Source: Pseudomonadota bacterium
GTDB taxonomy: Bacteria; Bdellovibrionota; Bdellovibrionia; Bdellovibrionales; JACTMU01
Length of the DNA: 64,000 nucleotides
Assembly: GCA_014584465.1 (NCBI GenBank)
Contig: JACTMU010000104.1
Location: 1 to 64,000, forward strand
Direction of reading: 5' to 3'
Position numbers and translations under genes: made by a program. Within the stretch, counting starts at the first letter, position 1; the number at the start of each line of letters is the position of its first letter. A model generated the notes under the pieces. That model made no database searches. It was given only the letters and a program-made list of their open reading frames with translations, and was not told where the DNA came from. This document shows, one piece after another, positions 1 to 64,000 of this stretch.

Positions 1-92
1 AAGCACTATGCACAGGTCAGACAGAGGCTTAATGCCGCGTAATGGACCACAGGAAATGGTTCTATGAATTTAGGAAACTTTTCGCGCAAGAT

Positions 93-2132
93 TCAAGTAT
101 TATCGCCCCTAAACTCGTTGCTATCAATATCTACAAGACGCACCTGAACAAGCTGAATATCTGGTCCGTTTACTCCCTTGCGAAGATCGTCCACATACTT
201 CTCTGCTTCTTTTGAGATATTCCATGCCAGAATCACACCGTTCTGGACTTTGAGATGAGCAAGCTCGGCGTGAAACTCTTCAATCTGGTCTTTTCGAAGG
301 TTCTTATTCGACGAAGCAACGAAAACTGCACGCTCATCGCGGAACCCATGGATATAGTCACCCTTAGTCTTAGGAACTGCCTGATAACATTTCAAAATAA
401 ACTTGCGGTACTCCGGTTCATCCATCTCCCTGACCAGATCTCTCTCGTACACGCCGTGATATTGAACTTCAAAACCAGTTGTAGGTTTCGATTTCAATGG
501 TCTGATTCCTGCCGCATTTGAATAGGCGCTCTGTAAACGGTCTCGAGCAACCGAAACCGCTATACGTGAAATATCACAGCCAATCCATTTTCTACCCAGC
601 TTCTCTGCGACAGCCAGGGTGGTTCCTCCCCCTGAGAAGAAATCCGCTACTACATCGCCAGGATCAGATGCCATTTTCACGATTCGCTCTATTAACTCCT
701 CAGGCTTCTGCGTGGGATATCCAATCCGTTCGTTAGAAATGTGATGAAGACGTTGGATATCAACCCAATAGTCTTCAGGAATTTTTCCTTCGTTCTTGCA
801 GTAATATATTTTCCCATCTTTCTTTGTATACTTCCGCCCGTTCTCATCGACGTAATATCGAGCAGTAGACCTAGGCGCTACCAATATCTCTTTGTAATTG
901 AACTTATACTTTGCCGACTTAGAGTAGTGCAAAATGGTGTCGTGCTTTTTCGGAAGGGTCTTCTTTGTGTTGTTGCTGCCCGAATAGCACCAAGCGATGT
1001 CATCGACCAGGTTGTCATATCCGAAAATTTTATCTAACTCCACCTTAACGTAGTGACACGCATGCCAATCGAGATGAACAAAGAGAGATCCATCAGACTT
1101 CAGTAATCGCTTCATCTCCCACAATCGAGCATTCAACCATGCAAGATATGTCGGCAGGCCGCCATCCCAAATGTCCTTAAATGAACGAATCTCGTCATCA
1201 TCGCCGAAGATGCAGTTATAGTTGCGTCCAGAAAAAAATGGAGGATCGATATAGATCAAGTCCAGACTTTCATCCGGAAGAGAGCGCATCACAGCCAAGT
1301 TGTCGCCCCAAATAATCCTGTTAGAGATCCCTTTTGCGCCGCCATCCCAATCAATGGTTTCAGTGGTTAGAAATGGCAGTTCTTTTGTTTTAAAAGTCTC
1401 CTGAAAATTCTTGCCATCATAGCCAACGGGAGTTTCGAAACTTGGCATATGTCCGAAGCGTCTTACATACTCTAGCTCCGGTGTGGCCTCTTTAGGGTGG
1501 GTATGCTCAACCACTTCCTTTCGACGTGATTTCTTTTTCTCCTCTGCACGGCTCGGTCCGAAGTCGGCCAAAAGCGCATGCCACCTCTCGATAACCTTTC
1601 GATCACCACCACCATTGTTTGCATCATAAATGTCCGCCAAAGCGGTTTCGTATTTCTGAAGCTGATGGTTTAAATCGAAGACCACGATTTTCTTAAAATT
1701 CGTTACGATCGCGAAGTCCTTTTTACCGGCATCAGCAGATAGAAGATAGTTCCGCCCATGATGATCAAAGAATTCATCTAGGTCCTCAACAGAGCTAGGT
1801 ACAGCAAAGAACGCCCACGGATAGTAGTTCTCACTGACAGGCACGTAGCAGGCGAACTCCTTGAACTTCAAATTGGGAATGAAATCATTCTCGTCGCAGC
1901 CCATTCCGTGCGTAAGGAAGTATTTGCCACAATCGAAGAGATCACCGCTCTCGATCTTACCGTTCCGTAGATATTGATCGACGTTGTTACTCTTTGCTTT
2001 GCGAGCGACGTAGTTAAGAAAATCGAGAACATCATCCGCTTTGCGAGAGTCGACCTTTTGAGCCTTTGCCTTGGCACGCGACACGAGAGCCTCCGGTATG
2101 CAATCCGCTGTTGTAGAGTCTTCTCGGTTCAT
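93..2132 (-). CDS. Orphan DNA adenine/cytosine-N4 methyltransferase, beta class (type III Mod-like order)
   Basis: Transfers a methyl group from SAM to an exocyclic amine of DNA. From the ATG at 2132 the protein has 679 residues. Motif IV DPPF is at 296-299 and comes before motif I (DFFSGGGTT, about 497-505), with GYPTQKP at 471-477; this order defines the beta class used by type III Mod and many orphan enzymes. The first ~230 residues are unrelated to the catalytic domain. The stretch around FAIVTNFKKIVVFDL resembles the N-terminal part of some type I R and type IIG proteins, but I cannot prove it. The frame is open back to a GTG at 2267, but its AGGAA touches the GTG directly, so I prefer the ATG although its ribosome site is weak. 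No restriction endonuclease gene is seen beside it. Confidence 0.85.
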   Translation of the reverse strand: MNREDSTTADCIPEALVSRAKAKAQKVDSRKADDVLDFLNYVARKAKSNNVDQYLRNGKIESGDLFDCGKYFLTHGMGCDENDFIPNLKFKEFACYVPVSENYYPWAFFAVPSSVEDLDEFFDHHGRNYLLSADAGKKDFAIVTNFKKIVVFDLNHQLQKYETALADIYDANNGGGDRKVIERWHALLADFGPSRAEEKKKSRRKEVVEHTHPKEATPELEYVRRFGHMPSFETPVGYDGKNFQETFKTKELPFLTTETIDWDGGAKGISNRIIWGDNLAVMRSLPDESLDLIYIDPPFFSGRNYNCIFGDDDEIRSFKDIWDGGLPTYLAWLNARLWEMKRLLKSDGSLFVHLDWHACHYVKVELDKIFGYDNLVDDIAWCYSGSNNTKKTLPKKHDTILHYSKSAKYKFNYKEILVAPRSTARYYVDENGRKYTKKDGKIYYCKNEGKIPEDYWVDIQRLHHISNERIGYPTQKPEELIERIVKMASDPGDVVADFFSGGGTTLAVAEKLGRKWIGCDISRIAVSVARDRLQSAYSNAAGIRPLKSKPTTGFEVQYHGVYERDLVREMDEPEYRKFILKCYQAVPKTKGDYIHGFRDERAVFVASSNKNLRKDQIEEFHAELAHLKVQNGVILAWNISKEAEKYVDDLRKGVNGPDIQLVQVRLVDIDSNEFRGDNT

Positions 2133-2335
2133 TTTTAAAACTGCTGAAAGATTACAGTGGGTTGGCGCTGAAAATCGGACCAAGATCAGAGGTGCGATGA
2201 CGGTTTTTTGTTTAGTAGAGATGCCGACGTTCGGCCTTGATTTCGGGAGTCCAACGATTCTAATCACTTCCTGAATATCTTAACTTGGCGCGCTGATGGT
2301 CCAGTCACCATGATTACCCGTCACAGGTCCTGTTT

Positions 2336-3025
2336 CTAATTGGTAACCAGGTCCTTTGCCGGTCGGGCATGTCTGCAGGCCAAATTTAGATCAAGAGACA
2401 CTTCGAACTTGAAAGTGTCGCCACCTGACGAAGGCGAGACCTTCACCGTCGTAAACTCCTTAATGTACCTCTGCCAAATCTCTGCGCGGTATTCCAATGC
2501 TCTCGATGGCGCTGGTACGGGCGGCGCCTTTTCACACGCACGCCGGTCCTTTGTGTCCCAACATCTCTTCGGCTCGAAAGCTACTGCCCAAGTAGAGCAT
2601 GCATCATGGCTCTGCTTCTTGCAGTTTGGCGGGATGAAGAGCGTGTATTCGTCGTGAATTTTCATTCGTCCTGGGCGGACACCCAACTGAAACCAGTTCT
2701 TCGCTAACTCTTTGATATGTTGAATCTGCGCTTGGCGCGCCTTGAGAGCGACGTTCTTTGGGAGACCAGACTCAGTTGGTGGAAGCTTGATCGAAAATGA
2801 TTCCCGCAAATCCCGGATCTGTTTGCCGCCAGAGCAATAGGACGCGAACTCCACGGGATCAATTTCCGAACTTGCTGACTCAACTTTTACCCAGCTCTCA
2901 GGTCGGAAATATGGATCACCAATCAACAGTCTATCGCTGTCAGCATGAAGGTCCTGAGCAACGAGGAAGAGACAGGCGAATAGAACTGGCGACTTAATCC
3001 TTAGGATTGAGAAAGACTTGAGCAT
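2336..3025 (-). CDS. Secreted protein of unknown function
   Basis: 229 residues with a clear N-terminal signal peptide: short basic start, hydrophobic core LFACLFLVA, and cleavage near LHADS. Several cysteines follow (CSGGK, CKKQ, DAC, RCWD, RRAC), suggesting disulfides in the periplasm. I recognise no family. A strong GAGAGG ribosome site precedes the ATG. Its start lies 32 bases inside the end of the next gene upstream (2994-3749), so it is the last gene of a leftward operon starting near 5779. Confidence 0.7.
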   Translation of the reverse strand: MLKSFSILRIKSPVLFACLFLVAQDLHADSDRLLIGDPYFRPESWVKVESASSEIDPVEFASYCSGGKQIRDLRESFSIKLPPTESGLPKNVALKARQAQIQHIKELAKNWFQLGVRPGRMKIHDEYTLFIPPNCKKQSHDACSTWAVAFEPKRCWDTKDRRACEKAPPVPAPSRALEYRAEIWQRYIKEFTTVKVSPSSGGDTFKFEVSLDLNLACRHARPAKDLVTN

Positions 3026-3749
3026 GATCCTCTCCCCCTCGTTGGCCCGACAGCTGGATCGTCTTCGGCATATGGCCAGCTGCCCGCACGATGATCTCTT
3101 GATCGTCTGGTCCGATCGTTACAGTCATAGGATCGCTGTCACACTTCAAAATGCGAGCGGGCTGTTTGCCCCGAATAAGAAGATCACTGCACTGCGGGAC
3201 AACGGATATAAGTAAGGTCCCTTGATTGGAATTGAGAAAGCGACCAGGCCTCTGGCTTGATCTGCTCGATGCCGGGGTGAGATCGGCCTTGTTAGAGACG
3301 AGACTGATATCTGAGTCTTTTTTCTCAGAAGAGTTCGGAGCTGATGCGGCCTTCGACTTCGCCTTCGAAAGATCAAATGCGCATTCAAGCCAAACACGCG
3401 TCTGATTGCTTTTTTCTTCAATGTGTTCGCGCCCCGGCTGGCAAATCAAGCCGTCGTATTCATTCTCTTCACTGACTTCGCGGTGGAAAACGACTTCTTT
3501 TTCTGTCTCGGCAGTTATTGACTTTGCCCGGATTGAAGTTGCGAGTTGAGATGCAGCAGTCAGGCGACATTTTTCAAGTACATCTCTACGCGCAAGGTCC
3601 AAGCTCGGGCCAATCCCATCACAGACAACTCTGAACAGATTGCCGTTCCTGGATTGGCCATTTTGCTTCGTCCAATCAGGCCGCAGTCCGGCCTGGGCAC
3701 TACATGCAATGAAAATCGGAATGAGGTAAAATCCTCGGCATGGAATCAT
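2994..3749 (-). CDS. Secreted protein of unknown function, possible PEGA-like C-terminus
   Basis: 251 residues from the ATG at 3749, which forms an ATGA overlap with the stop of the preceding gene. It begins with a signal peptide (MIPCRGFYLIPIFIACSAQAG). The middle contains a serine/lysine-rich linker. The C-terminal ~80 residues (GTLLISVVPQCSDLLIRGK ... TVTIGPDDQEIIVRAAGH) have the pattern of a short beta-rich PEGA-type repeat, which is weak evidence only. The open frame extends upstream to 3872, but that extension lacks a signal peptide and a ribosome site, so the ATG is preferred. Confidence 0.65.
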   Translation of the reverse strand: MIPCRGFYLIPIFIACSAQAGLRPDWTKQNGQSRNGNLFRVVCDGIGPSLDLARRDVLEKCRLTAASQLATSIRAKSITAETEKEVVFHREVSEENEYDGLICQPGREHIEEKSNQTRVWLECAFDLSKAKSKAASAPNSSEKKDSDISLVSNKADLTPASSRSSQRPGRFLNSNQGTLLISVVPQCSDLLIRGKQPARILKCDSDPMTVTIGPDDQEIIVRAAGHMPKTIQLSGQRGGEDHAQVFLNPKD

Positions 3750-4342
3750 AGTCCATCCAAGCCAACCGCCGCTTCCTTGAGTTTCGGCCGTATCTGCTTT
3801 TGATATGCGCCCCAAAACGGGGACCAGTCGCCGAGCCAGTCGGCATTCGCAATCTCGGATGAACCCATGCACGTTTTCCAGTCGGCACTATCGAATTCGA
3901 ACTTATCGGCGCATTTCTTTACTTCGTTTTTAACTCGGACTGAGCAGACGTCTTTCCAAAAGGATGTGGACTCAACCGCTGATATGATCTGCTGGTTGCT
4001 GTCGTCGGTAGAGAGATTTGAATTTGCAAGAATCGCCTCTAGCTTTCGATCAGCCTCTGTCGTGATGAACGGCATTGACTTTACCTTTTGCCATTCAGAA
4101 GCAAGGTTGGCGTAGTTCTCCTGAGTCGAAAGACTCTGAATGGACGTTTCAATTGCTCCTAGAATCCTTGCCTTCTCCGGCAGACCACCACGAATCGCGT
4201 GAATGCACGCTGCTTGTGCGCGCTTTAACGATTCCCCCTCGTTCTTTTTTGAACACATTGAGATTCCGAGAAGCGGAACAGCCATCAGTGCGATCGCGAG
4301 ACGGTGAAATAATGATTTCGGAAGGAGCCTGGCCGACTTCAC
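3746..4342 (-). CDS. Probable exported protein or atypical lipoprotein, unknown function
   Basis: 198 residues. The GTG start at 4342 overlaps the stop of the upstream gene (GTGA), so translation is coupled. The N-terminus has two basic residues and a hydrophobic segment ending LLGISMCSKK. This resembles a lipobox, but M at -1 is unusual. The mature part is mostly helical-looking, with paired cysteines (DVCSV, KKCAD, KTCMG). No family is recognised. It is the third or fourth product of the 2336-5779 operon. Confidence 0.65.
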   Translation of the reverse strand: MKSARLLPKSLFHRLAIALMAVPLLGISMCSKKNEGESLKRAQAACIHAIRGGLPEKARILGAIETSIQSLSTQENYANLASEWQKVKSMPFITTEADRKLEAILANSNLSTDDSNQQIISAVESTSFWKDVCSVRVKNEVKKCADKFEFDSADWKTCMGSSEIANADWLGDWSPFWGAYQKQIRPKLKEAAVGLDGL

Positions 4343-4968
4343 TGTCCACCGCCATTAACAAGCTGCTCCCAGTGTTGATCCACTTTCTTTGCAAAGTCCT
4401 GGGAGATTCCGCCCTGGCCCCGCTGTCTCTTAATCGCTTCCATAATGGAGCGTTTAAAGTCGCCTTCGGGCATCGTGACAGTGGCAAAGATGCGATACCG
4501 GGTTACACGTTCACCCGTGTCGGTCGTAGTGGCGACTTTCTCCCAGTATCGGTTTCCAGGTCGAATTGAGGATGACGTGATCTTGCAGGCCTCAGCGCCG
4601 ATTCGCCGCACTTGATTCGCATCAACGCCAGTGCCTTCCTCTGCGTTTTGAAACACAAAGTCCAATCGAGACTCAATAGATCCGCAGATCGATCCTTTCG
4701 CATTATTCTCGGCCACTGCATATCCGGCCTCGACTCGGTGATCACCAGGGATAGTCGTTTGACCAAGGAATATGACGCTGCCGTCCCTGCGATCAAAAGG
4801 CTTCTCTTCATTCAGCCATGAAGGACGGTTCGACATATCATTGATTCGCGCCAGTACCTTGTCGGGAGCAGTTTCCGGAGTGAGAGCGTCGGACTCAGTA
4901 TTGTTTGGTGTTGATGAACATCCTGCCGAGATCAATACCGGAGCCAATAGTAAAGCGATCTTTCTCAT
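4339..4968 (-). CDS. LPP20-family-like outer-membrane lipoprotein
   Basis: 209 residues. A canonical lipobox (ISAGC) ends the signal peptide, so the protein should be lipidated and sent to the outer membrane. The following region (NRPSWL, then VIFLGQTT and AGYAVAENNAKGSI) matches the layout of LPP20-type lipoproteins: an Rxxw-like start, a glycine-containing strand, then a long helix of A..A..A spacing. The role of the family is poorly known; members occur near flagellar and envelope genes. The ATG at 4968 overlaps the previous stop as ATGA. Confidence 0.65.
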   Translation of the reverse strand: MRKIALLLAPVLISAGCSSTPNNTESDALTPETAPDKVLARINDMSNRPSWLNEEKPFDRRDGSVIFLGQTTIPGDHRVEAGYAVAENNAKGSICGSIESRLDFVFQNAEEGTGVDANQVRRIGAEACKITSSSIRPGNRYWEKVATTTDTGERVTRYRIFATVTMPEGDFKRSIMEAIKRQRGQGGISQDFAKKVDQHWEQLVNGGGQ

Positions 4969-5324
4969 GACACTTTTCCTTTCTTAAGTCTTGCTTGAAT
5001 GTCGGCTTGAACCTTCATCTCAACTATTCCGGCGTTGTCCCTGAAGTTCGATCCGCCGCCATTTTGATTCATGTCGTAAGTATTGGGATGCAGATAGGTG
5101 TAATACTCGCGACCCCTGGCAAGAGCTTCTTGATGCTTTTGCGAACTCTCGGGATCTTCTTGCAGATCAAATAGCGCTTTGTCGTAGAGCGCCTTTGTGG
5201 CGGCAACCTGGGCCTGAAGTGCCAATCCTTTTTTTCGACCAACTTTGAGCGCAAGCACGATAATGCCGACAGGCACGGAAAGAAACGCGAGAACGATCAA
5301 TACACTTATGATTATCTCGATCAT
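4965..5324 (-). CDS. Single-pass inner-membrane protein, unknown
   Basis: 119 residues: an N-terminal transmembrane helix (residues ~3-27, IIISVLIVLAFLSVPVGIIVL in part), a basic stop-transfer VGRKKG, then an amphipathic alanine-rich helix that could form a coiled coil, and a polar tail with NQNGGG. It is joined to both neighbours by ATGA overlaps, so it is made together with the XRE regulator upstream and the lipoprotein downstream. Confidence 0.65.
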   Translation of the reverse strand: MIEIIISVLIVLAFLSVPVGIIVLALKVGRKKGLALQAQVAATKALYDKALFDLQEDPESSQKHQEALARGREYYTYLHPNTYDMNQNGGGSNFRDNAGIVEMKVQADIQARLKKGKVS

Positions 5325-5779
5325 TTTCCACTTCCTTTCTTCGGGACAAGACGCTCGATCTTGATGCGGCAGATTCCCTCAAAAAGTTCCTGTTCAGAGA
5401 AGAGGTCAGACAAAGTGAGATTTTCGAAGTCGCGGGATTCAGGCTCGCCAAGCAGAAGCTCTTTGAACCCTATGTTGAGCGCCTTAGCGAGCTTGGCTAC
5501 GGCCTGGAGATCGTGCGGGTTTGCATTCGCAGTCCACGACTGAACGACCGAGCGACTGACGCCTGCCATCTCAGCGATCGCGCCGACGCTGAGGCCGCGC
5601 TCTTTCATTACCTTCTCTAAAATTCTGGCAAACGGGAGCTTGTCTGTGCCCCGCCGCTTTCTTCTTATCTCCGCCATAATATTTAATAATCGAACGGTTT
5701 CGGGATTGAGTGGACCCCCGCGCATCGCAAAAACGCAACTCCGTACAGCTTCCTCAATAAGAGACAGAGTTTCGTACAC
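5321..5779 (-). CDS. XRE-family helix-turn-helix regulator
   Basis: 152 residues. Residues ~52-110 form a Cro/C1-type HTH: ILEKVMKERGLSVGAIAEMA, then GVSRSVVQSW as the recognition helix, then LAKALNIGFKELLLGE. It heads the leftward five-to-six gene envelope operon and is divergent from the gene at 5847, so it probably controls this intergenic region. The GTG start at 5779 lies at the edge of the inverted repeat CCTAC-N6-GTAGG (5779-5794), a candidate operator. Internal ATGs at 5725 and 5677 are possible alternative starts without good ribosome sites. Confidence 0.8.
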   Translation of the reverse strand: MYETLSLIEEAVRSCVFAMRGGPLNPETVRLLNIMAEIRRKRRGTDKLPFARILEKVMKERGLSVGAIAEMAGVSRSVVQSWTANANPHDLQAVAKLAKALNIGFKELLLGEPESRDFENLTLSDLFSEQELFEGICRIKIERLVPKKGSGK

Positions 5780-5794
5780 CTACCCGAAAGTAGG
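5779..5794. promoter_or_regulatory. Candidate operator: CCTAC-N6-GTAGG
   Basis: A 5-bp-arm inverted repeat lies between the divergent XRE regulator and the gene at 5847. The 11-mer CCCGAAAGTAG inside it (5783-5793) recurs at 6948-6958 upstream of the helicase gene. Shared by two promoter regions of the same element, it is a plausible binding site for the XRE protein. This is inference from position and repetition. Confidence 0.4.
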
Positions 5795-5846
5795 AGCGAA
5801 TCGTTGGTCGCGATGAACGCGGCGACAGAAAAAAAGGAGTGGTCAG

Positions 5847-6278
5847 ATGGAAAAGCAAAAGCCGAAGCTTGTTGATTCGAAGAAGACGGATACGCCCGTA
5901 ATGGACCAGATCAAGGCGACTCTGGAAAAGAAACCATCTCAAGGAGACCTCGCGACTCCGAGGGCGGATTCGAAACCGAGCGGCGATGTCCTCACCCAGC
6001 GTGAAGCAGTCTATGTTGAAGTGATGCGAGTTGTTCGGGAAGAAAAGATCGCAGTAGGAGAAGGCCAGGCTGTAAAACCACTCCTAAGCGAGCCGCAGAT
6101 CAAAAAGATCTGCTCCGCACTTGTAGTAGGTTTCCAGGCGAAAAAGATCGCTTTGAAGGACACGCCGTCAAACAAGCAAAAGCTGGCTGACCCAAAGCTC
6201 ATGGATCTCTACTGTCTCGGCCTTCTCAACAACTGGCTCCGCCGCGACAAAAGGCTGAACGGAACTTTGGCAAAGTAA
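5847..6278 (+). CDS. Hypothetical element protein
   Basis: 143 residues with a very good ribosome site (AAGGAG, 7 bases before the ATG). The first ~50 residues are lysine/proline/aspartate-rich and probably disordered. The rest looks helical (REAVYVEVMRVVREEKIAVG ... LYCLGLLNNWLRRDKRLNG). No family is recognised. It is divergent from the XRE regulator and followed by a strong hairpin terminator at 6311, so it is transcribed alone. Confidence 0.65.
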   Translation: MEKQKPKLVDSKKTDTPVMDQIKATLEKKPSQGDLATPRADSKPSGDVLTQREAVYVEVMRVVREEKIAVGEGQAVKPLLSEPQIKKICSALVVGFQAKKIALKDTPSNKQKLADPKLMDLYCLGLLNNWLRRDKRLNGTLAK

Positions 6279-6310
6279 ACCTTTCGTCCAGCAAGTCATC
6301 ACTCGTACTG

Positions 6311-6354
6311 TGGGGCCCCCTAATCGACAGACAGGCCGGCGGGCCCCATCTTTT
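6311..6354 (+). terminator. Rho-independent terminator
   Basis: TGGGGCCC at 6311-6318 pairs perfectly with GGGCCCCA at 6341-6348, followed by TCTTTT. It ends the 5847 transcript. Confidence 0.7.
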
Positions 6355-6479
6355 ATCACTACCTCTCCGACACAGAGTTTGCGCCGTGTGTACCACTCCT
6401 GAAAATAGGGGTTCCCTTGGATGCTCAGGCCAGAGGGGGCCGCTTTTCCCGAAGCGATGGCTCTGTATTAGGAGGCCAT

Positions 6480-6827
6480 ATGCAAACCACCCGAGGCATT
6501 CGAATTGTAACCAAACAAAGCGTCGATCCCGTATCCGAACTCGATGTGACGAAGCTGCAGAACCTGCGCGAGTCCAAGGCATTCTTGAAGAAGCGCCTTG
6601 AGCAGATCGAATCCGAGCTCGACTCAGTCGAAACTGAGCTGATCGAGCGGATTGAAGCCGGCGCACAGATCACCTGTCGGTATCCTGTCAGCATCAAGAC
6701 GTCTGAGCGACGATGCCCGTCTTGGAAAGATGCATTCATTCAGGTGGCTGGCGAGTCCGAGGCAAAGCGAATCATCGAATCGACGCGGCCAACAGTCTCT
6801 AAGTCAGTTGTCATATCCATGAAGTGA
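6480..6827 (+). CDS. Coiled-coil phage-like hypothetical protein
   Basis: 115 residues. The start is fixed by TAGGAGGCCAT just before the ATG at 6480; the frame is open further upstream but without a ribosome site. Residues ~24-60 form a charged coiled coil (LRESKAFLKKRLEQIESELD). The C-terminal part (CRYPVSIKTSERRCPSWKDA) resembles small proteins seen near phage recombination genes, but I cannot name a family. It is followed by a GGTCCTC/GAGGACC hairpin at 6841. Confidence 0.65.
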   Translation: MQTTRGIRIVTKQSVDPVSELDVTKLQNLRESKAFLKKRLEQIESELDSVETELIERIEAGAQITCRYPVSIKTSERRCPSWKDAFIQVAGESEAKRIIESTRPTVSKSVVISMK

Positions 6828-6840
6828 ATTCCCACGAAAA

Positions 6841-6860
6841 GGTCCTCACGGAGGAGGACC
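6841..6860 (+). terminator. Hairpin, possible terminator
   Basis: GGTCCTC and GAGGACC pair over 7 bp directly after the 6480-6827 gene. There is no T-run, so termination is uncertain. Confidence 0.4.
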
Positions 6861-6942
6861 ATCCCCCGCCAATTTCTCAGCCGACCGCATCGAAAAATCA
6901 GCACCTTACAAAATTGCGGGTCATCTCTCGCGCCGCTTGATA

Positions 6943-7017
6943 GGTGCCCCGAAAGTAGCTGCTTGGTTTTCTCCGTCGCGAACGGAAAGTGCCTACCGAG
7001 GTAGCCATGAGGTAGGC
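6943..7017 (+). promoter_or_regulatory. Structured leader with alternative hairpins upstream of the helicase gene
   Basis: In the 283-base gap before the helicase three perfect hairpins are visible: TCCGT-CGCGA-ACGGA (6972-6986), CTAC-CGAG-GTAG (6993-7004), and GCCTACC (6991-6997) with GGTAGGC (7011-7017). The last two use the same bases and exclude each other, as in attenuators. The element-wide 11-mer CCCGAAAGTAG is at 6948-6958. It could be a cis-regulatory RNA, an operator region or part of a replication origin. Confidence 0.4.
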
Positions 7018-7110
7018 CCTGGGTATGGGGATAGTGACGGCATCGACGGTAATTTGACTTTTAAGGACTAAGCCTGACTTTACGTTTCAATCAAACGAAG
7101 GGAGAAAGTA

Positions 7111-8337
7111 ATGGACGATCAAATTGCAAAAGTCTCTGACCCAAAGCGCTGGGTTATTCAGCACCTGCAGAAGCATGAACTGGACTACGATTACAAGACC
7201 GATGCCCTAAGAAAGGGCGACACCGTGGTTGAAGAAGGGCTCGCAGTTTCACTCCTGAGACTCGATGCCCGAGCGCAGGACGTCGAGGACATTCGGTCCT
7301 ATATCCGCGATGCCCTGAATGTGTACCGCCACGAGCGATCGGCAGTTGAACTCAAGAGACTCGCGGAAATGTTGAGATTCACACCTGTTCAACACGACCC
7401 GGTTTCCACGTGGGTCACGGCCGTGTGCGGAGAAACCTCACCACTGGATCTCGCAGTCATGAAACACTGGATATGGCAGGTAAAGCGAAAGCTTTCTGGA
7501 CGCCCTGTTGAGCATCACTTAATGCCGGTACTTTACGGGTCTAGCGGTGCGGGCAAGTCCGTAGCGGTGTCACGATTGATCGAACCACTCCGGGCCGTAG
7601 CGCTTCAGACTGACATGGGTGTATTCTCTGATCAATTTAGCAGAAGAGCGTTTGCTAGGAATTACATCGTCTTTTTTGATGAGCTACATGGAAGCGATAC
7701 CGCCGACGTGAACGCAATGAAGCAGATCATCACCGCCCCAGTTATCGAATGGAGAGCCATGCGCTCTGAGCGAGTCATGTCTGCCCCTCAGAATGCAACT
7801 TTTATTGGTTGTTCAAATGAGCCGGTTCGCGACCGCATTAAGGATCAGACATCATCTCGGCGTTTTTGGCAGCTCAACTGTGCCGTCCGCATCGATTGGG
7901 AAGCCATCAATCGAATTGACTACTTTGCCATATGGCAGTCGGTCGATGAGGACGGGCCAGCGCCGATTCTTGAGTGTCTCAACGAAATCCGCGCCGTTCA
8001 AGAAACCGAGATTCGAGTGAAAGACATTGTCGAGCAATGGGTCGACGAGATGTGCGAAATCGTGCCGTTTGAAGTGTCGTCGCTGACAACTTCCGAGCTA
8101 TACGAATCCTTCCGGGACTTTTGTTTCTGGCAGAACCAGAAGTCATTCCCACAATTCCAGAAGTTCGCTAGAGACGTGAAACGAATCCTCGAGATGTCAG
8201 GGCACGGGCCCCTCTTCAAGAAATCAAATAGAGGCACAACCTGGTGCGTTCGAATCAGGACCCGCGAAGCAGTGTCAGTCCCTGAGGGAAGTGACGCCAG
8301 TGACGGTCAACTGACATTTGACTTTGAAGCTGCGTAA
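7111..8337 (+). CDS. VirE/D5-like superfamily 3 replicative helicase
   Basis: 408 residues, started by GAAGGGAGAAAGTA-ATG. The P-loop ATPase core shows Walker A GSSGAGKS (143-150), Walker B YIVFFDEL (185-192), sensor-1 strand FIGCSNEP (231-238) and an arginine-finger-like SSRR (248-251). This is the layout of VirE/VapE-type and DUF5906 helicases of phages, satellites and plasmids, which unwind DNA at their own origin. No primase domain precedes the core; the first ~100 residues have no recognisable zinc or Toprim motif. It is the first replication gene of the element. Its end overlaps the convergent gene 8275-8601 by 63 bases. Confidence 0.8.
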   Translation: MDDQIAKVSDPKRWVIQHLQKHELDYDYKTDALRKGDTVVEEGLAVSLLRLDARAQDVEDIRSYIRDALNVYRHERSAVELKRLAEMLRFTPVQHDPVSTWVTAVCGETSPLDLAVMKHWIWQVKRKLSGRPVEHHLMPVLYGSSGAGKSVAVSRLIEPLRAVALQTDMGVFSDQFSRRAFARNYIVFFDELHGSDTADVNAMKQIITAPVIEWRAMRSERVMSAPQNATFIGCSNEPVRDRIKDQTSSRRFWQLNCAVRIDWEAINRIDYFAIWQSVDEDGPAPILECLNEIRAVQETEIRVKDIVEQWVDEMCEIVPFEVSSLTTSELYESFRDFCFWQNQKSFPQFQKFARDVKRILEMSGHGPLFKKSNRGTTWCVRIRTREAVSVPEGSDASDGQLTFDFEAA

Positions 8338-8601
8338 GAAGCTCTGGCAAGAGCGCTCATTGTCGAGAAAGAGAGCAAAGACCTCATAACACCGATGGCC
8401 CTTGGAATCCGGCGAACTTAGGATCACGGCTCCATTAGATTCCTTAAACACATACTCGATACCGGCTGAGTCAAGAGCCAAAAGAAGGCGCGCCGTCTGT
8501 GATGCTGGCCATGATCGACACCTGTCACATGCGTTGTGCATATGATCTCTCGCGAAGACATCTGGAGTCCAAAAAAGTAGGGCGAACGCGATGAGCCTCA
8601 T
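8275..8601 (-). CDS. Small secreted cysteine-rich protein
   Basis: 108 residues with a signal peptide (MRLIAFALLFWTPDVFA) and five cysteines, two of them as CDRC just after the cleavage site. No family is recognised. Its start overlaps the stop of the upstream gene as ATGA. Its last 21 codons are antisense to the end of the helicase gene, which is unusual for two real genes and argues for compact element DNA. Confidence 0.55.
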   Translation of the reverse strand: MRLIAFALLFWTPDVFARDHMHNACDRCRSWPASQTARLLLALDSAGIEYVFKESNGAVILSSPDSKGHRCYEVFALFLDNERSCQSFLRSFKVKCQLTVTGVTSLRD

Positions 8602-8954
8602 GCTTTTGAATCCCGCTGACTCGTCGATTCTCTTGCGGTCTCGTCAAGAACCGTAGAGAGATTTGTGAAATAATCAAGCGTGAGCTTTTCAAAATCTTGA
8701 AGGGCCTCATCTGCCTGCTCCCGAGAGCCATACAATTGGAGCCGCTTGAAAGATTGAATGGTCTGTCCTGTATGAAAGTTCCCTTGTCCTACACATAATG
8801 CAAAGCCAGTATCTTCATTCACGAGGAATACCGCGAGGCCGAATTCCCGGATGTAATAAAACGATCCTCCGACAATAGCGCTCTCCAGCAGATTGTCTCC
8901 AGAAAAATTAAGCTCCATTGCTGCAACTTCATTGAACGACTCGCCTTTCGACAT
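8598..8954 (-). CDS. Hypothetical element protein
   Basis: 118 residues. The ATG at 8954 is preceded by GAAGGAG at good distance; the open frame extends five codons further to a TTG that lies inside that ribosome site, so the ATG is right. The protein alternates beta-like segments (GGSFYYIREFGLAVFLVNED) with a C-terminal helix. No signal peptide or known motif. It is co-translated with the secreted protein 8275-8601 and divergent from the recombinase at 9037. Confidence 0.6.
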   Translation of the reverse strand: MSKGESFNEVAAMELNFSGDNLLESAIVGGSFYYIREFGLAVFLVNEDTGFALCVGQGNFHTGQTIQSFKRLQLYGSREQADEALQDFEKLTLDYFTNLSTVLDETARESTSQRDSKA

Positions 8955-9036
8955 ACGCAACTCCTTCAATCCATTTTACCCTGCGCGGAACCTGAAATTT
9001 GGATCTGAATGGACAAGGTTTCGGCAAGGAGGAGCG

Positions 9037-9978
9037 ATGAGCATTTTTGCGATGGTCCCTGCTTTACAGAGCGATGCCTTGGTAATGACGTTTCTAGACG
9101 GCAAGAGTCCAGCAACGCGAGAGGCGTACAGGCAGGATCTTCGGTGCTTCGAGCGCTTCTTGGCGGGTGCGGGATCAATTACCACTCTTTCAACTCTGTT
9201 TCAGCTCACTTCGCCTGAGTTGAATTTCGTTGTGATAAAGTATCGGGACCATCTTGTCGGAAGAAAGCTGAGTCCCGCCACAGTTAATCGGCGTCTCGGT
9301 GCAGTTCGCAGCCTGTTCAATCTCGCACGATTGCTCGGCCAGACCGGCGCTATTATTGAAATTCAGAATATCAAATCTGAGCCATACAGAGACACACGTG
9401 GCCCCGGTTTGCCAGCATTCAAGAGGATGGTGATTGCCGCATCTTCGCAGAACTCAACGAAAGCTATCCGAGACCAAGCCATACTCCGTCTGCTGTTTGA
9501 TCTCGCGTTGCGAGCTTCGGAGTTGGTCAACTTGGACTTATGCCACGTGGATCTTGATCAAATGCGGATCTCAATAAAAGGAAAAGGGAGATTGGAACGG
9601 CAATATCTTTCGATTCCTCCAACCAGCATTGATGCGCTGACGAAATGGATTAAGGTACGTGGCTCTGCTCCAGGACCACTATTTACCAACTTAATCCGAG
9701 ACGCCCGGAAGCGAGCGCGTCTTTCTCGTGTGGGCCTGTACGAGTTGGTGCGGTCGCTAGGCGAAGCTGCCGACATCAGAACACGGCCGCACGGCATTCG
9801 ACATCTCTCTATAAGCGAAGCTTGCAGAGTCGCCCAAAACAACGGTTATGCGCTTGAGGAAGTCATGGATCATTCAAGGCACAGGTCAGTAGCCACTTTG
9901 ATGATCTACCGCGACCGAGAGCGAAACGTGCAAGGGGCAATAGCGACGCTAGTCGCAAACACAATAATTTCGGAGTGA
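9037..9978 (+). CDS. Tyrosine recombinase (Xer/integrase family)
   Basis: 313 residues from the ATG at 9037 (AAGGAGGAGCG in front; the frame is open to 8893 but without a ribosome site). A SAM-like core-binding domain is at ~12-100. Catalytic residues can be placed: R159 (LRASEL), K183 (KGKGR), H252 and R255 (HGIRH), H282 and the nucleophile Y291 (MIYRD). All are present, so it should be active in strand exchange, for resolution or transposition of the element. It is separate from the tRNA-proximal integrase at 15.4-16.5 kb. The FliG-like gene begins 4 bases after its stop. Confidence 0.88.
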   Translation: MSIFAMVPALQSDALVMTFLDGKSPATREAYRQDLRCFERFLAGAGSITTLSTLFQLTSPELNFVVIKYRDHLVGRKLSPATVNRRLGAVRSLFNLARLLGQTGAIIEIQNIKSEPYRDTRGPGLPAFKRMVIAASSQNSTKAIRDQAILRLLFDLALRASELVNLDLCHVDLDQMRISIKGKGRLERQYLSIPPTSIDALTKWIKVRGSAPGPLFTNLIRDARKRARLSRVGLYELVRSLGEAADIRTRPHGIRHLSISEACRVAQNNGYALEEVMDHSRHRSVATLMIYRDRERNVQGAIATLVANTIISE

Positions 9979-9982
9979 ATAA

Positions 9983-10297
9983 ATGAACGGAAATCAATGT
10001 CTGTTTACATTTGAAAATATCGTCTTCCTAACCAATCAAGACCTCCTAACTCTCCTGAAGGAAATAGATAACGTAACTCTCCTCAAGGCATGCAAACGAT
10101 GCGACGAGATCATTCTTCATCGAATTCTCAGTCAGCTATCGTTACTCGCTCGCGATTACTTCTTCGATGATCTTGCAAAGATGGGATCAGTCCCGGATGA
10201 AGAAGTCTTGAGCGCCCAGAACAGAATCGGAATCATTTTCTCGGATGCGTACTTAAAGGGCCGTTTACAGGACTGGAACGGCGGTTTCGCAGCATAG
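9983..10297 (+). CDS. Stand-alone FliG C-terminal-domain-like protein
   Basis: 104 residues; GGAG lies 8 bases before the ATG. Nearly the whole protein follows the FliG C-terminal (torque) domain: FTFENIVFL (8-16, family F.FEDIv.L), LLKEID (24-29, family LREVD), ACK (36-38, family LKGA), then FDDLAKMGSV (61-70, family L.dDL...GpV) and EEVLSAQNRI (73-82, family .dVe.AQ..I). The acidic pair D62-D63 matches the torque acids of FliG. From remembered E. coli FliG, R281 maps to L55 and R297 to P71, so the basic torque residues are lost. It lacks the N and middle domains that bind FliF and FliM. It sits 4 bases after a recombinase gene on a mobile element. A role in altering the host motor is inference. 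Confidence 0.7.
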   Translation: MNGNQCLFTFENIVFLTNQDLLTLLKEIDNVTLLKACKRCDEIILHRILSQLSLLARDYFFDDLAKMGSVPDEEVLSAQNRIGIIFSDAYLKGRLQDWNGGFAA

Positions 10298-10317
10298 GCC
10301 CCAGCCAGATTACCCTC

Positions 10318-10337
10318 AAGGTGTCTGCAGACACCTT
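10318..10337. promoter_or_regulatory. Perfect 20-bp palindrome AAGGTGTCTG|CAGACACCTT
   Basis: Follows the FliG-like gene by 20 bases. A near half-site (CAGGACACCT) lies at about 10361-10370. It may be a terminator-like hairpin, a protein-binding operator or a recombination site. Confidence 0.45.
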
Positions 10338-10457
10338 TCCCAAAACGAGACAATTCTGCAGGACACCTGTCGGGCAAGCCTTATCGACTTCAAATCGCTA
10401 CACATCAGATAGCGAGCCAGTTCGACGGAATACTGGGGTCATACACAGGAGGCCCCA

Positions 10458-10631
10458 ATGAAAACTAAAAGTGCTTGTAGTAAGAGTATCAAGTTCGAAT
10501 CCGTCGAAGACTTTTTAAAGCGCGGCGGAAAAATTACGATCTGCCCGCCATCGCGCGCCAACTACCCAGAAAAATCTGTCCGTCCTAATCCCTACGGTTC
10601 GCGCCGTCGCCGTCATTTTCCACTTTCATAA
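10458..10631 (+). CDS. 57-residue small element protein
   Basis: A short gene with a consensus ribosome site (AGGAGG, 5 bases before the ATG). The sequence has SVEDFLKRGGKITICPPSR at its centre, a pattern (xFLxxGGKxTxCP) that I know from small ORFs in phages and plasmids of proteobacteria; the function is unknown. The C-terminus is arginine-rich (GSRRRRHF). It ends 20 bases before a strong terminator at 10651. Confidence 0.6.
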   Translation: MKTKSACSKSIKFESVEDFLKRGGKITICPPSRANYPEKSVRPNPYGSRRRRHFPLS

Positions 10632-10650
10632 AAATTCAAAGTTCCAAACC

Positions 10651-10676
10651 AAACCGCCCCTTGCGGGCGGTTTTTT
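10651..10676 (+). terminator. Rho-independent terminator
   Basis: ACCGCCC / GGGCGGT stem (loop CTTGC) followed by TTTTTT. It separates the 57-residue gene from the ParB-like gene. Confidence 0.9.
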
Positions 10677-10702
10677 CAATCAACCGACCAAAGGAGGTCA
10701 CA

Positions 10703-12022
10703 ATGAGAAACTGTATTCTGGGTTTTGAAGAGAGCAGTAAACCGCTGAGCGCCATTTTCGATGCCGTCGCAAAGGCCCCTTCGGAAATGATTTCTGTCGA
10801 TCGTGTTGGCGATGCGCCGGACAATCCCTACCGTCTTGCGGGCCGCAATCATGCCGACAACAAGGGCGGCGATAGCGGAGAAGTGGAGCACCTATCAGGA
10901 CAACTCGAAGAGCTTCCACTCTTGTCGCCTATTATCGTCGTCGATCACGGCGCTGAACGAGGCCTCCTCATCGCATCTGGGGTGAAACGCCTCCGGGCTG
11001 TCAAAATGGCGAACATTCCCGAAATTGCTGCGAAGGTACTCAAATTCGATGAGCTCTTTAACGGCGAATCGGCAAAGTGGTCCAATGAAAAGAAACGCGC
11101 GCTACTCGCTGAAGCTCTTAAAAACGTGACACACACGGAATCGTGGACGAACACAAAACTCACCGATGAGTCGGTCCTTTCACTTTTCAGAACTATCAAG
11201 GAAAACTACGGCTTCAGTAAGGTTTCTGATTTCAGTAAAGTCATGAAACGCGTGGGTATCAAGCGAGAAGACTCGATTTATCGAAATGCAAGACGCCTCT
11301 GGGGAGTCGCAGTCAACGACCGTTTGTTCGAGCAGGTCGGAAAAACAATCCCACTCTCTATCGCTAAGCGAGATGACATTCAAGACGACTTCGCGCTTCT
11401 TCAGGACGAAAATAAGATTGATGCCCTTCTCAAGCTTTTCGACATCTATGCAGATAGCCTTTGCCACGAGGATAGCGATAATCGCGGTAAGGCTCTCGTA
11501 GAAATGAAAAAGTTCGAGTCTGGTAAAGTCGTGACCTTAATCAAGCAGGTTAAGGACGAGGGTAACGAAAATATCGACGATGCTTACGCCGAGCCACGAT
11601 TTCCGGTGGACTTTCGAGATGGCTCATTGACGGTACCCAAAATTGATCAGTTCACTCTCTCTGATGTCAGCCGCAAGAATATCGCTCGAGTGGTCGAGAT
11701 CCATTACAATTTGACGTCCATCTGCGGTCAGATCGAGACCTTCCTCAAGGCTGTGCGACCGGAAGATATCGGCGAGAAAATTGACCGATCGAAAGTTCCA
11801 AACATCTCGATTCAAGCGCCGAACTTCGATCAAGGGTATCTCGACTTCGTCAACCGATGGAACATGCAATGGTATTGCAATATCCAAAAAGTTGAAAAGT
11901 TTCTGGAAAAGGCCGGCATCATCTTGGCTGAGGAGCATACCAAGCGACGCGCCGAAAAAGAGGGTCGACTGGATCAGTTACTCTTCGAAAAGTTCATTGA
12001 GATCGAACAATCGAAAAAGTAA
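10703..12022 (+). CDS. ParB-like nuclease-domain protein
   Basis: 439 residues from the ATG at 10703, preceded by AAGGAGGT. Residues ~30-115 match the ParB/Spo0J N-terminal domain: VDRVGDAPDNPYR, then LSPIIVVD, then LIASGVKRLRAVKMANI, the last corresponding to the GxRR CTP-binding box (here GVKR). The remaining ~300 residues are helical and unassigned. No ParA gene is seen next to it, so it may be a replication or regulatory factor of the element rather than a partition protein. A strong terminator follows at 12051. Confidence 0.7.
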   Translation: MRNCILGFEESSKPLSAIFDAVAKAPSEMISVDRVGDAPDNPYRLAGRNHADNKGGDSGEVEHLSGQLEELPLLSPIIVVDHGAERGLLIASGVKRLRAVKMANIPEIAAKVLKFDELFNGESAKWSNEKKRALLAEALKNVTHTESWTNTKLTDESVLSLFRTIKENYGFSKVSDFSKVMKRVGIKREDSIYRNARRLWGVAVNDRLFEQVGKTIPLSIAKRDDIQDDFALLQDENKIDALLKLFDIYADSLCHEDSDNRGKALVEMKKFESGKVVTLIKQVKDEGNENIDDAYAEPRFPVDFRDGSLTVPKIDQFTLSDVSRKNIARVVEIHYNLTSICGQIETFLKAVRPEDIGEKIDRSKVPNISIQAPNFDQGYLDFVNRWNMQWYCNIQKVEKFLEKAGIILAEEHTKRRAEKEGRLDQLLFEKFIEIEQSKK

Positions 12023-12050
12023 TCGAAGCGGTTTCTTGTACCAATAGCGA

Positions 12051-12076
12051 GAGGGCGCATCTTGCGCCCTCTTTTC
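12051..12076 (+). terminator. Rho-independent terminator
   Basis: GAGGGCGCA / TGCGCCCTC stem with loop TCT, followed by TTTTCT. It ends the ParB-like transcript. Confidence 0.9.
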
Positions 12077-12094
12077 TAATTGCAAGAGGTTCGT

Positions 12095-14809
12095 ATGCGT
12101 CCAGACAAATCAAAAATTCAAATCGGCGCAGCTCCGTTGAAAATTCAAATGCTCCGATCGCCTAATACAGGTTTGGTGATTGCGCTTGACTTAGAAACCA
12201 CGAGTCTCTCGATTCATGATGCGGAAATCACCTGGATTTCTTGGTGCACCGGAAATGACTACGGAGCGGTACCCCTCCGCCATCGAAATTTCGATATCAA
12301 CGGTGGTGTTCATCTGAGACGCGAACTGCCTGCAGACCACGAGACATGTCAGTGCGTACAGGTTAACGATCTCCTTCAACAGCTAGGTCCACATCAACGT
12401 GAGTACCTGTGCAACAACTATGATGAAGGATTCGTCAAAGAAATGATCCACTCGATTTTTTCGAATCCTCTCAATACGGTCATAATGCATAACGCAAAGT
12501 TTGATCTGAGTATTCTGACCGCAAGTGGTTGGATTTCTGCCGACGATGTATCAGCATCAATTTTCGACACACTACTTGCGAGCTATGTTTTGAATCCGGT
12601 CCGCGACCGGGAAAAGAGCGATCACTCGCTTAAGGAGCTCTATGACGTATACTTGCGTAGGGCCTCAGAACCACGACAGCCTCAGTACCAGCAAGTGACT
12701 GGAGGATTAAAGTTTGAAGACATAAAGCTCGATGACGCCGCATTTTACGCCGCGTTTGATGCCCTCTCGGCATTCCACCTGTATGAAAAGTTCCTGCCAG
12801 AGCTTCGCTCTGACCCGCGTCTGCATCGATACTTCACCGAAATCGAAACCCCGCATCTCTTCACGACAGTTGAGATGATGACATCCGGGTTCCAACTGCG
12901 GCCCTCTGATGAGCTGTCCGGCTACGGTCTGCGTACAGTCGCATCCTTGCAAGATGAGCTTCTGAGTATAAAACGCCGGATATTTCAACTCGTGGGATTC
13001 ACTTTCAATTTTGACAGCCCCAATGTTCTCCGAGGAATTCTATTTGGGAAGCTACGGATAACTTCACTCGATAAGAATCGAAAATCTGGGACGAGCAAGA
13101 TAGACTCCACCACACTAGGTAAAATCATTCGGGCCGAAGGAGCCAAAAAGCACGCTGACCCGCGAACACTTAAGATCCTATCTCATTTAATGCATGCGAA
13201 GCGGCTGACTGAGATACTGAAAAAGCATCGAGAAATGTACCAGCACCTAAATGAGCGGACTGGTCGATGTCACCCGAACTTCCGTCAGACTACGGCAAGC
13301 GGAAGGTTTGCTGCGAGCAAGCCGAACTCGCTTTCGTTGCCCAGTATGACCGGCATCAAGGAATACATTGTCTCTGCTCGCGGTAATATCTTTGTCATAG
13401 CGGACTTCTCTCAAATCGATCTGAGAGTGATCGCAAACGAGACATGGGAGATAGACCCAACCAGTGAGATGCTGTCGAGCGTGAATCGGGGCGATGATCT
13501 GCATTTAAGTACGTTGAAAGTTGTATGTCCCGATCTGAAAATTCCTGCGAATTGGATGAAAGTTAATGAGCAGGACAAGAGCGTCATTGTGAGGGATCCC
13601 GCCAGTGGCCTATCAAGCACAGCCCCATATGGAACACTGGGCAAAACCGACGACTATTTTGAAAGAGTACTCTCGGCAAGAAAGGAAATTGCCAAGCAAG
13701 TTAATTTTGGCATCTCATACGGGCTATCTGCAGCCAGCCTTCTGGACAACCTCAATAATCCTAGGGAATTCAAAAGACAGATCACTGATTTAGCTAAAGA
13801 GGAACTCAGCGAAGAGAAGCTGCTGGAGGAAATTTCGGTCATTGAACCGAAGGTCTACACGAAAGCAGAGGTGGATTCTTATCTTACGAAATTCCATGAG
13901 GCCTACCCGGGGATTCGCAAATTCCAAAAGGCAATCGAAAATGACTTACAGGCGACTGGTCATACCTACAATCTCTTCGGCAAGCTCTGCCGCCCTCAAG
14001 TCATCTCCCACTTCGAGTCCGGTACATTTGACGTGATGCTGGCTCAGGGTAAGTGGTACCGAGTGCGAATGCGAGTCTTGGAGATGGATGATAAGTTCCT
14101 CTACGGAATACTGATAGAAGCTAATGAGTTGACTGTCGTTGACACGAAAAACGGGGTCCCGCTGGATATTAAGGATGTCGAGCGAATCGTCGGTTATCGA
14201 GTTTATGACTTGAATGAAACCGATCTGGACAACGTTTTGGCCAATTACGCACTTAGCGGAAGCTATTCAAGCCTACTCCGCGGACTCGACGCACTTCACA
14301 TCCGAGCCAACTGGCATGGGCACGAAATGTTCAGACGCTTGGGCGCACATGTGCCTCACATTAAAAGAGACGGACAGCTAGAACCTGTCTCCCTGGCCGA
14401 GCGCTATCCGTTCATAAAGCTGAACCACCGTCAGATTAAATTCGTGTGGAACAAGGAGCGAACAATCGATCTGGCTTATCCTGGTTATGACCAGCTCAAG
14501 AGAAATCTCGTTTCAATCAGGATCCAGTCCGCCTCAATGGACTTCTGTAAGATCGCGATGTTTACGTTTCGCTCCAAGGCAAAAGAACTATGGCCGGAAC
14601 TCAGGCATCGACCCAAGATCGTGAACTGTATTCATGACGAAATCGCAGTCGAGTGTAATGAGAGTCAGATTGCAGAGGTTAGGGCGGCGCTAAAAGACGC
14701 CATGACCAATAAAGAGAACTTCAGGAAGTACGTGGCGCACGACCGCAGATTAGAAGTGGAAATCGGAGCTGAAGACAAAGTCGGCCGGAATTACAAAGGA
14801 AACAAGTAG
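12095..14809 (+). CDS. Family A DNA polymerase with 3'-5' exonuclease and a large palm/fingers insertion
   Basis: 904 residues from the ATG at 12095 (AAGAGG in front). Exonuclease: Exo I DLETTS (D32, E34), Exo II HNAKFD (D137), Exo III YAAFD (D222). Polymerase: TTASGRF (399-405), motif A DFSQIDLR (437-444), motif B R529-K530 to Y542-G543 with NFG at 537-539, motif C IHDE (846-849). All catalytic acids are present; there is no 5' nuclease domain. Compared with Pol I, two places are expanded: ~465-525 between motifs A and B, and ~165 residues (about 635-800) between LFGKLCRP, which takes the place of the usual LFGRRR, and RIQSASMD, which takes the place of PIQGTAAD. It should replicate the element together with the SF3 helicase. 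Confidence 0.92.
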   Translation: MRPDKSKIQIGAAPLKIQMLRSPNTGLVIALDLETTSLSIHDAEITWISWCTGNDYGAVPLRHRNFDINGGVHLRRELPADHETCQCVQVNDLLQQLGPHQREYLCNNYDEGFVKEMIHSIFSNPLNTVIMHNAKFDLSILTASGWISADDVSASIFDTLLASYVLNPVRDREKSDHSLKELYDVYLRRASEPRQPQYQQVTGGLKFEDIKLDDAAFYAAFDALSAFHLYEKFLPELRSDPRLHRYFTEIETPHLFTTVEMMTSGFQLRPSDELSGYGLRTVASLQDELLSIKRRIFQLVGFTFNFDSPNVLRGILFGKLRITSLDKNRKSGTSKIDSTTLGKIIRAEGAKKHADPRTLKILSHLMHAKRLTEILKKHREMYQHLNERTGRCHPNFRQTTASGRFAASKPNSLSLPSMTGIKEYIVSARGNIFVIADFSQIDLRVIANETWEIDPTSEMLSSVNRGDDLHLSTLKVVCPDLKIPANWMKVNEQDKSVIVRDPASGLSSTAPYGTLGKTDDYFERVLSARKEIAKQVNFGISYGLSAASLLDNLNNPREFKRQITDLAKEELSEEKLLEEISVIEPKVYTKAEVDSYLTKFHEAYPGIRKFQKAIENDLQATGHTYNLFGKLCRPQVISHFESGTFDVMLAQGKWYRVRMRVLEMDDKFLYGILIEANELTVVDTKNGVPLDIKDVERIVGYRVYDLNETDLDNVLANYALSGSYSSLLRGLDALHIRANWHGHEMFRRLGAHVPHIKRDGQLEPVSLAERYPFIKLNHRQIKFVWNKERTIDLAYPGYDQLKRNLVSIRIQSASMDFCKIAMFTFRSKAKELWPELRHRPKIVNCIHDEIAVECNESQIAEVRAALKDAMTNKENFRKYVAHDRRLEVEIGAEDKVGRNYKGNK

Positions 14810-14942
14810 AGGATCCTTCTTTTCTCCACCTCACCGTGTATGAGTTAGTAGACAGTTTCTGTTGATGGTTTCCCTATCTTATAGACAGGCTGGTTTGTTA
14901 CAAAATGACCGGTCGAATCCGTCAGGGTGACGGGTTCTGGGT

Positions 14943-14965
14943 ATAACCTCTATAAGTGAGGTTAT
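14943..14965 (+). promoter_or_regulatory. Palindrome masking the ribosome site of the HTH gene
   Basis: ATAACCTC (14943-14950) and GAGGTTAT (14958-14965) pair perfectly around loop TATAAGT. The GAGG is the only ribosome site of the gene at 14968. A second hairpin CCGTCA-GGG-TGACGG lies just upstream. It may be an RNA switch or an operator for autorepression. Confidence 0.5.
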
Positions 14966-14967
14966 CG

Positions 14968-15327
14968 ATGAAAGAGAAATTCTATCCAGTTGATGTCGTA
15001 CGAAAGATTCCGAGCCGCGTACTCAGCGCCACCGAGAAGCTGACCCTGATCTTGCTCCTTGACTACCTGAACTGCAAAGAGATCTATGTATCAGCCGAGC
15101 GCATTGCCAGCGAAGCGAGCTTAAGCGTACCCACTGTTGAGCGCGCCTTTCGCAAATTTAAACGGATGAAGATCATGTCCACCCAGCGCACTCGCAGAGG
15201 TGCGACCTTTCTTTATTTGAAGACCTTCAATATCGCATTTATCCGGGCCCTTGCCAGTCAACCGGTTGAGGAACCGACGACACTAGAGATCGATGACCCA
15301 ATTGAGATTGATCTAAATAGCCTTTGA
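14968..15327 (+). CDS. Winged-helix HTH protein (HTH_36-like)
   Basis: 119 residues from the ATG at 14968. LTLILLLDYLN then VSAERIASEASLSVPTVERA and FRKFKRMKIM fit the helix-turn-helix_36 type found in plasmid and phage replication or control proteins; the wing would be STQRTRRGATFLYL. The acidic tail (EEPTTLEIDDPIEID) is odd and could contact a partner. A palindrome covers its ribosome site, so it may repress itself. Confidence 0.65.
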   Translation: MKEKFYPVDVVRKIPSRVLSATEKLTLILLLDYLNCKEIYVSAERIASEASLSVPTVERAFRKFKRMKIMSTQRTRRGATFLYLKTFNIAFIRALASQPVEEPTTLEIDDPIEIDLNSL

Positions 15328-15342
15328 GAGGCCCGAAATGAT

Positions 15343-15447
15343 ATGCCATCGTGTGATGCATGTCTATTCAGGCGATGGTTCAGTCCGACTTCAAATCGCT
15401 TCACCCCTGAAGAGCGTCCGCAATTTATCTATCGTGAAATTATATGA
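15343..15447 (+). CDS. 34-residue CxxC microprotein coupled to the integrase
   Basis: A micro-ORF starting MPSCDACLFRRW and ending FIYREII. GAGAGG lies about 14 bases before its ATG, rather far. Its stop overlaps the integrase N-terminal start as ATGA (15444-15447), which is the main reason to believe it, since the same coupling is used throughout this element. The CDAC pair could bind metal. An overlapping 76-codon frame from 15338 is thought spurious. Confidence 0.4.
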   Translation: MPSCDACLFRRWFSPTSNRFTPEERPQFIYREII

Positions 15448-16554
15448 AGACTCGAACTCGCGACCTCATTCGATTTTCGATGAAAGGGCCAGGACATGGT
15501 CGTGCCTCTTTCACGATCTACAAAGACGTGAAATCGGTCAGCGGTGGCCGCTCCTATATCAAAATTGACGATCAACGCCTCGACGCAATTAATAAGTCGT
15601 TCCGTGACGGCAGTCAGAGTCTTGAAACCTGCCGGGTTCAGGTTAAGGAAATAATTCGCGAGATGTACGACGATCTTCAGCGAGAAATCGGTATTGTAGT
15701 TCACAACCATGAAAACGAAAAAGTTCTGGAGGAGTTTTGGCGGAAGGAAGGAATACGCCCATCGCCCGCTCGTCTGCGAATACGCGGCCAAGAGGGAATT
15801 CATGCGCGCCATCGAGTGCCTCGGTCTCCTTTCTGTCTATTCTGCAAGCCGCGACGAAATCCAGTCATGTATCGATTCGAAGTTTTCGGCGAACACCCAA
15901 AGGCGAGCGGTGCAGCGATTGATGCAGATACTGAAGTTTATTGGCCGCGCCGATGTTCGACTTCGTCGAAATCCTCCAGTTCACAAAGCGGTCACATATT
16001 TAACTGCGAACGAACTGGAGCAGCTTCTTGTGTTCGTTGAGAGTCCTATTGAAAATGCCCTGATCAAGCTGTGCTTTTACTCAGGCCTCAGAATTGGCGA
16101 GGCCTATGCCCTAACACCGAGGAGTTTTCGTCCGCACAACAGCACGCTGAAGGTTATTGAGCAGATTGATCGGGAAGAAAAACGACGGCAAACGAAAACT
16201 CGACGGGAGCGTACAGCTTATCTTTGCCCCGAAGGTATTCCCGCTTTTCATGTCTGGGTGAATGCGAGCAAAGAGGAGCGAGCCGCGATCAATCGGCAGC
16301 ATGCCTCGAGAAATCTAATGAAAAAGTATTGCCGGATGGCCTTTCCGAACGACGACAGCAAGCACCTGACGTTTCATGCCCTCAGGCACTGTTATGCCAC
16401 CCATCTTCTCAGTCGCGGGGTCTCAATGAGTTTGGTTGCTCAATCGCTTGGGAATTCATTGACCGTGTGCCAGCAGTATTACACGGGATTCGAGCTGACG
16501 ACTGATTCAATTGAAGCGATCAACAAAATCATGAAGGGTGCCGGTCAGAAGTAA
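15444..16554 (+). pseudogene. Tyrosine integrase split by a frame change near 15750
   Basis: The N-terminal part is read in the frame of 15444 (MKTRTRDLIRFSMK ... EKVLEEFWRKE). The catalytic part is read from about 15757 in the frame of 15709 (EYAHRPLVCEYAAKREF onward). The catalytic half has R in SGLRIGEAY, then HALRHCYATHLL and QQYY as likely nucleophile; the usual GH is GN (SLGNS). Skipping one base in the GAAGGAAGGAATAC run joins both halves without loss. It may be a frameshift mutation, a base-call error or programmed +1 shifting. Being next to a tRNA gene it is the likely integrase of this element. Its stop is 6 bases from a convergent small gene. Confidence 0.7.
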
Positions 16555-16560
16555 ATCGCC

Positions 16561-16776
16561 CTAGCGAGACTCTTGACGCTTCAGATCTTCAGCGTTTTCT
16601 TTCGCGATCTCCAACGCATCTTTGTAGGCCTGAGCTCGAGAGATAGGGTTCCCGGTCTGCATATGCAGATCATAAAGATACTTTGCTTGAGTGAAAGGGT
16701 CGTTGGATTCGTAGGGGTTGCGGGATCGAGAGGATTTTGATTTCTTTGATTTCGAAGGGCCCTTCAGGATTTCCAA
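16561..16776 (-). CDS. Small basic protein, unknown
   Basis: 71 residues from a TTG at 16776 preceded by GGAGAG. The open frame extends upstream into the tRNA gene, where the reading MPRGVQVQVLSRVP is a known artefact of translating tRNA. The N-terminus is lysine/serine-rich (KSKKSKSSRSRN), followed by an amphipathic helix (PFTQAKYLYDLHMQTG) and an acidic helix. Similar short proteins with YLYDLH-type helices occur in host chromosomes, so it may belong to the host side. Moderate to low confidence. Confidence 0.45.
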   Translation of the reverse strand: MEILKGPSKSKKSKSSRSRNPYESNDPFTQAKYLYDLHMQTGNPISRAQAYKDALEIAKENAEDLKRQESR

Positions 16777-16794
16777 CTTCCACTCTCCATCAAG

Positions 16795-16879
16795 TGGTAC
16801 CCGGGACAGGACTTGAACCTGCACACCTCTCGGCACCAGATCCTAAGTCTGGCGTGTCTACCAATTCCACCACCCGGGC
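16795..16879 (-). tRNA. tRNA-Leu (UAG)
   Basis: Read on the minus strand it begins GCCCGGGTGGTGGAATTGG and ends CCCGGGTACCA, with D-arm AATTGGTAGACACG, anticodon stem-loop CCAGA-CTTAGGA-TCTGG (anticodon TAG), long variable arm and T-arm GGTTCAAGTCC. CCA is encoded. The first pair is G1-U72, an unusual wobble that could result from replacement of the 3' end by element DNA. Its 3' end faces the integrase and the element. Confidence 0.95.
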
Positions 16880-17012
16880 AGAAATCGCAGAGGTCCTTCA
16901 TTCATCAAAAAGTTGGTCGACGTGTCTACCAACAAGCGTCAAATTCGTCTACCAATTGATCCAAGCGCATTCTACTAACACGCGAACATCGTTCGCAAAT
17001 CCCAAATCCGCT

Positions 17013-17079
17013 GTCCGCCCGGTAGTCATCTTGTACAAGATCCTAAGTCTAGCGTGTCTGCCAATTTCACCAGGCGGGC
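17013..17079 (-). pseudogene. Degenerate tRNA-Leu copy
   Basis: On the minus strand the 5' half (GCCCGCCTGGTGAAATTGG, then CAGACACG and the loop CTTAGGA) is that of a tRNA-Leu (UAG). The anticodon stem has a mismatch. The variable and T arms are replaced by a short stretch containing the palindrome ATCTTGTACAAGAT (17028-17041). A 3' acceptor GGCGGAC still pairs with the 5' end except one base. It is not a working tRNA; it may be a scar of tRNA-targeted integration. The 16880-17012 stretch between the two copies holds further GTCTACCAA fragments and no gene. Confidence 0.6.
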
Positions 17080-17133
17080 ATATTTTCTTATTTCTATCAA
17101 TTTCGAAGATGAATGTCCATCGTCGAAAATAGA

Positions 17134-17544
17134 CTAAACGTTCTTTTGAGCCTCTTCTGTCGCCTCAAGAAGTTTCTTATAATCGTGGGCGCGTATGAGA
17201 CTTGCAAGCTCCTTTTCTGAATCCATTTCGACGCGCAACAACCAACCTTCGTTCATGGGGTCGTCGTTGAGAATTCCCGGATTGTCCAATATCGTCGTAT
17301 TCACCTCAATGATCGTTCCTGAAATTGGAGCAAAGAGGTCACTTACAGCTTTGACACTTTCCACAACCCCAAAGGGCTCCATCTGTGTGATCTTCTGCCC
17401 CTCCTCTTTGAGTTCTACGTAGACGATCTCACCCAAAGACTCCTGAGCAAATTCTGTGATTCCTATGGTGACCACGTTCTCATCAACCTGAGCCCACTCA
17501 TGATCTTTTGTGTAGTAATTCTCCTCTGGAACGTTGTATCCCAT
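17134..17544 (-). CDS. gcvH: Glycine cleavage system H protein
   Basis: Carries the aminomethyl group from GcvP to GcvT on a lipoyl arm in the cytoplasm. 136 residues from the ATG at 17544, 7 bases after AAGGAG; a GTG at 17550 overlapping the gcvT stop is too near that site. The lipoylated lysine is K65 in ESVKAVSDL, followed by APISG. It follows gcvT directly. No gcvP is in the window. Confidence 0.95.
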   Translation of the reverse strand: MGYNVPEENYYTKDHEWAQVDENVVTIGITEFAQESLGEIVYVELKEEGQKITQMEPFGVVESVKAVSDLFAPISGTIIEVNTTILDNPGILNDDPMNEGWLLRVEMDSEKELASLIRAHDYKKLLEATEEAQKNV

Positions 17545-17546
17545 AT

Positions 17547-18644
17547 TCACTCTCCTTTTTGATGAACAAAGGGTGTCTTAACCACGGTCGCCTTGGCAAT
17601 CCGGCCTCGAATGTTTACCCCAATCGATGTTCCCTGTTTGGCCAATGAGGCGTCAATATAGCCTATGCCAATCGCTTCATCAAGCGATGGCGAATGGGTG
17701 CCACTTGTGACCCAGCCGATTTCTAAACCCTCCATCGAGCAGAGTCGATAGTCGTGCCGCGGGATCCCCTTATCAACCATTTTAAATCCGACAAGGCGTC
17801 TCTTCAACCCTAGCTCCTTCGTGCGCAAAATCGACTCTTTGCCAATGAACTCCTTATGGGGTTTGACTACCCAACCAAGGCCCGCTTCATAGGGGTTGGT
17901 CTGATCCGTCAACTCATGTCCGTAGAGACAGTAGGCCATCTCAAGACGAAGTGTGTCGCGAGCCCCGAGTCCGATTGGAGCAACCTCGTAGGACTTTCCA
18001 GTCTGAAGAAGCTCCTGCCACAATGCCACCGCGGTTTGTTTAGGAACAAAAACTTCGCAACCTCTTTCGCCCGTGTAGCCTGTAGTTGCAATGACGATCG
18101 GCTCACCTTGAAAGGTTCTCTCAAGAAAACGAAATGGGGGAAGATCCATTGGAACATCCAGGAGATCATTCAGTAAGCGAGGCGCCAGTGGCCCCTGCAC
18201 TGCGATTTGAGCCCACCGATCACTTTCGTTCTCAATGGAGGCTGCACCCACATTGTTGGAAACCACCCACTTGTAATCTTTATCAATGTTTGAGGCATTG
18301 ACACAGAGGAGATACTCCTCTCCCTCTCGAAAACAGTAGACAATGAGGTCATCGATGACCCCTCCCTCTGGATTGGTCAAAAGGGTGTAGTGAGCTTCAC
18401 CCGGGCGAAGTTTTGAGACGTCATTGCTCGTGATCCACTGGAGTGTCTTAAGGGAACCCGATCCCCTCACCCAAATCTCACCCATATGGGATACATCAAA
18501 CAAGCCGACGGCTCTTCGAACTGCAAGATGCTCGGGACGAAGCCCCTCAAACTGCACAGGCATCGACCAACCCGCAAATTCCACCATCTTGGCGCCAAGC
18601 CGGATGTGCTCGCCATGCAACGGCGTCTGTTTTAACTCACTCAT
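17547..18644 (-). CDS. gcvT: Aminomethyltransferase, glycine cleavage T protein
   Basis: Releases ammonia from the H-protein aminomethyl group and forms 5,10-methylene-THF. 365 residues from the ATG at 18644 (GGAAGG in front), the usual family size. Recognised by TPLHGEHIRLGAKMVEFAGW at the start, then FDVSHMGEI, TGYTGERGCEVF, and GLGARDTLRLEMAYCLYGH. It forms an operon with gcvH (2-base gap). Its product feeds the folate pool used by folD upstream. I saw no glycine riboswitch in the 165 bases upstream. Confidence 0.95.
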   Translation of the reverse strand: MSELKQTPLHGEHIRLGAKMVEFAGWSMPVQFEGLRPEHLAVRRAVGLFDVSHMGEIWVRGSGSLKTLQWITSNDVSKLRPGEAHYTLLTNPEGGVIDDLIVYCFREGEEYLLCVNASNIDKDYKWVVSNNVGAASIENESDRWAQIAVQGPLAPRLLNDLLDVPMDLPPFRFLERTFQGEPIVIATTGYTGERGCEVFVPKQTAVALWQELLQTGKSYEVAPIGLGARDTLRLEMAYCLYGHELTDQTNPYEAGLGWVVKPHKEFIGKESILRTKELGLKRRLVGFKMVDKGIPRHDYRLCSMEGLEIGWVTSGTHSPSLDEAIGIGYIDASLAKQGTSIGVNIRGRIAKATVVKTPFVHQKGE

Positions 18645-18809
18645 AATGGAACCCTTCCAACCCGGATCTGGCAACAACATTGAGGATCTTTATCTCCAGT
18701 TCTAATTTCAAATCCAGATTCCAACTGATTTTTTAGAAGCCCAAAATCCAACAAAAATGGTTAAAATGCAATGAGGCAGTTCACATTGAACCACGCGTGA
18801 CCAAAATGC

Positions 18810-19676
18810 TCAGAATCCTGGAAGACATCGCAACTCAGCAAGATGGGTCGTATTTTCCAAAAGCATAGTGATCGTCATGGGGCCAACTCCGCCAGGAACG
18901 GGTGTTGCCGCGTAAGCCCAATCCTCAAGCTCTTCGGAGCGAACATCTCCACATAGGCGCGCTGGGCTTCCCACGGGACTTCGATGGATTCCAACATCCA
19001 CCACCACTGATCCCTGCTTAAACATATTCCGACCAAATTCTCGAGGTCGTCCAGTGGCAACGACCACAATGTCTGCCTCACGTGTGTGGGCCTCCAAATC
19101 CTGTGTCTTCGAATGACAAATGGTGACCGTTGCATGGGCCTCAAGAAGCAACTGAGCCATCGGTTTACCCACAATTTGACTGCGTCCAACAACCACAGCG
19201 CGCTTCCCCATCAATGCAATCTCATAGTGAGCAAATATCTTGATTATGCCATGCGGCGTGCACGGGATCACCCTTGGCCTCCCCCCCCAAAGAAGTCCCA
19301 AATTTTCCGGACAAAGACCATCGGCATCTTTTGCTGGATCTAATGCCGCCAGGATTCGTTCTGTATTGAGGTGGGGAGGAAGCGGGAGCTGAACCAATAT
19401 GGCATCCACCTGAGGGTCTCCATTGAGCTTCTCAATGAGGGTCAGAAGCTCTGTCTCAGCAACGGTATTTTCCAAGTTGTAGCGAAAGGAGCAGATTCCA
19501 ACTTCACCACAGGCCTTTTCCTTATTGCGAACGTAGACCTGACTGGCAGGATCGTCACCAACAAGCACCACGGCAAGTCCTGGGGCCCTATTGGCTTGCT
19601 TGGAAAACTCTGTAATCCTTTCCACCAAAATCTTACGATGAAAAAACGCCACTTTCTTCCCGTCAAGTAAAAGCAC
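18810..19676 (-). CDS. folD: Methylenetetrahydrofolate dehydrogenase/cyclohydrolase
   Basis: Bifunctional cytoplasmic enzyme converting 5,10-methylene-THF to 10-formyl-THF. 288 residues from a GTG with GGGAGG in front. Catalytic Y48 and K52 lie in QVYVRNKEKAC. Also seen are VQLPLPPHLN, the NADP fold VVGRSQIVGKPMAQLL and the C-terminal signature TPVPGGVGPMTITMLLENT. Oriented like gcvT-gcvH but separated from them by 165 bases, so probably a separate transcript. Confidence 0.95.
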   Translation of the reverse strand: MLLLDGKKVAFFHRKILVERITEFSKQANRAPGLAVVLVGDDPASQVYVRNKEKACGEVGICSFRYNLENTVAETELLTLIEKLNGDPQVDAILVQLPLPPHLNTERILAALDPAKDADGLCPENLGLLWGGRPRVIPCTPHGIIKIFAHYEIALMGKRAVVVGRSQIVGKPMAQLLLEAHATVTICHSKTQDLEAHTREADIVVVATGRPREFGRNMFKQGSVVVDVGIHRSPVGSPARLCGDVRSEELEDWAYAATPVPGGVGPMTITMLLENTTHLAELRCLPGF

Positions 19677-19995
19677 GAAACCTCCCTCAGATTAGAGCTG
19701 TTTATCTAGTGCTTGGCGCGAAACCTGCTTTCGAGTGAATTTGCATAAGTTTTTCTTATACCGAGGCGGGCCGACGAAGGGCTAGCCAGAGGCGCTAACT
19801 CGAGGGCACTATCTAGTCTATAGGACCATTTCTCGTAAAAATCCAATAAACTTCCGTCCTTTGAAGAGCTGAGCGCCATTCTTGACTCAGCATCTAAAGA
19901 TACTTATAGTCCCACGTAGGTTCGGTTGAATCGTGATCGTCTGCCGCAGATCTGGCCCAGCTCTGGGCGGACCGATGATGCAAGGGGGAGATTGA
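19677..19995. other. Intergenic region between folD and the pilus locus
   Basis: 319 bases without a gene. It holds the pilus promoter at 19882-19910 and, in its leader, a perfect hairpin GCCCAG-CT-CTGGGC near 19948-19961. The folD side has no clear promoter to my eye. Confidence 0.6.
19882..19910 (+). promoter_or_regulatory. Sigma-70-type promoter of the pilus locus
   Basis: TTGACT (19882-19887), a 17-base spacer, then TATAGT (19905-19910): one mismatch in each hexamer from consensus. The predicted transcript would start about 80 bases before the gene at 19996. Confidence 0.7.
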
Positions 19996-20205
19996 GTGAA
20001 CAAAGTTAAGTTGTCCAAAGATGGAAGTTCTATTGATTTCTCGCAATCGGATCAACTCCCTAATTCGCTTAAGAAATTTCGACAAAGCCCTGAAATCGAG
20101 GGGCTTTACCGATTCATTCACGAAAATGATCTTCAGCGAGAGGCTTTTGAGATCATTGATGAGCTCTTGCAGAAGCGGCAAATGGCTCGCAGTTCCAAAA
20201 AGTAG
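19996..20205 (+). CDS. Small conserved-looking protein heading the pilus locus
   Basis: 69 residues from a GTG preceded by GGGGGAGA. The sequence is helical and charged (SLKKFRQSPEIEGLYRFI, then ENDLQREAFEIIDELLQKR). No family known to me; no signal peptide. It is the first gene after the 19882 promoter, but 247 bases separate it from the pilin gene, so it may be a separate unit. That gap holds only a small AAGGAG/CTCCTT hairpin near 20344. Confidence 0.6.
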   Translation: MNKVKLSKDGSSIDFSQSDQLPNSLKKFRQSPEIEGLYRFIHENDLQREAFEIIDELLQKRQMARSSKK

Positions 20206-20452
20206 TGATTGGCGCGAAGTCGTCACTAGCTTGAAGACTCCTCTTGTTCCTCTGATGAATGAACCATTTTATCGATCCTATCCCCAAAGCGATCGAATTA
20301 CGGACCATTTTTTCTTAGATGGCCTCTCCTTCCCATTGGCCTAAGGAGCCTCCTTGCACAACAACTCTTTTTGTCGATGCAATGGGGTTCAACTGCAGCC
20401 CGAGTGCATGTGTTGAAGAACTTGGAAAATGGATAGGACCCAAGGAGGCAAA

Positions 20453-20704
20453 ATGAGAAAAGAGGCCAATCTAAAAAATGACCGTGGCCAGGGATTGATC
20501 GAATATCTGATCATCGTGGCAATCGTCGGAGTTGCCACCATGGGAATCATTCGAATCTTGGGCCAGACTCTCTCTGCCAAGTTCACCAGTGTAACTTATG
20601 CACTTCAAGGACGTTCGAAATCGGTGGCTCCATCAGAAATTCGAGAAACCCACTACAAACAGAAGGATCTGAGCGACTTTTTTCAGGGTGCCGGTCAGAA
20701 GTAG
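20453..20704 (+). CDS. Flp/Tad-type pilin
   Basis: Major subunit candidate of a Flp pilus. 83 residues with AAGGAGG in front of the ATG. The class III prepilin signature is clear: cleavage after G12, glutamate at +5 and tyrosine at +6 (G-QGLIEY), followed by the hydrophobic helix LIIVAIVGVATMGIIRILG. Longer C-terminal tail than the smallest Flp pilins, ending DLSDFFQGAGQK. Followed 8 bases later by the TadE-like gene. Confidence 0.85.
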   Translation: MRKEANLKNDRGQGLIEYLIIVAIVGVATMGIIRILGQTLSAKFTSVTYALQGRSKSVAPSEIRETHYKQKDLSDFFQGAGQK

Positions 20705-20712
20705 GGTGCCTC

Positions 20713-21087
20713 ATGAATCCAAATGGTCCCAGAAAAACCAAAGAGAGGGGAACTGCCTTGGTGGAAGGAGTCATTGCCTTACTTGGACTGATGATCGCAA
20801 TTCCATCGGTACTGATCGCCATACTCTATCTCTCATCATCTCTTTGGCTCGACCACTGCCTTTACGAAGGTCTCATTTGTGCTGCAGAGAAATCCATATC
20901 TTCCAACTGTCGACTTCGTACTGAGCGCTGCTTTAAGGATATCTTTCCCTTTTCCACAAAGTTTTCCATACGACTTCATCCGTTGGGCAACCGAAAAGTA
21001 AGCGGCTCTGCGGAAGTCAAGCTGACCGAGCAGATAAAAATTCGCTCCAAAGAACTCCTCACTTTGCCACGAGGAAGCACCCTATGA
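20713..21087 (+). CDS. TadE-like pseudopilin
   Basis: 124 residues. After a short basic leader the prepilin site G-TALVE (glutamate at +5) leads into a hydrophobic helix GVIALLGLMIAIPSVLIAIL. The extracellular part has three cysteines (CAAEK, NCRL, RCFK), suiting a periplasmic disulfide-bonded pseudopilin. It overlaps the next gene by 4 bases. Confidence 0.7.
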   Translation: MNPNGPRKTKERGTALVEGVIALLGLMIAIPSVLIAILYLSSSLWLDHCLYEGLICAAEKSISSNCRLRTERCFKDIFPFSTKFSIRLHPLGNRKVSGSAEVKLTEQIKIRSKELLTLPRGSTL

Positions 21088-21797
21088 CTGAAAAAGGGTT
21101 TGGCGTGGTTGGCCTTCTCATTCTACTTCCGATGTTGCTTGCAGGGCTCATGACTCTGGTTGGAGCATGCACACTTGTCGCCTACTATGCTGAAAGTCAC
21201 CACCTTTGCCGAAAGACTCTTCTGGAGATCCAAATTAAGATGGCAGATAAGGTCAATGAACTCCTAAGTCTCAATCCAAAAGCTGAAAGACTTCGCAAAG
21301 AGGAAAAGACAGCTCGTAGAGCCGTTCAAGTTGCATTTCTACCACCGTTGAAGGCGGCAGCAATAGCTTATTGGCTAAGTGTGATCGCTCGCCAAACTCA
21401 ACTGAGAAGCAGACAGTTCAAGATCATTGAAAATTCTCAACGCGAGGCCCGTCAAATTCTACATCAGCTCAAGAGGGAGCTTCAAACAAAGCACTCGTGG
21501 CTCCAAATGGGTGAAGGGGTCTTTAGAGAGATTGCCCATGTAAGATCAGGATCCATCAAACTCCTTGTCTACCCGACACCCGTCTCATCTCTCTCACCCA
21601 ATTACAACACAGCTCCTCTCTTCTCAAAACTTCAGTCTCTAGATGTTCAATGGTCGTGGGATATACACAAGATACTGCCTCGTTGGATTCTCGGTCACGT
21701 GGGGGAGGCCCCCAAGTTTCAAGGCCAGTGCTCATCCACTCTTGTGCAAAGGAAAGGGAAATGGGTCGCAACTCTCGGAAAGGACAAATTCTTCTAG
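21084..21797 (+). CDS. TadG-like pilus assembly protein
   Basis: 237 residues: an N-terminal membrane helix (VVGLLILLPMLLAGLMTLVG), then a long helical periplasmic domain and a C-terminal beta-like segment. Position after the TadE-like gene and topology suggest a TadF/TadG-type minor pseudopilin; the prepilin glutamate is missing (GFGVVGLL). Sequence similarity is not strong enough to be sure. Translationally coupled to 20713. Confidence 0.55.
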   Translation: MTEKGFGVVGLLILLPMLLAGLMTLVGACTLVAYYAESHHLCRKTLLEIQIKMADKVNELLSLNPKAERLRKEEKTARRAVQVAFLPPLKAAAIAYWLSVIARQTQLRSRQFKIIENSQREARQILHQLKRELQTKHSWLQMGEGVFREIAHVRSGSIKLLVYPTPVSSLSPNYNTAPLFSKLQSLDVQWSWDIHKILPRWILGHVGEAPKFQGQCSSTLVQRKGKWVATLGKDKFF

Positions 21798-21910
21798 AAC
21801 TCCTTTTGATGACGGGAATAGCCATCTTGATCTTTACTATGGCCGTAACCATTACAAAGGACTCGAAGAAGAAACAGCGTCAACATCGTTTTAAGGAGAA
21901 GTATGATTAA
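21761..21910 (+). CDS. Tiny prepilin-like protein (49 residues)
   Basis: Starts at ATG 21761 with GGAAAGGGAA in front, overlapping the TadG-like gene by 37 bases in another frame. A short basic leader MGRNSRKG is followed by QILLE (glutamate at +5) and one hydrophobic helix (LLLMTGIAILIFTMAVTIT), ending in a very basic tail. It is the third class III prepilin-type protein of the cluster and probably a minor pilin or an assembly peptide. Confidence 0.65.
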   Translation: MGRNSRKGQILLELLLMTGIAILIFTMAVTITKDSKKKQRQHRFKEKYD

Positions 21911-22406
21911 ATCTTCAAAGACTGGAATTATAGGTATTGTTGTGGCTGCCGCGGCACTGACCATCGTATGGGGACGCTCTTGCAATCAAGAACAGAAGAG
22001 TGACGATCCAAAGACCCTCAGAGACATCTCCACCCACATTCCAGAGGGCTTTGTGCTCGTCCCAATTGAAGTTCAAAACTATGAGGCGTTGGATGCCATT
22101 TTGGGTGACTATGGAGTGGTGGATCTGCTCTCAGTGCCATCCAATCCCAACCAACTCGCTGAAACACTTGCAAAAAATGTACGCATTCTTCGTGCACCTC
22201 TAGATCCAAAACAGTTTGCGGTTCTCGCACCCCAGGATCAATCACCTCGACTCGTTCGCTACAATGGCCCCCTTTTTGCGGTTCTTAACAACCCAAAACG
22301 AAATGGAACAGAGTTTCTATCCAAAAGAAAACAATCCAAGAAAGCTCGAACCATCTATATGGACATGGCGGATGAAGATACAAAAAAGCGTGAGGAGGAT
22401 CTGTGA
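21903..22406 (+). CDS. cpaB: CpaB/RcpC-like pilus assembly protein
   Basis: 167 residues. An N-terminal anchor (GIIGIVVAAAALTIVWG) is followed by a periplasmic part. EGFVLVPIEVQNYEAL ... GDYGVVDLLSVP is the typical CpaB C-terminal stretch that in the family reads as G...VDV. The SAF domain usual in the N-terminal half seems missing or reduced (family ~260-300 residues), so it is a short form. The family supports secretin function at the Flp pilus. Overlaps both neighbours. Confidence 0.6.
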   Translation: MIKSSKTGIIGIVVAAAALTIVWGRSCNQEQKSDDPKTLRDISTHIPEGFVLVPIEVQNYEALDAILGDYGVVDLLSVPSNPNQLAETLAKNVRILRAPLDPKQFAVLAPQDQSPRLVRYNGPLFAVLNNPKRNGTEFLSKRKQSKKARTIYMDMADEDTKKREEDL

Positions 22407-23428
22407 GCCGTATCGAAAAAAGAGACAAAGGACGAAGACAAGTTTTAAAAGGACTATCTATCCCGATTTTCATGCTCTCCCTCACCACCGCATGGGGAAA
22501 TGAGATCATGATCCGCCCCGAAGGAACCTCTCGCTCCATCTTTGAGGCATCAATCGATGCAAATAGCCAGTGGGAGACTCTTGCCAAAAACTACGTTCGA
22601 ACACGACCAAGCCCCGTCAAGAAGGAACTTCTACTGCAGTTGTTCAAAGATGCAAAAATGGCATCACTTGAAAGCTCAAAAGAGGGGAGAACAAAATTTT
22701 CCCTGGTTGTCGAAGAAGTTTTAAATGATGATTGGGATGAGCCTTCACGAGAGATCCTGTTCTATTCGTTCCTCTACCTAGCTCTCCACAGTGTCGACAC
22801 TTCAGAACAGACACTCTGGTACGGAAAATCACTGCCGTTTTACACTGCAAATGTATTTAAGTTTTTTCCCAAAAAGGTCCAAACTCAAGTTGATCATCTC
22901 CTTACCCAAGCTAAAACAAAGCAACTCCTCTGGAAACCCTATGACCATTTGAGTGACTACGAATGGATCATCCTTGACGGCAAAGCAGTTTCAAACGACT
23001 TCGGACGAGAGATCCCCATTCTTGCAGGACTGCATCGCGTAACTTTGATCTCCAATGTCTATCCAAAATGGACGGGCGTCCTTCGGCACGAAGAATTTCA
23101 GAATCTCTATTTTAAAGAGAGACGCCCCTTTGCCCGCGGCTCATGCAGTGACCATGAGATTCTCCATCTTCCCGAAAATCCTGAAAACTTGTCACTCCTG
23201 TTTGACCCGAACTGCATCCTTAAGGGAGAGAGCTTACGGGGAAAATGGGCGGTTGCCGATCAACCCATTGCCTACGCAGAGACACTTCGAAACGACAAAT
23301 CCGAATCCTCAAGTTTTTCCAAAAACAAGTTTTGGAGCTACGCTGTGGTTGGAGCTCTTGTTCTAGGAGCCGCATTTCTTCACTATCAAAATTCAAGTCA
23401 AACCACCACAACCATCATTAGAAGATAG
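22403..23428 (+). CDS. Exported pilus-cluster protein of unknown function
   Basis: 341 residues from a GTG with GAGGAGG in front and a GTGA overlap to cpaB. The start KRDKGRRQVLKGLSIPIFML has a twin-arginine look (RRQVLK) followed by a hydrophobic stretch, so Tat export is possible. Near the C-terminus is a transmembrane helix (SYAVVGALVLGAAFLHY) before a threonine-rich end. The middle part contains DYEWIILDGKAVSND and HRVTLIS, possibly a PEGA-like fold. No family recognised. Confidence 0.6.
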   Translation: MSRIEKRDKGRRQVLKGLSIPIFMLSLTTAWGNEIMIRPEGTSRSIFEASIDANSQWETLAKNYVRTRPSPVKKELLLQLFKDAKMASLESSKEGRTKFSLVVEEVLNDDWDEPSREILFYSFLYLALHSVDTSEQTLWYGKSLPFYTANVFKFFPKKVQTQVDHLLTQAKTKQLLWKPYDHLSDYEWIILDGKAVSNDFGREIPILAGLHRVTLISNVYPKWTGVLRHEEFQNLYFKERRPFARGSCSDHEILHLPENPENLSLLFDPNCILKGESLRGKWAVADQPIAYAETLRNDKSESSSFSKNKFWSYAVVGALVLGAAFLHYQNSSQTTTTIIRR

Positions 23429-23456
23429 GGTTGGAATCAGGCCTTTGGTCCAATCC
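23428..23456 (+). terminator. Hairpin after the pilus sub-operon
   Basis: GGGTTGGA (23428-23435) pairs with TCCAATCC (23449-23456), one G-T pair; only TAAATT follows, so a weak terminator. Confidence 0.45.
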
Positions 23457-23545
23457 TAAATTCATAGAAATAATGGGAAGATATACCCATAGCGATCAAG
23501 TTTGACCACCTTGCACCAGCCACTGGATGGGGGAGCTGCCAACTC

Positions 23546-24670
23546 ATGAAACCAGCCATACTTTGTGTGGACGATGAAGCCGATATCGTAGCTTCCTTAG
23601 AGCGTCTTTTTCGAAAGAAATATGATGTTCACAAAGCTCATTCGGGCTCTGAGGCGCTGTCGGTGCTCAAATCGCACAGGCAGATCTGTGTGATCATCAC
23701 AGACCAGAGAATGCCCCAAATGTCGGGCGTTGAGTTCTTAGAAAAATCTCTAGAATCACACCCCGATGCCGTGCGAATCCTTCTGACTGGTTACACAGAT
23801 ATAGATTCCATCATCGATGCAATCAACTCTGGACAGGTGTATCGATACGTCACAAAGCCATGGGATCCCGTAGATCTCTCAAATGCAGTAGATCGTGCGG
23901 TTGAAAAGTATGATCTTCAAATCGCACTGAAAGAAAAAAATAGGGCACTCGAGGCGGCCTTAGCTGAACTCCGAACCCTCGATTCCGCAAAGAATCAGTT
24001 TATGATGTTGATCAATCATGAACTCAAGACACCTTTGACCAGCATGCTCAGCTACATTGAGCTTCTCTATGAAGTTCACTTGAACGAAGAGCAGAGAAAA
24101 TACCTCGATCGCGTCCGACAGTCCGGCGAACGCATTCACGAGATCATACTGACTGTATTGGATCTCATCTCTGCAGAGACTGGGCAGTTAAAAGTGGAGA
24201 TCTCTGATTGCAGTTGGCCGGAGGTGTGGACTCTCAGTGAAACAGTGCGAAACCTTGCTCTTCAGAAAAACATCCGAGTTGCAACCAACATAGAAGTTGA
24301 AAGAGTTCATGTGGACCGTAAGATTCTCAACCGAGTTCTAGAGGCTTTGGTTCAAAATGCAATCAAATTTGGAAATCCCAACAGTCTGGTCACTCTCAAA
24401 GTGATGCGAAAAGATGGTTCCGAATTGCAAGTGTCAGTGCAAAATGAGTCCACTCAAGATTTGTCCGAAAGCAACATTAAAAAGATACTAAAGCCCTTTA
24501 CTCTTTTGGAAGAGGTTCTCCACCATTCGACCGGTTTGGGTCTAGGACTTCCTCTATCTCAGGCCCTTCTCAAACGACATGGCTCCCAACTTCACATCCA
24601 CAAACGCGGCGAAAAGGTTGAGGTTTCATTCAGTCTCCCGGACTCATCTTCGAAGATCGGAACCACCTAG
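23546..24670 (+). CDS. Receiver-histidine kinase hybrid
   Basis: 374 residues. A receiver domain (1-120) has the phosphorylatable D53 in ITDQRMP and K104 in YVTKPW. A coiled linker leads to HisKA with H158 in NHELKTPLTS and a HATPase_c domain (LEALVQNAIKFG, then STGLGLGLPLSQALLKRHG). There is no membrane segment, so it is cytoplasmic: the receiver probably takes phosphate from another kinase and controls the C-terminal kinase. Lying between the pilus sub-operons, it may link pilus activity to a signal; that is inference. Confidence 0.88.
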   Translation: MKPAILCVDDEADIVASLERLFRKKYDVHKAHSGSEALSVLKSHRQICVIITDQRMPQMSGVEFLEKSLESHPDAVRILLTGYTDIDSIIDAINSGQVYRYVTKPWDPVDLSNAVDRAVEKYDLQIALKEKNRALEAALAELRTLDSAKNQFMMLINHELKTPLTSMLSYIELLYEVHLNEEQRKYLDRVRQSGERIHEIILTVLDLISAETGQLKVEISDCSWPEVWTLSETVRNLALQKNIRVATNIEVERVHVDRKILNRVLEALVQNAIKFGNPNSLVTLKVMRKDGSELQVSVQNESTQDLSESNIKKILKPFTLLEEVLHHSTGLGLGLPLSQALLKRHGSQLHIHKRGEKVEVSFSLPDSSSKIGTT

Positions 24671-24760
24671 AATCACATTCAAATAGGTCTGCGTTCACAA
24701 AACATGAGATCTTGCAGTTGAGATAGAACCCTGGAAGGGGAGCCAACCGCTGAGGTACCT

Positions 24761-26134
24761 ATGTCCATTTTCTTAGACCCGCATCCAAATCGATTTTACA
24801 TCTTCTCCAAATGGAGAAGCCTCATCTTGATTGTATTGGGAGCCATCCAGTTCACCCTATTTGTAACATCCCATGCAAAAGATCCGACGGCCTCGCAGAG
24901 ATCAACTTCGATGGTGGTCCTTGCGAAGGGCCATCAGACCTTCTTAAAGATTCAGGGTTCAGGTTCTGTGACTGTCGGAAATAGCAAAGTCATTGGAGTT
25001 AAAGATTTTGGCGACCGGATACTCATCACGGGCCGCTCACTAGGAGAGACACTGGTAACGGTGGGGTCAAAGGAGTGGAGAGTCTTTGTTATTTCCAAAA
25101 ATGAATATCGAAGCTACCATGAACTCGCCAAAGAATTTGATCAATTCCTGGGACTAACTCTAAAGATTGTGGGTGGGAAGGTCGAGATTGGTGGCGAGCT
25201 GCTACGTCTTTCCGATTGGCTCAGAATTGCAGAGTTGTCACCTGAGGAAAATGGATACCATTTTCGTGCTCAAATCGATGCGACAATGTCCAACAGAGTG
25301 AAACTCTACTTTAACCGTCTTTTTGGAGAAGCTGAGCTCCCACCACTTCAGATGGTTCACAAGCCCTACTTTCACTTCATCTATGAAGGAGAAAACGAGG
25401 ATCTGAGAAAACGATATGAGACTTTGTTTGCAAAGTTCGGAATCGACGTTCTAAAGGATGTCAGTCACATAAAACTGGAACCCATGGTCAAAGTTCAAAT
25501 CACGGTGGCTGAGGTCAAAAAAAAAGAGTTTCAAAGGATGGGGATCAAGTGGAAAGAGAGCTATCAAGCTGAGATTCTGCCCCAACTTGCAGTTGAGTCA
25601 CCACTTGCAATGATTGAAGCCCTTGAAGAAAAGGGGCTTGGTCGAGTTCTTGCATCACCGAACATACTCTGCCGAAGCGGAAAGGAGGCCGAATTCTTGG
25701 CTGGCGGTGAGTTCCCTATCAAAATAACAGGTTTTGCAAAACGTGATGTGATCTGGAAAAAACATGGGATCTTGCTCACGGTCAAACCACTTGCCGACTT
25801 TCGAGGTCGAATGAGCATAGGGATCAAGAGCGAAGTCTCTGCCATTGATGAGAGCCAGGTGGTTGATGGCGTTCCTGGTCTTAAGACCAATCGAATTGAG
25901 AGTCACTTTGATCTGGACCAGACAAGAACGATCGCACTTTCAGGATTGATCAAGAACGAGTGGGGTAAGTCTCGTCAAGGCATACCTCTCCTTGGTGATA
26001 TACCTATACTAGGAAAACTCTTTTCAAGCGAAGATTATCGCAATCAACAAACGGAGTTGATGGTTTTTGTTACTCCCTCGGTATTGAAAGGAATGGAACT
26101 TGACAGTGAAGGAAAGCTTCCCGAAGGATTTTAG
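24761..26134 (+). CDS. cpaC: Flp pilus secretin
   Basis: 457 residues with a long signal sequence (LILIVLGAIQFTLFVTSHA). The outer-membrane channel of the Tad/Flp machine. An N-terminal domain with GDRILITGRSLGETLVTV is the pilus-type secretin N domain; residues ~275-440 form the secretin core (GLGRVLASPNILCRSGKEAEF ... GVPGLKTNRIES ... IALSGLIKN ... GIPLLGDIPILGKLF). The next gene starts directly at its stop. Confidence 0.9.
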   Translation: MSIFLDPHPNRFYIFSKWRSLILIVLGAIQFTLFVTSHAKDPTASQRSTSMVVLAKGHQTFLKIQGSGSVTVGNSKVIGVKDFGDRILITGRSLGETLVTVGSKEWRVFVISKNEYRSYHELAKEFDQFLGLTLKIVGGKVEIGGELLRLSDWLRIAELSPEENGYHFRAQIDATMSNRVKLYFNRLFGEAELPPLQMVHKPYFHFIYEGENEDLRKRYETLFAKFGIDVLKDVSHIKLEPMVKVQITVAEVKKKEFQRMGIKWKESYQAEILPQLAVESPLAMIEALEEKGLGRVLASPNILCRSGKEAEFLAGGEFPIKITGFAKRDVIWKKHGILLTVKPLADFRGRMSIGIKSEVSAIDESQVVDGVPGLKTNRIESHFDLDQTRTIALSGLIKNEWGKSRQGIPLLGDIPILGKLFSSEDYRNQQTELMVFVTPSVLKGMELDSEGKLPEGF

Positions 26135-27241
26135 ATGAACGATCTCTTACAATCTGCATTCGAAAAAATCTATTCAGATTTGCAAGTTGCACCCTATATC
26201 GATTTAGCTGAAATGACTCAATGCCACCAAAGAGAACGAAGTGAGGTCTCCGATTGGATTGAGTCGAGAGTTTTGTCTGCACCTTCTGAGGTTCAAGATC
26301 GATTGCGTGAGGAATTTTTTGGAAACGGACCACTTGTGCCACTCCTTAAGGATGAAACAATCACAGAGATCCTCGTCAACGGAAAAGACTCCATTTGGTA
26401 TGAACGCAACGGGCGTCTCTTAGAATTTAGGGATCATTTCTGTTCCCAGTTGACCTACGAAAACTTCTTTCGCCGCTTGTGCCATGAAAGCGGAATGCAG
26501 ATCACACTGGATCTTCCGTTTGCAGATGGCCATTGGAAAGGATATCGGCTCCACCTTTTAGGGGCACCCATTGTAAAAAATGGTCCTGTGCTATGCTTTC
26601 GCAACCATCCCAAGACAAGCTGGAACTTTGGATTGCTCTCTCAATGTGGTTGGTCCACAGAAGAGGGGATCGAAGCTCTCATCAAGATGATCGAGGATCG
26701 TGAAAACTTTATCATTGTCGGTCCTACGGGATCTGGAAAGACCTCTGTGCTGAATGCATGTTTAGGCGAGATTCCTCCAAATGAGCGCGTGGTGATCATT
26801 GAAGACGTTGAAGAGATTGCCAGCCCTAACTCGGCCAGCACCAAGCTTCTAACACGAACAGATCCACAAAGAGTTCTCCGAGAGGTCGATCAAAGTGAAT
26901 TGGTGCGCCAAACGCTCCGAATGCGACCAGAAAGAATCGTGATGAGCGAAATTCGCGGGGCAGAAGCGAAAGATCTCCTGATGGCCCTTGCAACTGGACA
27001 CTCGGGAAGCATTGGAACACTCCACGGAGAATCGGCCCGACAAGCCCTCATACGTCTAGAGATGATGATTCAAATGGGGGCGCCTCAATGGAGTTTGACG
27101 GCCATTCGGACTCTCATCTGGATGAGTCTACAGTCGGTCATCGTCGTCAATAAGGATGAAAATGGCAAACGCTATTTAGAAGGTATCTATCGCATTACAT
27201 CTCTCGATGATTGCGGTTTTCTGATTGAAAAACGCTTCTAA
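26135..27241 (+). CDS. cpaF: Flp pilus secretion ATPase
   Basis: 368 residues beginning directly after the cpaC stop. Type II/IV secretion ATPase: Walker A GPTGSGKT at 196-203, VVIIEDVEEI as Walker B-like strand, RMRPERIVMSEIRGAEA and the histidine region ATGHSGSIGTLHG. These motifs are those of TadA/CpaF, which powers pilus assembly at the inner membrane. The usual downstream tadB/tadC membrane genes are not present; an opposing gene follows. Confidence 0.93.
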   Translation: MNDLLQSAFEKIYSDLQVAPYIDLAEMTQCHQRERSEVSDWIESRVLSAPSEVQDRLREEFFGNGPLVPLLKDETITEILVNGKDSIWYERNGRLLEFRDHFCSQLTYENFFRRLCHESGMQITLDLPFADGHWKGYRLHLLGAPIVKNGPVLCFRNHPKTSWNFGLLSQCGWSTEEGIEALIKMIEDRENFIIVGPTGSGKTSVLNACLGEIPPNERVVIIEDVEEIASPNSASTKLLTRTDPQRVLREVDQSELVRQTLRMRPERIVMSEIRGAEAKDLLMALATGHSGSIGTLHGESARQALIRLEMMIQMGAPQWSLTAIRTLIWMSLQSVIVVNKDENGKRYLEGIYRITSLDDCGFLIEKRF

Positions 27242-27254
27242 AGACGTTGAGTTT

Positions 27255-27707
27255 CTAAGCCATTCGATCGAAATATTGCCCCTTACTGTATTCAGCCTCT
27301 GTTTCTGATACAGGAAAAGATAAGGCTTGAGACTGTGGATTTGGATCAAACTCATCTGCCTGACGAACTAAAGGCTTATCAGCTTGTGAAGATTCCTGAC
27401 TGGTTTCTTCGTACAACACAGGCTGAGTCTCAAAACCATCTTCTTCAGGTTCTGGAGCATCAACGCGGTTTCGGCCAAAAAATTTTTCAGCGAGATCTTG
27501 AACAATTGAGGAGTTTCTCTGATCTACTGGGTTTGAATAGGTGATGTCTTCGGGCTGAAAATGAGGCGCGCGGATCTGCTGAGCCAATGCGGACCGACCG
27601 GAGGGGCGCCCAAACAAAGGGGCTCCCGGCCGAACGGCGTGGGCATCTCTCATGTCAACCGAGGTCACTCGTGAGGAGCTTGGAAGTATTCGACTGATTT
27701 TGTCCAT
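27255..27707 (-). CDS. Hypothetical, probably disordered protein
   Basis: 150 residues from the ATG at 27707, which follows GGAGGTGCCC. Composition is rich in P, Q, E, S and D with no hydrophobic core; FQPEDITYSNPVDQ and GQYFDRMA give no known match. It is convergent with cpaF (13-base gap). Confidence 0.6.
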   Translation of the reverse strand: MDKISRILPSSSRVTSVDMRDAHAVRPGAPLFGRPSGRSALAQQIRAPHFQPEDITYSNPVDQRNSSIVQDLAEKFFGRNRVDAPEPEEDGFETQPVLYEETSQESSQADKPLVRQADEFDPNPQSQALSFPVSETEAEYSKGQYFDRMA

Positions 27708-27738
27708 GGGCACCTCCTGTGCTTTGGATCAATCCTGT

Positions 27739-27765
27739 CAAAGAGATTAACGGATTCTCTCTTTG
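27739..27765 (-). terminator. Hairpin downstream of aspS
   Basis: CAAAGAGA (27739-27746) pairs with TCTCTTTG (27758-27765), loop 11. It lies after the aspS stop and before the 27707 gene; no T-run, so weak. Confidence 0.4.
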
Positions 27766-27828
27766 GCACGATGGGCATTCTGCCTCTCAATGTTCCTCTT
27801 CGGAAGAACTTCTCAAATCTAAACTGGA

Positions 27829-29646
27829 TCAAGGTGGAAATTTTTGATAATCATCTTCTGACAGGCGTTGTGCTAGACGTATGTGCAGATCCAGCAACTG
27901 AGTTTGGTCCACAGTGCTCGGAGCATCACTCATAAGACACGAGGCCTTTGTGGTCTTTGGAAAGGCAATCACATCGCGAATGGCCTCGGTTCCACAAAGA
28001 ATCATAAGAAGCCGATCGACTCCCCATGCAATGCCTCCATGAGGTGGAGTCCCGTAGCTGAGAGCCTCAAGAAAAAAACCAAACTTAAGTGCTCTCTCTT
28101 CCTTATCGATTCCCAATAGATCAAACATCGACTCCTGAACTTCGCCTTTATGAATTCGAACACTGCCGCCGGCAAGTTCATAACCATTGCAGACGAGATC
28201 ATAAGCCTTTGCCGTAAGCCTACCTGGATCAAATTCCTTACCCGATAGCATGATCGCCTCATCTTGATTCGAAGGACTGGTGAACGGATGGTGTTTGGCA
28301 GCCCACCTTCTCTGATCAGGGTCAAATTCGAGCAGCGGGAAGTCCACAACCCAAAGAAGTGCGTCTTTGCTGTCATCGATCAGACCAAGCTCCCGACCGA
28401 GACTGAGGCGCAAATGCCCCAACGCCGATGAGATGAGCTCGTAGTCCCCGGCAAGTATCAGAACCAAATCGCCTTCCTTAGCGCCAGATTGATCAAAGAT
28501 CTTCTTTACATTGGATCCATCAAGAAACTTACTTAAAGGCGAGTTGAGCTGACCATCCTGCGACTTGATCCAAAGCAAGCCTTGAGTTCCTAAACCTTTT
28601 GCAAATGCTGTCAATTTGTCAATTCGACTTCTTGAAAAGGCCCCTCCACCAGGCACACATATCGCCTTGACGGCCCCTTTGCTTCGCCGAACTGTATCTT
28701 CAAACAAATTGTAGCCACACCCTTTGACGACATCCCCAAGGTTCACAAGTTCCATAGCAAAACGGATGTCGGGTTTATCACTTCCATATCGCTCCATCGC
28801 CTCCTGATAGGTCAGTTTCGGAATGGTTGAACCTATGTCGACCCCCCGGATCTCTTTCCAAATCTTTCGAGCAAGTTTCGTGTTGATCTCTATAACATCA
28901 TCTTGATCCACAAAACTCATCTCCAAATCGATCTGACTGAACTCAGGCTGGCGATCCGCACGCAAATCTTCGTCCCGGAAGCAACGGGCAATCTGATAGT
29001 ATCGATCCATCCCACTGATCATGAGAAGCTGTTTCAAGGTTTGAGGGCTCTGAGGAAGTGCATAAAAGTGGCCTGGAGTTACTCGCGAAGGAACGAGATA
29101 ATCACGAGCCCCCTCAGGCGTGCTCTTGTACAAAATCGGTGTTTCGATCTCCCAAAAACCCTCGTCATTGAGCATTTGTCTTACAACTTGAAGAACCTTG
29201 TGGCGAACTCTAAGATGATCCTGAAGTTGAGCAGATCGAAGATCAAGATATCTGTACTTAAGACGTAAAGCCTCATTCACATGAGGATCTGCCGTTTGAA
29301 ATGGAGGTGTTTTTGAAGCAGATAGAATCTGACAATCGCTAGCTTCAACCTCAACCTCTCCTGTCTTGATTCGTGGATTGGTCATCCCCTCAGGCCGCAA
29401 ACGAACTCGACCTCTAATGGCCACAACGAACTCATTTCGAAGAAGCTTTGCTGCAGAAGCACGATTCTCATTGGGATTCAAAACAATCTGGGCAACCCCC
29501 TGTCGATCTCTAAGATCGATGAAGATGAGGCCACCATGATCTCGACGACTGTCAACCCATCCCATAAGAACGACTTCAGATCCATCGACCTGCTTGGAAA
29601 GATCTCCACAGTAATGAGTTCTCTTAATGTCTGATACGAAATTCAT
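27829..29646 (-). CDS. aspS: Aspartyl-tRNA synthetase
   Basis: 605 residues from the ATG at 29646 (GAGG six bases before it); the frame extends to 29712 without need. Anticodon-binding OB fold at the start (GWVDSRRDHGGLIFIDLRDR), class II motif 2 RCFRDEDLRADRQPEF, a central insertion (GAD-type) domain and motif 3 GIAWGVDRLLMILCG. The bacterial long form. It lies in the same orientation as hisS, 96 bases away. Confidence 0.96.
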   Translation of the reverse strand: MNFVSDIKRTHYCGDLSKQVDGSEVVLMGWVDSRRDHGGLIFIDLRDRQGVAQIVLNPNENRASAAKLLRNEFVVAIRGRVRLRPEGMTNPRIKTGEVEVEASDCQILSASKTPPFQTADPHVNEALRLKYRYLDLRSAQLQDHLRVRHKVLQVVRQMLNDEGFWEIETPILYKSTPEGARDYLVPSRVTPGHFYALPQSPQTLKQLLMISGMDRYYQIARCFRDEDLRADRQPEFSQIDLEMSFVDQDDVIEINTKLARKIWKEIRGVDIGSTIPKLTYQEAMERYGSDKPDIRFAMELVNLGDVVKGCGYNLFEDTVRRSKGAVKAICVPGGGAFSRSRIDKLTAFAKGLGTQGLLWIKSQDGQLNSPLSKFLDGSNVKKIFDQSGAKEGDLVLILAGDYELISSALGHLRLSLGRELGLIDDSKDALLWVVDFPLLEFDPDQRRWAAKHHPFTSPSNQDEAIMLSGKEFDPGRLTAKAYDLVCNGYELAGGSVRIHKGEVQESMFDLLGIDKEERALKFGFFLEALSYGTPPHGGIAWGVDRLLMILCGTEAIRDVIAFPKTTKASCLMSDAPSTVDQTQLLDLHIRLAQRLSEDDYQKFPP

Positions 29647-29742
29647 GGAATGCCTCACTGAAAACCAAAAAGCCCCAATTTCTGCCTTCCCGTAAGTCGA
29701 TCCAGATCGCACTGATCCATCAACAGACAGAAAGAAAATAGC

Positions 29743-30981
29743 TTATCGTAGATTTTTCTCTAAATCAACGAACGCAACTGCTGTTTGTTCAGAAGTCGCC
29801 ATGTCTTTGATCGTAAGAAAGCCAGAGTCCACTTCCGTTTTCCCTACAATCCCTGTTTTTGGAGCCCCAATCTTGCTGGCCCACTTCATTTGTGCCTTTA
29901 GAGACCGTTGGCCAAGATCGATTTCAACATGATATCCCTTGCAGCGCAGATCGTAACATATCTTTTGAGCCTGCTCTCTTCCTGCATCGTCGGCATAGAC
30001 AAGCACCAAATCTGGGCGGGGGGTCACCCGATCAAGACGCTCTCCCATCAGAGCCACAAGTCTTTCAACACCCATCCCACAGCCAATTCCCGGTGTTGGC
30101 TTGCCACCAAGAATCTCAGCAAGTCCATCGTATCGTCCACCCCCACATAAAGTGATATCTTGTGACGTTGAAACGAATTCAAATGAAGTTCTTAGATAGT
30201 AATCGAGTCCCCTCACGATTTTGGGGTCAATTGTATACGAAATACCAAATAGATTGAGCTCCTTCAAAAGACCCTGAAAGTGACCATCACACTCCTTACA
30301 TAGATGCTCGAACTGAAAGGGGATGTTCTCCAAAAGCTTCTGACAACTGGTCGACTTGCAATCGAACATGCGCATCGGATTTCTTTCCATACGCCTCTGA
30401 CAATCAGCGCAGAACTCGGGAGCTAAAGGCCGAAGTCTTTCAAGTAAAAGCTCTCTATAGGGAGGTCGACATTGCGCACACCCTACCGATGAGAGGCGAA
30501 GCTCCACATCCTGAATTTCCATCTGTTGAAAGAGCGCCGACTGAAGCGCGATGATCTCAGCATCGGCCGTAGGCTCATTGACCCCCATAATCTCCAAACC
30601 AAACTGGTAGTGCTGCCGATATCGCCCCTTCTGAGGGCGTTCGTGTCGGTACATCGGACCAAAATAGTAGATCTTCAGGGTCGGGTTTTCGCGCAACCAG
30701 TTGTGTTCTAAAACCGCCCGCATAATGCTTGCGGTCCCCTCAGGACGTAAGGCTAGAAGGTCTCCATTTCGATCTTCAAAAGTGTACATCTCCTTTTCCA
30801 CAATGTCGGATGTGTCCCCAACACCTCTTTGAAAAAGGGCTGCTGGCTCTACCAGGGGGGTTCTCACCTCATGGAAGCCGAAATTTTCATAAAGCTTTCG
30901 AATATGATTCTCAAGATAACGCCATAGGTGAATCTCCTTGCCACCTATGTCATTCATTCCCCGAACTGATTGATAACTCAT
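29743..30981 (-). CDS. hisS: Histidyl-tRNA synthetase
   Basis: 412 residues. Class II enzyme: motif 1 near RTPLVEPAALFQRGVGD, motif 2 YYFGPMYRHERPQKGRYRQH, the histidine-binding RGLDYYLRTSFEF and motif 3 GIGCGMGVERL. The cysteine-rich segment (CAQC, CADC, CKECDGHF) is normal in bacterial HisRS. GGTGGAG precedes the ATG. Confidence 0.96.
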   Translation of the reverse strand: MSYQSVRGMNDIGGKEIHLWRYLENHIRKLYENFGFHEVRTPLVEPAALFQRGVGDTSDIVEKEMYTFEDRNGDLLALRPEGTASIMRAVLEHNWLRENPTLKIYYFGPMYRHERPQKGRYRQHYQFGLEIMGVNEPTADAEIIALQSALFQQMEIQDVELRLSSVGCAQCRPPYRELLLERLRPLAPEFCADCQRRMERNPMRMFDCKSTSCQKLLENIPFQFEHLCKECDGHFQGLLKELNLFGISYTIDPKIVRGLDYYLRTSFEFVSTSQDITLCGGGRYDGLAEILGGKPTPGIGCGMGVERLVALMGERLDRVTPRPDLVLVYADDAGREQAQKICYDLRCKGYHVEIDLGQRSLKAQMKWASKIGAPKTGIVGKTEVDSGFLTIKDMATSEQTAVAFVDLEKNLR

Positions 30982-31138
30982 AACTCCACCGAACCCACTC
31001 TATGATTTCTGGCCACCACCACCCATTTTGGCGGCGCAGCTTCAATTCAAATCCTGTGGGCGGTCCATCAACAAAACGCCTTGCCATGTTCCAACCAATC
31101 CAGTGATCGGGATTCTTCTTTGAGTTGCTAGGCCACAC
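30950..31138 (-). CDS. Possible tryptophan-rich small ORF before hisS
   Basis: 62 codons overlapping the hisS start by 32 bases. The reading HWIGWNMARRFVDGPPTGFE ... NGWWWPEIIEWVRW is non-random looking, but there is no ribosome site at the GTG start. It could be a leader peptide for hisS or chance. Confidence 0.2.
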   Translation of the reverse strand: MWPSNSKKNPDHWIGWNMARRFVDGPPTGFELKLRRQNGWWWPEIIEWVRWSYELSISSGNE

Positions 31139-31335
31139 AAAGGAGCTGCGCCAAAGGGCCTGAACACCCTATCTTACGAACCTTGCCTCTTCGGGTCAAC
31201 CTGTCTTTGATTCCCTATGTCTAGCGCCCGGTGCGAAAGCTGCTTTAACCAATTAAGTTGAAGGTGATCGAGGGTTGCTGGAGTTGAACCGGAAGGAGGC
31301 TTGCCTCTTCCGGCAGAAAGCGTTACCTTTGCTTG
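30982..31335. other. Intergenic region between hisS and the rpoH operon
   Basis: 354 bases between divergent genes. Apart from the weak ORF at 30950-31138, it contains an almost perfect 25-base hairpin (31289-31313). I see no clear tRNA or riboswitch and no clean promoter. Confidence 0.5.
31289..31313 (+). promoter_or_regulatory. Hairpin in the leader of the rpoH operon
   Basis: CCGGAAGGAGGC-TT-GCCTCTTCCGG, nearly self-complementary with one offset, 22 bases before the start at 31336. It could shape translation of that gene; it is not followed by a T-run. Confidence 0.35.
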
Positions 31336-31644
31336 ATGGCAAAGGTGAGACTGGAAAAGAAAACGGACCATACCTGCAGCGAGGCATTTTCAACTCTGCG
31401 TTTGATGTTGGAAAATGATGAAACATTGAGAAAACTTGACTCCAGATATAGGTGCGAGTTCAATGAGAAGAATCTTACAGGAAATGTAAAGGGCAATGGT
31501 TTTGATGCCCAAGTTGGAGTCCAATCTCTCTCTGAAGGGGCCATCATCAAGATTGATGTCGATCTCTCCTTCCTTCTGAATCCATTTAAAGAAAAAATTC
31601 GTCAGACCTTGCAAAGTAAGCTCGACGAGAAATTTCACTCGTAA
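31336..31644 (+). CDS. PHA-system-family-like protein
   Basis: 102 residues from the ATG at 31336. The small beta-rich sequence (YRCEFNEKNLTGNVKGNGFDA, then IIKIDVDLSFLLNPFKEKIR) fits the polyhydroxyalkanoate granule-region family, whose real function is obscure. It lies 7 bases upstream of rpoH and is probably co-transcribed with it. Confidence 0.6.
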   Translation: MAKVRLEKKTDHTCSEAFSTLRLMLENDETLRKLDSRYRCEFNEKNLTGNVKGNGFDAQVGVQSLSEGAIIKIDVDLSFLLNPFKEKIRQTLQSKLDEKFHS

Positions 31645-31651
31645 GGTAGAG

Positions 31652-32611
31652 ATGGCGGATAAGGTTCGTAGGAAAAGACAGGGCGGTGGCAAGATAACTA
31701 CCGGAGTGATTTCCGAAATCATTGAAGCACCAAAGGGACGCAAGCAAGCCAAGGATGCCAAGGAGACCAAGGAGACCAAGGCCCTTGCTCTGACGGACCC
31801 AGTCGCGCAGTATCTGGCGGAGCTTCGCAAGTATCCTCTCTTGAGTCGAAAAGAAGAGGAGGAGCTTGCGGTCCAATACTATGAGACTGGAGATTCAAAG
31901 GCTGCCGAAATCTTGGTCACGTCCAATTTACGCTTTGTCGTAAAGATCGCGGCAGAGTATTCAAAGTTTGGAAATCGGATGATTGATCTCATTCAAGAGG
32001 GGAACATGGGTCTGATGCATGCCGTCCGAGAGTTCAACCCCTACAAGGGCGTTCGACTCATCACCTATGCGGTTTGGTGGATCCGTGGATACATTCAAGA
32101 GTACTTGATGAGGCAACACTCCCTTGTTCGTATTGGAACGACTCAGGCTCAGAAGAAGCTCTTTTACAATCTCAAAAAGGAGACCGAAGCCTTAGAAGCT
32201 GCGGGATTTGATGTTACCCCTGCACTTCTCAGCAGCAAAATTGGCGTTTCAGAAGAGGATGTTCACCTTATGAGTCAAAGGCTGGCGCAGCCAGACCTTA
32301 GTTTGAACCAGCCCTTTGAGGAGGGAGGCGAAAATCGAAACAGCTATCTGGACTTTCAAGTCGACTCCAATGAAGTTCCCGTGGATGAAAGAATAGGTGC
32401 CCTGGAAAATCTTGAACTCCTCAAGAAACGAATTGAGGAAATTCGCCCACAACTTAACGAACGAGAACTCTATCTTCTTGACCAGAGGATCTTGTCGGAT
32501 GTTCCTATGACTCTTCAAGAAATAGGGGCAAAATATGGCGTCACACGCGAAGCCGTAAGGCAAATGGAGGCTCGTCTTGTCGAAAAAATCAAAGCCGATT
32601 TTTTAAGATAG
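31652..32611 (+). CDS. rpoH: Heat-shock sigma factor (sigma-32 type)
   Basis: 319 residues. Sigma-70 family group 3: region 1.2 DPVAQYLAELRKYPLLSRKEE, region 2 LRFVVKIAAEYSK ... NMGLMHAVREF ... RLITYAVWWIRGYIQEYL, then the RpoH box QKKLFYNLKKE, and region 4 TLQEIGAKYGVTREAVRQME. A lysine-rich N-terminal extension of ~45 residues is longer than in E. coli RpoH. dnaJ and dnaK in this window have matching upstream elements. Confidence 0.9.
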   Translation: MADKVRRKRQGGGKITTGVISEIIEAPKGRKQAKDAKETKETKALALTDPVAQYLAELRKYPLLSRKEEEELAVQYYETGDSKAAEILVTSNLRFVVKIAAEYSKFGNRMIDLIQEGNMGLMHAVREFNPYKGVRLITYAVWWIRGYIQEYLMRQHSLVRIGTTQAQKKLFYNLKKETEALEAAGFDVTPALLSSKIGVSEEDVHLMSQRLAQPDLSLNQPFEEGGENRNSYLDFQVDSNEVPVDERIGALENLELLKKRIEEIRPQLNERELYLLDQRILSDVPMTLQEIGAKYGVTREAVRQMEARLVEKIKADFLR

Positions 32612-32637
32612 TGCCATAAAATAGTGCCTGGCATTCG

Positions 32638-33423
32638 CTAACAAGCTGTTTTGGCTGTCTCTCCTAAAAACTGAGACAACTTCGCACGCAGGCGTGCGAG
32701 TGCTTGAGCATGGAGTTGTGAGACGCGACTTTCCGTAACTCGAAGAACCTTTCCGATCTCCTTGAGGTTGAGGTCTTCGTAGTAATAGAGCGAAAGCACA
32801 AGACGCTGCCGCTCAGGAAGCTCCTCAATGGATCGAGTGACCACATCCTTCACAGTCTTGGTGCTCAGCTGATTGAATGGATTGTTGAGCTTGCATCCCT
32901 CAAGAATATTCAAGATCGACTTTCGATCGACGTTGTTAAAGGTGGTTGCGTCATCAATAGAAAATATACTCACGGGTCGAACCTGATTGACCAATTCATA
33001 GAAGTCTGTCATGGAAAGACCCATTCGATTGGCAATCTCCTCATCATTTGCAGTGCGACCTAGATCAGCCTCCAAACCACTGATCGTACGATCCAAAAGT
33101 TTTGACTTATCTCGGACCGATCGCGGAACCCAATCTTGGGACCGAAGTTCATCCAATATCGCTCCACGGATCCGAAATTCAGCATAAGTCTTAAACTTGT
33201 TGTCACGGCTAGGGTCATATTTTTCAATTGCATCCATCAAACCAATGACCCCACTGGAAATCAAATCATCAAGTTCTATGTTGGCAGGCAGTCGAATTGC
33301 AATCTTTTGGGCGATGAACTTAATGAGCGGCGCGTACTCAAGAATGAGCTTATCTTTTTGCTCAGTCGTAAGTTTATTCGGTTCATCCTTATATTTCTTC
33401 AAAAGAGAGCTATTATTGGCCAT
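32638..33423 (-). CDS. fliA: Flagellar sigma factor sigma-28
   Basis: 261 residues. Regions 2 to 4 are complete: YAPLIKFIAQKIAIRLP and DDLISSGVIGLMDAIEKYDP, DWVPRSVRDKSK (characteristic of FliA), and region 4 LNLKEIGKVLRVTESRVSQL. Drives late flagellar and chemotaxis genes. It follows flhG after 135 bases and is convergent with rpoH (26-base gap). Confidence 0.94.
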   Translation of the reverse strand: MANNSSLLKKYKDEPNKLTTEQKDKLILEYAPLIKFIAQKIAIRLPANIELDDLISSGVIGLMDAIEKYDPSRDNKFKTYAEFRIRGAILDELRSQDWVPRSVRDKSKLLDRTISGLEADLGRTANDEEIANRMGLSMTDFYELVNQVRPVSIFSIDDATTFNNVDRKSILNILEGCKLNNPFNQLSTKTVKDVVTRSIEELPERQRLVLSLYYYEDLNLKEIGKVLRVTESRVSQLHAQALARLRAKLSQFLGETAKTAC

Positions 33424-33558
33424 TCAACGCTTTCCTTTAAGTTCAATTTCAATCTCTATTCAGTCTATCAAACAGAATGAATATTCAAAAGTCCCATTTC
33501 ATCCATTCTGGCCCATGAATGCATCCTCGTTGAGCCCAACCCACCTACGGACAAAGGA

Positions 33559-34398
33559 CTAGACCGCGGAGACCAACTGTTGAAGAAAAAACTGCAGTCC
33601 TCCTTTAGGCAAAGGCTCACAAGAGATTCCAGCAAGTCCCTTTGCAAGATTTTGGATCGATCGACTTGAAGGACTCTGCATGTAAGCTTGAGAGACAAGA
33701 CGCTGCTCTTTGGTCGCCAAAGTAAGGTTTGGGTCTAGGGGAATAGATCCTTTGTAGTCAAGACTTACAAATAGAAAGTGAGCTGCAACGTCACTGAGTT
33801 TCTTGTAGATAGATAAACCTTCACTTTCCTTGCTCACCTTATTGCAGACAACAGAAAAACGACTGATTTTATGCTGTTGGTTTAGAACTTTAATGAGTGC
33901 ATAGGCGTCTGTGAGACTTGCTGGCTCCGGCGTTGTGACAACTACAATCTCCTGCACTGCGGAGTTCAAATAAAGTACGTTATTGTCAATGCCAGGAGAA
34001 GTATCCACAAGCAAGTAATCAAACTGAAGATCAAGTTGATTGATCTGATCAAGCAACAAAAGCCGCTCAAAGTTGCTTAGATTTTGTAGTTCACCAAGGC
34101 CAGAACCTCCAGGAATCAAATAGATATGACTTGAAATACGATGCAGTATCTCATACAAAGTGACTCGACCTTGAATTACATCAAGAATTGTGTGTTTGGG
34201 TCTAACATTGAACATAATGTCCACGTTTCCCATACCAAGGTCCCCATCGAGGATCAAAGTGGTCTTCTCCATTCTTTGAAACTCAAAAGCCAAATTTACC
34301 AAGATCGTTGATTTTCCAACGCCGCCTTTCCCAGAGGTAATACTGATGGATTTTGTATACGTAGACGCTGAATTGATACGATCATGAAGTGACCCCAT
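33559..34398 (-). CDS. flhG: Flagellar number regulator, MinD-like ATPase
   Basis: 279 residues. Deviant Walker A KGGVGKS near residues 23-29, DGDLGMGNVD (switch I) and DTSPGIDNN (switch II) define the MinD/ParA-like FlhG/FleN group, which limits flagellar number and works with FlhF at the pole. It overlaps flhF by 17 bases. The C-terminal membrane-targeting helix is present (LQFFLQQLV). Confidence 0.93.
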   Translation of the reverse strand: MGSLHDRINSASTYTKSISITSGKGGVGKSTILVNLAFEFQRMEKTTLILDGDLGMGNVDIMFNVRPKHTILDVIQGRVTLYEILHRISSHIYLIPGGSGLGELQNLSNFERLLLLDQINQLDLQFDYLLVDTSPGIDNNVLYLNSAVQEIVVVTTPEPASLTDAYALIKVLNQQHKISRFSVVCNKVSKESEGLSIYKKLSDVAAHFLFVSLDYKGSIPLDPNLTLATKEQRLVSQAYMQSPSSRSIQNLAKGLAGISCEPLPKGGLQFFLQQLVSAV

Positions 34399-35800
34399 GC
34401 GAATTCCTCTCTTTCATTTCTGTTTGGGTAATTTTTTCAACATTTAAAATTAAATCCACAATTCTCTCTTTGGTTGCAAGCTCAAAATCCTCTGGAACTT
34501 TCGGGCCGACTCCAAATGAATGAACAGGTAAGCCGAGTCGCTGCTGAACATTGAAGATTGTTCCATACTGCTGAGTTTGGTCTAAGAACGTAAAAATGAG
34601 ATCATCGATCCCAATTCTAAGATATTTTTCGGCCATACGTTGAATGTCCGCATCTTTGCCCGCAAGTGAGGCGACGTGGTGAACTGTCATTTGGTTCGGA
34701 AAAGGCGGCAGGAGTTGCTTCATTGATTCGATTTCATTGACATGAACTAGACTCGATCCAGGAAAATCAACCAAAACGTAATCCACGCGGTTAATCTCTT
34801 GAACCACATCGGCCCACTCATCAATATTTTCAAGTGCTACAAAAGAGGCGTTGAGAAGCTGTGCGTAGGTTTTCAACTGCTCTCGGGCACCAATCTTTGA
34901 ATTGTCTACAGAGATAATTAAGACACTCTTCTTAAGATTCAATACGAGATGACTTGCAATTTTCACCAGAGTCAAGGTCTTTCCTTGAGCATTTGTTCCC
35001 ACAAAACAATGAATCTTTTTGAAAAATGGATGCTCAACGAGCATGATCTCATTCAACAGGTGCTTCGCAATGAACGAAAAGACCAATGGTTTGTTGGACA
35101 GCCTGTTTTCGGGAATTTCATTTTGAATGGCTCGAACGATTTCAGAAGCAATGAGATCGGTTAAACCAGAATTCCGCAAGTGCTGAAAGGCAAAACTCAG
35201 TGGAAATGGTATCCCAAAATCCGCCCCAGGGTAAAAACCCTGAGTGGGTCTCTTCTCATTTTGAATCTGAGACAGAATGGACTTCAGTTGAGCGACCTCA
35301 CTTCTAAGACCCGAGATTGTTTGCGAACTCTGATCTGAAACAACTTCACGTTGTGCGCCTCTTTGTTGCGCAACTTCTGATCTAGAGATTCTCTGTTCAA
35401 GATGTTCTCTGAGGTTGTCTGATGAAGTCCTGCGTTCTAATTCATTTGGTTCGTCCTGAATATCAACATAAGGAATCGAAGCACGATGTCTTGCAGTCGC
35501 AGCGGGAAACGTCATCTGCTCACCCTCAATACTCCTTTCAATGATCTGCTTTTGAACGGAAGCTGGACTTGATTGAAACTGCTCTTTACGTTTTTCTGTC
35601 ATCTTCGACTCAACATATCTCTTTTTCTGTAGTGTCTTTTCTGAAATGGCAGCCGTTACCTCTACAGTAGATTCTCCAACCAGACCAAACCGCTGTGAAT
35701 TGTCCTTCGCCGACAGGATGATCGCATCTGGCCCCATTTGACGCTTAACCATTTCAAGAGCTTCCTTGATGGTCTTGGCTTCAAACTTCTTAACCTGCAC
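34382..35800 (-). CDS. flhF: Flagellar placement protein FlhF with eroded GTPase motifs
   Basis: 472 residues. The N-terminal MQVKKFEAKTIKEALEMVK and PDAIILS are typical FlhF; a basic, glutamine-rich linker follows; the SRP-type NG domain begins near residue 200. The family marker EQLKTYAQLL is retained (307-316). P-loop is GTNAQGKT (268-275), G3 is DFPG (345-348) where family members have DTAG, and G4 is TFLD (404-407) where TKLD is expected. The loss of the G4 lysine suggests weak or altered GTP binding. Overlaps flhA by 11 bases. Confidence 0.88.
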   Translation of the reverse strand: MQVKKFEAKTIKEALEMVKRQMGPDAIILSAKDNSQRFGLVGESTVEVTAAISEKTLQKKRYVESKMTEKRKEQFQSSPASVQKQIIERSIEGEQMTFPAATARHRASIPYVDIQDEPNELERRTSSDNLREHLEQRISRSEVAQQRGAQREVVSDQSSQTISGLRSEVAQLKSILSQIQNEKRPTQGFYPGADFGIPFPLSFAFQHLRNSGLTDLIASEIVRAIQNEIPENRLSNKPLVFSFIAKHLLNEIMLVEHPFFKKIHCFVGTNAQGKTLTLVKIASHLVLNLKKSVLIISVDNSKIGAREQLKTYAQLLNASFVALENIDEWADVVQEINRVDYVLVDFPGSSLVHVNEIESMKQLLPPFPNQMTVHHVASLAGKDADIQRMAEKYLRIGIDDLIFTFLDQTQQYGTIFNVQQRLGLPVHSFGVGPKVPEDFELATKERIVDLILNVEKITQTEMKERNSHGVTS

Positions 35801-37886
35801 TTAATACCTCCACTGTATCGATGGATGAGACACCCACGTCATGGCAAATCTCACTATGAGAAAGAATGAACAACTGAGGGATGAATCGTGAAAGAAGTTT
35901 GCGCAAATGTCGCCGTGACGTTGGGTTCGTTAATAAAATTGGTTGCCCAGCTATTTCGGGATGTTTTTGAATTCGCTTAGCTATTTCATTGATCAGCTCA
36001 TTTGCAATCGAAGGATCCATGATCAACTGAACACCCTGCTCTGTCTGAAGAAGTGAATTGGAAATAAGCTCTTCGATTCGTGGCGACAGCGTGAGAACAG
36101 GAATTTGGTTATCATCCACTGAGAACTTTCCAGTGATGGTGCGGGCCAAAGACTTTCGAACAGATTCAGTGAGAATGTCAGGATCCTTGATCTTCGAACC
36201 CTCATCGGCAAGACATTCAAATATGGTAAGAAGATCTCGAATCGACACCTGCTCTTGAAGAAGATTCTGAAGAACCCGAACAACAGTGCCAAATGGGAGA
36301 ATGTCGGGAATGAGTTCATCCACCACTTTCGGATAGAGTTTCTTGAAATCATCAATGAGTGTTGAGGCCTCTTGCCTTCCAAGGAACTCATGTGCATGCG
36401 ACCGAATGATCTCCGTAAGGTGAGTGGCCATCACGGTGGCAAGATCGACCACAGTATAACCTGCAACCTCTGCTGTCTCCTTCTGCGCCTTTCCGATCCA
36501 GATCGCATCCAAACCAAAGGCAGGTTCCTTCGTTGGAACACCTTCGACCGAAGTTGTCACATTCCCAGGATCCATTGCCAATAGGCAATCAGCTCGTAGC
36601 CGTCCCTGAGCAACCTTGTTCCCTCGAATCAATATTCGATACTCTCCTGGATCCAGCTGTAAATTGTCTCGAATGTGAATACTTGGTATGATGATCCCTA
36701 GCTCAAGAGCAAACTGTTTTCGGATACTCACGATTCTCTCAAGTAAATCACCACTCTCCTCGGATTCCACAATGTTGATCAAACTGTATCCAACTTCGAG
36801 TTCAATAAGATCAAGTGGGAGTAGCGACTCAATTCGCCCCGAGGCTCGAGCCTCTGAAGCAGCCTTTTCTTCATTAATCTTTTCTCGGCTCTTCTCTTTC
36901 TCAAAGACATCCATGAGCCAGGCTGTTCCTCCCATAAGCACACCAATAAGAAGAAAGGGCAGAGTCGGAAGTCCTGGGACCAACGAAAAAAGTCCCATGA
37001 CAACTCCAACGATTGCAAGAACCCTAGGCTTGCATAGCAACTGCGAAACAAACTCCTTACCCATGTTCTTTGCTTTGGAGTTTCTTGTCACGACAAGACC
37101 GGCCGCCGTTGAGACGATCAGCGCTGGAATCTGACTTACGAGTCCATCACCAATGGTTAGCTGTGTGTAGAGACGCGCGGCATCCGTAAGACTCAAGCCC
37201 TTTTGAATCACTCCAATGAGTAGACCGCCCACAATGTTAATGACCGTGATAAGAATGCCCGCAATGGCATCTCCGCGTACGAATTTACTGGCACCGTCCA
37301 TTGCTCCATAGAAGTCTGCCTCATTTTCAATGTCCTGCCGCCTTCGCCGAGCCTCTTCATCATTTATTAGACCCGCATTGAGATCAGCATCAATGGACAT
37401 TTGTTTCCCAGGCATGGCATCCAACGTAAATCTGGCGGCCACTTCTGCGACCCGCCCGGAGCCCTTGGTGATCACAATGAAGTTAATGACGATGAGAATC
37501 ACGAATACAACAAATCCGATGACATAATTGTTGCCGACCACAAAGTTTCCGAATGCTTCGATCACCTCTCCGGCAGAGGAACTCCCATTGTGGCCTTCAC
37601 TTAAGATAAGTCGTGTAGACGCAATGTTAAGGGAGAGCCGAAATAGAGTTGCCATGAGAAGAAGACTTGGAAAGACACTGAAATCAAGAGCCTGAGTTGT
37701 ATACAAAGCAACCAGCAGAACAAGAATACTAAAGGTGATCGAAATGGTTAAAGCAAGATCGAGTAGGATTGGAGGGAGCGGAATGAGCATGACCGCAAGA
37801 ATTCCAATCATTGCCACAGCAATGATCAGATCCAGATTTCGAGAATATCGCTCCATTTTCTTCAAGAAAGAGAGAACTGATTCCAT
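35790..37886 (-). CDS. flhA: Flagellar export gate protein FlhA
   Basis: 698 residues, usual length. About eight N-terminal membrane helices, the FHIPEP signature (RVAEVAARFTLDAMPGKQMS) around residues 147-166, then a large cytoplasmic domain that docks chaperone-substrate complexes. Three bases from flhB. Confidence 0.96.
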   Translation of the reverse strand: MESVLSFLKKMERYSRNLDLIIAVAMIGILAVMLIPLPPILLDLALTISITFSILVLLVALYTTQALDFSVFPSLLLMATLFRLSLNIASTRLILSEGHNGSSSAGEVIEAFGNFVVGNNYVIGFVVFVILIVINFIVITKGSGRVAEVAARFTLDAMPGKQMSIDADLNAGLINDEEARRRRQDIENEADFYGAMDGASKFVRGDAIAGILITVINIVGGLLIGVIQKGLSLTDAARLYTQLTIGDGLVSQIPALIVSTAAGLVVTRNSKAKNMGKEFVSQLLCKPRVLAIVGVVMGLFSLVPGLPTLPFLLIGVLMGGTAWLMDVFEKEKSREKINEEKAASEARASGRIESLLPLDLIELEVGYSLINIVESEESGDLLERIVSIRKQFALELGIIIPSIHIRDNLQLDPGEYRILIRGNKVAQGRLRADCLLAMDPGNVTTSVEGVPTKEPAFGLDAIWIGKAQKETAEVAGYTVVDLATVMATHLTEIIRSHAHEFLGRQEASTLIDDFKKLYPKVVDELIPDILPFGTVVRVLQNLLQEQVSIRDLLTIFECLADEGSKIKDPDILTESVRKSLARTITGKFSVDDNQIPVLTLSPRIEELISNSLLQTEQGVQLIMDPSIANELINEIAKRIQKHPEIAGQPILLTNPTSRRHLRKLLSRFIPQLFILSHSEICHDVGVSSIDTVEVLSAG

Positions 37887-37889
37887 ACT

Positions 37890-38963
37890 CTATCCCAATC
37901 TCTTTCTTTTGAGTTTATAAACAAAAGACAATACCTCAGCCACAGCAGTATAGAGTTCGCGAGGAATGAACTGCCCAATCTCCATCGTTTTGAAAATTGT
38001 TCGAGCTAATGGTTTATTTTCTACCAACGGTATTCGATGTTCTTTGGCAATCTCTCGAATTCTAAGTGCGATCAGATCCGCTCCTTTAGCAAGAAGTCTT
38101 GGCGATGGCATTGTGGCATCATACTTCAATGCGACGGAAATATGTGTTGGGTTTGTGATCACCACATCAGCTTTCTTGACATTGTTCATCATCCTTCGGG
38201 AGGCAATCTCTCTCTGTATACGCCGTATTCGTGCCTTGATGAGAGGGTCCCCTTCACGTGATTTGATCTCCTCTTTCAATTCTTGCTTGGTCATTCGCAT
38301 TTTCTTCTCAAGATCCCAACGAATAAAAAAGTAGTCCAATGCTGCTACAAGAGCCATAAATAGGCCCACACCAGTAAGCAATCTAACTGTAACATCAGAC
38401 GTAAAACTGAGAATTTGCCCGATTGAAAAATGAATGAGAGCTGGAACGGTTCCCATCTCTTCTCTTAAAATGAGGTACGCAATGATTCCAACAAGAACAA
38501 CCTTGATCGTCGCTTTGATTCCCTCTACGAGTGATTTGAGGCTAAAGATTCGTTTAAAACCACTGACAGGATTCACGCGTTCGAAATCGGGACTTAGGGC
38601 CTCATCATTGGACAAGAATCCAATCTGCAAGGCGGATGAAAGAAAAGACATTATAAAAAATATAGCAGAAACCGGAAGAATCAGAAGTAGCATCTTAAAC
38701 GACACAAAACGCACTGCTGCCATTGAGTCACCTTGTCTGCTTGCATGTGCAATGAACGAACCGAATGACTCGGAAAAGATCTGTTGAAACTGTAGAAAAA
38801 AGAACTTGCCCAAAATGAGCATGGCAATGGCACCTGTAAATAAGAAAAGAACGCTTGAGAGCTCTTTGGTTTGAGCAACCTGACCTCGCCTTCGAAACTC
38901 TTCACGTCGAGTTTGCGTGGGCTCCTCTGTACGTTCATTGTTGTCTTGATCACCTCCTGCCAT
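37890..38963 (-). CDS. flhB: Flagellar export specificity switch FlhB
   Basis: 357 residues. Four membrane helices and a cytoplasmic domain with the self-cleavage site NPTH at 271-274 (VVITNPTHISVALKYD). The N-terminus starts AGGDQDNNERTEEPTQTRR, with the family TEEPT-R signature. Cleavage switches export from rod/hook to filament proteins. Confidence 0.96.
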   Translation of the reverse strand: MAGGDQDNNERTEEPTQTRREEFRRRGQVAQTKELSSVLFLFTGAIAMLILGKFFFLQFQQIFSESFGSFIAHASRQGDSMAAVRFVSFKMLLLILPVSAIFFIMSFLSSALQIGFLSNDEALSPDFERVNPVSGFKRIFSLKSLVEGIKATIKVVLVGIIAYLILREEMGTVPALIHFSIGQILSFTSDVTVRLLTGVGLFMALVAALDYFFIRWDLEKKMRMTKQELKEEIKSREGDPLIKARIRRIQREIASRRMMNNVKKADVVITNPTHISVALKYDATMPSPRLLAKGADLIALRIREIAKEHRIPLVENKPLARTIFKTMEIGQFIPRELYTAVAEVLSFVYKLKRKRLG

Positions 38964-38966
38964 AAA

Positions 38967-39746
38967 TTAAAAGGTCCTCATAACAGAAATGAACTGTGAA
39001 GCCACTTGAGAAAAGATTTCCGAAAGCTCATCTACAAAGAGCGGCATAACTATGATCAATATAAATAGACTCAACAAGATATTTACAGGCCAGCTGGTGA
39101 TAAGCACATTGATCTGTGGAACAGCGCGCCCCACAATACCAACTGCAATATTCATAAACAGGACAGACACCATGATCGGGGCTGCGATCTTAAGTGAAGA
39201 AACCAATAGATCTTGAAGAATCAGTGCAGAGTTTCGAAATGAGATCCACTGAATCCCCCTTGGTGTGATTGGCATAATTTCGAAACTTTTGACGAATCCA
39301 GCAAGAAGTATGTGATGCCCATTGATCATAAGAAAGAATAAAGATGCAAGAACTACTTGAAACTGCTCAATTGCTGTTGACTGCGCACCAATCGTCGGAT
39401 TTAAAACGTGTGCACTTGAAAGTCCCATGCTAATACTGACAAGTTCACCACACATCGATACGACAAAGAAGAAGAGACGGCACAAGAATCCTAAAACGAT
39501 TCCTAAAGCCACTTCCTTGAAGGCTAGAGCAAATATCATGAGTGATTCCATTGAGTTCAATTGTGAATCTAGACCTACAACGGGATAAAGTAAGAATGCC
39601 AATAGAAGAGAAATAAGAATCTTTGTCTGAACTGGAACACTTGTTTGACCAAAGATCGGCCACGAAAAAAAGAAGGCCGTGATTCTCAATAAAACAAGTG
39701 AAAACGCCAATATCTCCTTTTCAGAAATGTTGTACCCAAAGAGCAT
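38967..39746 (-). CDS. fliR: Flagellar export protein FliR
   Basis: 259 residues, six hydrophobic segments. LVSISMGLSSAHVLNPTIG and SAPIMVSVLFMNIAVGIVGR-like stretches are typical FliR. Its start shares one base with the fliQ end. Part of the FliP5Q4R1 core of the export gate. Confidence 0.93.
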   Translation of the reverse strand: MLFGYNISEKEILAFSLVLLRITAFFFSWPIFGQTSVPVQTKILISLLLAFLLYPVVGLDSQLNSMESLMIFALAFKEVALGIVLGFLCRLFFFVVSMCGELVSISMGLSSAHVLNPTIGAQSTAIEQFQVVLASLFFLMINGHHILLAGFVKSFEIMPITPRGIQWISFRNSALILQDLLVSSLKIAAPIMVSVLFMNIAVGIVGRAVPQINVLITSWPVNILLSLFILIIVMPLFVDELSEIFSQVASQFISVMRTF

Positions 39747-40018
39747 CAGTGCCTCACCATCTCGGATATATTTTCAAATAGGTTGGTGGTATAAACTGTC
39801 ATAACATCAAGCATCCAGGGGCCTGCGAGGATGATGATGATCGCAATGATGGCCATTTTTGGAATGAAGGTGAGTGTGGCTTCATTGATTTGAGTCACTG
39901 CCTGAAAGACACTGATAATGAGACCTGTCACAAGCGCCCCTATAAGAAGTGGCGATGCAATGAGCGCGGTGGTCTTAAGCGTCGCCTGCCCAAGGTTAAT
40001 GATCAAATCTTGTTCCAT
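39746..40018 (-). CDS. fliQ: Flagellar export protein FliQ
   Basis: 90 residues with two membrane helices (TTALIASPLLIGALVTGLII and IIIILAGPWMLDVMTVY in part). QAVTQINEATLTFIPK is the family signature. Next to fliP and fliR as usual. Confidence 0.94.
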   Translation of the reverse strand: MEQDLIINLGQATLKTTALIASPLLIGALVTGLIISVFQAVTQINEATLTFIPKMAIIAIIIILAGPWMLDVMTVYTTNLFENISEMVRH

Positions 40019-40044
40019 AAGATTCTCCTTTTAGAGTCTATATC

Positions 40045-40791
40045 CTAGCCAAAACTCTTGACCATAGATCCGACCAGAAGAGTCCATCCATCCACCAAGA
40101 CGAAAAGCATGATCTTAAAGGGCAAAGAGATAATGACTGGAGGAAGCATCATCATTCCCATAGCCATCAAAACACTTGCCGCCACCATATCAATAACCAA
40201 AAAGGGAAGATAGATTATAAAACCAATCTGAAATGCAGTTTTGAGCTCAGAAAGAATGAATGATGGAATGAGCAGATGGGTTGGAACATCTGCGCGCGTG
40301 GCAGGCTTTGCACTCTTTGATAAGCCGAAAAAAAGAGCCAGGTCACTCTCTCTTGTCTGACTGAACATGAATTGGCGTAAGGGCCTCAAAGTGTTTTCAA
40401 ATGCAGCCTCTTGAGTGATCGTTCCCTTTAGGTAAGGCTGAAGGGCACTTGTGTTGATTTCAGAGAAGAATGGAGCCATTACAAAGAGGGTTAAAAAAAG
40501 TGCCAGACCGACGAGAAGCTGGTTTGGGGGCATCTGTTGAGTTCCAAGAGCTTGACGAAGAAGCGAAAGGACAATGATGATTCGCGTAAATCCAGTCGTC
40601 AATATGAGAATTGCTGGGGCCAATGTAAGAACTGTAAGCAACAAGATGATCTTAATGACATTGACCGCCTCTTCAGGGTTTTGAGTTGATTTGAAGCCGA
40701 GATTGACGGTCGGTAGTGTAAGTTGGGCAGATGCAGTCGTTGACACTCCAATCGTAAAGATCATTGCCCAGAAGAAATATTTTTTTGACAT
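40045..40791 (-). CDS. fliP: Flagellar export protein FliP
   Basis: 248 residues with a signal peptide (FFWAMIFTIGVSTTASA). Family motifs FTRIIIVLSLLRQALGTQQM, PPNQLLVGLALFLT, and IGFIIYLPFLVIDMVAASVLM are present. Gap of 26 bases to fliQ. Confidence 0.96.
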   Translation of the reverse strand: MSKKYFFWAMIFTIGVSTTASAQLTLPTVNLGFKSTQNPEEAVNVIKIILLLTVLTLAPAILILTTGFTRIIIVLSLLRQALGTQQMPPNQLLVGLALFLTLFVMAPFFSEINTSALQPYLKGTITQEAAFENTLRPLRQFMFSQTRESDLALFFGLSKSAKPATRADVPTHLLIPSFILSELKTAFQIGFIIYLPFLVIDMVAASVLMAMGMMMLPPVIISLPFKIMLFVLVDGWTLLVGSMVKSFG

Positions 40792-40793
40792 AG

Positions 40794-41855
40794 TTATATC
40801 TGCCTTAGGTCCTTGAGCTTTGTTGTAACTAGGTTTCTAATCTCTTTAATGGCAAAATCATCCACATCGTCATGATCAGCAGAATTGAGGCTTTGCGAAA
40901 ATGATTGAGGACTTGATTCGGGAATCTCTTCATCCAACAAGGATAGTGGTTTAATGAGAGATATATTTTGATCTGTAATTCCGATAAGAATCGATTCCCC
41001 AGCAACTCGAATGATGGCAAGGCTTCGCTTTGGACCAAGATAGTGTTGAGCAAGAATCTTGATTCTGGTATTATTGTTGGTCTTGTGGCTTCGTGCTGTC
41101 CACCAACGAAAGCCAAGAAGGAGAGCAACCATCAACACAACAAGTCCAATGGTGGCCATCGCAAGACTCCTAAGGGATGGAGTATTCGGTGTACTTTTCG
41201 AGCCTGCATTGAGGTGAATAGGAGTTTCCGACTCACTTTTATTTGCAGGCAACGCTCCCGCAAGTTCTTTGCGTTCATTGGAACTTTCTTTAGAAAACGT
41301 TCCTGTTTGGGGAAGGGAGGCTTGTTGAGATTCAACCAGAGCCTTTTCAAAGGTTGTCTGAAGAGCTTGATCGACCTTTTCCTGTGGCGATTCGCCAGAA
41401 ACTGCAACCGGCGGTTGCAGTTTCAAAGCCTCTGGTTCTTCAAGAGAGATTTGGATCGCCTTATCGTGGTTGGTGATTTGAATCAGATCTCGATATTGCT
41501 CCGCAGTTAGATCTTCGTTGAGGTTGATGCGCAATCGAAGCGATCCGTCTTTTAGTTGATAACTGTAAAGGCTGCTTACCTTCGGGTCATCTTTGATGGG
41601 ATAGTGGAGCTTTTGGGTAGAAAGACCGAGCTTGGGAAAATCCACTTGAATCGATCTATTGATGTATTTGATCTCATAGGGAATTTCCTTCAATGATTGA
41701 TTGAAGACAAGTTCTGAAAGAAATACATTGTCCGTACGTCGCGCCTCAACCCTGCGCAAACTTGGTCGCTTTGATTCATCTTCGCTGTAAGCTGAAAAAG
41801 AAAATGCAAGAACAAAACAGATCGTAAGGAAAAGAGATCTTTGAGTTGATTTCAT
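40794..41855 (-). CDS. fliO: FliO with a large periplasmic N-terminal domain
   Basis: 353 residues, about three times the usual FliO. After a signal peptide ([16 protein letters not shown]) comes a beta-rich periplasmic region of ~130 residues ([20 protein letters not shown] ... [16 protein letters not shown]), which recalls AMIN domains, then a serine/proline linker, one membrane helix ([18 protein letters not shown]) and the short FliO cytoplasmic domain ([20 protein letters not shown]). FliO helps build the FliP complex. ATGA overlap with fliN. Confidence 0.85.
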
Positions 41856-42208
41856 CGTAGTTGCTCCACGCGTTCTTTAGGTGAAATGATGTCCGTCAGT
41901 CGAACACCAAACTTTTCATTGACGACAACGGCCTCCCCCTTAGCGATAATCTTGTCATTAACCAAAACCTCCATAGCTTCTCCTGCAAGCTTTGAGAGCT
42001 CAATGACACTTCCTTGGCCAAGATTGAGGAGTTCACTCACGAGCATCTTTGTTCGACCTAGCTCCGCGGTGACCTTTAGAGGGATGTCCATTATGAGCTC
42101 AAGATTGCGTTCTTGCTCAGGTGTTGTTGACCGAGATGCACTCCCTGTTTCTCCGTCGATCCCCTTTGAGATGTCTTCTGCCAGTTTGGCTAAATTGTCG
42201 TTTCCCAT
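41852..42208 (-). CDS. fliN: Flagellar switch protein FliN
   Basis: 118 residues. The SpoA fold: [42 protein letters not shown] and [17 protein letters not shown]. It forms the bottom of the C-ring. The first 30 residues are polar and flexible. Confidence 0.96.
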
Positions 42209-42225
42209 CTTTCCCCCTATTTGGT

Positions 42226-43212
42226 TCAGTCCAATTTTCGAGTGACTTGCAAGGCGATGTTCCCATGATAGACACCGTAATGACCTGCGAATTTCTTAAC
42301 TCCCTCAACTTGCAAAAAGAGGTCTCCCGTGGCGTCCTGGTCAAGTGTAATGACATCACCTAATTTTAGTTTCACAAGCTTTTCTAAGGATATATTCGTC
42401 TTTCCAAGGTCCACTTTCAGGTCGACCTCTGTTTCAAGTAGCTGATCTTTAATGATGGAGGTCCAAAGTTTTTTGTCAGTTTGATCTGATTCTACTTGAA
42501 ATCCAGATGAAAGTTTTTGCCGAATGGGCTCGATGGTTGCATAAGGTATCACTAATGTGATTGTTCCGTTGGCGTTTTCAAGTTCAACATCAAATGTGGA
42601 AGCAATGACCACATCTGTTGGAGGAACAATACCCACAAACTGCGGATTAACCTCCGTACGGACAAATGAGGCGTCAATTCTTTCCACAGATTCCCATGAA
42701 TCCTCGAGATCACTGATTGCAAGCTGAACGACCTTTCGAACGATCTGCAACTCAATGGGCGTAAAGTCTTTCCCTTCAACTTTCGTGTAGGGACGATCAC
42801 TCCCCCCAAAGAAACTGTCGACCAAAGCATAGGCAAGCTTGCTTTCAATTACAAACAATGCAGATCCTCTGAGGGCATTGAATCTTAGAACGCTCATGCA
42901 TGTTGGCATAGGAAGTGTGTTGATGAACTCACCGAATTTCAAAAAGTCTGTACTTGCATGGTTTATAGTAGATATTTTTCTGAGAGCTGAAGAGAGTGAA
43001 ACGCGAAATGAACGCATGAATTTTTCGTAGATAACATCCAACTGAGGTAATCGACCACGGATGATTCGGTCTTGGCTTGTAAGATCGTAGGAGACAACGA
43101 CCCGGTCGTCATTTTCAGGCATTCCCTTTTTCTCATCAACGGCGCCCAACTCACCTTCAGACACCGCTGCGAGCAACGCATCAACTTCACTTTGTGATAA
43201 GACTTGACTCAT
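42226..43212 (-). CDS. fliM: Flagellar switch protein FliM
   Basis: 328 residues. The N-terminal CheY-binding peptide is conserved ([13 protein letters not shown]), followed by the CheC-like middle domain ([41 protein letters not shown]) and the SpoA domain ([20 protein letters not shown]). It couples chemotaxis to FliG and FliN. Confidence 0.96.
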
Positions 43213-43227
43213 GAGTTTTCCAAGCTC

Positions 43228-43752
43228 CTAATTTGAAATAAATTCTGTAAAGTAGACTCTTTTGATTTTTCCCTTAGTCAAAAACGCGTTCACGGTATCT
43301 CGTATCTCTTCTCTTAAATGCTCTTTCCCATCTTTGTCTTCTACTTGTGCGTAAGACTTGCTTGATAGAAGTATAATGATGATGTCCCGAATTTGAGGCT
43401 TCCGTTTCTCAATCTCTTCGAGAACCTGTTCACCTTCAACTTCAAGTTCCATGTTGACTTTGGCAAGCGCTCGTCCTCGACTTCCGGCGAGATTGACAAG
43501 AAATGTTTCCAAGGGAACCATCTGACCGATGAATTGATCCGATTCAGGGACATCTTTTTGTTGTGCTTCGTGTTCACCTCGAATCACATCGTCAATCGTA
43601 GGCTGACTTGCCTCTTTCTTTTTTCCAAGGTAGATCATGACTCCTACTCCCAAAACAATGATCATATTGATCACCGAGAGAGCAATAAAAAGCGTTGGTT
43701 TTTTTGGAGCGGAAGCTGAATCTGTCGTTGCCTCTTTCTTTTCATCTGCCAT
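43228..43752 (-). CDS. fliL: Flagellar basal-body protein FliL
   Basis: 174 residues: polar cytoplasmic start, one membrane helix (LFIALSVINMIIVLGVGVMIYLG), and periplasmic domain with VPLETFLVNLAGSRGRALAK and an end KRVYFTEFISN. FliL rings surround the stator units. It is the first gene of the leftward flagellar operon; the 184 bases upstream include an AGTCA/TGACT hairpin near 43900 and no gene. Confidence 0.92.
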   Translation of the reverse strand: MADEKKEATTDSASAPKKPTLFIALSVINMIIVLGVGVMIYLGKKKEASQPTIDDVIRGEHEAQQKDVPESDQFIGQMVPLETFLVNLAGSRGRALAKVNMELEVEGEQVLEEIEKRKPQIRDIIIILLSSKSYAQVEDKDGKEHLREEIRDTVNAFLTKGKIKRVYFTEFISN

Positions 43753-43936
43753 AGTAAGCCTGTTTGGATCCTTTATTGAGAACTGTCCATTTTCTTTCTA
43801 GAGCAACGATGATGCCAACTCGACATTTGGGAAGGAATTGCGATGAAATGGAAATGGTATAGGCTAGAGCCTTGTCTTGAGTCGAATGAAGATGTATGGC
43901 GAGTCAGTTTTTTGACTTAAAAAGTCGTTCCGTGGA

Positions 43937-44788
43937 TCAACTGAAGTCATCCTGTTGACGGGGCGAAAGTCTCGATATCGTTGGAAGCAGATGAGAGTGT
44001 GCAAAAGTAGTTCCTGCAACAATGTCATTCATGAAAGGCTCATACGGCTCACCCTTGTAGTTTGTAACCAACCCCCCGGCTTCGCTCACAAGAAGCATCC
44101 CGGCTGCCGTATCCCAAGGACTCAAAAACTCCTCCCAATAGAGATCAAAGGATCCTTGAGCCACCATGCAGAGATCCATGGCTGCCGATCCAGTCCGCCT
44201 TAAACATCGAGCCCTAGATACAAGGTGACCCATAATCTCCAGCTGCCGGCCTAGATAGTCCGGCGATCTTCTTGCGGAAAATCCCGTCGCCAACATGATG
44301 TCACCGACGGAAGTCCTAGAAGAGACGCTCAAACGCTGTTCATTACAAAAGGCGCCATAGCCTTTGAGGCCGACAAAGCGTTGGTTAAAAACGGGAAGAT
44401 CAATAAGACCGAGCTGAACCGTTCCTTCCAGTTTGAGCGCAATGCTGATGGCAAAAAAAGGCAGCCGATAAACATAGTTGTTTGTACCATCAAGTGGGTC
44501 GATGATCCAAAGGTCCTTGATCTGCCTGAACTTTTCTATGCCCTCTCCGCCCGAAAAACTGCTCTCCTCCCCAAGGATCGAAACATTCCTTGAGTATGCC
44601 CGAAGTGTTGAGATGATTGTGGTCTCACTCTCCTGATCTGCTTCGCTGACAAGACCTGCCCCCTCCTTTTCAGTAACTGCCTTTAAGTTTCCGAAGTGTT
44701 TCAAGAGAATAGCCCGACCTTGGTCGGCCGCCTGGTATGCAAGATCTAAGGCACTTTGAAGCTCTGTAGAGCAGTTCAGTTTTAACAC
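43937..44788 (-). CDS. suhB: Inositol monophosphatase family protein
   Basis: 283 residues from a GTG with AAGAGGG upstream. Metal-binding motifs are complete: GEESSF, DPLDGTNNYVYRLPFF, and WDTAAGMLLVSEAGG. It could act as inositol or other small-molecule phosphatase, or as the SuhB transcription cofactor; the sequence cannot separate these. Confidence 0.88.
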   Translation of the reverse strand: MLKLNCSTELQSALDLAYQAADQGRAILLKHFGNLKAVTEKEGAGLVSEADQESETTIISTLRAYSRNVSILGEESSFSGGEGIEKFRQIKDLWIIDPLDGTNNYVYRLPFFAISIALKLEGTVQLGLIDLPVFNQRFVGLKGYGAFCNEQRLSVSSRTSVGDIMLATGFSARRSPDYLGRQLEIMGHLVSRARCLRRTGSAAMDLCMVAQGSFDLYWEEFLSPWDTAAGMLLVSEAGGLVTNYKGEPYEPFMNDIVAGTTFAHSHLLPTISRLSPRQQDDFS

Positions 44789-44980
44789 GAGTGGAGCCCT
44801 CTTACGGTTTTTCTAACGTTGACGTAAAGGGCCATTCTAGGCTAGAATTACAGAAAGGGCAATCGGAAGGAATGGCTTCTCTGGTTGCGGTGAGGTTTGA
44901 TTGTGCTCTAGGCTCTACTCGGATGAGGCACAGTTGAACAGAAGTTCTGGATCATGTCGACGGACAGATAGGAGTTTAGG

Positions 44981-45706
44981 ATGAATCAAACAGGTGGGGC
45001 GCGGACCGATACGCTTGTGAAATTGGTGCTGATCTTTTTTATCTCGTTACTTTCATTTTCAGTTGGTACATTTGTAGGAAAGGAATTTAGTGACAAAAAG
45101 CATAGATTGGCCTCTGTAGAATCTGAGTATTCAGATGGACACGATGGCAAGAATATTACAAAGAATTTTGATGGCCAACCTGAAGAAGCATTGACCGATG
45201 AGGACATTGAGAAACTCTCGCAAGAGTTTGTAAACGCAGAGAGTGATGATTTAGATAAACCCCACGCCGTTGAAGAAGCCTCAAAGAAGGACCCTAAAGC
45301 AGTGGCCACATCAGAAAAAGAGGGCCATCGAGAGGTCGCAACCGTCGAAAAGAAATCAACCGATCTTTCCATGGCCGCAAAGAGAGTTGCAGAAGGGAAA
45401 GACCCCTCTCCTCCCGCCAAAGAGGGTGTGCGGATGCCTACAAGCCTTCCTCCGAGTGTCGTCGGACAGTACACCGTCCAGGTTGCCTCTTACTCTACAG
45501 AGATTGAGGCTGAAGAGCATGCTCAGAAATTGAAGAATCAGGGCTTTTCCGCTTTTGTGGTTACGGCTAAGGTTCGTGGGTCTGTTTGGTACCGCGTGAG
45601 TGTTGGTGCCTACTCAACTCGCAGCGAGGCAAAGAAGAGCCAAGAGCGATTGATGAAGCAGGCCAAGCTCACTTCGGCCATCGTACAAAAGATCGGTGAT
45701 TTCTAA
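44981..45706 (+). CDS. SPOR-domain inner-membrane protein
   Basis: 241 residues: one N-terminal membrane helix (LVKLVLIFFISLLSFSVGTFVG), a long charged E/K-rich periplasmic linker, and a C-terminal SPOR domain (YTVQVASYSTEIEAEEHAQK ... VWYRVSVGAYSTRSEAKK) that binds denuded glycan strands at the septum. Topology matches FtsN-like or DedD-like cell division proteins. Confidence 0.88.
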   Translation: MNQTGGARTDTLVKLVLIFFISLLSFSVGTFVGKEFSDKKHRLASVESEYSDGHDGKNITKNFDGQPEEALTDEDIEKLSQEFVNAESDDLDKPHAVEEASKKDPKAVATSEKEGHREVATVEKKSTDLSMAAKRVAEGKDPSPPAKEGVRMPTSLPPSVVGQYTVQVASYSTEIEAEEHAQKLKNQGFSAFVVTAKVRGSVWYRVSVGAYSTRSEAKKSQERLMKQAKLTSAIVQKIGDF

Positions 45707-45795
45707 TTCAGATCTGAATTCAGAAAATGGCGTTTTGCAACAGTGCTTTCTTGTTTGCCTTTCCAGAGCAAGGGGGTGTAGTGTGACCTTGCTCT

Positions 45796-48039
45796 ATGAT
45801 CACCTTAGATTCCATAGCTAACCTTAATTCAGTTCAACGAGAGGCTGTCGAAACGATGGATGGTCCTCTCCTCATTCTTGCTGGCGCAGGGTCTGGCAAG
45901 ACACGTGTGCTCACACATCGAGCAGCTCACCTTTTGGCAACGGGACGGGCCTCTTTGTCTGAAATGCTGATCGTTACTTTTACCAATAAGGCCGCTCGAG
46001 AAATGTGTGAGCGCGTTGGTCGACTGTTGGGTATTGAATCCATGGATCGAGGGTTTCGCGTTCAAAACTGGATTACGACATTTCACTCGGCTTGCACGAA
46101 AATTTTGAGATCTGAGATCGGTTTTTTAGGATATGAGCCAACCTTTGTCATCTATGATAGTTCAGATCAGCTCTCTATGATTAAAAAAGTTGCTGAGCAG
46201 ATCGGACTTTCTGAAAAGGCATTCCCCCCAAAGACACTCCAATCTCGAATCAATCATGTCAAAACGATGGGGCTCACACCACTTGAGGTAACGAAACACC
46301 CTCGATTCTTAATGGACCGATCGACCATTGAGGTTTATGAGAAGTATGAAGCAGACATGAAGCGCAGCAATGCATTGGATTTCAATGACCTTCTTTTGAA
46401 GGCCTACGAAGTCCTAAAGAAATTTCCACAGGTTCTTCATGCCTACCAAAATCGATTTAAGTTTGTCATGGTTGATGAATACCAAGACACCAATCGAATT
46501 CAATATTTGATTGTCAAGTTACTTTCAGAGAGCCATCGGAATCTATGCGTTGTGGGCGATGAAGATCAGTCGATCTACAGCTGGCGTGGAGCCGACATCG
46601 GAAATATATTGAGTTTTGAGAGTGATTTTCCAGATTGTCGAGTCATTAAGCTAGAGCAAAACTATCGTTCGACTCAGGTTATTGTTGAGGCCGCCTCACA
46701 TTTGATCAAGAACAACTCAGAGAGAAAAGATAAGACGTTGTTTACAGAAAATGAGAAGGGAAGTTTGATCGAGGTTGCTGAGCGAACCGATGAGTACGAT
46801 GAGGCACGCTACACTGTTCAGATGATCGAGCAGATTCGAGCTTCTGAAGGACTATCTTTAAGTGATTTTGCGATTTTCTATCGAACCAATGCTCAGTCGC
46901 GGGTCCTTGAGGAGATGTTGAGAGGGAGATCCCTTGCGTATCGACTTGTGGGGGGGTTAAAGTTTTATGATCGTCTTGAGGTCAAGGACATCTTGGCCTA
47001 CCTTCGATTGACTCTCAACAGTGTCGATGACTTGGCCGTCAAACGAATCATCAATCGCCCTACACGGGGCATAGGCAACACGACTGTAGAAAAACTTCAA
47101 AAGATCTCTTTTGAAAGCGGCGTGAATCTCATTGAAGGAGCCCAAAGGGCTCTTCAAGTGGGGCTGTTAGGTACCAGTGCTGCAAAGAAGGTTGCTGAGT
47201 TTTTGAATCTTATTGAAACCCTTCGGCGTGAAGCAAAGGAGAAGACCATTCGTGAAATTTACCATTTGGTTTTGGAAAAGACTCGATATCAGGAGGTGCT
47301 CCGTGCAGAAGATACCATTGAGTCTGAAAGTCGTCTCGAAAACCTAAGGGAACTTGACAATGCCTTGTTGCAATTTGAAAGAGAAAGAGGTGAGGAGGCA
47401 ACAACTCAGAATTTCCTCGAGGAGATCACATTGGTCTCTGAAATCGATTCTATGGAGGAAGATACGGACGCGATTACACTCATGACTCTTCACGTTTCAA
47501 AGGGATTGGAGTTCCCTGTCGTTTTTATTGTGGGGATGGAAGAACAGCTATTTCCAAGTGCTCAATCTCTTAACGAATCCGAGAGAGGAGTTGAAGAGGA
47601 GAGGCGCCTTGCTTATGTTGGGATGACCCGAGCAAGACAGAAGCTTTTCTTATGTTATGCTCAGAAGAGATATCTCTGGGGACAGACTCGGTTTCATGGA
47701 CCAAGTCGTTTTCTTGATGAAATACCTCTCAACTTTGTGAATCGAAAGAGAGTCCTGGCAGGCGCACCATCTCAGTCAGAAAGAGCTCGCCGATTTGAAC
47801 CTTTCCCAGATTATGAGAATGAGACCAATTTCCACTATGATGAGGCGCCACGCAGTAGGGAAGAGAGTGATTCTGGCGAAGAGTTCCAAAAAGGTATGAA
47901 GGTGCGCCACCCTCATCATGGCGCTGGGCAGATTTGTACGGTGGAAGGACAGGGAGAATGGCAAAAGGTCACAGTCCTCTTCTCCGATCGTACAATGAAG
48001 AAATTCATTGTGAAACATGCACGACTGGAACGACTTTAA
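45796..48039 (+). CDS. pcrA: UvrD/PcrA-type superfamily 1A DNA helicase
   Basis: 747 residues. Motif Q LNSVQREAV, motif I AGAGSGKT (29-36), Ia TFTNKAAREM, II VDEYQDTN, III GDEDQSIYSWRGA, IV EQNYRST, V TLMTLHVSKGLEFPVVFIVG, VI EERRLAYVGMTRARQKL. The C-terminal VRHPHHGAGQI-type Tudor-like tail is that of PcrA. Acts in nucleotide excision and replication restart. Start has only a weak ribosome site. Confidence 0.95.
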   Translation: MITLDSIANLNSVQREAVETMDGPLLILAGAGSGKTRVLTHRAAHLLATGRASLSEMLIVTFTNKAAREMCERVGRLLGIESMDRGFRVQNWITTFHSACTKILRSEIGFLGYEPTFVIYDSSDQLSMIKKVAEQIGLSEKAFPPKTLQSRINHVKTMGLTPLEVTKHPRFLMDRSTIEVYEKYEADMKRSNALDFNDLLLKAYEVLKKFPQVLHAYQNRFKFVMVDEYQDTNRIQYLIVKLLSESHRNLCVVGDEDQSIYSWRGADIGNILSFESDFPDCRVIKLEQNYRSTQVIVEAASHLIKNNSERKDKTLFTENEKGSLIEVAERTDEYDEARYTVQMIEQIRASEGLSLSDFAIFYRTNAQSRVLEEMLRGRSLAYRLVGGLKFYDRLEVKDILAYLRLTLNSVDDLAVKRIINRPTRGIGNTTVEKLQKISFESGVNLIEGAQRALQVGLLGTSAAKKVAEFLNLIETLRREAKEKTIREIYHLVLEKTRYQEVLRAEDTIESESRLENLRELDNALLQFERERGEEATTQNFLEEITLVSEIDSMEEDTDAITLMTLHVSKGLEFPVVFIVGMEEQLFPSAQSLNESERGVEEERRLAYVGMTRARQKLFLCYAQKRYLWGQTRFHGPSRFLDEIPLNFVNRKRVLAGAPSQSERARRFEPFPDYENETNFHYDEAPRSREESDSGEEFQKGMKVRHPHHGAGQICTVEGQGEWQKVTVLFSDRTMKKFIVKHARLERL

Positions 48040-48090
48040 CCCCCTGGATCTGGCGGAAGACCTTCACGCCTGTGCCTTGCATCGAGTTGT

Positions 48091-48531
48091 ATGAAGCAGA
48101 AGAAAAAGAGAGCGTTTGCTCTTTTAGAACATTTTGATGAGATTGCAACATCTGACTCTTTTCTAACGAAGAGAATGTTTGGCAGTCTTGCCATCTATCA
48201 TCATGGTCTTATGGTGGCACTTCTCAGCGAAAGTCCAGGTGATCGGACCTACAAGGAGGTCAAATACTCCTTTGATCTGTGGAACGGTGTACTCTTTCCA
48301 ACATTGCGCGATCACCATGGGAGCCTTAAAACGGATTTTCCACAACTCTTATCCCACCCTGTCTTAGGGAAGTGGCTCTACCTTCCACTTCAGACCGAAA
48401 ATTTTGAGGAGGTTCTCGCTCTTTTGATTAGGCACATTCGTCGAAGAGACCCTCGATTAGGAATCGTACCTGGCGAGAAGAAAAAAAGTCGAAGCAAGAG
48501 CTCCTCGAAGAGGAACCATAGGAAAAAATGA
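48091..48531 (+). CDS. TfoX N-terminal-like protein
   Basis: 146 residues. KRMFGSLAIYHHGLMVALLS resembles the MFGG..y..g.mfal start of TfoX/Sxy N-domain proteins. The tail (KKKSRSKSSSKRNHRKK) is strongly basic and might bind nucleic acid. Function unknown. A near-palindrome GTGACAAAACTTGTCAC follows at ~48551. Confidence 0.45.
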   Translation: MKQKKKRAFALLEHFDEIATSDSFLTKRMFGSLAIYHHGLMVALLSESPGDRTYKEVKYSFDLWNGVLFPTLRDHHGSLKTDFPQLLSHPVLGKWLYLPLQTENFEEVLALLIRHIRRRDPRLGIVPGEKKKSRSKSSSKRNHRKK

Positions 48532-48709
48532 CTTCCTTGCGGGGGGCTTTGTGACAAAACTTGTCACCAATGTAAAAAAACTTCCTATTGCAGGATTTGA
48601 TGCTATGCGCTATTATTCCAACCACTATCCTGGCTTTGAGCGGGTCACGTGATCTGCGCAGCTTTGGGAGCAAAAGATTCATCCGTTCCTTTGGAAAAGG
48701 AGAGTTTCC

Positions 48710-50230
48710 ATGACCATGAGCTCACTATTAATTGGAATTGTAGTTACCCTCAGTCTCGCTCTACAGGGCTGTACAAAAGACAAAAAGGGACTCCGTGATG
48801 CCACGGCAGGTAAGGGAAAGAAGCCTGTCTCAGTCGATACCCGAAAGGTAGAATCCAAGGAGAAGAAAACCCCGCCTAAGCCAGAGCCCAAACCAGATAA
48901 ACCAGATGCACCTAATAATCCAGACACACCGGATGCTCCCGATACTCCAGACACACCGGATACTCCCGATACTCCCAATACTCCAGACACACCGGATACT
49001 CCCAGTAAGCCAGAGGTTAGGGATGAACGTCCCATCCCAGATCAGGTGGCAACGCCTTCTGAATTGCGGAAAATGGTTGAGACCGAGGCAGTTTCAGTGG
49101 CCAATACGGTCCGATACTTGGTCGATGCGGTCGCTCGTAAGGAGCTGATGAAAGATGGAATCAAGGACAGCGAGATTGAGTGCTTTCCAGCCACATCCAG
49201 CGTGCAGGAGTCTCCAATTGAATTGAAGTGGGACTTGATCAGTGGCAAGAATTGGAGTGCTCTGATGGGCGATCGAAAGAGTTCCGTTGAGATCCAGCTG
49301 GATCGAGTGGGAGCGCTTCCTGAAAGCAGCTTGAGTCAAGAAATAACGATTTCACAGGGGTGCGGAAAGCGTGGTGTTGCCACCCCCCGAGTTCAGGCAA
49401 CGATCGTCCTTCAGCAGATCTCTGCCCTCTACCCTGCTTACAATGTAGGCTCTCAACTCTCGGATCTTTTGATTCAATATCGAACTGTGAGTGTCACTTC
49501 GGACCTCAACGTCGTAAAGGTGACCAAAGAGAGCGGAGGAAACAACACATCTGAGAAAGTGACTCCTGTCGATTCGAAAAGCGGTAAGGAGTTGATCGAC
49601 AAAGAGGAGATTGTCTCATTAAGTCTGCGCTCACCAAGATCTCTCGTCTCCTCAGAACCACTCACTCTCGAACAGATGAACTCCTTTGCAAATGAGAAAG
49701 GTAAGGCTCTTCGAACAAGACTCGCTGAGATCGTGCGCGCTGTTGTTCGTGAAAAGAAGGGCGGATCTGTTGAATTTTCTAACAACTGTTTTTCACCTGA
49801 AGTCGGAGACAAGAGTGAGGTCCCACTTGAGATGAAAGATGTCATTGTAACCCAAGTTCTTTGGCCAGAACTTCTCAATCAAATAGGTTACCGCGGTGAA
49901 ATTGAGATGTTGCAAGAGGCTGATCCTAACTCTCTTGTGGGCCGAGGTCTCTCCAACATTGTGGCCACTTGCTCTGACCTAAGTGGAGAGGTAACGGCTT
50001 CCGTACGGGCCGATTTCCTACAGAAGTTTGGCCTTTTTCACGAGAGCACAGAAGATGGAGCTGACAAACAGGTCTCGATTCTTTACCAGCGAGGAGGCGT
50101 GACCTCCGATGTTGAAGTTGCAGTCAAAACGAAGATGGCTTCAGGACCTGATCGATCCGAAATCGTACTTCAATTGTCTGGTGAGACCTTCGATGATCCA
50201 TCGATCCTCGCTCTAAAAATAACCCATTGA
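48710..50230 (+). CDS. Lipoprotein with PDTP repeats, unknown function
   Basis: 506 residues with lipobox LALQGC, so an outer- or inner-membrane lipoprotein. Residues ~45-105 are a K/P-rich then PDTPDTP-type low-complexity spacer made from a near-perfect 27-base DNA repeat (48920-49003). The large C-terminal part contains two related-looking halves (each with NSCFxP-like ECFPATS / NCFSPEVGD and a conserved E-V-A pattern), perhaps a tandem duplication. Family unknown. Confidence 0.65.
   Translation: MTMSSLLIGIVVTLSLALQGCTKDKKGLRDATAGKGKKPVSVDTRKVESKEKKTPPKPEPKPDKPDAPNNPDTPDAPDTPDTPDTPDTPNTPDTPDTPSKPEVRDERPIPDQVATPSELRKMVETEAVSVANTVRYLVDAVARKELMKDGIKDSEIECFPATSSVQESPIELKWDLISGKNWSALMGDRKSSVEIQLDRVGALPESSLSQEITISQGCGKRGVATPRVQATIVLQQISALYPAYNVGSQLSDLLIQYRTVSVTSDLNVVKVTKESGGNNTSEKVTPVDSKSGKELIDKEEIVSLSLRSPRSLVSSEPLTLEQMNSFANEKGKALRTRLAEIVRAVVREKKGGSVEFSNNCFSPEVGDKSEVPLEMKDVIVTQVLWPELLNQIGYRGEIEMLQEADPNSLVGRGLSNIVATCSDLSGEVTASVRADFLQKFGLFHESTEDGADKQVSILYQRGGVTSDVEVAVKTKMASGPDRSEIVLQLSGETFDDPSILALKITH
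48920..49003 (+). repeat. Imperfect tandem repeat, unit about 27 bases
   Basis: CCAGACACACCGGATRCTCCC starts at 48920, 48947 and 48983; the spacing is 27 then 36 bases, the second copy having an extra 9 bases. All lengths are multiples of three, so copy changes only lengthen or shorten the protein spacer. Confidence 0.8.
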
Positions 50231-50256
50231 ACCGGGGTTGTGTCGCAGGCAGGGGC

Positions 50257-51456
50257 CTAAGTTCCCCTGCTGCCTCGAGAGTGACGAAGCTCCTCCCATT
50301 CCACCTGATAGTCGCCCGCATCTATGGGAGGGTGCTCGATGCTTGGAGGCGGGTTGTAGTAGGTCCCAGAAACCCCATCAAATCCTTTATAGCTTCGTGA
50401 TTGAGAGGTTGCTGAAGTCTCAAACTTCGGGAAGAGCGGCACTTTCCCGCCACCTTCTGGAATGTCCATAGAAAAGTGAGGCATGGCAAGTCCTGAGAGG
50501 TGACCCCACAGCTCCTTTTGGAACGAAAGGGAAGAGTCTATGGAGGTCTTGAGATGTTCTGTGCCTTCTGAGGGATCACACTGAAAGATGTAGTAGGGTT
50601 TGATTCTCAAATAGAGCAATCTTCGAGAGAGGGCTTGAATGGTCGCGGGGTGATTGTTGATGCGGTTGAGAAGCACCATCTGGTTGAACAGCGGAATTCC
50701 CGAATCCACAAGCAGGTCGATTGCTTGCTTGGCCTCAAATGTAAGTTCTCGTGGATGGTTGAAGTGAGTCATCACAAATAGGGGAGCATACCTCCTCAAC
50801 ATTTTGGATGTAGATTCACTGATCCGCATCGGACAGACTGAGAGCATTCGGGTGCCAAGTCGAATGATTTCAATATGTGGAATCGATCTGATCTCACTAA
50901 GAATATTCCCAAGCGCAGAATCTGAGAGTGTCAGCGGATCACCTCCAGAGAGAATGACCTCACGAATGCCTCGAGTTTTCTGGATGTAATTGAGTGCAAG
51001 CTTAAAGTCGCGTTCACGAATGAAGGCTTCCTTTTTGCCAACAAAATGCTTTCGGGTGCAGTAACGGCAGTAAAGTCCACACGTATCGGTCACAAGAAGC
51101 AAAACCCGATCGGAGTAACGGTGAATCAATCTAGGGGCCACCTGATGGACCTCCTCACCCAGCGGATCTGAGCAGAAAGAAGCTCGAGAGTCCAACTCAT
51201 CGACGTGGGGAATCTGCATGAGGCGAATGGGGTCGAGACATCTTTGTGGATCTGCAAGACTTGCGTAATAGGGTGTTGTACGAAAGGGAAATCGAGGCTC
51301 TTTACGAAGGAGGTCTCGCTCACCTTCGGACAACTGAAAATAGGTTTCAAAATCCCCTGCCTTCGTCAATGAGTGAGAAAGTTGCCAAATCCAGTTGGTC
51401 CACTCTTGAGCGTTCGCTTCGATCCGTGCCGTAACTTTAGGAAATTGAAACTTCAT
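50257..51456 (-). CDS. kamA: L-lysine 2,3-aminomutase family radical SAM enzyme
   Basis: 399 residues. Radical SAM cysteines C126, C130 and C133 (TCGLYCRYCTRKHF), the GGDPLTLSD motif (171-179), and PLP-binding K338 in IPEGGGKVP match KamA. Catalyses lysine to beta-lysine, or an EpmB-type modification of EF-P; length favours KamA (EpmB is ~340). Three bases upstream is the stop of an outer-membrane-like protein gene, an odd partner. Confidence 0.85.
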   Translation of the reverse strand: MKFQFPKVTARIEANAQEWTNWIWQLSHSLTKAGDFETYFQLSEGERDLLRKEPRFPFRTTPYYASLADPQRCLDPIRLMQIPHVDELDSRASFCSDPLGEEVHQVAPRLIHRYSDRVLLLVTDTCGLYCRYCTRKHFVGKKEAFIRERDFKLALNYIQKTRGIREVILSGGDPLTLSDSALGNILSEIRSIPHIEIIRLGTRMLSVCPMRISESTSKMLRRYAPLFVMTHFNHPRELTFEAKQAIDLLVDSGIPLFNQMVLLNRINNHPATIQALSRRLLYLRIKPYYIFQCDPSEGTEHLKTSIDSSLSFQKELWGHLSGLAMPHFSMDIPEGGGKVPLFPKFETSATSQSRSYKGFDGVSGTYYNPPPSIEHPPIDAGDYQVEWEELRHSRGSRGT

Positions 51457-51459
51457 AAC

Positions 51460-52347
51460 CTACTGGCCATCTCCTTTCTCATGCCCCTCCTCTTTCGTTC
51501 TCCGCTCCTCAGTATGGCTCTCCTTTTCACCCTCTTGAATGCTGCCACCATCCTGATCCTCAGATTTTGTAGGAAAAAAGGGTTTGGTGATAACTTCTCC
51601 GGCTCCCTTCACGGTCTCAAATGTGTCAATCCCTAAGGATTTCATCTTTTCTCCAAAGTAGGAGACCCACCTGTTCATCTTAATCTGGATGCCAAAAAAC
51701 AGCTGAGCATAAGGTTCCTTTGCCTCCGCATACCCCACGCGCATCTCTAAGCGCAGGTCTGCTCTCTCATGCATGAAAGCTGAAGTCCCAAAACCAACGC
51801 CAAAGGTGGGGCGTCTCTCAACCCCAGACGAAAGGTGAGAGTTCATCACCCCTCCAAAAACACGAGCTATTGGAGACCAGCTGGAAGGAAAGTTGATCCA
51901 TTGCCATCGAAGGGATCCAAGCAAAAGAGTGTGGGTTTGCGAATCTCGGCCCCCAACCCCTCCGATGAGGTCAACATACTGTTGGCAACTCTGGCTTGAA
52001 GAAAAGAGGCAAGAACCCACATGGAAGCCAATATTTCCCCCAATCCAATAGAGGTTTGCATTTTCCCACATCCCTCCCAGTTCGCCGACGTAGTCTCTCT
52101 TTTCCGGTACGAAGGGCTTGGTATCAACCAGGTAGTAACTCCGTCCATGCGAAGATGTTTCATGTGAAGATGATGGATTTGGTTGAGCCCTAGATATGAC
52201 AGGGAGAAGACTAAGAACCATCGCCAAGAAAGCACAAGTGAGGGGCGCTGTGACCCAACATCTGCTCGCAATTTTGTACGCATGAAAAAATGGCCCAGGA
52301 ATGAATTCCCGGGCCAACGCTTTTTCCACCTCTACAGTGCTGATCAT
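51460..52347 (-). CDS. Probable outer-membrane beta-barrel protein
   Basis: 295 residues. A long N-terminus with a hydrophobic core at ~35-52 (LTCAFLAMVLSLLPVISRAQP) suggests a signal peptide after ~30 extra residues; the real start may be internal. Alternating aromatic strands (VGELGGMWENANLYWIGGNI, GVGFGTSAFM) fit a small barrel. A charged C-terminal tail (E, K, S, H) is unusual. Confidence 0.55.
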   Translation of the reverse strand: MISTVEVEKALAREFIPGPFFHAYKIASRCWVTAPLTCAFLAMVLSLLPVISRAQPNPSSSHETSSHGRSYYLVDTKPFVPEKRDYVGELGGMWENANLYWIGGNIGFHVGSCLFSSSQSCQQYVDLIGGVGGRDSQTHTLLLGSLRWQWINFPSSWSPIARVFGGVMNSHLSSGVERRPTFGVGFGTSAFMHERADLRLEMRVGYAEAKEPYAQLFFGIQIKMNRWVSYFGEKMKSLGIDTFETVKGAGEVITKPFFPTKSEDQDGGSIQEGEKESHTEERRTKEEGHEKGDGQ

Positions 52348-52396
52348 TGTTGCAAGTTGCTAATGATACGTCTCAAAGATGCCTCTCACGATGCCT

Positions 52397-53818
52397 TCAA
52401 AAGCTGATGGTGGCTTTGGTGGACAAAGCAAAAGCCTTATCATTTGGCAAATCTAAGGTTCCTCCTCTAAAAGCTCCACCAGGAAACAAAACTCCAACTT
52501 CAGTGATCCAACTGAGTCGTTCAAATGGACGATACTCAGTACCAAAATCAAACTCAAGTCCCAGATCACTTGCAGTCTCGCTGTTGGGCTTCTCACTTAG
52601 GACAGCATAGATCAAACGAGAATTCAACGAAAGTTTTTCAGTCCACTTCCACTCCGCTGAAGGAGCAAAGTACATGGCGTTGCTGATCGTCTCGCTATCC
52701 ACGTCATCTGAAGCGCTCTTGTTCTTGATTTGATCCAGAGAGGTTCGAAAGATATCATACTGACCCATCCGATGGTTGAAGAGCATAAGACCTATATTGT
52801 AATTCCGATTGAAAAGGAAGCCCTCAAAACTTTCGTCTGTATTGGGATTGTCCCCAGAAGCCATCCCCGCCACCAACTTAAAATTCCAATTTCCGCTAGG
52901 TTTCCAATAGGTTTCAGTGGCAACTCCAGTCCCCTTGAAGTCCACGCTGGATCCACTCTGGGTTGCCACTCCGGTTCGACCTGTAGTGAAAGCAGCTTCC
53001 ATTGAAAATCCAAAAATTGTGGATCGTTTGGCCACAAAAAGGCTCAAGATTTGAGCGTTGAAACTCTCAATTCCCTTCACCGAATTCGCTCCACCCAACG
53101 CGGACCCCGAAGTTGGAGGATCGTGAGAATCCAAATAGGAGATCCTTGTTTCGTAAAAGAGCCCAAGAGAGAGCTCACTGTCAGGATTGTCATACTGAAA
53201 ATGGAACATATAATCGTTGACATCGTCATTGCTTCCCAAAGAACCCTCGTCAACCTTTCCGTACATCGGAACAAGGAGGATGTTTCCTACAGAGATCTTA
53301 TAACCGACCAAGTCTTTGGTGGTTAACCAATGGTCAAAGTCACCCCGTCCCGCGCTGTAGGTCATCCCAAGTCCAAATTGAATCGGGACTCGACCCGCAA
53401 TCAGGGCTCCATATTCATTGATCCAATGGAAGTAGAGCTCCGTAATTTGTATGGTCTCAGATTTTTGGACTCGCGAAAGCACATTCGAATTGGTTGAATC
53501 GGTCGGAGTCGCTTCACCTGGTCCATTTCCCAAAACTTGACCTAACTGAGAATTTGGATACTGATCATTGTTGAAGAGATCAAACCGACCAATAATCTCA
53601 ATTCCGTCACCCGCAATGATCTTGGGGCCCAAGACAAGGTGATGAAGAAAATAGGACTTTTCCGAATTGTCCTTGTTCAGCTCCGAATTTCCAATTTGGA
53701 CTCCTTCAAACCGATAACGGCCGGTCCAGTTCAGATCTCCGCTCCATCCGTCTACCACCAAGAAAAGCACCGAAAATATTGTGACAAAACATCGAGTCCC
53801 AAAAATCCTCAATCTCAT
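52397..53818 (-). CDS. Outer-membrane porin-like beta-barrel protein
   Basis: 473 residues with signal peptide (FVTIFSVLFLVVDGWSGD). DLNWTGRYRFEGVQI opens a run of amphipathic strands, and the protein ends in the barrel-type LSTKATISF. It resembles the alginate-export/porin group seen in Bdellovibrio relatives. Long gaps in the promoter region give no further clue. Confident on location, not on substrate. Confidence 0.75.
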   Translation of the reverse strand: MRLRIFGTRCFVTIFSVLFLVVDGWSGDLNWTGRYRFEGVQIGNSELNKDNSEKSYFLHHLVLGPKIIAGDGIEIIGRFDLFNNDQYPNSQLGQVLGNGPGEATPTDSTNSNVLSRVQKSETIQITELYFHWINEYGALIAGRVPIQFGLGMTYSAGRGDFDHWLTTKDLVGYKISVGNILLVPMYGKVDEGSLGSNDDVNDYMFHFQYDNPDSELSLGLFYETRISYLDSHDPPTSGSALGGANSVKGIESFNAQILSLFVAKRSTIFGFSMEAAFTTGRTGVATQSGSSVDFKGTGVATETYWKPSGNWNFKLVAGMASGDNPNTDESFEGFLFNRNYNIGLMLFNHRMGQYDIFRTSLDQIKNKSASDDVDSETISNAMYFAPSAEWKWTEKLSLNSRLIYAVLSEKPNSETASDLGLEFDFGTEYRPFERLSWITEVGVLFPGGAFRGGTLDLPNDKAFALSTKATISF

Positions 53819-53899
53819 ATCAATTTCCTCAAATTACAGTAAAATTACACTATTTAGGAGTTCTTCGGTAATTCCATTTTCACCGAACGGCCTCCTTGT

Positions 53900-54493
53900 T
53901 TAAGCTGTACGCACTCCAACGATCTCATCTTCTTGAATGATGATGAGTTCGGAATCCTGCAGTCGAATCTTGTGTCCGCCATATTTCTTAAAAATCACCT
54001 TATCACCAACTTTGACCTCAATGGGTCGCACATGTCCCTTCTTAGTCCTGTGACCCCGCCCTACAGCAACCACAGAACCCTCCGTCGAATCAGACTGCGC
54101 AGTCTCTGGAATGTAGAGCCCACCGACTGTTTTGAACGAGGATTCGTCGATCAAGATCAAAATTCTATTGTCAATTGGAGTAAAAAAATCTGCCCACTCC
54201 TTGATGCTCTTAGATGACTTCGACGAAGCCTTCAAAGAGGGAGCTCCCTTGCTGCCAGATTTGGGTTTTGCTCCCTTTGAAGGAGTCTTTATGGTCACCC
54301 GTTTGGAAGTTGTTCCCCTGCCCGCTTTTTTTCTTGCCGATCCCTTTTTGGCAGCGACCTTCTTTAGATTCGATTTCTTCTTGACCGCTATTTTGGTCTT
54401 CGTGGTCTTCTTCTTAGCAGATACCTTAGCCGTAGATGTTTTTCTTGATTTGGTTGCCACCTTCTTCTTTGTGACGCTCTTCTTCTTAGCCAC
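53900..54493 (-). CDS. Cpn10 (GroES-like) domain with a long lysine-rich tail
   Basis: 197 residues. Residues ~104-197 match GroES: FTPIDNRILILID, then the mobile loop VGGLYIPE (GGLYI for GGIVL), EGSVVAVGRGH, VKVGDKVIFKKYGG, and DSELIIIQEDEIVGV. Residues 1-97 are about one third lysine with S/T/A, like histone H1 or Hc1 tails, a composition that suggests nucleic acid binding. No groEL gene is beside it; it is third in an operon with two DUF507-like genes. I know no described chaperonin of this layout. A canonical groES is probably elsewhere. Confidence 0.85.
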   Translation of the reverse strand: MAKKKSVTKKKVATKSRKTSTAKVSAKKKTTKTKIAVKKKSNLKKVAAKKGSARKKAGRGTTSKRVTIKTPSKGAKPKSGSKGAPSLKASSKSSKSIKEWADFFTPIDNRILILIDESSFKTVGGLYIPETAQSDSTEGSVVAVGRGHRTKKGHVRPIEVKVGDKVIFKKYGGHKIRLQDSELIIIQEDEIVGVRTA

Positions 54494-54755
54494 GACGCCT
54501 CATCTCCTCTTCATAATATTTTTTATACATAACCTCCCATTCCGAGCTGCCCTCAATCAAGGCTCTCTTTAGGGAAGCAATTTTTTTTCTCACAACTTCG
54601 TCGAGATTGTCCTCGTCCCTTACCCATTGGGCAAGGGCCTCTTTGGTCTTTCTAAGCGCCAACCCTTCGTCTCGAAAGTCTACAAGGGAGTCCTTCCACA
54701 AACCATCTATGATTTGGCGAGCAAGGTGAGACTGTCTCTCTTCGGAAAAAATCAT
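54486..54755 (-). CDS. DUF507-like protein
   Basis: 89 residues, helical and charged (SEERQSHLARQIIDGLWKDS, then VVRKKIASLKRALIEGSSEW, ending YYEEEMRRRG). The pattern is that of DUF507 proteins; function unknown. It overlaps the Cpn10 fusion by 8 bases and the upstream gene by ATGA. Confidence 0.65.
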   Translation of the reverse strand: MIFSEERQSHLARQIIDGLWKDSLVDFRDEGLALRKTKEALAQWVRDEDNLDEVVRKKIASLKRALIEGSSEWEVMYKKYYEEEMRRRG

Positions 54756-55030
54756 AGTATGATGCCCTTCTCTTTGGCGAGGCGTTTTTTAAGCATGACA
54801 AACATCTTATATCTCTGAAACTCCCCTGGATTGGACTTCTCGAGATCGTCGAGCATTCGGTTCACCTCTTTATCAAGATCAGCCTCTCGCTGAAATTCAC
54901 TCGCCAAAATCTGAGCTGCTCTTTTTAAAATCTTCTCTTCGGGAGCCTGAAGTTCCACAGCATTTGCACCCTTAAGCCCTTCAAGAATCTTGCGAGCCAA
55001 TTTATCAAATTGTACTGTCGTTAATTTCAT
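54752..55030 (-). CDS. DUF507-like protein
   Basis: 92 residues from the ATG at 55030: MKLTTVQFDKLARKILEG then EKILKRAAQILASEFQREAD and MFVMLKKRLAKEKGI. A second copy of the same helical family as its neighbour, so the two may pair. No ribosome site precedes this ATG; the promoter predicted at 55038-55066 would put the transcript start at or beside it. Confidence 0.65.
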   Translation of the reverse strand: MKLTTVQFDKLARKILEGLKGANAVELQAPEEKILKRAAQILASEFQREADLDKEVNRMLDDLEKSNPGEFQRYKMFVMLKKRLAKEKGIIL

Positions 55031-55037
55031 GACTTTG

Positions 55038-55066
55038 ACTAAACGAGTATCAGCTTCTATTGTCAA
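55038..55066 (-). promoter_or_regulatory. Sigma-70 promoter of the DUF507-Cpn10 operon
   Basis: On the minus strand TTGACA (55066-55061), a 17-base spacer and TTTAGT (55043-55038). Predicted start ~55031, next to the ATG at 55030, i.e. a possibly leaderless message. Confidence 0.6.
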
Positions 55067-55087
55067 GGTTCATGAGAGGGTGTTTCG

Positions 55088-57397
55088 GTGAAACGATGGA
55101 TGATTGGCATCGCTGGCGTATTGACGCTAACCATCATTTCGATGGTGGCTTGGCTTTTTCACTTAGATGATACGATTGTAAAACGCTTGAAAGAGCGGCG
55201 CTTTGCTCTACCACTGGAGATCTACAGTGCGCCGGAGCTTTTACGTAACCATCAACCTTTTTCTAGAGAGATCTTTGAGTCTGATTTGATTGCACGAAGA
55301 TTCAGAAAGCGAACAGAAGGTGAGCCAATTCACGCCGGGGATTATGGCGTGTGGGACTCTCATTTTTGTATGAAAAGGTTGGAGGAGGCATGGTCAGGTG
55401 ATGGCACTCCTCCAAACTCCTTCAATTGTTTTGAGTTTTCGCCGCATGGATCCCAAGGCAGCAGCATCATTGTATTTGATCAAAAGAACGAGATTTTGGC
55501 ACTCTACGAACGACGAAACGATGAGATCAGAACTGTTGAAGTTGTTGAGAGATATCCTGAGCTCTTTGGACAGTTCTATTCGGGAGAACCTATTCTTCGA
55601 CGAGTGGTAAGTCTTGGGAAAGTTCCCGTGAAATGCCTTGAAGCGGTGATTGCCATTGAAGATGGCGACTTCATGGAACACCATGGAGTCAGCCTCAAGG
55701 GAATCAGTCGAGCCTTCTATCGCAACTTCTCATCAGGACGCCTGGTTCAGGGTGGAAGCACCATCACTCAGCAACTCATCAAAAACTACTTTTTGACTGG
55801 AGAGCGCTCTCTAAAGCGAAAGGTGACCGAAGCTCTTATGGCGCTCTTGATTGAAGCTCGGGTAAGCAAGGATGAGATTCTTGAAACCTATCTCAATCTC
55901 ATCTACATGGGCCAAAATGGCTCCTATCAGGTGCGAGGATTTGGAGCCGCCTCCAAGCACTACTTTAACAAAGAACTCGAGGATCTGAACCTAGCAGATT
56001 GTGCTCTGCTGGCGGCGATCGTCAACAGCCCCGGACTCTACAATCCTTTTAAGAGTCCCGACAGGAGTGTCAAACGACGCCAGCTCGTTCTTGAGAGGAT
56101 GGTTCAAGAGAAGTTCATAGACCAAAATCAATTTGAAGAGGCCACCAAGCAGAGTCTTCCACAGTGGAAGACTAAAGGGAATCTGCAGACTGCTCCCTAC
56201 TTTGTGGATGTGGTCAAGGACCAACTTCAAAAGCTTGGGTTTTCCGACTTTGAAGGTCTCAAAGTTTATACGACCCTGAGACCACGCTATCAATTGGCAG
56301 CTCAAAATGCCGTCCAAAAGGGGCTGGAGGCTCTTGAAAAACGTCTTAAAGAGCGAAGAGGCGACAAAGCGGAAAAAGAGTCAGCTGATCTCTTGGAGGG
56401 CATGCTCATTGGGGTTGATGTGGATACAGGTTTTGTACGCTCTGTGGTTGGCGGAAGAGATTTTGGACGAAGTCAGTTCAATCGAGTCCTCAACGGCCAT
56501 CGACAGGTGGGCTCGATCATGAAACCCTTTGTCTATCTCGCGGCTCTAGAGAGTTTTGATGACTCTGGCAAAAGCTATCAAGCGCTCTCTCCCATTCTTG
56601 ATGAGAGCTTTGAGATTCGATATGAGGGACAGAAGTGGAAACCCCAAAATTATGAGAAAAAGTATTACGGTACGGTTCCGCTCTTCTTTGCGCTCAAGTC
56701 TTCCCTGAATGCAGCTACCGCACGGCTGGGGCAAAAGGTCGGTTTTGAGGGCATCATCGATGTGGTTCGTCGATTGGGTATTGTTTCAGAACTTGCCCCA
56801 CTCCCCTCGCTCACTCTTGGAGCTTTTGAACTCTTTTCTTGGGAAGTAGCTCTAAGTTACGCCACAATTGCACGCATGGGAGAACAAAAGCCCTTGACCT
56901 ACATTTTGGCAATTGAAAATCAAGAGGGCGAAGTGGTCTATCGACCTCAAGATCGTGAAGGCGAGCAGGTTGTTGCAAAAGATGTCAGTGCGATTTTGAT
57001 TGGAATGATGAAGGAGACCATTCGCACGGGAACAGCTCGTTCCATTCCACTCAATGGTTTTGATCTTCCGGCAGCCGGAAAAACAGGCACCACCAGCGAT
57101 CTACGCGATGCTTGGTTTGCCGGGTTTACGCCGGATCATGTTGCTGTATCTTGGGTTGGATACGATGACAATCGCAGCCATGGCTTAACCGGAGCCTCAG
57201 GAGCAATCCCAATCTGGACGCGGTACATGAATGAAATCAAACCCTTCTTGGCCAGCCGTGATTTTAACTGGCCCCACGGGGTTGAGATTCATCGCGTGGA
57301 AGAGCCTCCCGTTGGTTCTGAATTTTCTTTACCCTCAGATGGCACAAATATCTTTCCTGTGGAGCTTGTCTTCCGTCTGGGCGAACACCCACAATAG
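55088..57397 (+). CDS. Bifunctional penicillin-binding protein (GT51 + transpeptidase)
   Basis: 769 residues from a GTG with weak upstream signal. One N-terminal membrane helix, a UB2H-like region, GT51 domain with catalytic E in AIEDGDFMEHHGV and GGSTITQQLIKNYFL, then a transpeptidase with SxxK (GSIMKPFVY), SxN (KSSLNAAT) and KTGT (AAGKTGTTSD). The UB2H-like part suggests the PBP1b group, which needs an outer-membrane lipoprotein activator. Builds peptidoglycan in the periplasm. Confidence 0.92.
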   Translation: MKRWMIGIAGVLTLTIISMVAWLFHLDDTIVKRLKERRFALPLEIYSAPELLRNHQPFSREIFESDLIARRFRKRTEGEPIHAGDYGVWDSHFCMKRLEEAWSGDGTPPNSFNCFEFSPHGSQGSSIIVFDQKNEILALYERRNDEIRTVEVVERYPELFGQFYSGEPILRRVVSLGKVPVKCLEAVIAIEDGDFMEHHGVSLKGISRAFYRNFSSGRLVQGGSTITQQLIKNYFLTGERSLKRKVTEALMALLIEARVSKDEILETYLNLIYMGQNGSYQVRGFGAASKHYFNKELEDLNLADCALLAAIVNSPGLYNPFKSPDRSVKRRQLVLERMVQEKFIDQNQFEEATKQSLPQWKTKGNLQTAPYFVDVVKDQLQKLGFSDFEGLKVYTTLRPRYQLAAQNAVQKGLEALEKRLKERRGDKAEKESADLLEGMLIGVDVDTGFVRSVVGGRDFGRSQFNRVLNGHRQVGSIMKPFVYLAALESFDDSGKSYQALSPILDESFEIRYEGQKWKPQNYEKKYYGTVPLFFALKSSLNAATARLGQKVGFEGIIDVVRRLGIVSELAPLPSLTLGAFELFSWEVALSYATIARMGEQKPLTYILAIENQEGEVVYRPQDREGEQVVAKDVSAILIGMMKETIRTGTARSIPLNGFDLPAAGKTGTTSDLRDAWFAGFTPDHVAVSWVGYDDNRSHGLTGASGAIPIWTRYMNEIKPFLASRDFNWPHGVEIHRVEEPPVGSEFSLPSDGTNIFPVELVFRLGEHPQ

Positions 57398-57406
57398 TGG
57401 CAGGGA

Positions 57407-58381
57407 TCACCCTCTCTCCTTTTTTTCGGGAAAGTGACAGGCAACCCAACGACCCTCCACCATTCTTGATCCAGGGACCTCAGAGTGACAAATGCCTTGG
57501 GCCTTTGGACATCGTGTATGAAAGGCACATCCTTGAGGTGGATTGAGCGGTGACGGCAACTCACCTTTGATCAGCGAAAGGCTCTTTTCTTTGCGACTGT
57601 GAATTGAGGGAGAACTTTCTAGAAGAATCTGAGTGTAGGGGTGAAGTGGGTTTTTAAGAATGGCTTCTCGCGGCCCATACTCAACCGATTTCCCCAAATA
57701 CATGACAAGGATCTGGTGGGCCACATGAGATACCACAGAAAGATCATGAGAGATAAAAACATAGCTCAGACCCAATCTCTCCTGAAGTTCTAATAGGAGA
57801 TTAATGACCTGGGCTTGAATGGAGATGTCGAGTGCAGAGACGGGTTCGTCACAAACGATGATGTCGGGTCGAAGAATGACTGCACGGGCAATGCCCAAGC
57901 GTTGACGTTGGCCACCGCTGAACATGTGGGGATATCGTTCCATATACTCAGGTCCAAGTCCAACTTGACCCATGAGCTCCTCCACTGCCTTTCGCACTTC
58001 ATGTCGAGAAGACTTACTGTTCACAATCAGAGGCTCGCCCACAATCTTCCAAGCTTTTTTTCTTGGATTGATGGAGGAATAAGGATCCTGAAAGATCATT
58101 TGTATTTGATTGGAAGTTCGGTGGACCGAATTTGCCGAGTGGGGTCTCCCCTGAAGCCAAAGCTCTCCCTCATCGAGAGGCTCGATCTGCATGAGAACTT
58201 TTGCCAATGTGCTCTTCCCACACCCCGATTCGCCTACGATGGCCAGCGTCTCCTTTCGATTCAAAGAAAAGGAGACACCATCAAGTGCCTTTACAGACCT
58301 TTTCTTACCAAAGGAGCCTTTGACTGAGTAGTGTCTCTTAATCCCCTTGGCCTCAAGGACCTTTGTTTGGGCCTCAACCAT
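57407..58381 (-). CDS. dppF: Oligopeptide/dipeptide ABC transporter ATPase (DppF/OppF type)
   Basis: 324 residues. Walker A GESGCGKS, Q-loop QMIFQDPYSSINPR, signature FSGGQRQRLGIARA, Walker B IIVCDEPVSALD and the C-terminal cysteine cluster typical of OppF/DppF (GCAFHTRCPKAQGICH). Such ATPases pair with a DppD partner, but no partner, permease or binding protein is adjacent. Confidence 0.9.
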   Translation of the reverse strand: MVEAQTKVLEAKGIKRHYSVKGSFGKKRSVKALDGVSFSLNRKETLAIVGESGCGKSTLAKVLMQIEPLDEGELWLQGRPHSANSVHRTSNQIQMIFQDPYSSINPRKKAWKIVGEPLIVNSKSSRHEVRKAVEELMGQVGLGPEYMERYPHMFSGGQRQRLGIARAVILRPDIIVCDEPVSALDISIQAQVINLLLELQERLGLSYVFISHDLSVVSHVAHQILVMYLGKSVEYGPREAILKNPLHPYTQILLESSPSIHSRKEKSLSLIKGELPSPLNPPQGCAFHTRCPKAQGICHSEVPGSRMVEGRWVACHFPEKKERG

Positions 58382-58506
58382 CTTCCTCTTTCTCTCTTAC
58401 TGATCTAACGGGACCGTACGCACTTGCTCACTTCTCTTAAACCCGGATCCGGATTAAATCGAAAAACCTCAAGATTAAAACCTAAGACGAGTTCAAACTC
58501 AAGGAT

Positions 58507-58642
58507 TATAGTCCGTTCGGAAAATTCTACGACGCAACTTGCTTGTTCTTTTTCACCAGATTGAACAAAGATCTCCTCGAATTAGCTTCTGGCTAGTCCT
58601 TCGTCCGCAATTTGCATCGTAGAATTTTCCGAACGGACTATA
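58507..58642. mobile_element. MITE-like element with ~34-bp terminal inverted repeats
   Basis: TAGTCCGTTCGGAAAATTCTACGA begins at 58509 and its exact complement ends at 58640 (24 bp perfect, then GCAA-N-TTGC on both arms with two mismatches). It is flanked by TA on both sides (58507-58508, 58641-58642), as after Tc1/mariner (IS630) insertion. The 132-bp body is too short for a transposase, as in MITEs. It fills most of the 280-base gap between dppF and marC. Confidence 0.7.
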
Positions 58643-58661
58643 TGAGTGATATGATGAAGGG

Positions 58662-59279
58662 ATGACCACCTCCACTTTCTTTGTCGATTTTGTTGCTTCA
58701 TTTTTACCTCTCTTTGTTGCAATTGATGCCATCGGTATGCTCCCCGTCTATGTGGCAATGACGGAATCTCTTGAACCTGCAAGAAGATCCAAGATTCTGC
58801 GGCAGGCTGTCATTGCAGGATTTATAACTTCTCTTGTGATCCTCTTTGGTGGAAAGAAGATCTTTAACTTCTTAGGCATCACACCGGACGATTTTAGGGT
58901 TGGTGGAGGTCTTCTTCTCTTGCTCATTGCCATTGCGGACGTCACTCAATCCCAGAAGGAGGTTCGTCGAGCAACCAGTATAGATTCTGGGGTTGTTCCA
59001 CTAGGAATTCCCTTGATCATTGGCCCAGCTGCGTTGACTACGATCATGATCCTTGTTGATCGTACGGGATATCCCTTAACAATCATCTCCTTGGTGTTGA
59101 ATCTCTTGATTACCTGGACCATATTTAGCCATTCTCAATTGATCGTGCGAATCATTGGAGAATCGGGCACCAAGGGGGTTGGGAAGATCATCTCCATCTT
59201 TCTCATGGCCATTGCGGTAATGATGATTCGCGTGGGCATCAGCAACATGATTCACGCAATGGGATCTGCCCCAAAGTAA
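58662..59279 (+). CDS. MarC-family integral membrane protein
   Basis: 205 residues with about six hydrophobic segments. FLPLFVAIDAIGMLPVYVAM and GVVPLGIPLIIGPAALTTIM are the two family signatures (UPF0056). The function is unsettled. The start ATG lies 22 bases after the MITE-like element, so its promoter may come from that element. Confidence 0.88.
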   Translation: MTTSTFFVDFVASFLPLFVAIDAIGMLPVYVAMTESLEPARRSKILRQAVIAGFITSLVILFGGKKIFNFLGITPDDFRVGGGLLLLLIAIADVTQSQKEVRRATSIDSGVVPLGIPLIIGPAALTTIMILVDRTGYPLTIISLVLNLLITWTIFSHSQLIVRIIGESGTKGVGKIISIFLMAIAVMMIRVGISNMIHAMGSAPK

Positions 59280-59304
59280 AATGGGCCAGCCACTCATTTG
59301 CAAT

Positions 59305-59943
59305 TCACAACAAAAAATCCTCGACCATCAAGATCTCATCATGGAGTCCAACGAATGCAAGGTCAAAGGTCATGGGTTGATTCCAGCAGTGGGAGAGGTA
59401 GCTGAGAACATTTCGAAGGCGACGCTGCTGTCGGTAAGAGATTCGAAATGTGGACCAATCTTGTTGTGAGAGGGATTTAACCTCAATGAGTCGAATCCTT
59501 CCATTGGGATCGCGAGCAATGAGGTCCACTTCACCAAAAGGTGTTCGATGTCGGTGAAAGAGAACCCTTAGACCACGCTTCTCGCACTCTCTCTTGACGA
59601 GAAGTTCACAGGTGAGACCTCGACATTGGTAGGGGTGCTGGGGGCTTTGTCTCAATGAAAGATCCTCAATTGGGCTACGATTTCTCTGGGATCGCCCACA
59701 CCGCCCGTGCGCGAGGTGAGGATCGACTCTTGTTCTGATGCATAGTGCCAATCTGTGGATCTGTGGATGGTGGATGTGAGCTCTCTTGCGCCATGCCGTA
59801 AATCCTAATGCAAACTGGACCAGGGGGCGAGAATGAATCAATTTGAATAGGAGCCCTCCATTGGGCGATCCAGAGGCGAAAGATGGAGAAGCATAAAATG
59901 TTTTTTCAGCTCCTCCTTGACAAGATTCCTTTTTGACCGACAT
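59305..59943 (-). CDS. yraN: YraN/UPF0102 nuclease-fold protein with unusual N-terminal extension
   Basis: The C-terminal ~110 residues match YraN: RGLTCELLVKRECEKRGL, RTPFGEVDLIARD and IRLIEVKSLSQQDWS, giving the E-D-EVK active-site pattern of a PD-(D/E)XK fold. The ~100 residues upstream (H- and R-rich) are not part of the family, and the start is unsure; the frame runs to 59973, over the dnaJ start, so I use the ATG at 59943. An internal start giving ~120 residues is more likely the real protein. Confidence 0.6.
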   Translation of the reverse strand: MSVKKESCQGGAEKTFYASPSFASGSPNGGLLFKLIHSRPLVQFALGFTAWRKRAHIHHPQIHRLALCIRTRVDPHLAHGRCGRSQRNRSPIEDLSLRQSPQHPYQCRGLTCELLVKRECEKRGLRVLFHRHRTPFGEVDLIARDPNGRIRLIEVKSLSQQDWSTFRISYRQQRRLRNVLSYLSHCWNQPMTFDLAFVGLHDEILMVEDFLL

Positions 59944-59944
59944 T
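59916..59944 (+). promoter_or_regulatory. Sigma-32-like promoter before dnaJ
   Basis: CTTGACA (59916-59922), 14-base spacer, CCGACATT (59937-59944), against consensus CTTGAAA-N13/14-CCCCATNT. The dnaJ start is 21 bases on. Confidence 0.45.
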
Positions 59945-59964
59945 AACCAAATTGAGGAAAAATA

Positions 59965-61080
59965 ATGCAGCAAGATTATTATGAGATTCTAGGGGTCCAA
60001 CGAAACGCCGATCAAGAGACTATAAAAAAGGCCTTTCGAAAGTTGGCCATCCAATTTCATCCAGATAAAAATCCTGGCAATAAAGAGGCCGAAGAGAAGT
60101 TTAAATCCGCAGCTGAGGCCTATGAGATTTTGAGCGATGCCGAAAAGAGGGCTCAGTATGACCGGTTTGGCCATGCCGGGGTCAGAGGCGGAGCTCAAGG
60201 ATTTCAGGGATTTGGCGACATGAACGACATTTTCTCCCACTTCTCTGATATTTTTGGAGATTTTTTTGGGGCGGGAGGTGGACCTCGAAGACAGCAGGGC
60301 CGCCGTAGCGATGGCCCCCGGCGTGGAGCAGACCTTCGATACATTTGTGAACTCTCCCTGGTGGACGCGTTGAGAGGGGTAGATAAAGAGATCGAATTTG
60401 ACAGTGAAGAGTCCTGTGACGGGTGTCATGGAACAGGGGCAGAAAAGGGGAGTCAACCTGAAATCTGCCCGACCTGTGGTGGAACGGGTCAGGTTGTTCG
60501 TAGCCAGGGCTTCTTCTCAGTTGCCACCACTTGCAACGGCTGCCGCGGCCAAGGTCGAGTGAATCGTAACCCCTGCACAGTCTGTCGCGGTCAAGGACGC
60601 AAGAAGGTCCACCGTCGCATTCAAGTCACAGTGCCTGCGGGGGTTGATTCAGGGGTTCAGCTCCGTGTTGGCAAAGAGGGTGAGGGTGGGTACCGCGGAG
60701 GCCCTAATGGTGATCTCTTTGTTGAGATTCATGTGAAAGAGGATCCCAATTTTGAACGCAAAGGGAGTGATCTCATTGGACATGTTAGATTATCCTATCT
60801 TCAAGCTCTTTTGGGAGCAGAAGTTGACGTTCACACCCTGCTGGGTCGGGAAAAGTTAATAATCCCACAAGGAACTCAGCCGCAGTCCATTCTGACGCTG
60901 AAGGGGCATGGCATTCCCCACTTGAGAAGCAGTTCAAAAGGGGATATGCACTTTGTCGTCGAGGTCGAGTTCCCTAGGAAATTGCAACGTGATGAGGAGG
61001 AGCTTCTCAGAAAGATTGCGGAATCCAAAGGGGAGATTGTAACAGAAGAGAAATCAGGGTTTTTTGGCAGGAAACGTTAG
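59965..61080 (+). CDS. dnaJ: Chaperone DnaJ
   Basis: 371 residues. J-domain with HPD (FHPDKNPG), G/F-rich linker ([11 protein letters not shown]), four zinc motifs ([32 protein letters not shown]) and two substrate-binding domains. GAGGAAAA precedes the ATG. Stimulates DnaK ATPase. Confidence 0.97.
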
Positions 61081-61117
61081 ATTTTATTCTCAGATTGAAT
61101 TAATTTGATTTTACGTT

Positions 61118-61145
61118 CTTGACGTCGTTGGATTTGTCCTCAGAT
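61118..61145 (+). promoter_or_regulatory. Sigma-32-like promoter before dnaK
   Basis: CTTGACG (61118-61124), 13-base spacer, CCTCAGAT (61138-61145). Similar to the dnaJ element; the transcript would have a leader of ~40 bases before dnaK. Confidence 0.5.
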
Positions 61146-61193
61146 TAGAAAAGTAGATATTTGTTAATTTGCTATTATGAAGGAGTCACTATT

Positions 61194-63101
61194 ATGCAGA
61201 AAATCATTGGCATTGACCTAGGGACAACAAACTCGTGTGTGGCTGTGATGGAAGGTGGGAAGCCTGCTGTCATTGTAAACGAAGAGGGTGGGCGTACGAC
61301 TCCTTCGGTTGTGGCCTTTACCAAAGATGGAGAAAAGCTTGTGGGACAGATTGCAAAGAGGCAGGCTGTCACCAACCCTGAAAAGACCATCTATTCTGCA
61401 AAGAGATTCATTGGACGTCGCTTTGACGAACTTGCTGATGAGATTCAGCTTGTACCCTACAGGGTGGCAAAGAAGCCAAATGGAGATTGTGGTTTTCAAA
61501 TTAACGATAAGACTTTGTCACCGGAAGAGATCTCAGCGGCCATTCTTGGGAAACTTAAAAAGGTCGCGGAAGACTATTTGGGAGAAGAGGTTCAAAAGGC
61601 GGTCATCACAGTGCCTGCCTATTTTAATGATGCTCAAAGACAGGCCACTAAGGATGCTGGGAAAATTGCAGGCCTTGAAGTTTTAAGAATCATCAATGAG
61701 CCAACAGCTGCGGCGCTCGCGTATGGCCTAGATAAGAAGAAAGATGAAAAGATTGCGATCTACGACTTTGGTGGTGGAACCTTTGACATCTCCATACTTG
61801 AGGTTGGGGATAATGTTGTTGAGGTTAAAGCCACAAATGGGGATACCCATCTTGGAGGTGATAACTTTGACGTTCGTATTTTGGAGTGGATGATTTCAGA
61901 GTTCAAAAAAGATCAGGGCATTGATCTTAAGAGTGATAAGATGGCTCTTCAAAGGTTGAAAGAGGCTGCAGAGAAAGCAAAAATTGAGCTCAGCACGACC
62001 ATGGAGACCGAGATCAACCTTCCATTTATTACGGCAGATGCCTCAGGACCAAAGCATTTGCAGATGAAACTGAGTCGAGCGAAGTTCGAACAGTTGGTTG
62101 ATGATCTTATTAAGCGCTCCCTTGAACCTTGCCGACAGGCACTGAAAGATTCTGGTCTTTCATCTGCAGAGATTGATGAAGTTGTTTTAGTAGGTGGATC
62201 AACACGTATTCCTGCCATTCAAGCTGCAGTGAAGTCGCTCTTCAATAAGGAGCCGAATAAGTCTGTAAATCCTGATGAAGTTGTGGCAGTAGGTGCTGCA
62301 ATTCAAGGCGGTGTCTTGGGCGGCGACGTCAAAGATGTGCTGCTTCTTGATGTGACCCCTCTTTCTCTCGGGATTGAAACATTGGGCGGAGTTATGACCA
62401 AGCTCATCGAACGAAACACAACGATTCCGACGAAGAAATCTCAAGTGTTTTCAACAGCTGGTGACAACCAGACCAATGTAGAGATTCACGTTCTCCAAGG
62501 TGAACGTGAAATGGCTGCCGACAACAAGACTTTGGGTAGATTTGATCTTGTTGGAATTCCTTCAGCCCCTCGTGGAGTGCCTCAAATTGAAGTGGCTTTT
62601 GACATCGATGCCAACGGCATTTTGAATGTATCTGCGAAAGATCTCGGAACTGGAAAGACCCAAGCCATTAAGATCACCGCGAAGTCAGGTCTAACGGATT
62701 CCGAAATTGATCGTATGGTTAAAGATGCCGAAGCCCATGCATCTGAAGATAAGGAGAAAAAGGAGCGCATCACAGCTCGAAATGAGTTGGACAGCTTGGT
62801 CTATCAAACAGAGAAGCTCCTCAATGAACATGGTTCAAAGCTTTCTGAGAGCGCAAGCTCTCCTGTGAAGCAGGCCCTTGAGCGCGCCAAAGGAGTGGTA
62901 TCGAACACCTCCTCCACAACTGCAGAGTTGAAAGCTGCGATCGAGGATTTGACCCAGGCTAGCCAAAAGATGGGAAGTGAGATCTACTCTCAAGCCTCAG
63001 CAGGGGGAGCGGGAGCTCAGCAAAGCGGTGGAGAATCCTCAAGTGGCGGTGGTTCACCCAATGACGACGTGATCGACGCAGATTATAAGGATGTAAACTG
63101 A
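61194..63101 (+). CDS. dnaK: Chaperone DnaK (Hsp70)
   Basis: 635 residues from the ATG at 61194 (AAGGAG 9 bases upstream; an in-frame start at 61161 has none). [46 protein letters not shown], linker [13 protein letters not shown], and C-terminal GGG.. [12 protein letters not shown]. Order dnaJ-dnaK is the reverse of the usual dnaK-dnaJ. Confidence 0.98.
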
Positions 63102-63120
63102 AGGGCAAAATCTACTGAAT

Positions 63121-63152
63121 CCAATGCTGTTGAGGGATCTTAACAGCATTGG
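63121..63152. terminator. Hairpin between convergent dnaK and 63188 gene
   Basis: CCAATGCTGTT (63121-63131) pairs perfectly with AACAGCATTGG (63142-63152). No T-run on the dnaK side, but position and strength suggest a terminator. Confidence 0.6.
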
Positions 63153-63187
63153 GAATCAGATCCAGGTTTCAAGCCCGGATCTGAAGT

Positions 63188-63841
63188 TTAGAAGAGCGGG
63201 CCACTTCCCCCGCCAAAGTGTTCCATTTGATACTCAATCCCCAGACTTAAATAGGGATGACCGTAGTTGAGCGCAATGCCCATTTCAGCAAAGACTCGAT
63301 AATCTTTCATCTCGGAGTGTTGATACCCCGTGCCTAATGCCAAATGAACTGGAAAGCCATCCTCGTCTCCTCGAATAGCATATGCGACAGGCAAGGACGC
63401 AAAAGGCTCAAATTCCCCAATCTTGGAGTCGATCCTCTTAGAGACAAAGGGATGAAGACGCAAAGAGAAGTCTCGTTCCGACTGGGAGCGGGCAAGAAAG
63501 ACCCCAAAAAGGCCCCCGACCGCCGGTTGATTTCGATAGTCCGGAATGGGCACCCACTTCATAAACGCACCCGCCGCAAGAAAACTAGCTCCAACACCGC
63601 CCACAAGTTGATAGTCAAAGTCTTGATTGATGCTGTGTTCAAATCGGGCGAGAAGATTGAGCTGCTGCTCTGATGTAATATACTGAAATTCCCCAAGAAA
63701 CTGTGTCTTTTCCGATTTTGTAAGCGTTCCGGTACTCATCGTTGAGTATTGAGCATCCGAACGACTTGAAAAGAGGAGAGCCAGCACCACCCCTAGCATG
63801 AGAGGAGCAACTCCTCCCTTCATTTGTAACCTAGTTTCCAT
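63188..63841 (-). CDS. Outer-membrane beta-barrel-like protein
   Basis: 217 residues with a signal peptide (LMLGVVLALLFSSRSDA). Amphipathic strands with glycine and aromatic residues (YQLVGGVGASFLAAGAFMKW, LALGTGYQHS, LSLGIEYQMEHF) fit a small barrel. The first ATG is at 63841 with an alternative at 63823. The 159 bases to the window edge hold no gene. Confidence 0.65.
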   Translation of the reverse strand: METRLQMKGGVAPLMLGVVLALLFSSRSDAQYSTMSTGTLTKSEKTQFLGEFQYITSEQQLNLLARFEHSINQDFDYQLVGGVGASFLAAGAFMKWVPIPDYRNQPAVGGLFGVFLARSQSERDFSLRLHPFVSKRIDSKIGEFEPFASLPVAYAIRGDEDGFPVHLALGTGYQHSEMKDYRVFAEMGIALNYGHPYLSLGIEYQMEHFGGGSGPLF

Positions 63842-64000
63842 CTTTTAAAACCTCACAACCAAAGAGAGCCATTTTTCTTTTCCACACTCTTATAATGCAA
63901 CTGCTCTTATGACCTATAGTGTTATTTTTGGAATTCATCTTCTCGAATCTCAAAGACCGCTAAGGAGTTCGAGCCCAAGAGCCGATATTTTTAATGACCC

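Follow-up and report, generated by a model that had tools for sequence, protein, structure and literature searches.

The window analysed here, a stretch of 64,000 nucleotides from a genome of the order Bdellovibrionales, contains an open reading frame whose product resembles a part of the flagellar rotor protein FliG and which is situated immediately behind a recombinase gene. This raises the question whether a torque domain of the flagellar motor was indeed captured by a mobile element and, if so, what the element may use it for.

Identity and fold of the 104-residue protein

The ORF extends on the forward strand from an ATG at position 9983 to a stop codon ending at position 10297 and encodes 104 amino acids. 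A Pfam search with this protein returned PF01706 (FliG_C) as the sole family (E=1.7e-13; 51.2 bits, curated cut-off 23.3), with residues 7-94 aligned to profile positions 18-105 of 108. The original prediction had described the match to the FliG C-terminal domain as running from end to end, which holds for these residues, except that the first 17 profile positions are missing. The family motifs that it regarded as kept are all found, as LKEID, DDL, MGSV, and EVLSAQ. In case of the NCBIfam model of full-length fliG (TIGR00207), only positions 237-316 of 338 were matched with 42.8 bits, below the cut-off of 226.7; the canonical FliG of the same host reaches 322.5 bits. The protein lacks the N-terminal and middle domains of a full FliG, which attach FliG to FliF and FliM, as had been proposed. 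Judging from the extents of the PF01706 and TIGR00207 matches, it starts with the MFxF hinge, which reads LFTF in this protein, and corresponds to the six-helix Calpha1-6 torque domain alone.

A phmmer search against solved structures recovered FliG of Aquifex (3hjl, E=6e-8) and Salmonella (8umx, 3.5e-6) as well as other FliGs. The AlphaFold2 model, for which an alignment of the protein with its two relatives described below served as input, comprises six helices (pLDDT 87.9, pTM 0.80). FliG C domains were the sole good matches of this model in a Foldseek search of the PDB, the best being 1qc7_B (TM 0.90 by target, rmsd 1.4 A), and the MotAB-bound FliG 8ucs was also matched with a TM of 0.85. 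The region 9983-10297 indeed encodes the C-terminal torque domain of FliG as a protein of its own, and both the profile search and the predicted fold, either of which had been named as a possible refutation, returned FliG_C. A chance match as the origin of this signal was ruled out by profile, fold, and recurrence.

A phage gene was considered as well and rejected, since no match was obtained in PHROGs, INPHARED phages, IMG/VR scans, and the viral structure library to which the model was compared. A plasmid homologue of FliG_C was likewise rejected: the 15 matches obtained have less than 35% identity, are labelled as ordinary FliG where an annotation exists, and are mostly located on chromosome-sized records.

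Among 40 relatives, non-canonical FliG_C proteins occur repeatedly, namely as stand-alone proteins of ~145 aa, as proteins of ~230 aa with a coiled coil, and as proteins of ~560-600 aa whose N-terminal part is of membrane type and perhaps FliF-like. The window ORF is the sole frame near 100 aa among the FliG_C matches in these genomes. Bdellovibrio-like chromosomal paralogs besides canonical FliG were noted at L003 1399-2082 (G000:C37), L004 1414-1944 (G000:C70), L064-L069, L071 9000-10676, and L117 3815-5617. In the neighbourhoods examined, the genes around the ~145-aa type are those of an ordinary chromosome and include neither an apparent recombinase nor flagellar genes. Due to the fact that FliG-C without the FliG N-terminal domains is common as chromosomal genes and has no flagellar neighbours where examined, non-flagellar reuse of the FliG fold is a serious rival to any reading of the mobile protein in terms of the motor.

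The recombinase-FliG_C pair and its element

The gene preceding the FliG_C ORF (9037-9978, forward strand) encodes an XerC/D-like tyrosine recombinase of 313 aa (PF00589 Phage_integrase, 3.8e-18), which scores under the cut-off of the NCBIfam Xer models. Residues R159, K183, H252-x-x-R255, H279, and Y291, the presumed catalytic positions of the tyrosine recombinase family, are present and invariant in the alignment with the relative P0003. As originally stated, the spacing between both genes is 4 nt, with the recombinase stop codon at 9976-9978 and the ATG of FliG_C at 9983. A ribosome-binding-like sequence, GGAG, is located on the same strand within the 3' end of the recombinase gene (9972-9975), 7 nt upstream of this ATG.

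A single relative of the FliG_C protein (45% identity over 97 aa) was identified in the 141 genomes of the order that were searched. It belongs to genome G060 (locus L074), where its gene, given a TTG start, overlaps the 3' end of the gene for a 63%-identical recombinase by 14 nt. When GTDB contigs were scanned with the FliG_C protein of the window alone, no match was obtained; a recombinase alignment was needed as an anchor. The same scan with two recombinases revealed a third pair in L073, a Bdellovibrionaceae MAG, in which a FliG_C protein of 100 aa is encoded 1 nt behind a recombinase of 64% identity. Both relatives score above the PF01706 cut-off of 23.3 bits (39.6 bits and, for L073, 29.3 bits), and GGAG is situated upstream of FliG_C in L073 and L074 as well. 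The search for such pairs in other Bdellovibrionota that had been suggested with the prediction thus yielded two further cases, and the gap of 4 nt in the window, the gap of 1 nt, and the overlap of 14 nt are all arrangements that favour the joint expression with the recombinase proposed there.

Across the 369 genomes of the phylum that were searched in full, FliG_C of this type was found in three only, besides weaker matches to full-length FliG, and both closest relatives of the recombinase carry an adjacent FliG_C ORF. Apart from itself, the L073 protein is matched best within the phylum by the mobile protein of G060 and not by a canonical FliG. Each of the three hosts also possesses a canonical FliG. 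In the phylogenies, the mobile FliG_C proteins group together in a single clade (94/92, or 96/90 once the longest rows are removed), and so do the three FliG_C-linked recombinases (98/99). Since each protein forms a single clade, the phylogenies are most simply explained by one capture, apparently followed by inheritance with the element.

Supporting the proposed location of FliG_C on a mobile element, a module is common to the window and the related loci L073 and L100. Its clearly shared left edge is a gene for a lipoprotein-type protein (4339-4968, reverse strand; 65-67% identity in L073/L100), which was considered as a flagellar protein and rejected, as its model reaches a pLDDT of only 70 and has no fold match. 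It is followed by a Cro/CI-type HTH regulator (5321-5779, reverse strand; PF01381, 62% identity in L100), a small conserved protein (5847-6278, forward strand; 58% in L100, 33-36% in L097/L098), a small coiled-coil-type protein (6417-6827, forward strand; 40% in L100), and a VapE/D5-like helicase ATPase (7111-8337, forward strand; PF05272, 3.7e-18). In five of six relatives, an ATPase gene of this type precedes the recombinase gene, with 33-77% identity by tblastn in L100, L072, L096, L098, and L099 and no match in L097. A small, probably secreted protein (8275-8601, reverse strand; tblastn matches in L072 and L100) is encoded between ATPase and recombinase of the FliG_C-bearing elements. The module is completed by recombinase and FliG_C, and synteny with the relatives stops behind the latter.

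Further 3' in the window, genes were identified for a ParB-like protein (10703-12022, forward strand; a weak PHROG match), which is absent from the relatives and has no other copy in the phylum, for a family A DNA polymerase with 3'-5' exonuclease (12095-14809, forward strand; PF00476 1e-43, PF01612), and for a replication-initiator-like HTH protein. A second tyrosine recombinase, probably an integrase (15709-16554, forward strand; PF00589, 1.4e-16), is situated beside a tRNA-Leu gene (16795-16879). A partial second tRNA-Leu copy comprising the 5' half (87%) occurs at 17035-17080, which is either a remnant of a previous integration or a tRNA gene in decay. A direct repeat of 19 nt, of which 18 are identical (10385-10403 and 15386-15404), flanks the genes for the ParB-like protein and the DNA polymerase on both sides and is possibly an att site or a replication repeat; the search for att repeats gave weak candidates only. 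The left border of the element is out of view, as the window starts at the contig end, and in the empty-site comparison with G096 of the same genus the flank was too poorly conserved. Since the first recombinase resembles plasmid-encoded recombinases of Desulfomonile tiedjei (pDESTI.01, 43% identity) and Azospirillum (37-38%), the source of the element is likely to have been a plasmid-like replicon.

Host flagellar genes (flhG, flhF, flhA, flhB, fliR, fliP, fliO, fliM, and fliL, named by reading the ORFs) occupy 33559-43752, ~23 kb from FliG_C. This closeness is probably a coincidence, because the element in the L073 genome adjoins other genes.

More distant relatives of the element lack FliG_C, and comprise an ATPase-recombinase pair in L096, L098, and L099 and the recombinase only in L097. 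In these, the slot behind the recombinase contains AAA and DUF4276 genes (HEC-01-like), an unrelated ORF of 99 aa, or DUF2130 with a Type I methyltransferase; in L096, a convergent ORF of 468 aa is located there. Defence-type genes were noted at L097 7272-9135, L099 4368-7978, and L100 490-3805 (HEC-01-like AAA+DUF4276, Type I methyltransferase with DUF2130, and DUF499/mad1-type genes), and a DNA methyltransferase is encoded at the left edge of the window (93-2267). FliG_C might accordingly be regarded as variable cargo of a defence-carrying element, active in competition with phages or other elements (e.g., against infection by motor-dependent phages or against a related element that superinfects) and with no direct role for the recombinase. 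The defence-type genes of sibling elements, two of them in the slot itself, the DUF499/mad1-type genes elsewhere in L100, the methyltransferase of the window, and the fast divergence of FliG_C behind a conserved recombinase (see below) agree with such a role. We nevertheless consider it unlikely, as PADLOC gives no match for FliG_C, phage records contain none either, and members of this clade invariably have FliG_C in the slot, which differs from cargo that is exchanged freely.

Divergence of FliG_C and its stator-facing residues

Conservation differs strongly along the element. Between L074 and L073, ATPase and recombinase are each 81% identical, with 95% and 87% in the last two 40-residue blocks of the recombinase, whereas FliG_C is 26% identical. 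Between the window and L074, the respective values are 77% for the ATPase, 63% for the recombinase, and 44% for FliG_C. The L073 protein sits on a long branch (2.25 changes per site), which may reflect either very fast evolution or replacement by a distant allele. Gene swapping, sought as a conflict between the FliG_C and recombinase trees, was not significant (AU p=0.25), and only a difference in rate is claimed.

Such a branch and the loss of stator residues described below would also be expected from a decaying or neutral fragment of host fliG that was captured by chance. This explanation appears very improbable, due to the intact ORF, start codon, ribosome-binding-like site, and above-cut-off FliG_C profile in three elements at 24-44% identity. 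In addition, of the three codon positions the second shows the fewest differences in each pairwise comparison (0.31-0.42), as is expected of evolution under protein-level constraint.

The position behind the recombinase raises the alternative that FliG_C assists or controls this enzyme as an acidic armadillo-like adaptor, which would bind the basic recombinase and govern its assembly or the direction of recombination. FliG_C follows the recombinase directly in all three elements at distances compatible with coupling, and is acidic (pI 4.8-5.3), whereas the recombinase is basic (pI 10.0-10.3). Moreover, a perfect palindrome of 20 nt, AAGGTGTCTGCAGACACCTT, is located at 10318-10337, 20 bases past the FliG_C stop codon; no palindrome of this type is expected by chance (0 in window shuffles), it has a single copy in the genome, and it is a possible candidate for a recombinase core site or a hairpin. 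Near FliG_C of both relatives, a palindrome of this kind is missing. Relatives of the recombinase with 42-49% identity manage without FliG_C, no FliG domain is known to bind a recombinase, and the 81%-identical recombinases of L074 and L073 are accompanied by FliG_C proteins of only 26% identity, although a partner of so conserved an enzyme is expected to change more slowly. For this last reason a role directed at the host is favoured and ranked slightly above that of a dedicated recombinase partner, which we regard as somewhat unlikely.

For a host-directed protein derived from FliG, the charged residues facing the stator are of particular relevance. In FliG of E. coli, D289 and R281 pair with R90 and E98 of MotA, D289 facing R90. 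The alignment of the window protein with Salmonella FliG is gapless (residues 7-85 to chain positions 233-311, offset 226), and thus the residue assignment given earlier is correct: in E. coli numbering, K38 corresponds to K264, L55 to R281, D62 to D288, D63 to D289, and P71 to R297. A three-way alignment of the window, L074, and L073 proteins reads K/Q/C at position 264, L/T/Y at 281, D/D/K at 288, D/D/D at 289, and P/S/S at 297. Both stator-facing arginines are indeed lost, as predicted, and this in all three members; K264 is lost in two of the three, D288 in one, and D289 is the only one of the five charges that is kept throughout. None of the three members retains the full set of charges associated with torque generation.

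Five different chromosomal FliG-C paralogs of the ~145-aa type from the same order read E, E, R, E, and G at position 289. Because of this variation, the comparison is suggestive, for three members only, of D289 being not simply a requirement of the fold.

Proposed mechanism and comparison with known systems

Taking these observations together, the following mechanism is proposed. An integrated plasmid-like element would carry the captured free-standing Calpha1-6 torque domain as the second gene of a recombinase operon, from which it would be translated together with the recombinase. With FliG_C, the element would encode a module for binding a host protein, most likely in the flagellar motor, where FliG_C would occupy a FliG-C-binding site, either on the stator protein MotA or on a regulator of the motor for which FliG-C is the docking site. 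Motility may then be braked or modulated when the recombination operon of the element is on. D289 kept with R281 lost could permit partial engagement of the stator without normal torque, which fits a brake or a decoy.

A captured torque domain that is made with the recombinase and serves as a host-directed module, most likely as a decoy or modulator of the motor, is tentatively preferred by us as the leading mechanism, reasoned from sequence and predicted structure. This mechanism is favoured by family and fold, the pairing in three elements, and the single clades, by the presence of canonical FliG in all three hosts, and by the invariance of D289 at a position where the chromosomal paralogs vary. 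It is also favoured by the accessory defence-type genes situated directly behind the recombinase in related elements. A simple stator decoy is weakened by the fact that little is left of the known stator contact (loss of R281 and R297 in all members, K264 in two, D288 in one) and by the evolution of FliG_C, which is far faster than that of its neighbouring genes, and the motor reading in general by the number of members, which is three only. It is possible, on the doubtful side, that these elements represent a class of their own, in which the captured domain, made with the recombinase, grips stator or switch of the host and brakes or retunes swimming on mobilisation, i.e., a rotor-mimic effector.

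If the motor reading is true, a torque domain on mobile DNA that accompanies a recombinase in three lineages would link the mobility of an element to the motility of its host. Alternatively, the pair would mean that the FliG fold has come to serve as an adaptor in DNA recombination. To judge from the papers searched, each of these roles would be new, and each is testable with the protein of 104 aa. In the open-licence papers searched, no element-borne FliG domain and no recombinase-FliG pair is described, in agreement with the original prediction, for which no described system of this kind was known.

Among known systems, the XerC/D-like plasmid recombinases of pDESTI.01 and Azospirillum (37-43% identity to the window recombinase) are the counterparts of the first gene. 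Those of pDESTI.01 and Azospirillum thermophilum are located near replication genes, in case of pDESTI.01 a DNA polymerase gene, with no FliG_C annotated alongside. EpsE and YcgR are small cytoplasmic clutches or brakes of the motor, dock on FliG or on the stator, and are proposed to act at the interface between both. Their folds are unrelated, whereas here the proposed effector is the FliG torque domain itself and is element-borne. The chromosomal FliG-C paralogs of the same order likewise contain FliG_C without the FliG N-terminal domain, but the types of ~145 and ~230 aa possess ARM-C-like helices in front of it and branch apart from the mobile FliG_C. The closest likeness is to the C-terminal domain of FliG (PF01706; 1qc7, 3hjl, 8ucs), which is shared in profile, in the MFxF-like start (LFTF), in the six-helix fold, and in the D288-D289 pair. 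In contrast to FliG, the window protein stands alone without FliG_N, middle domain, and ARM-C, has lost R281 and R297, and is element-borne behind a recombinase; it is a known fold in a new genomic setting.
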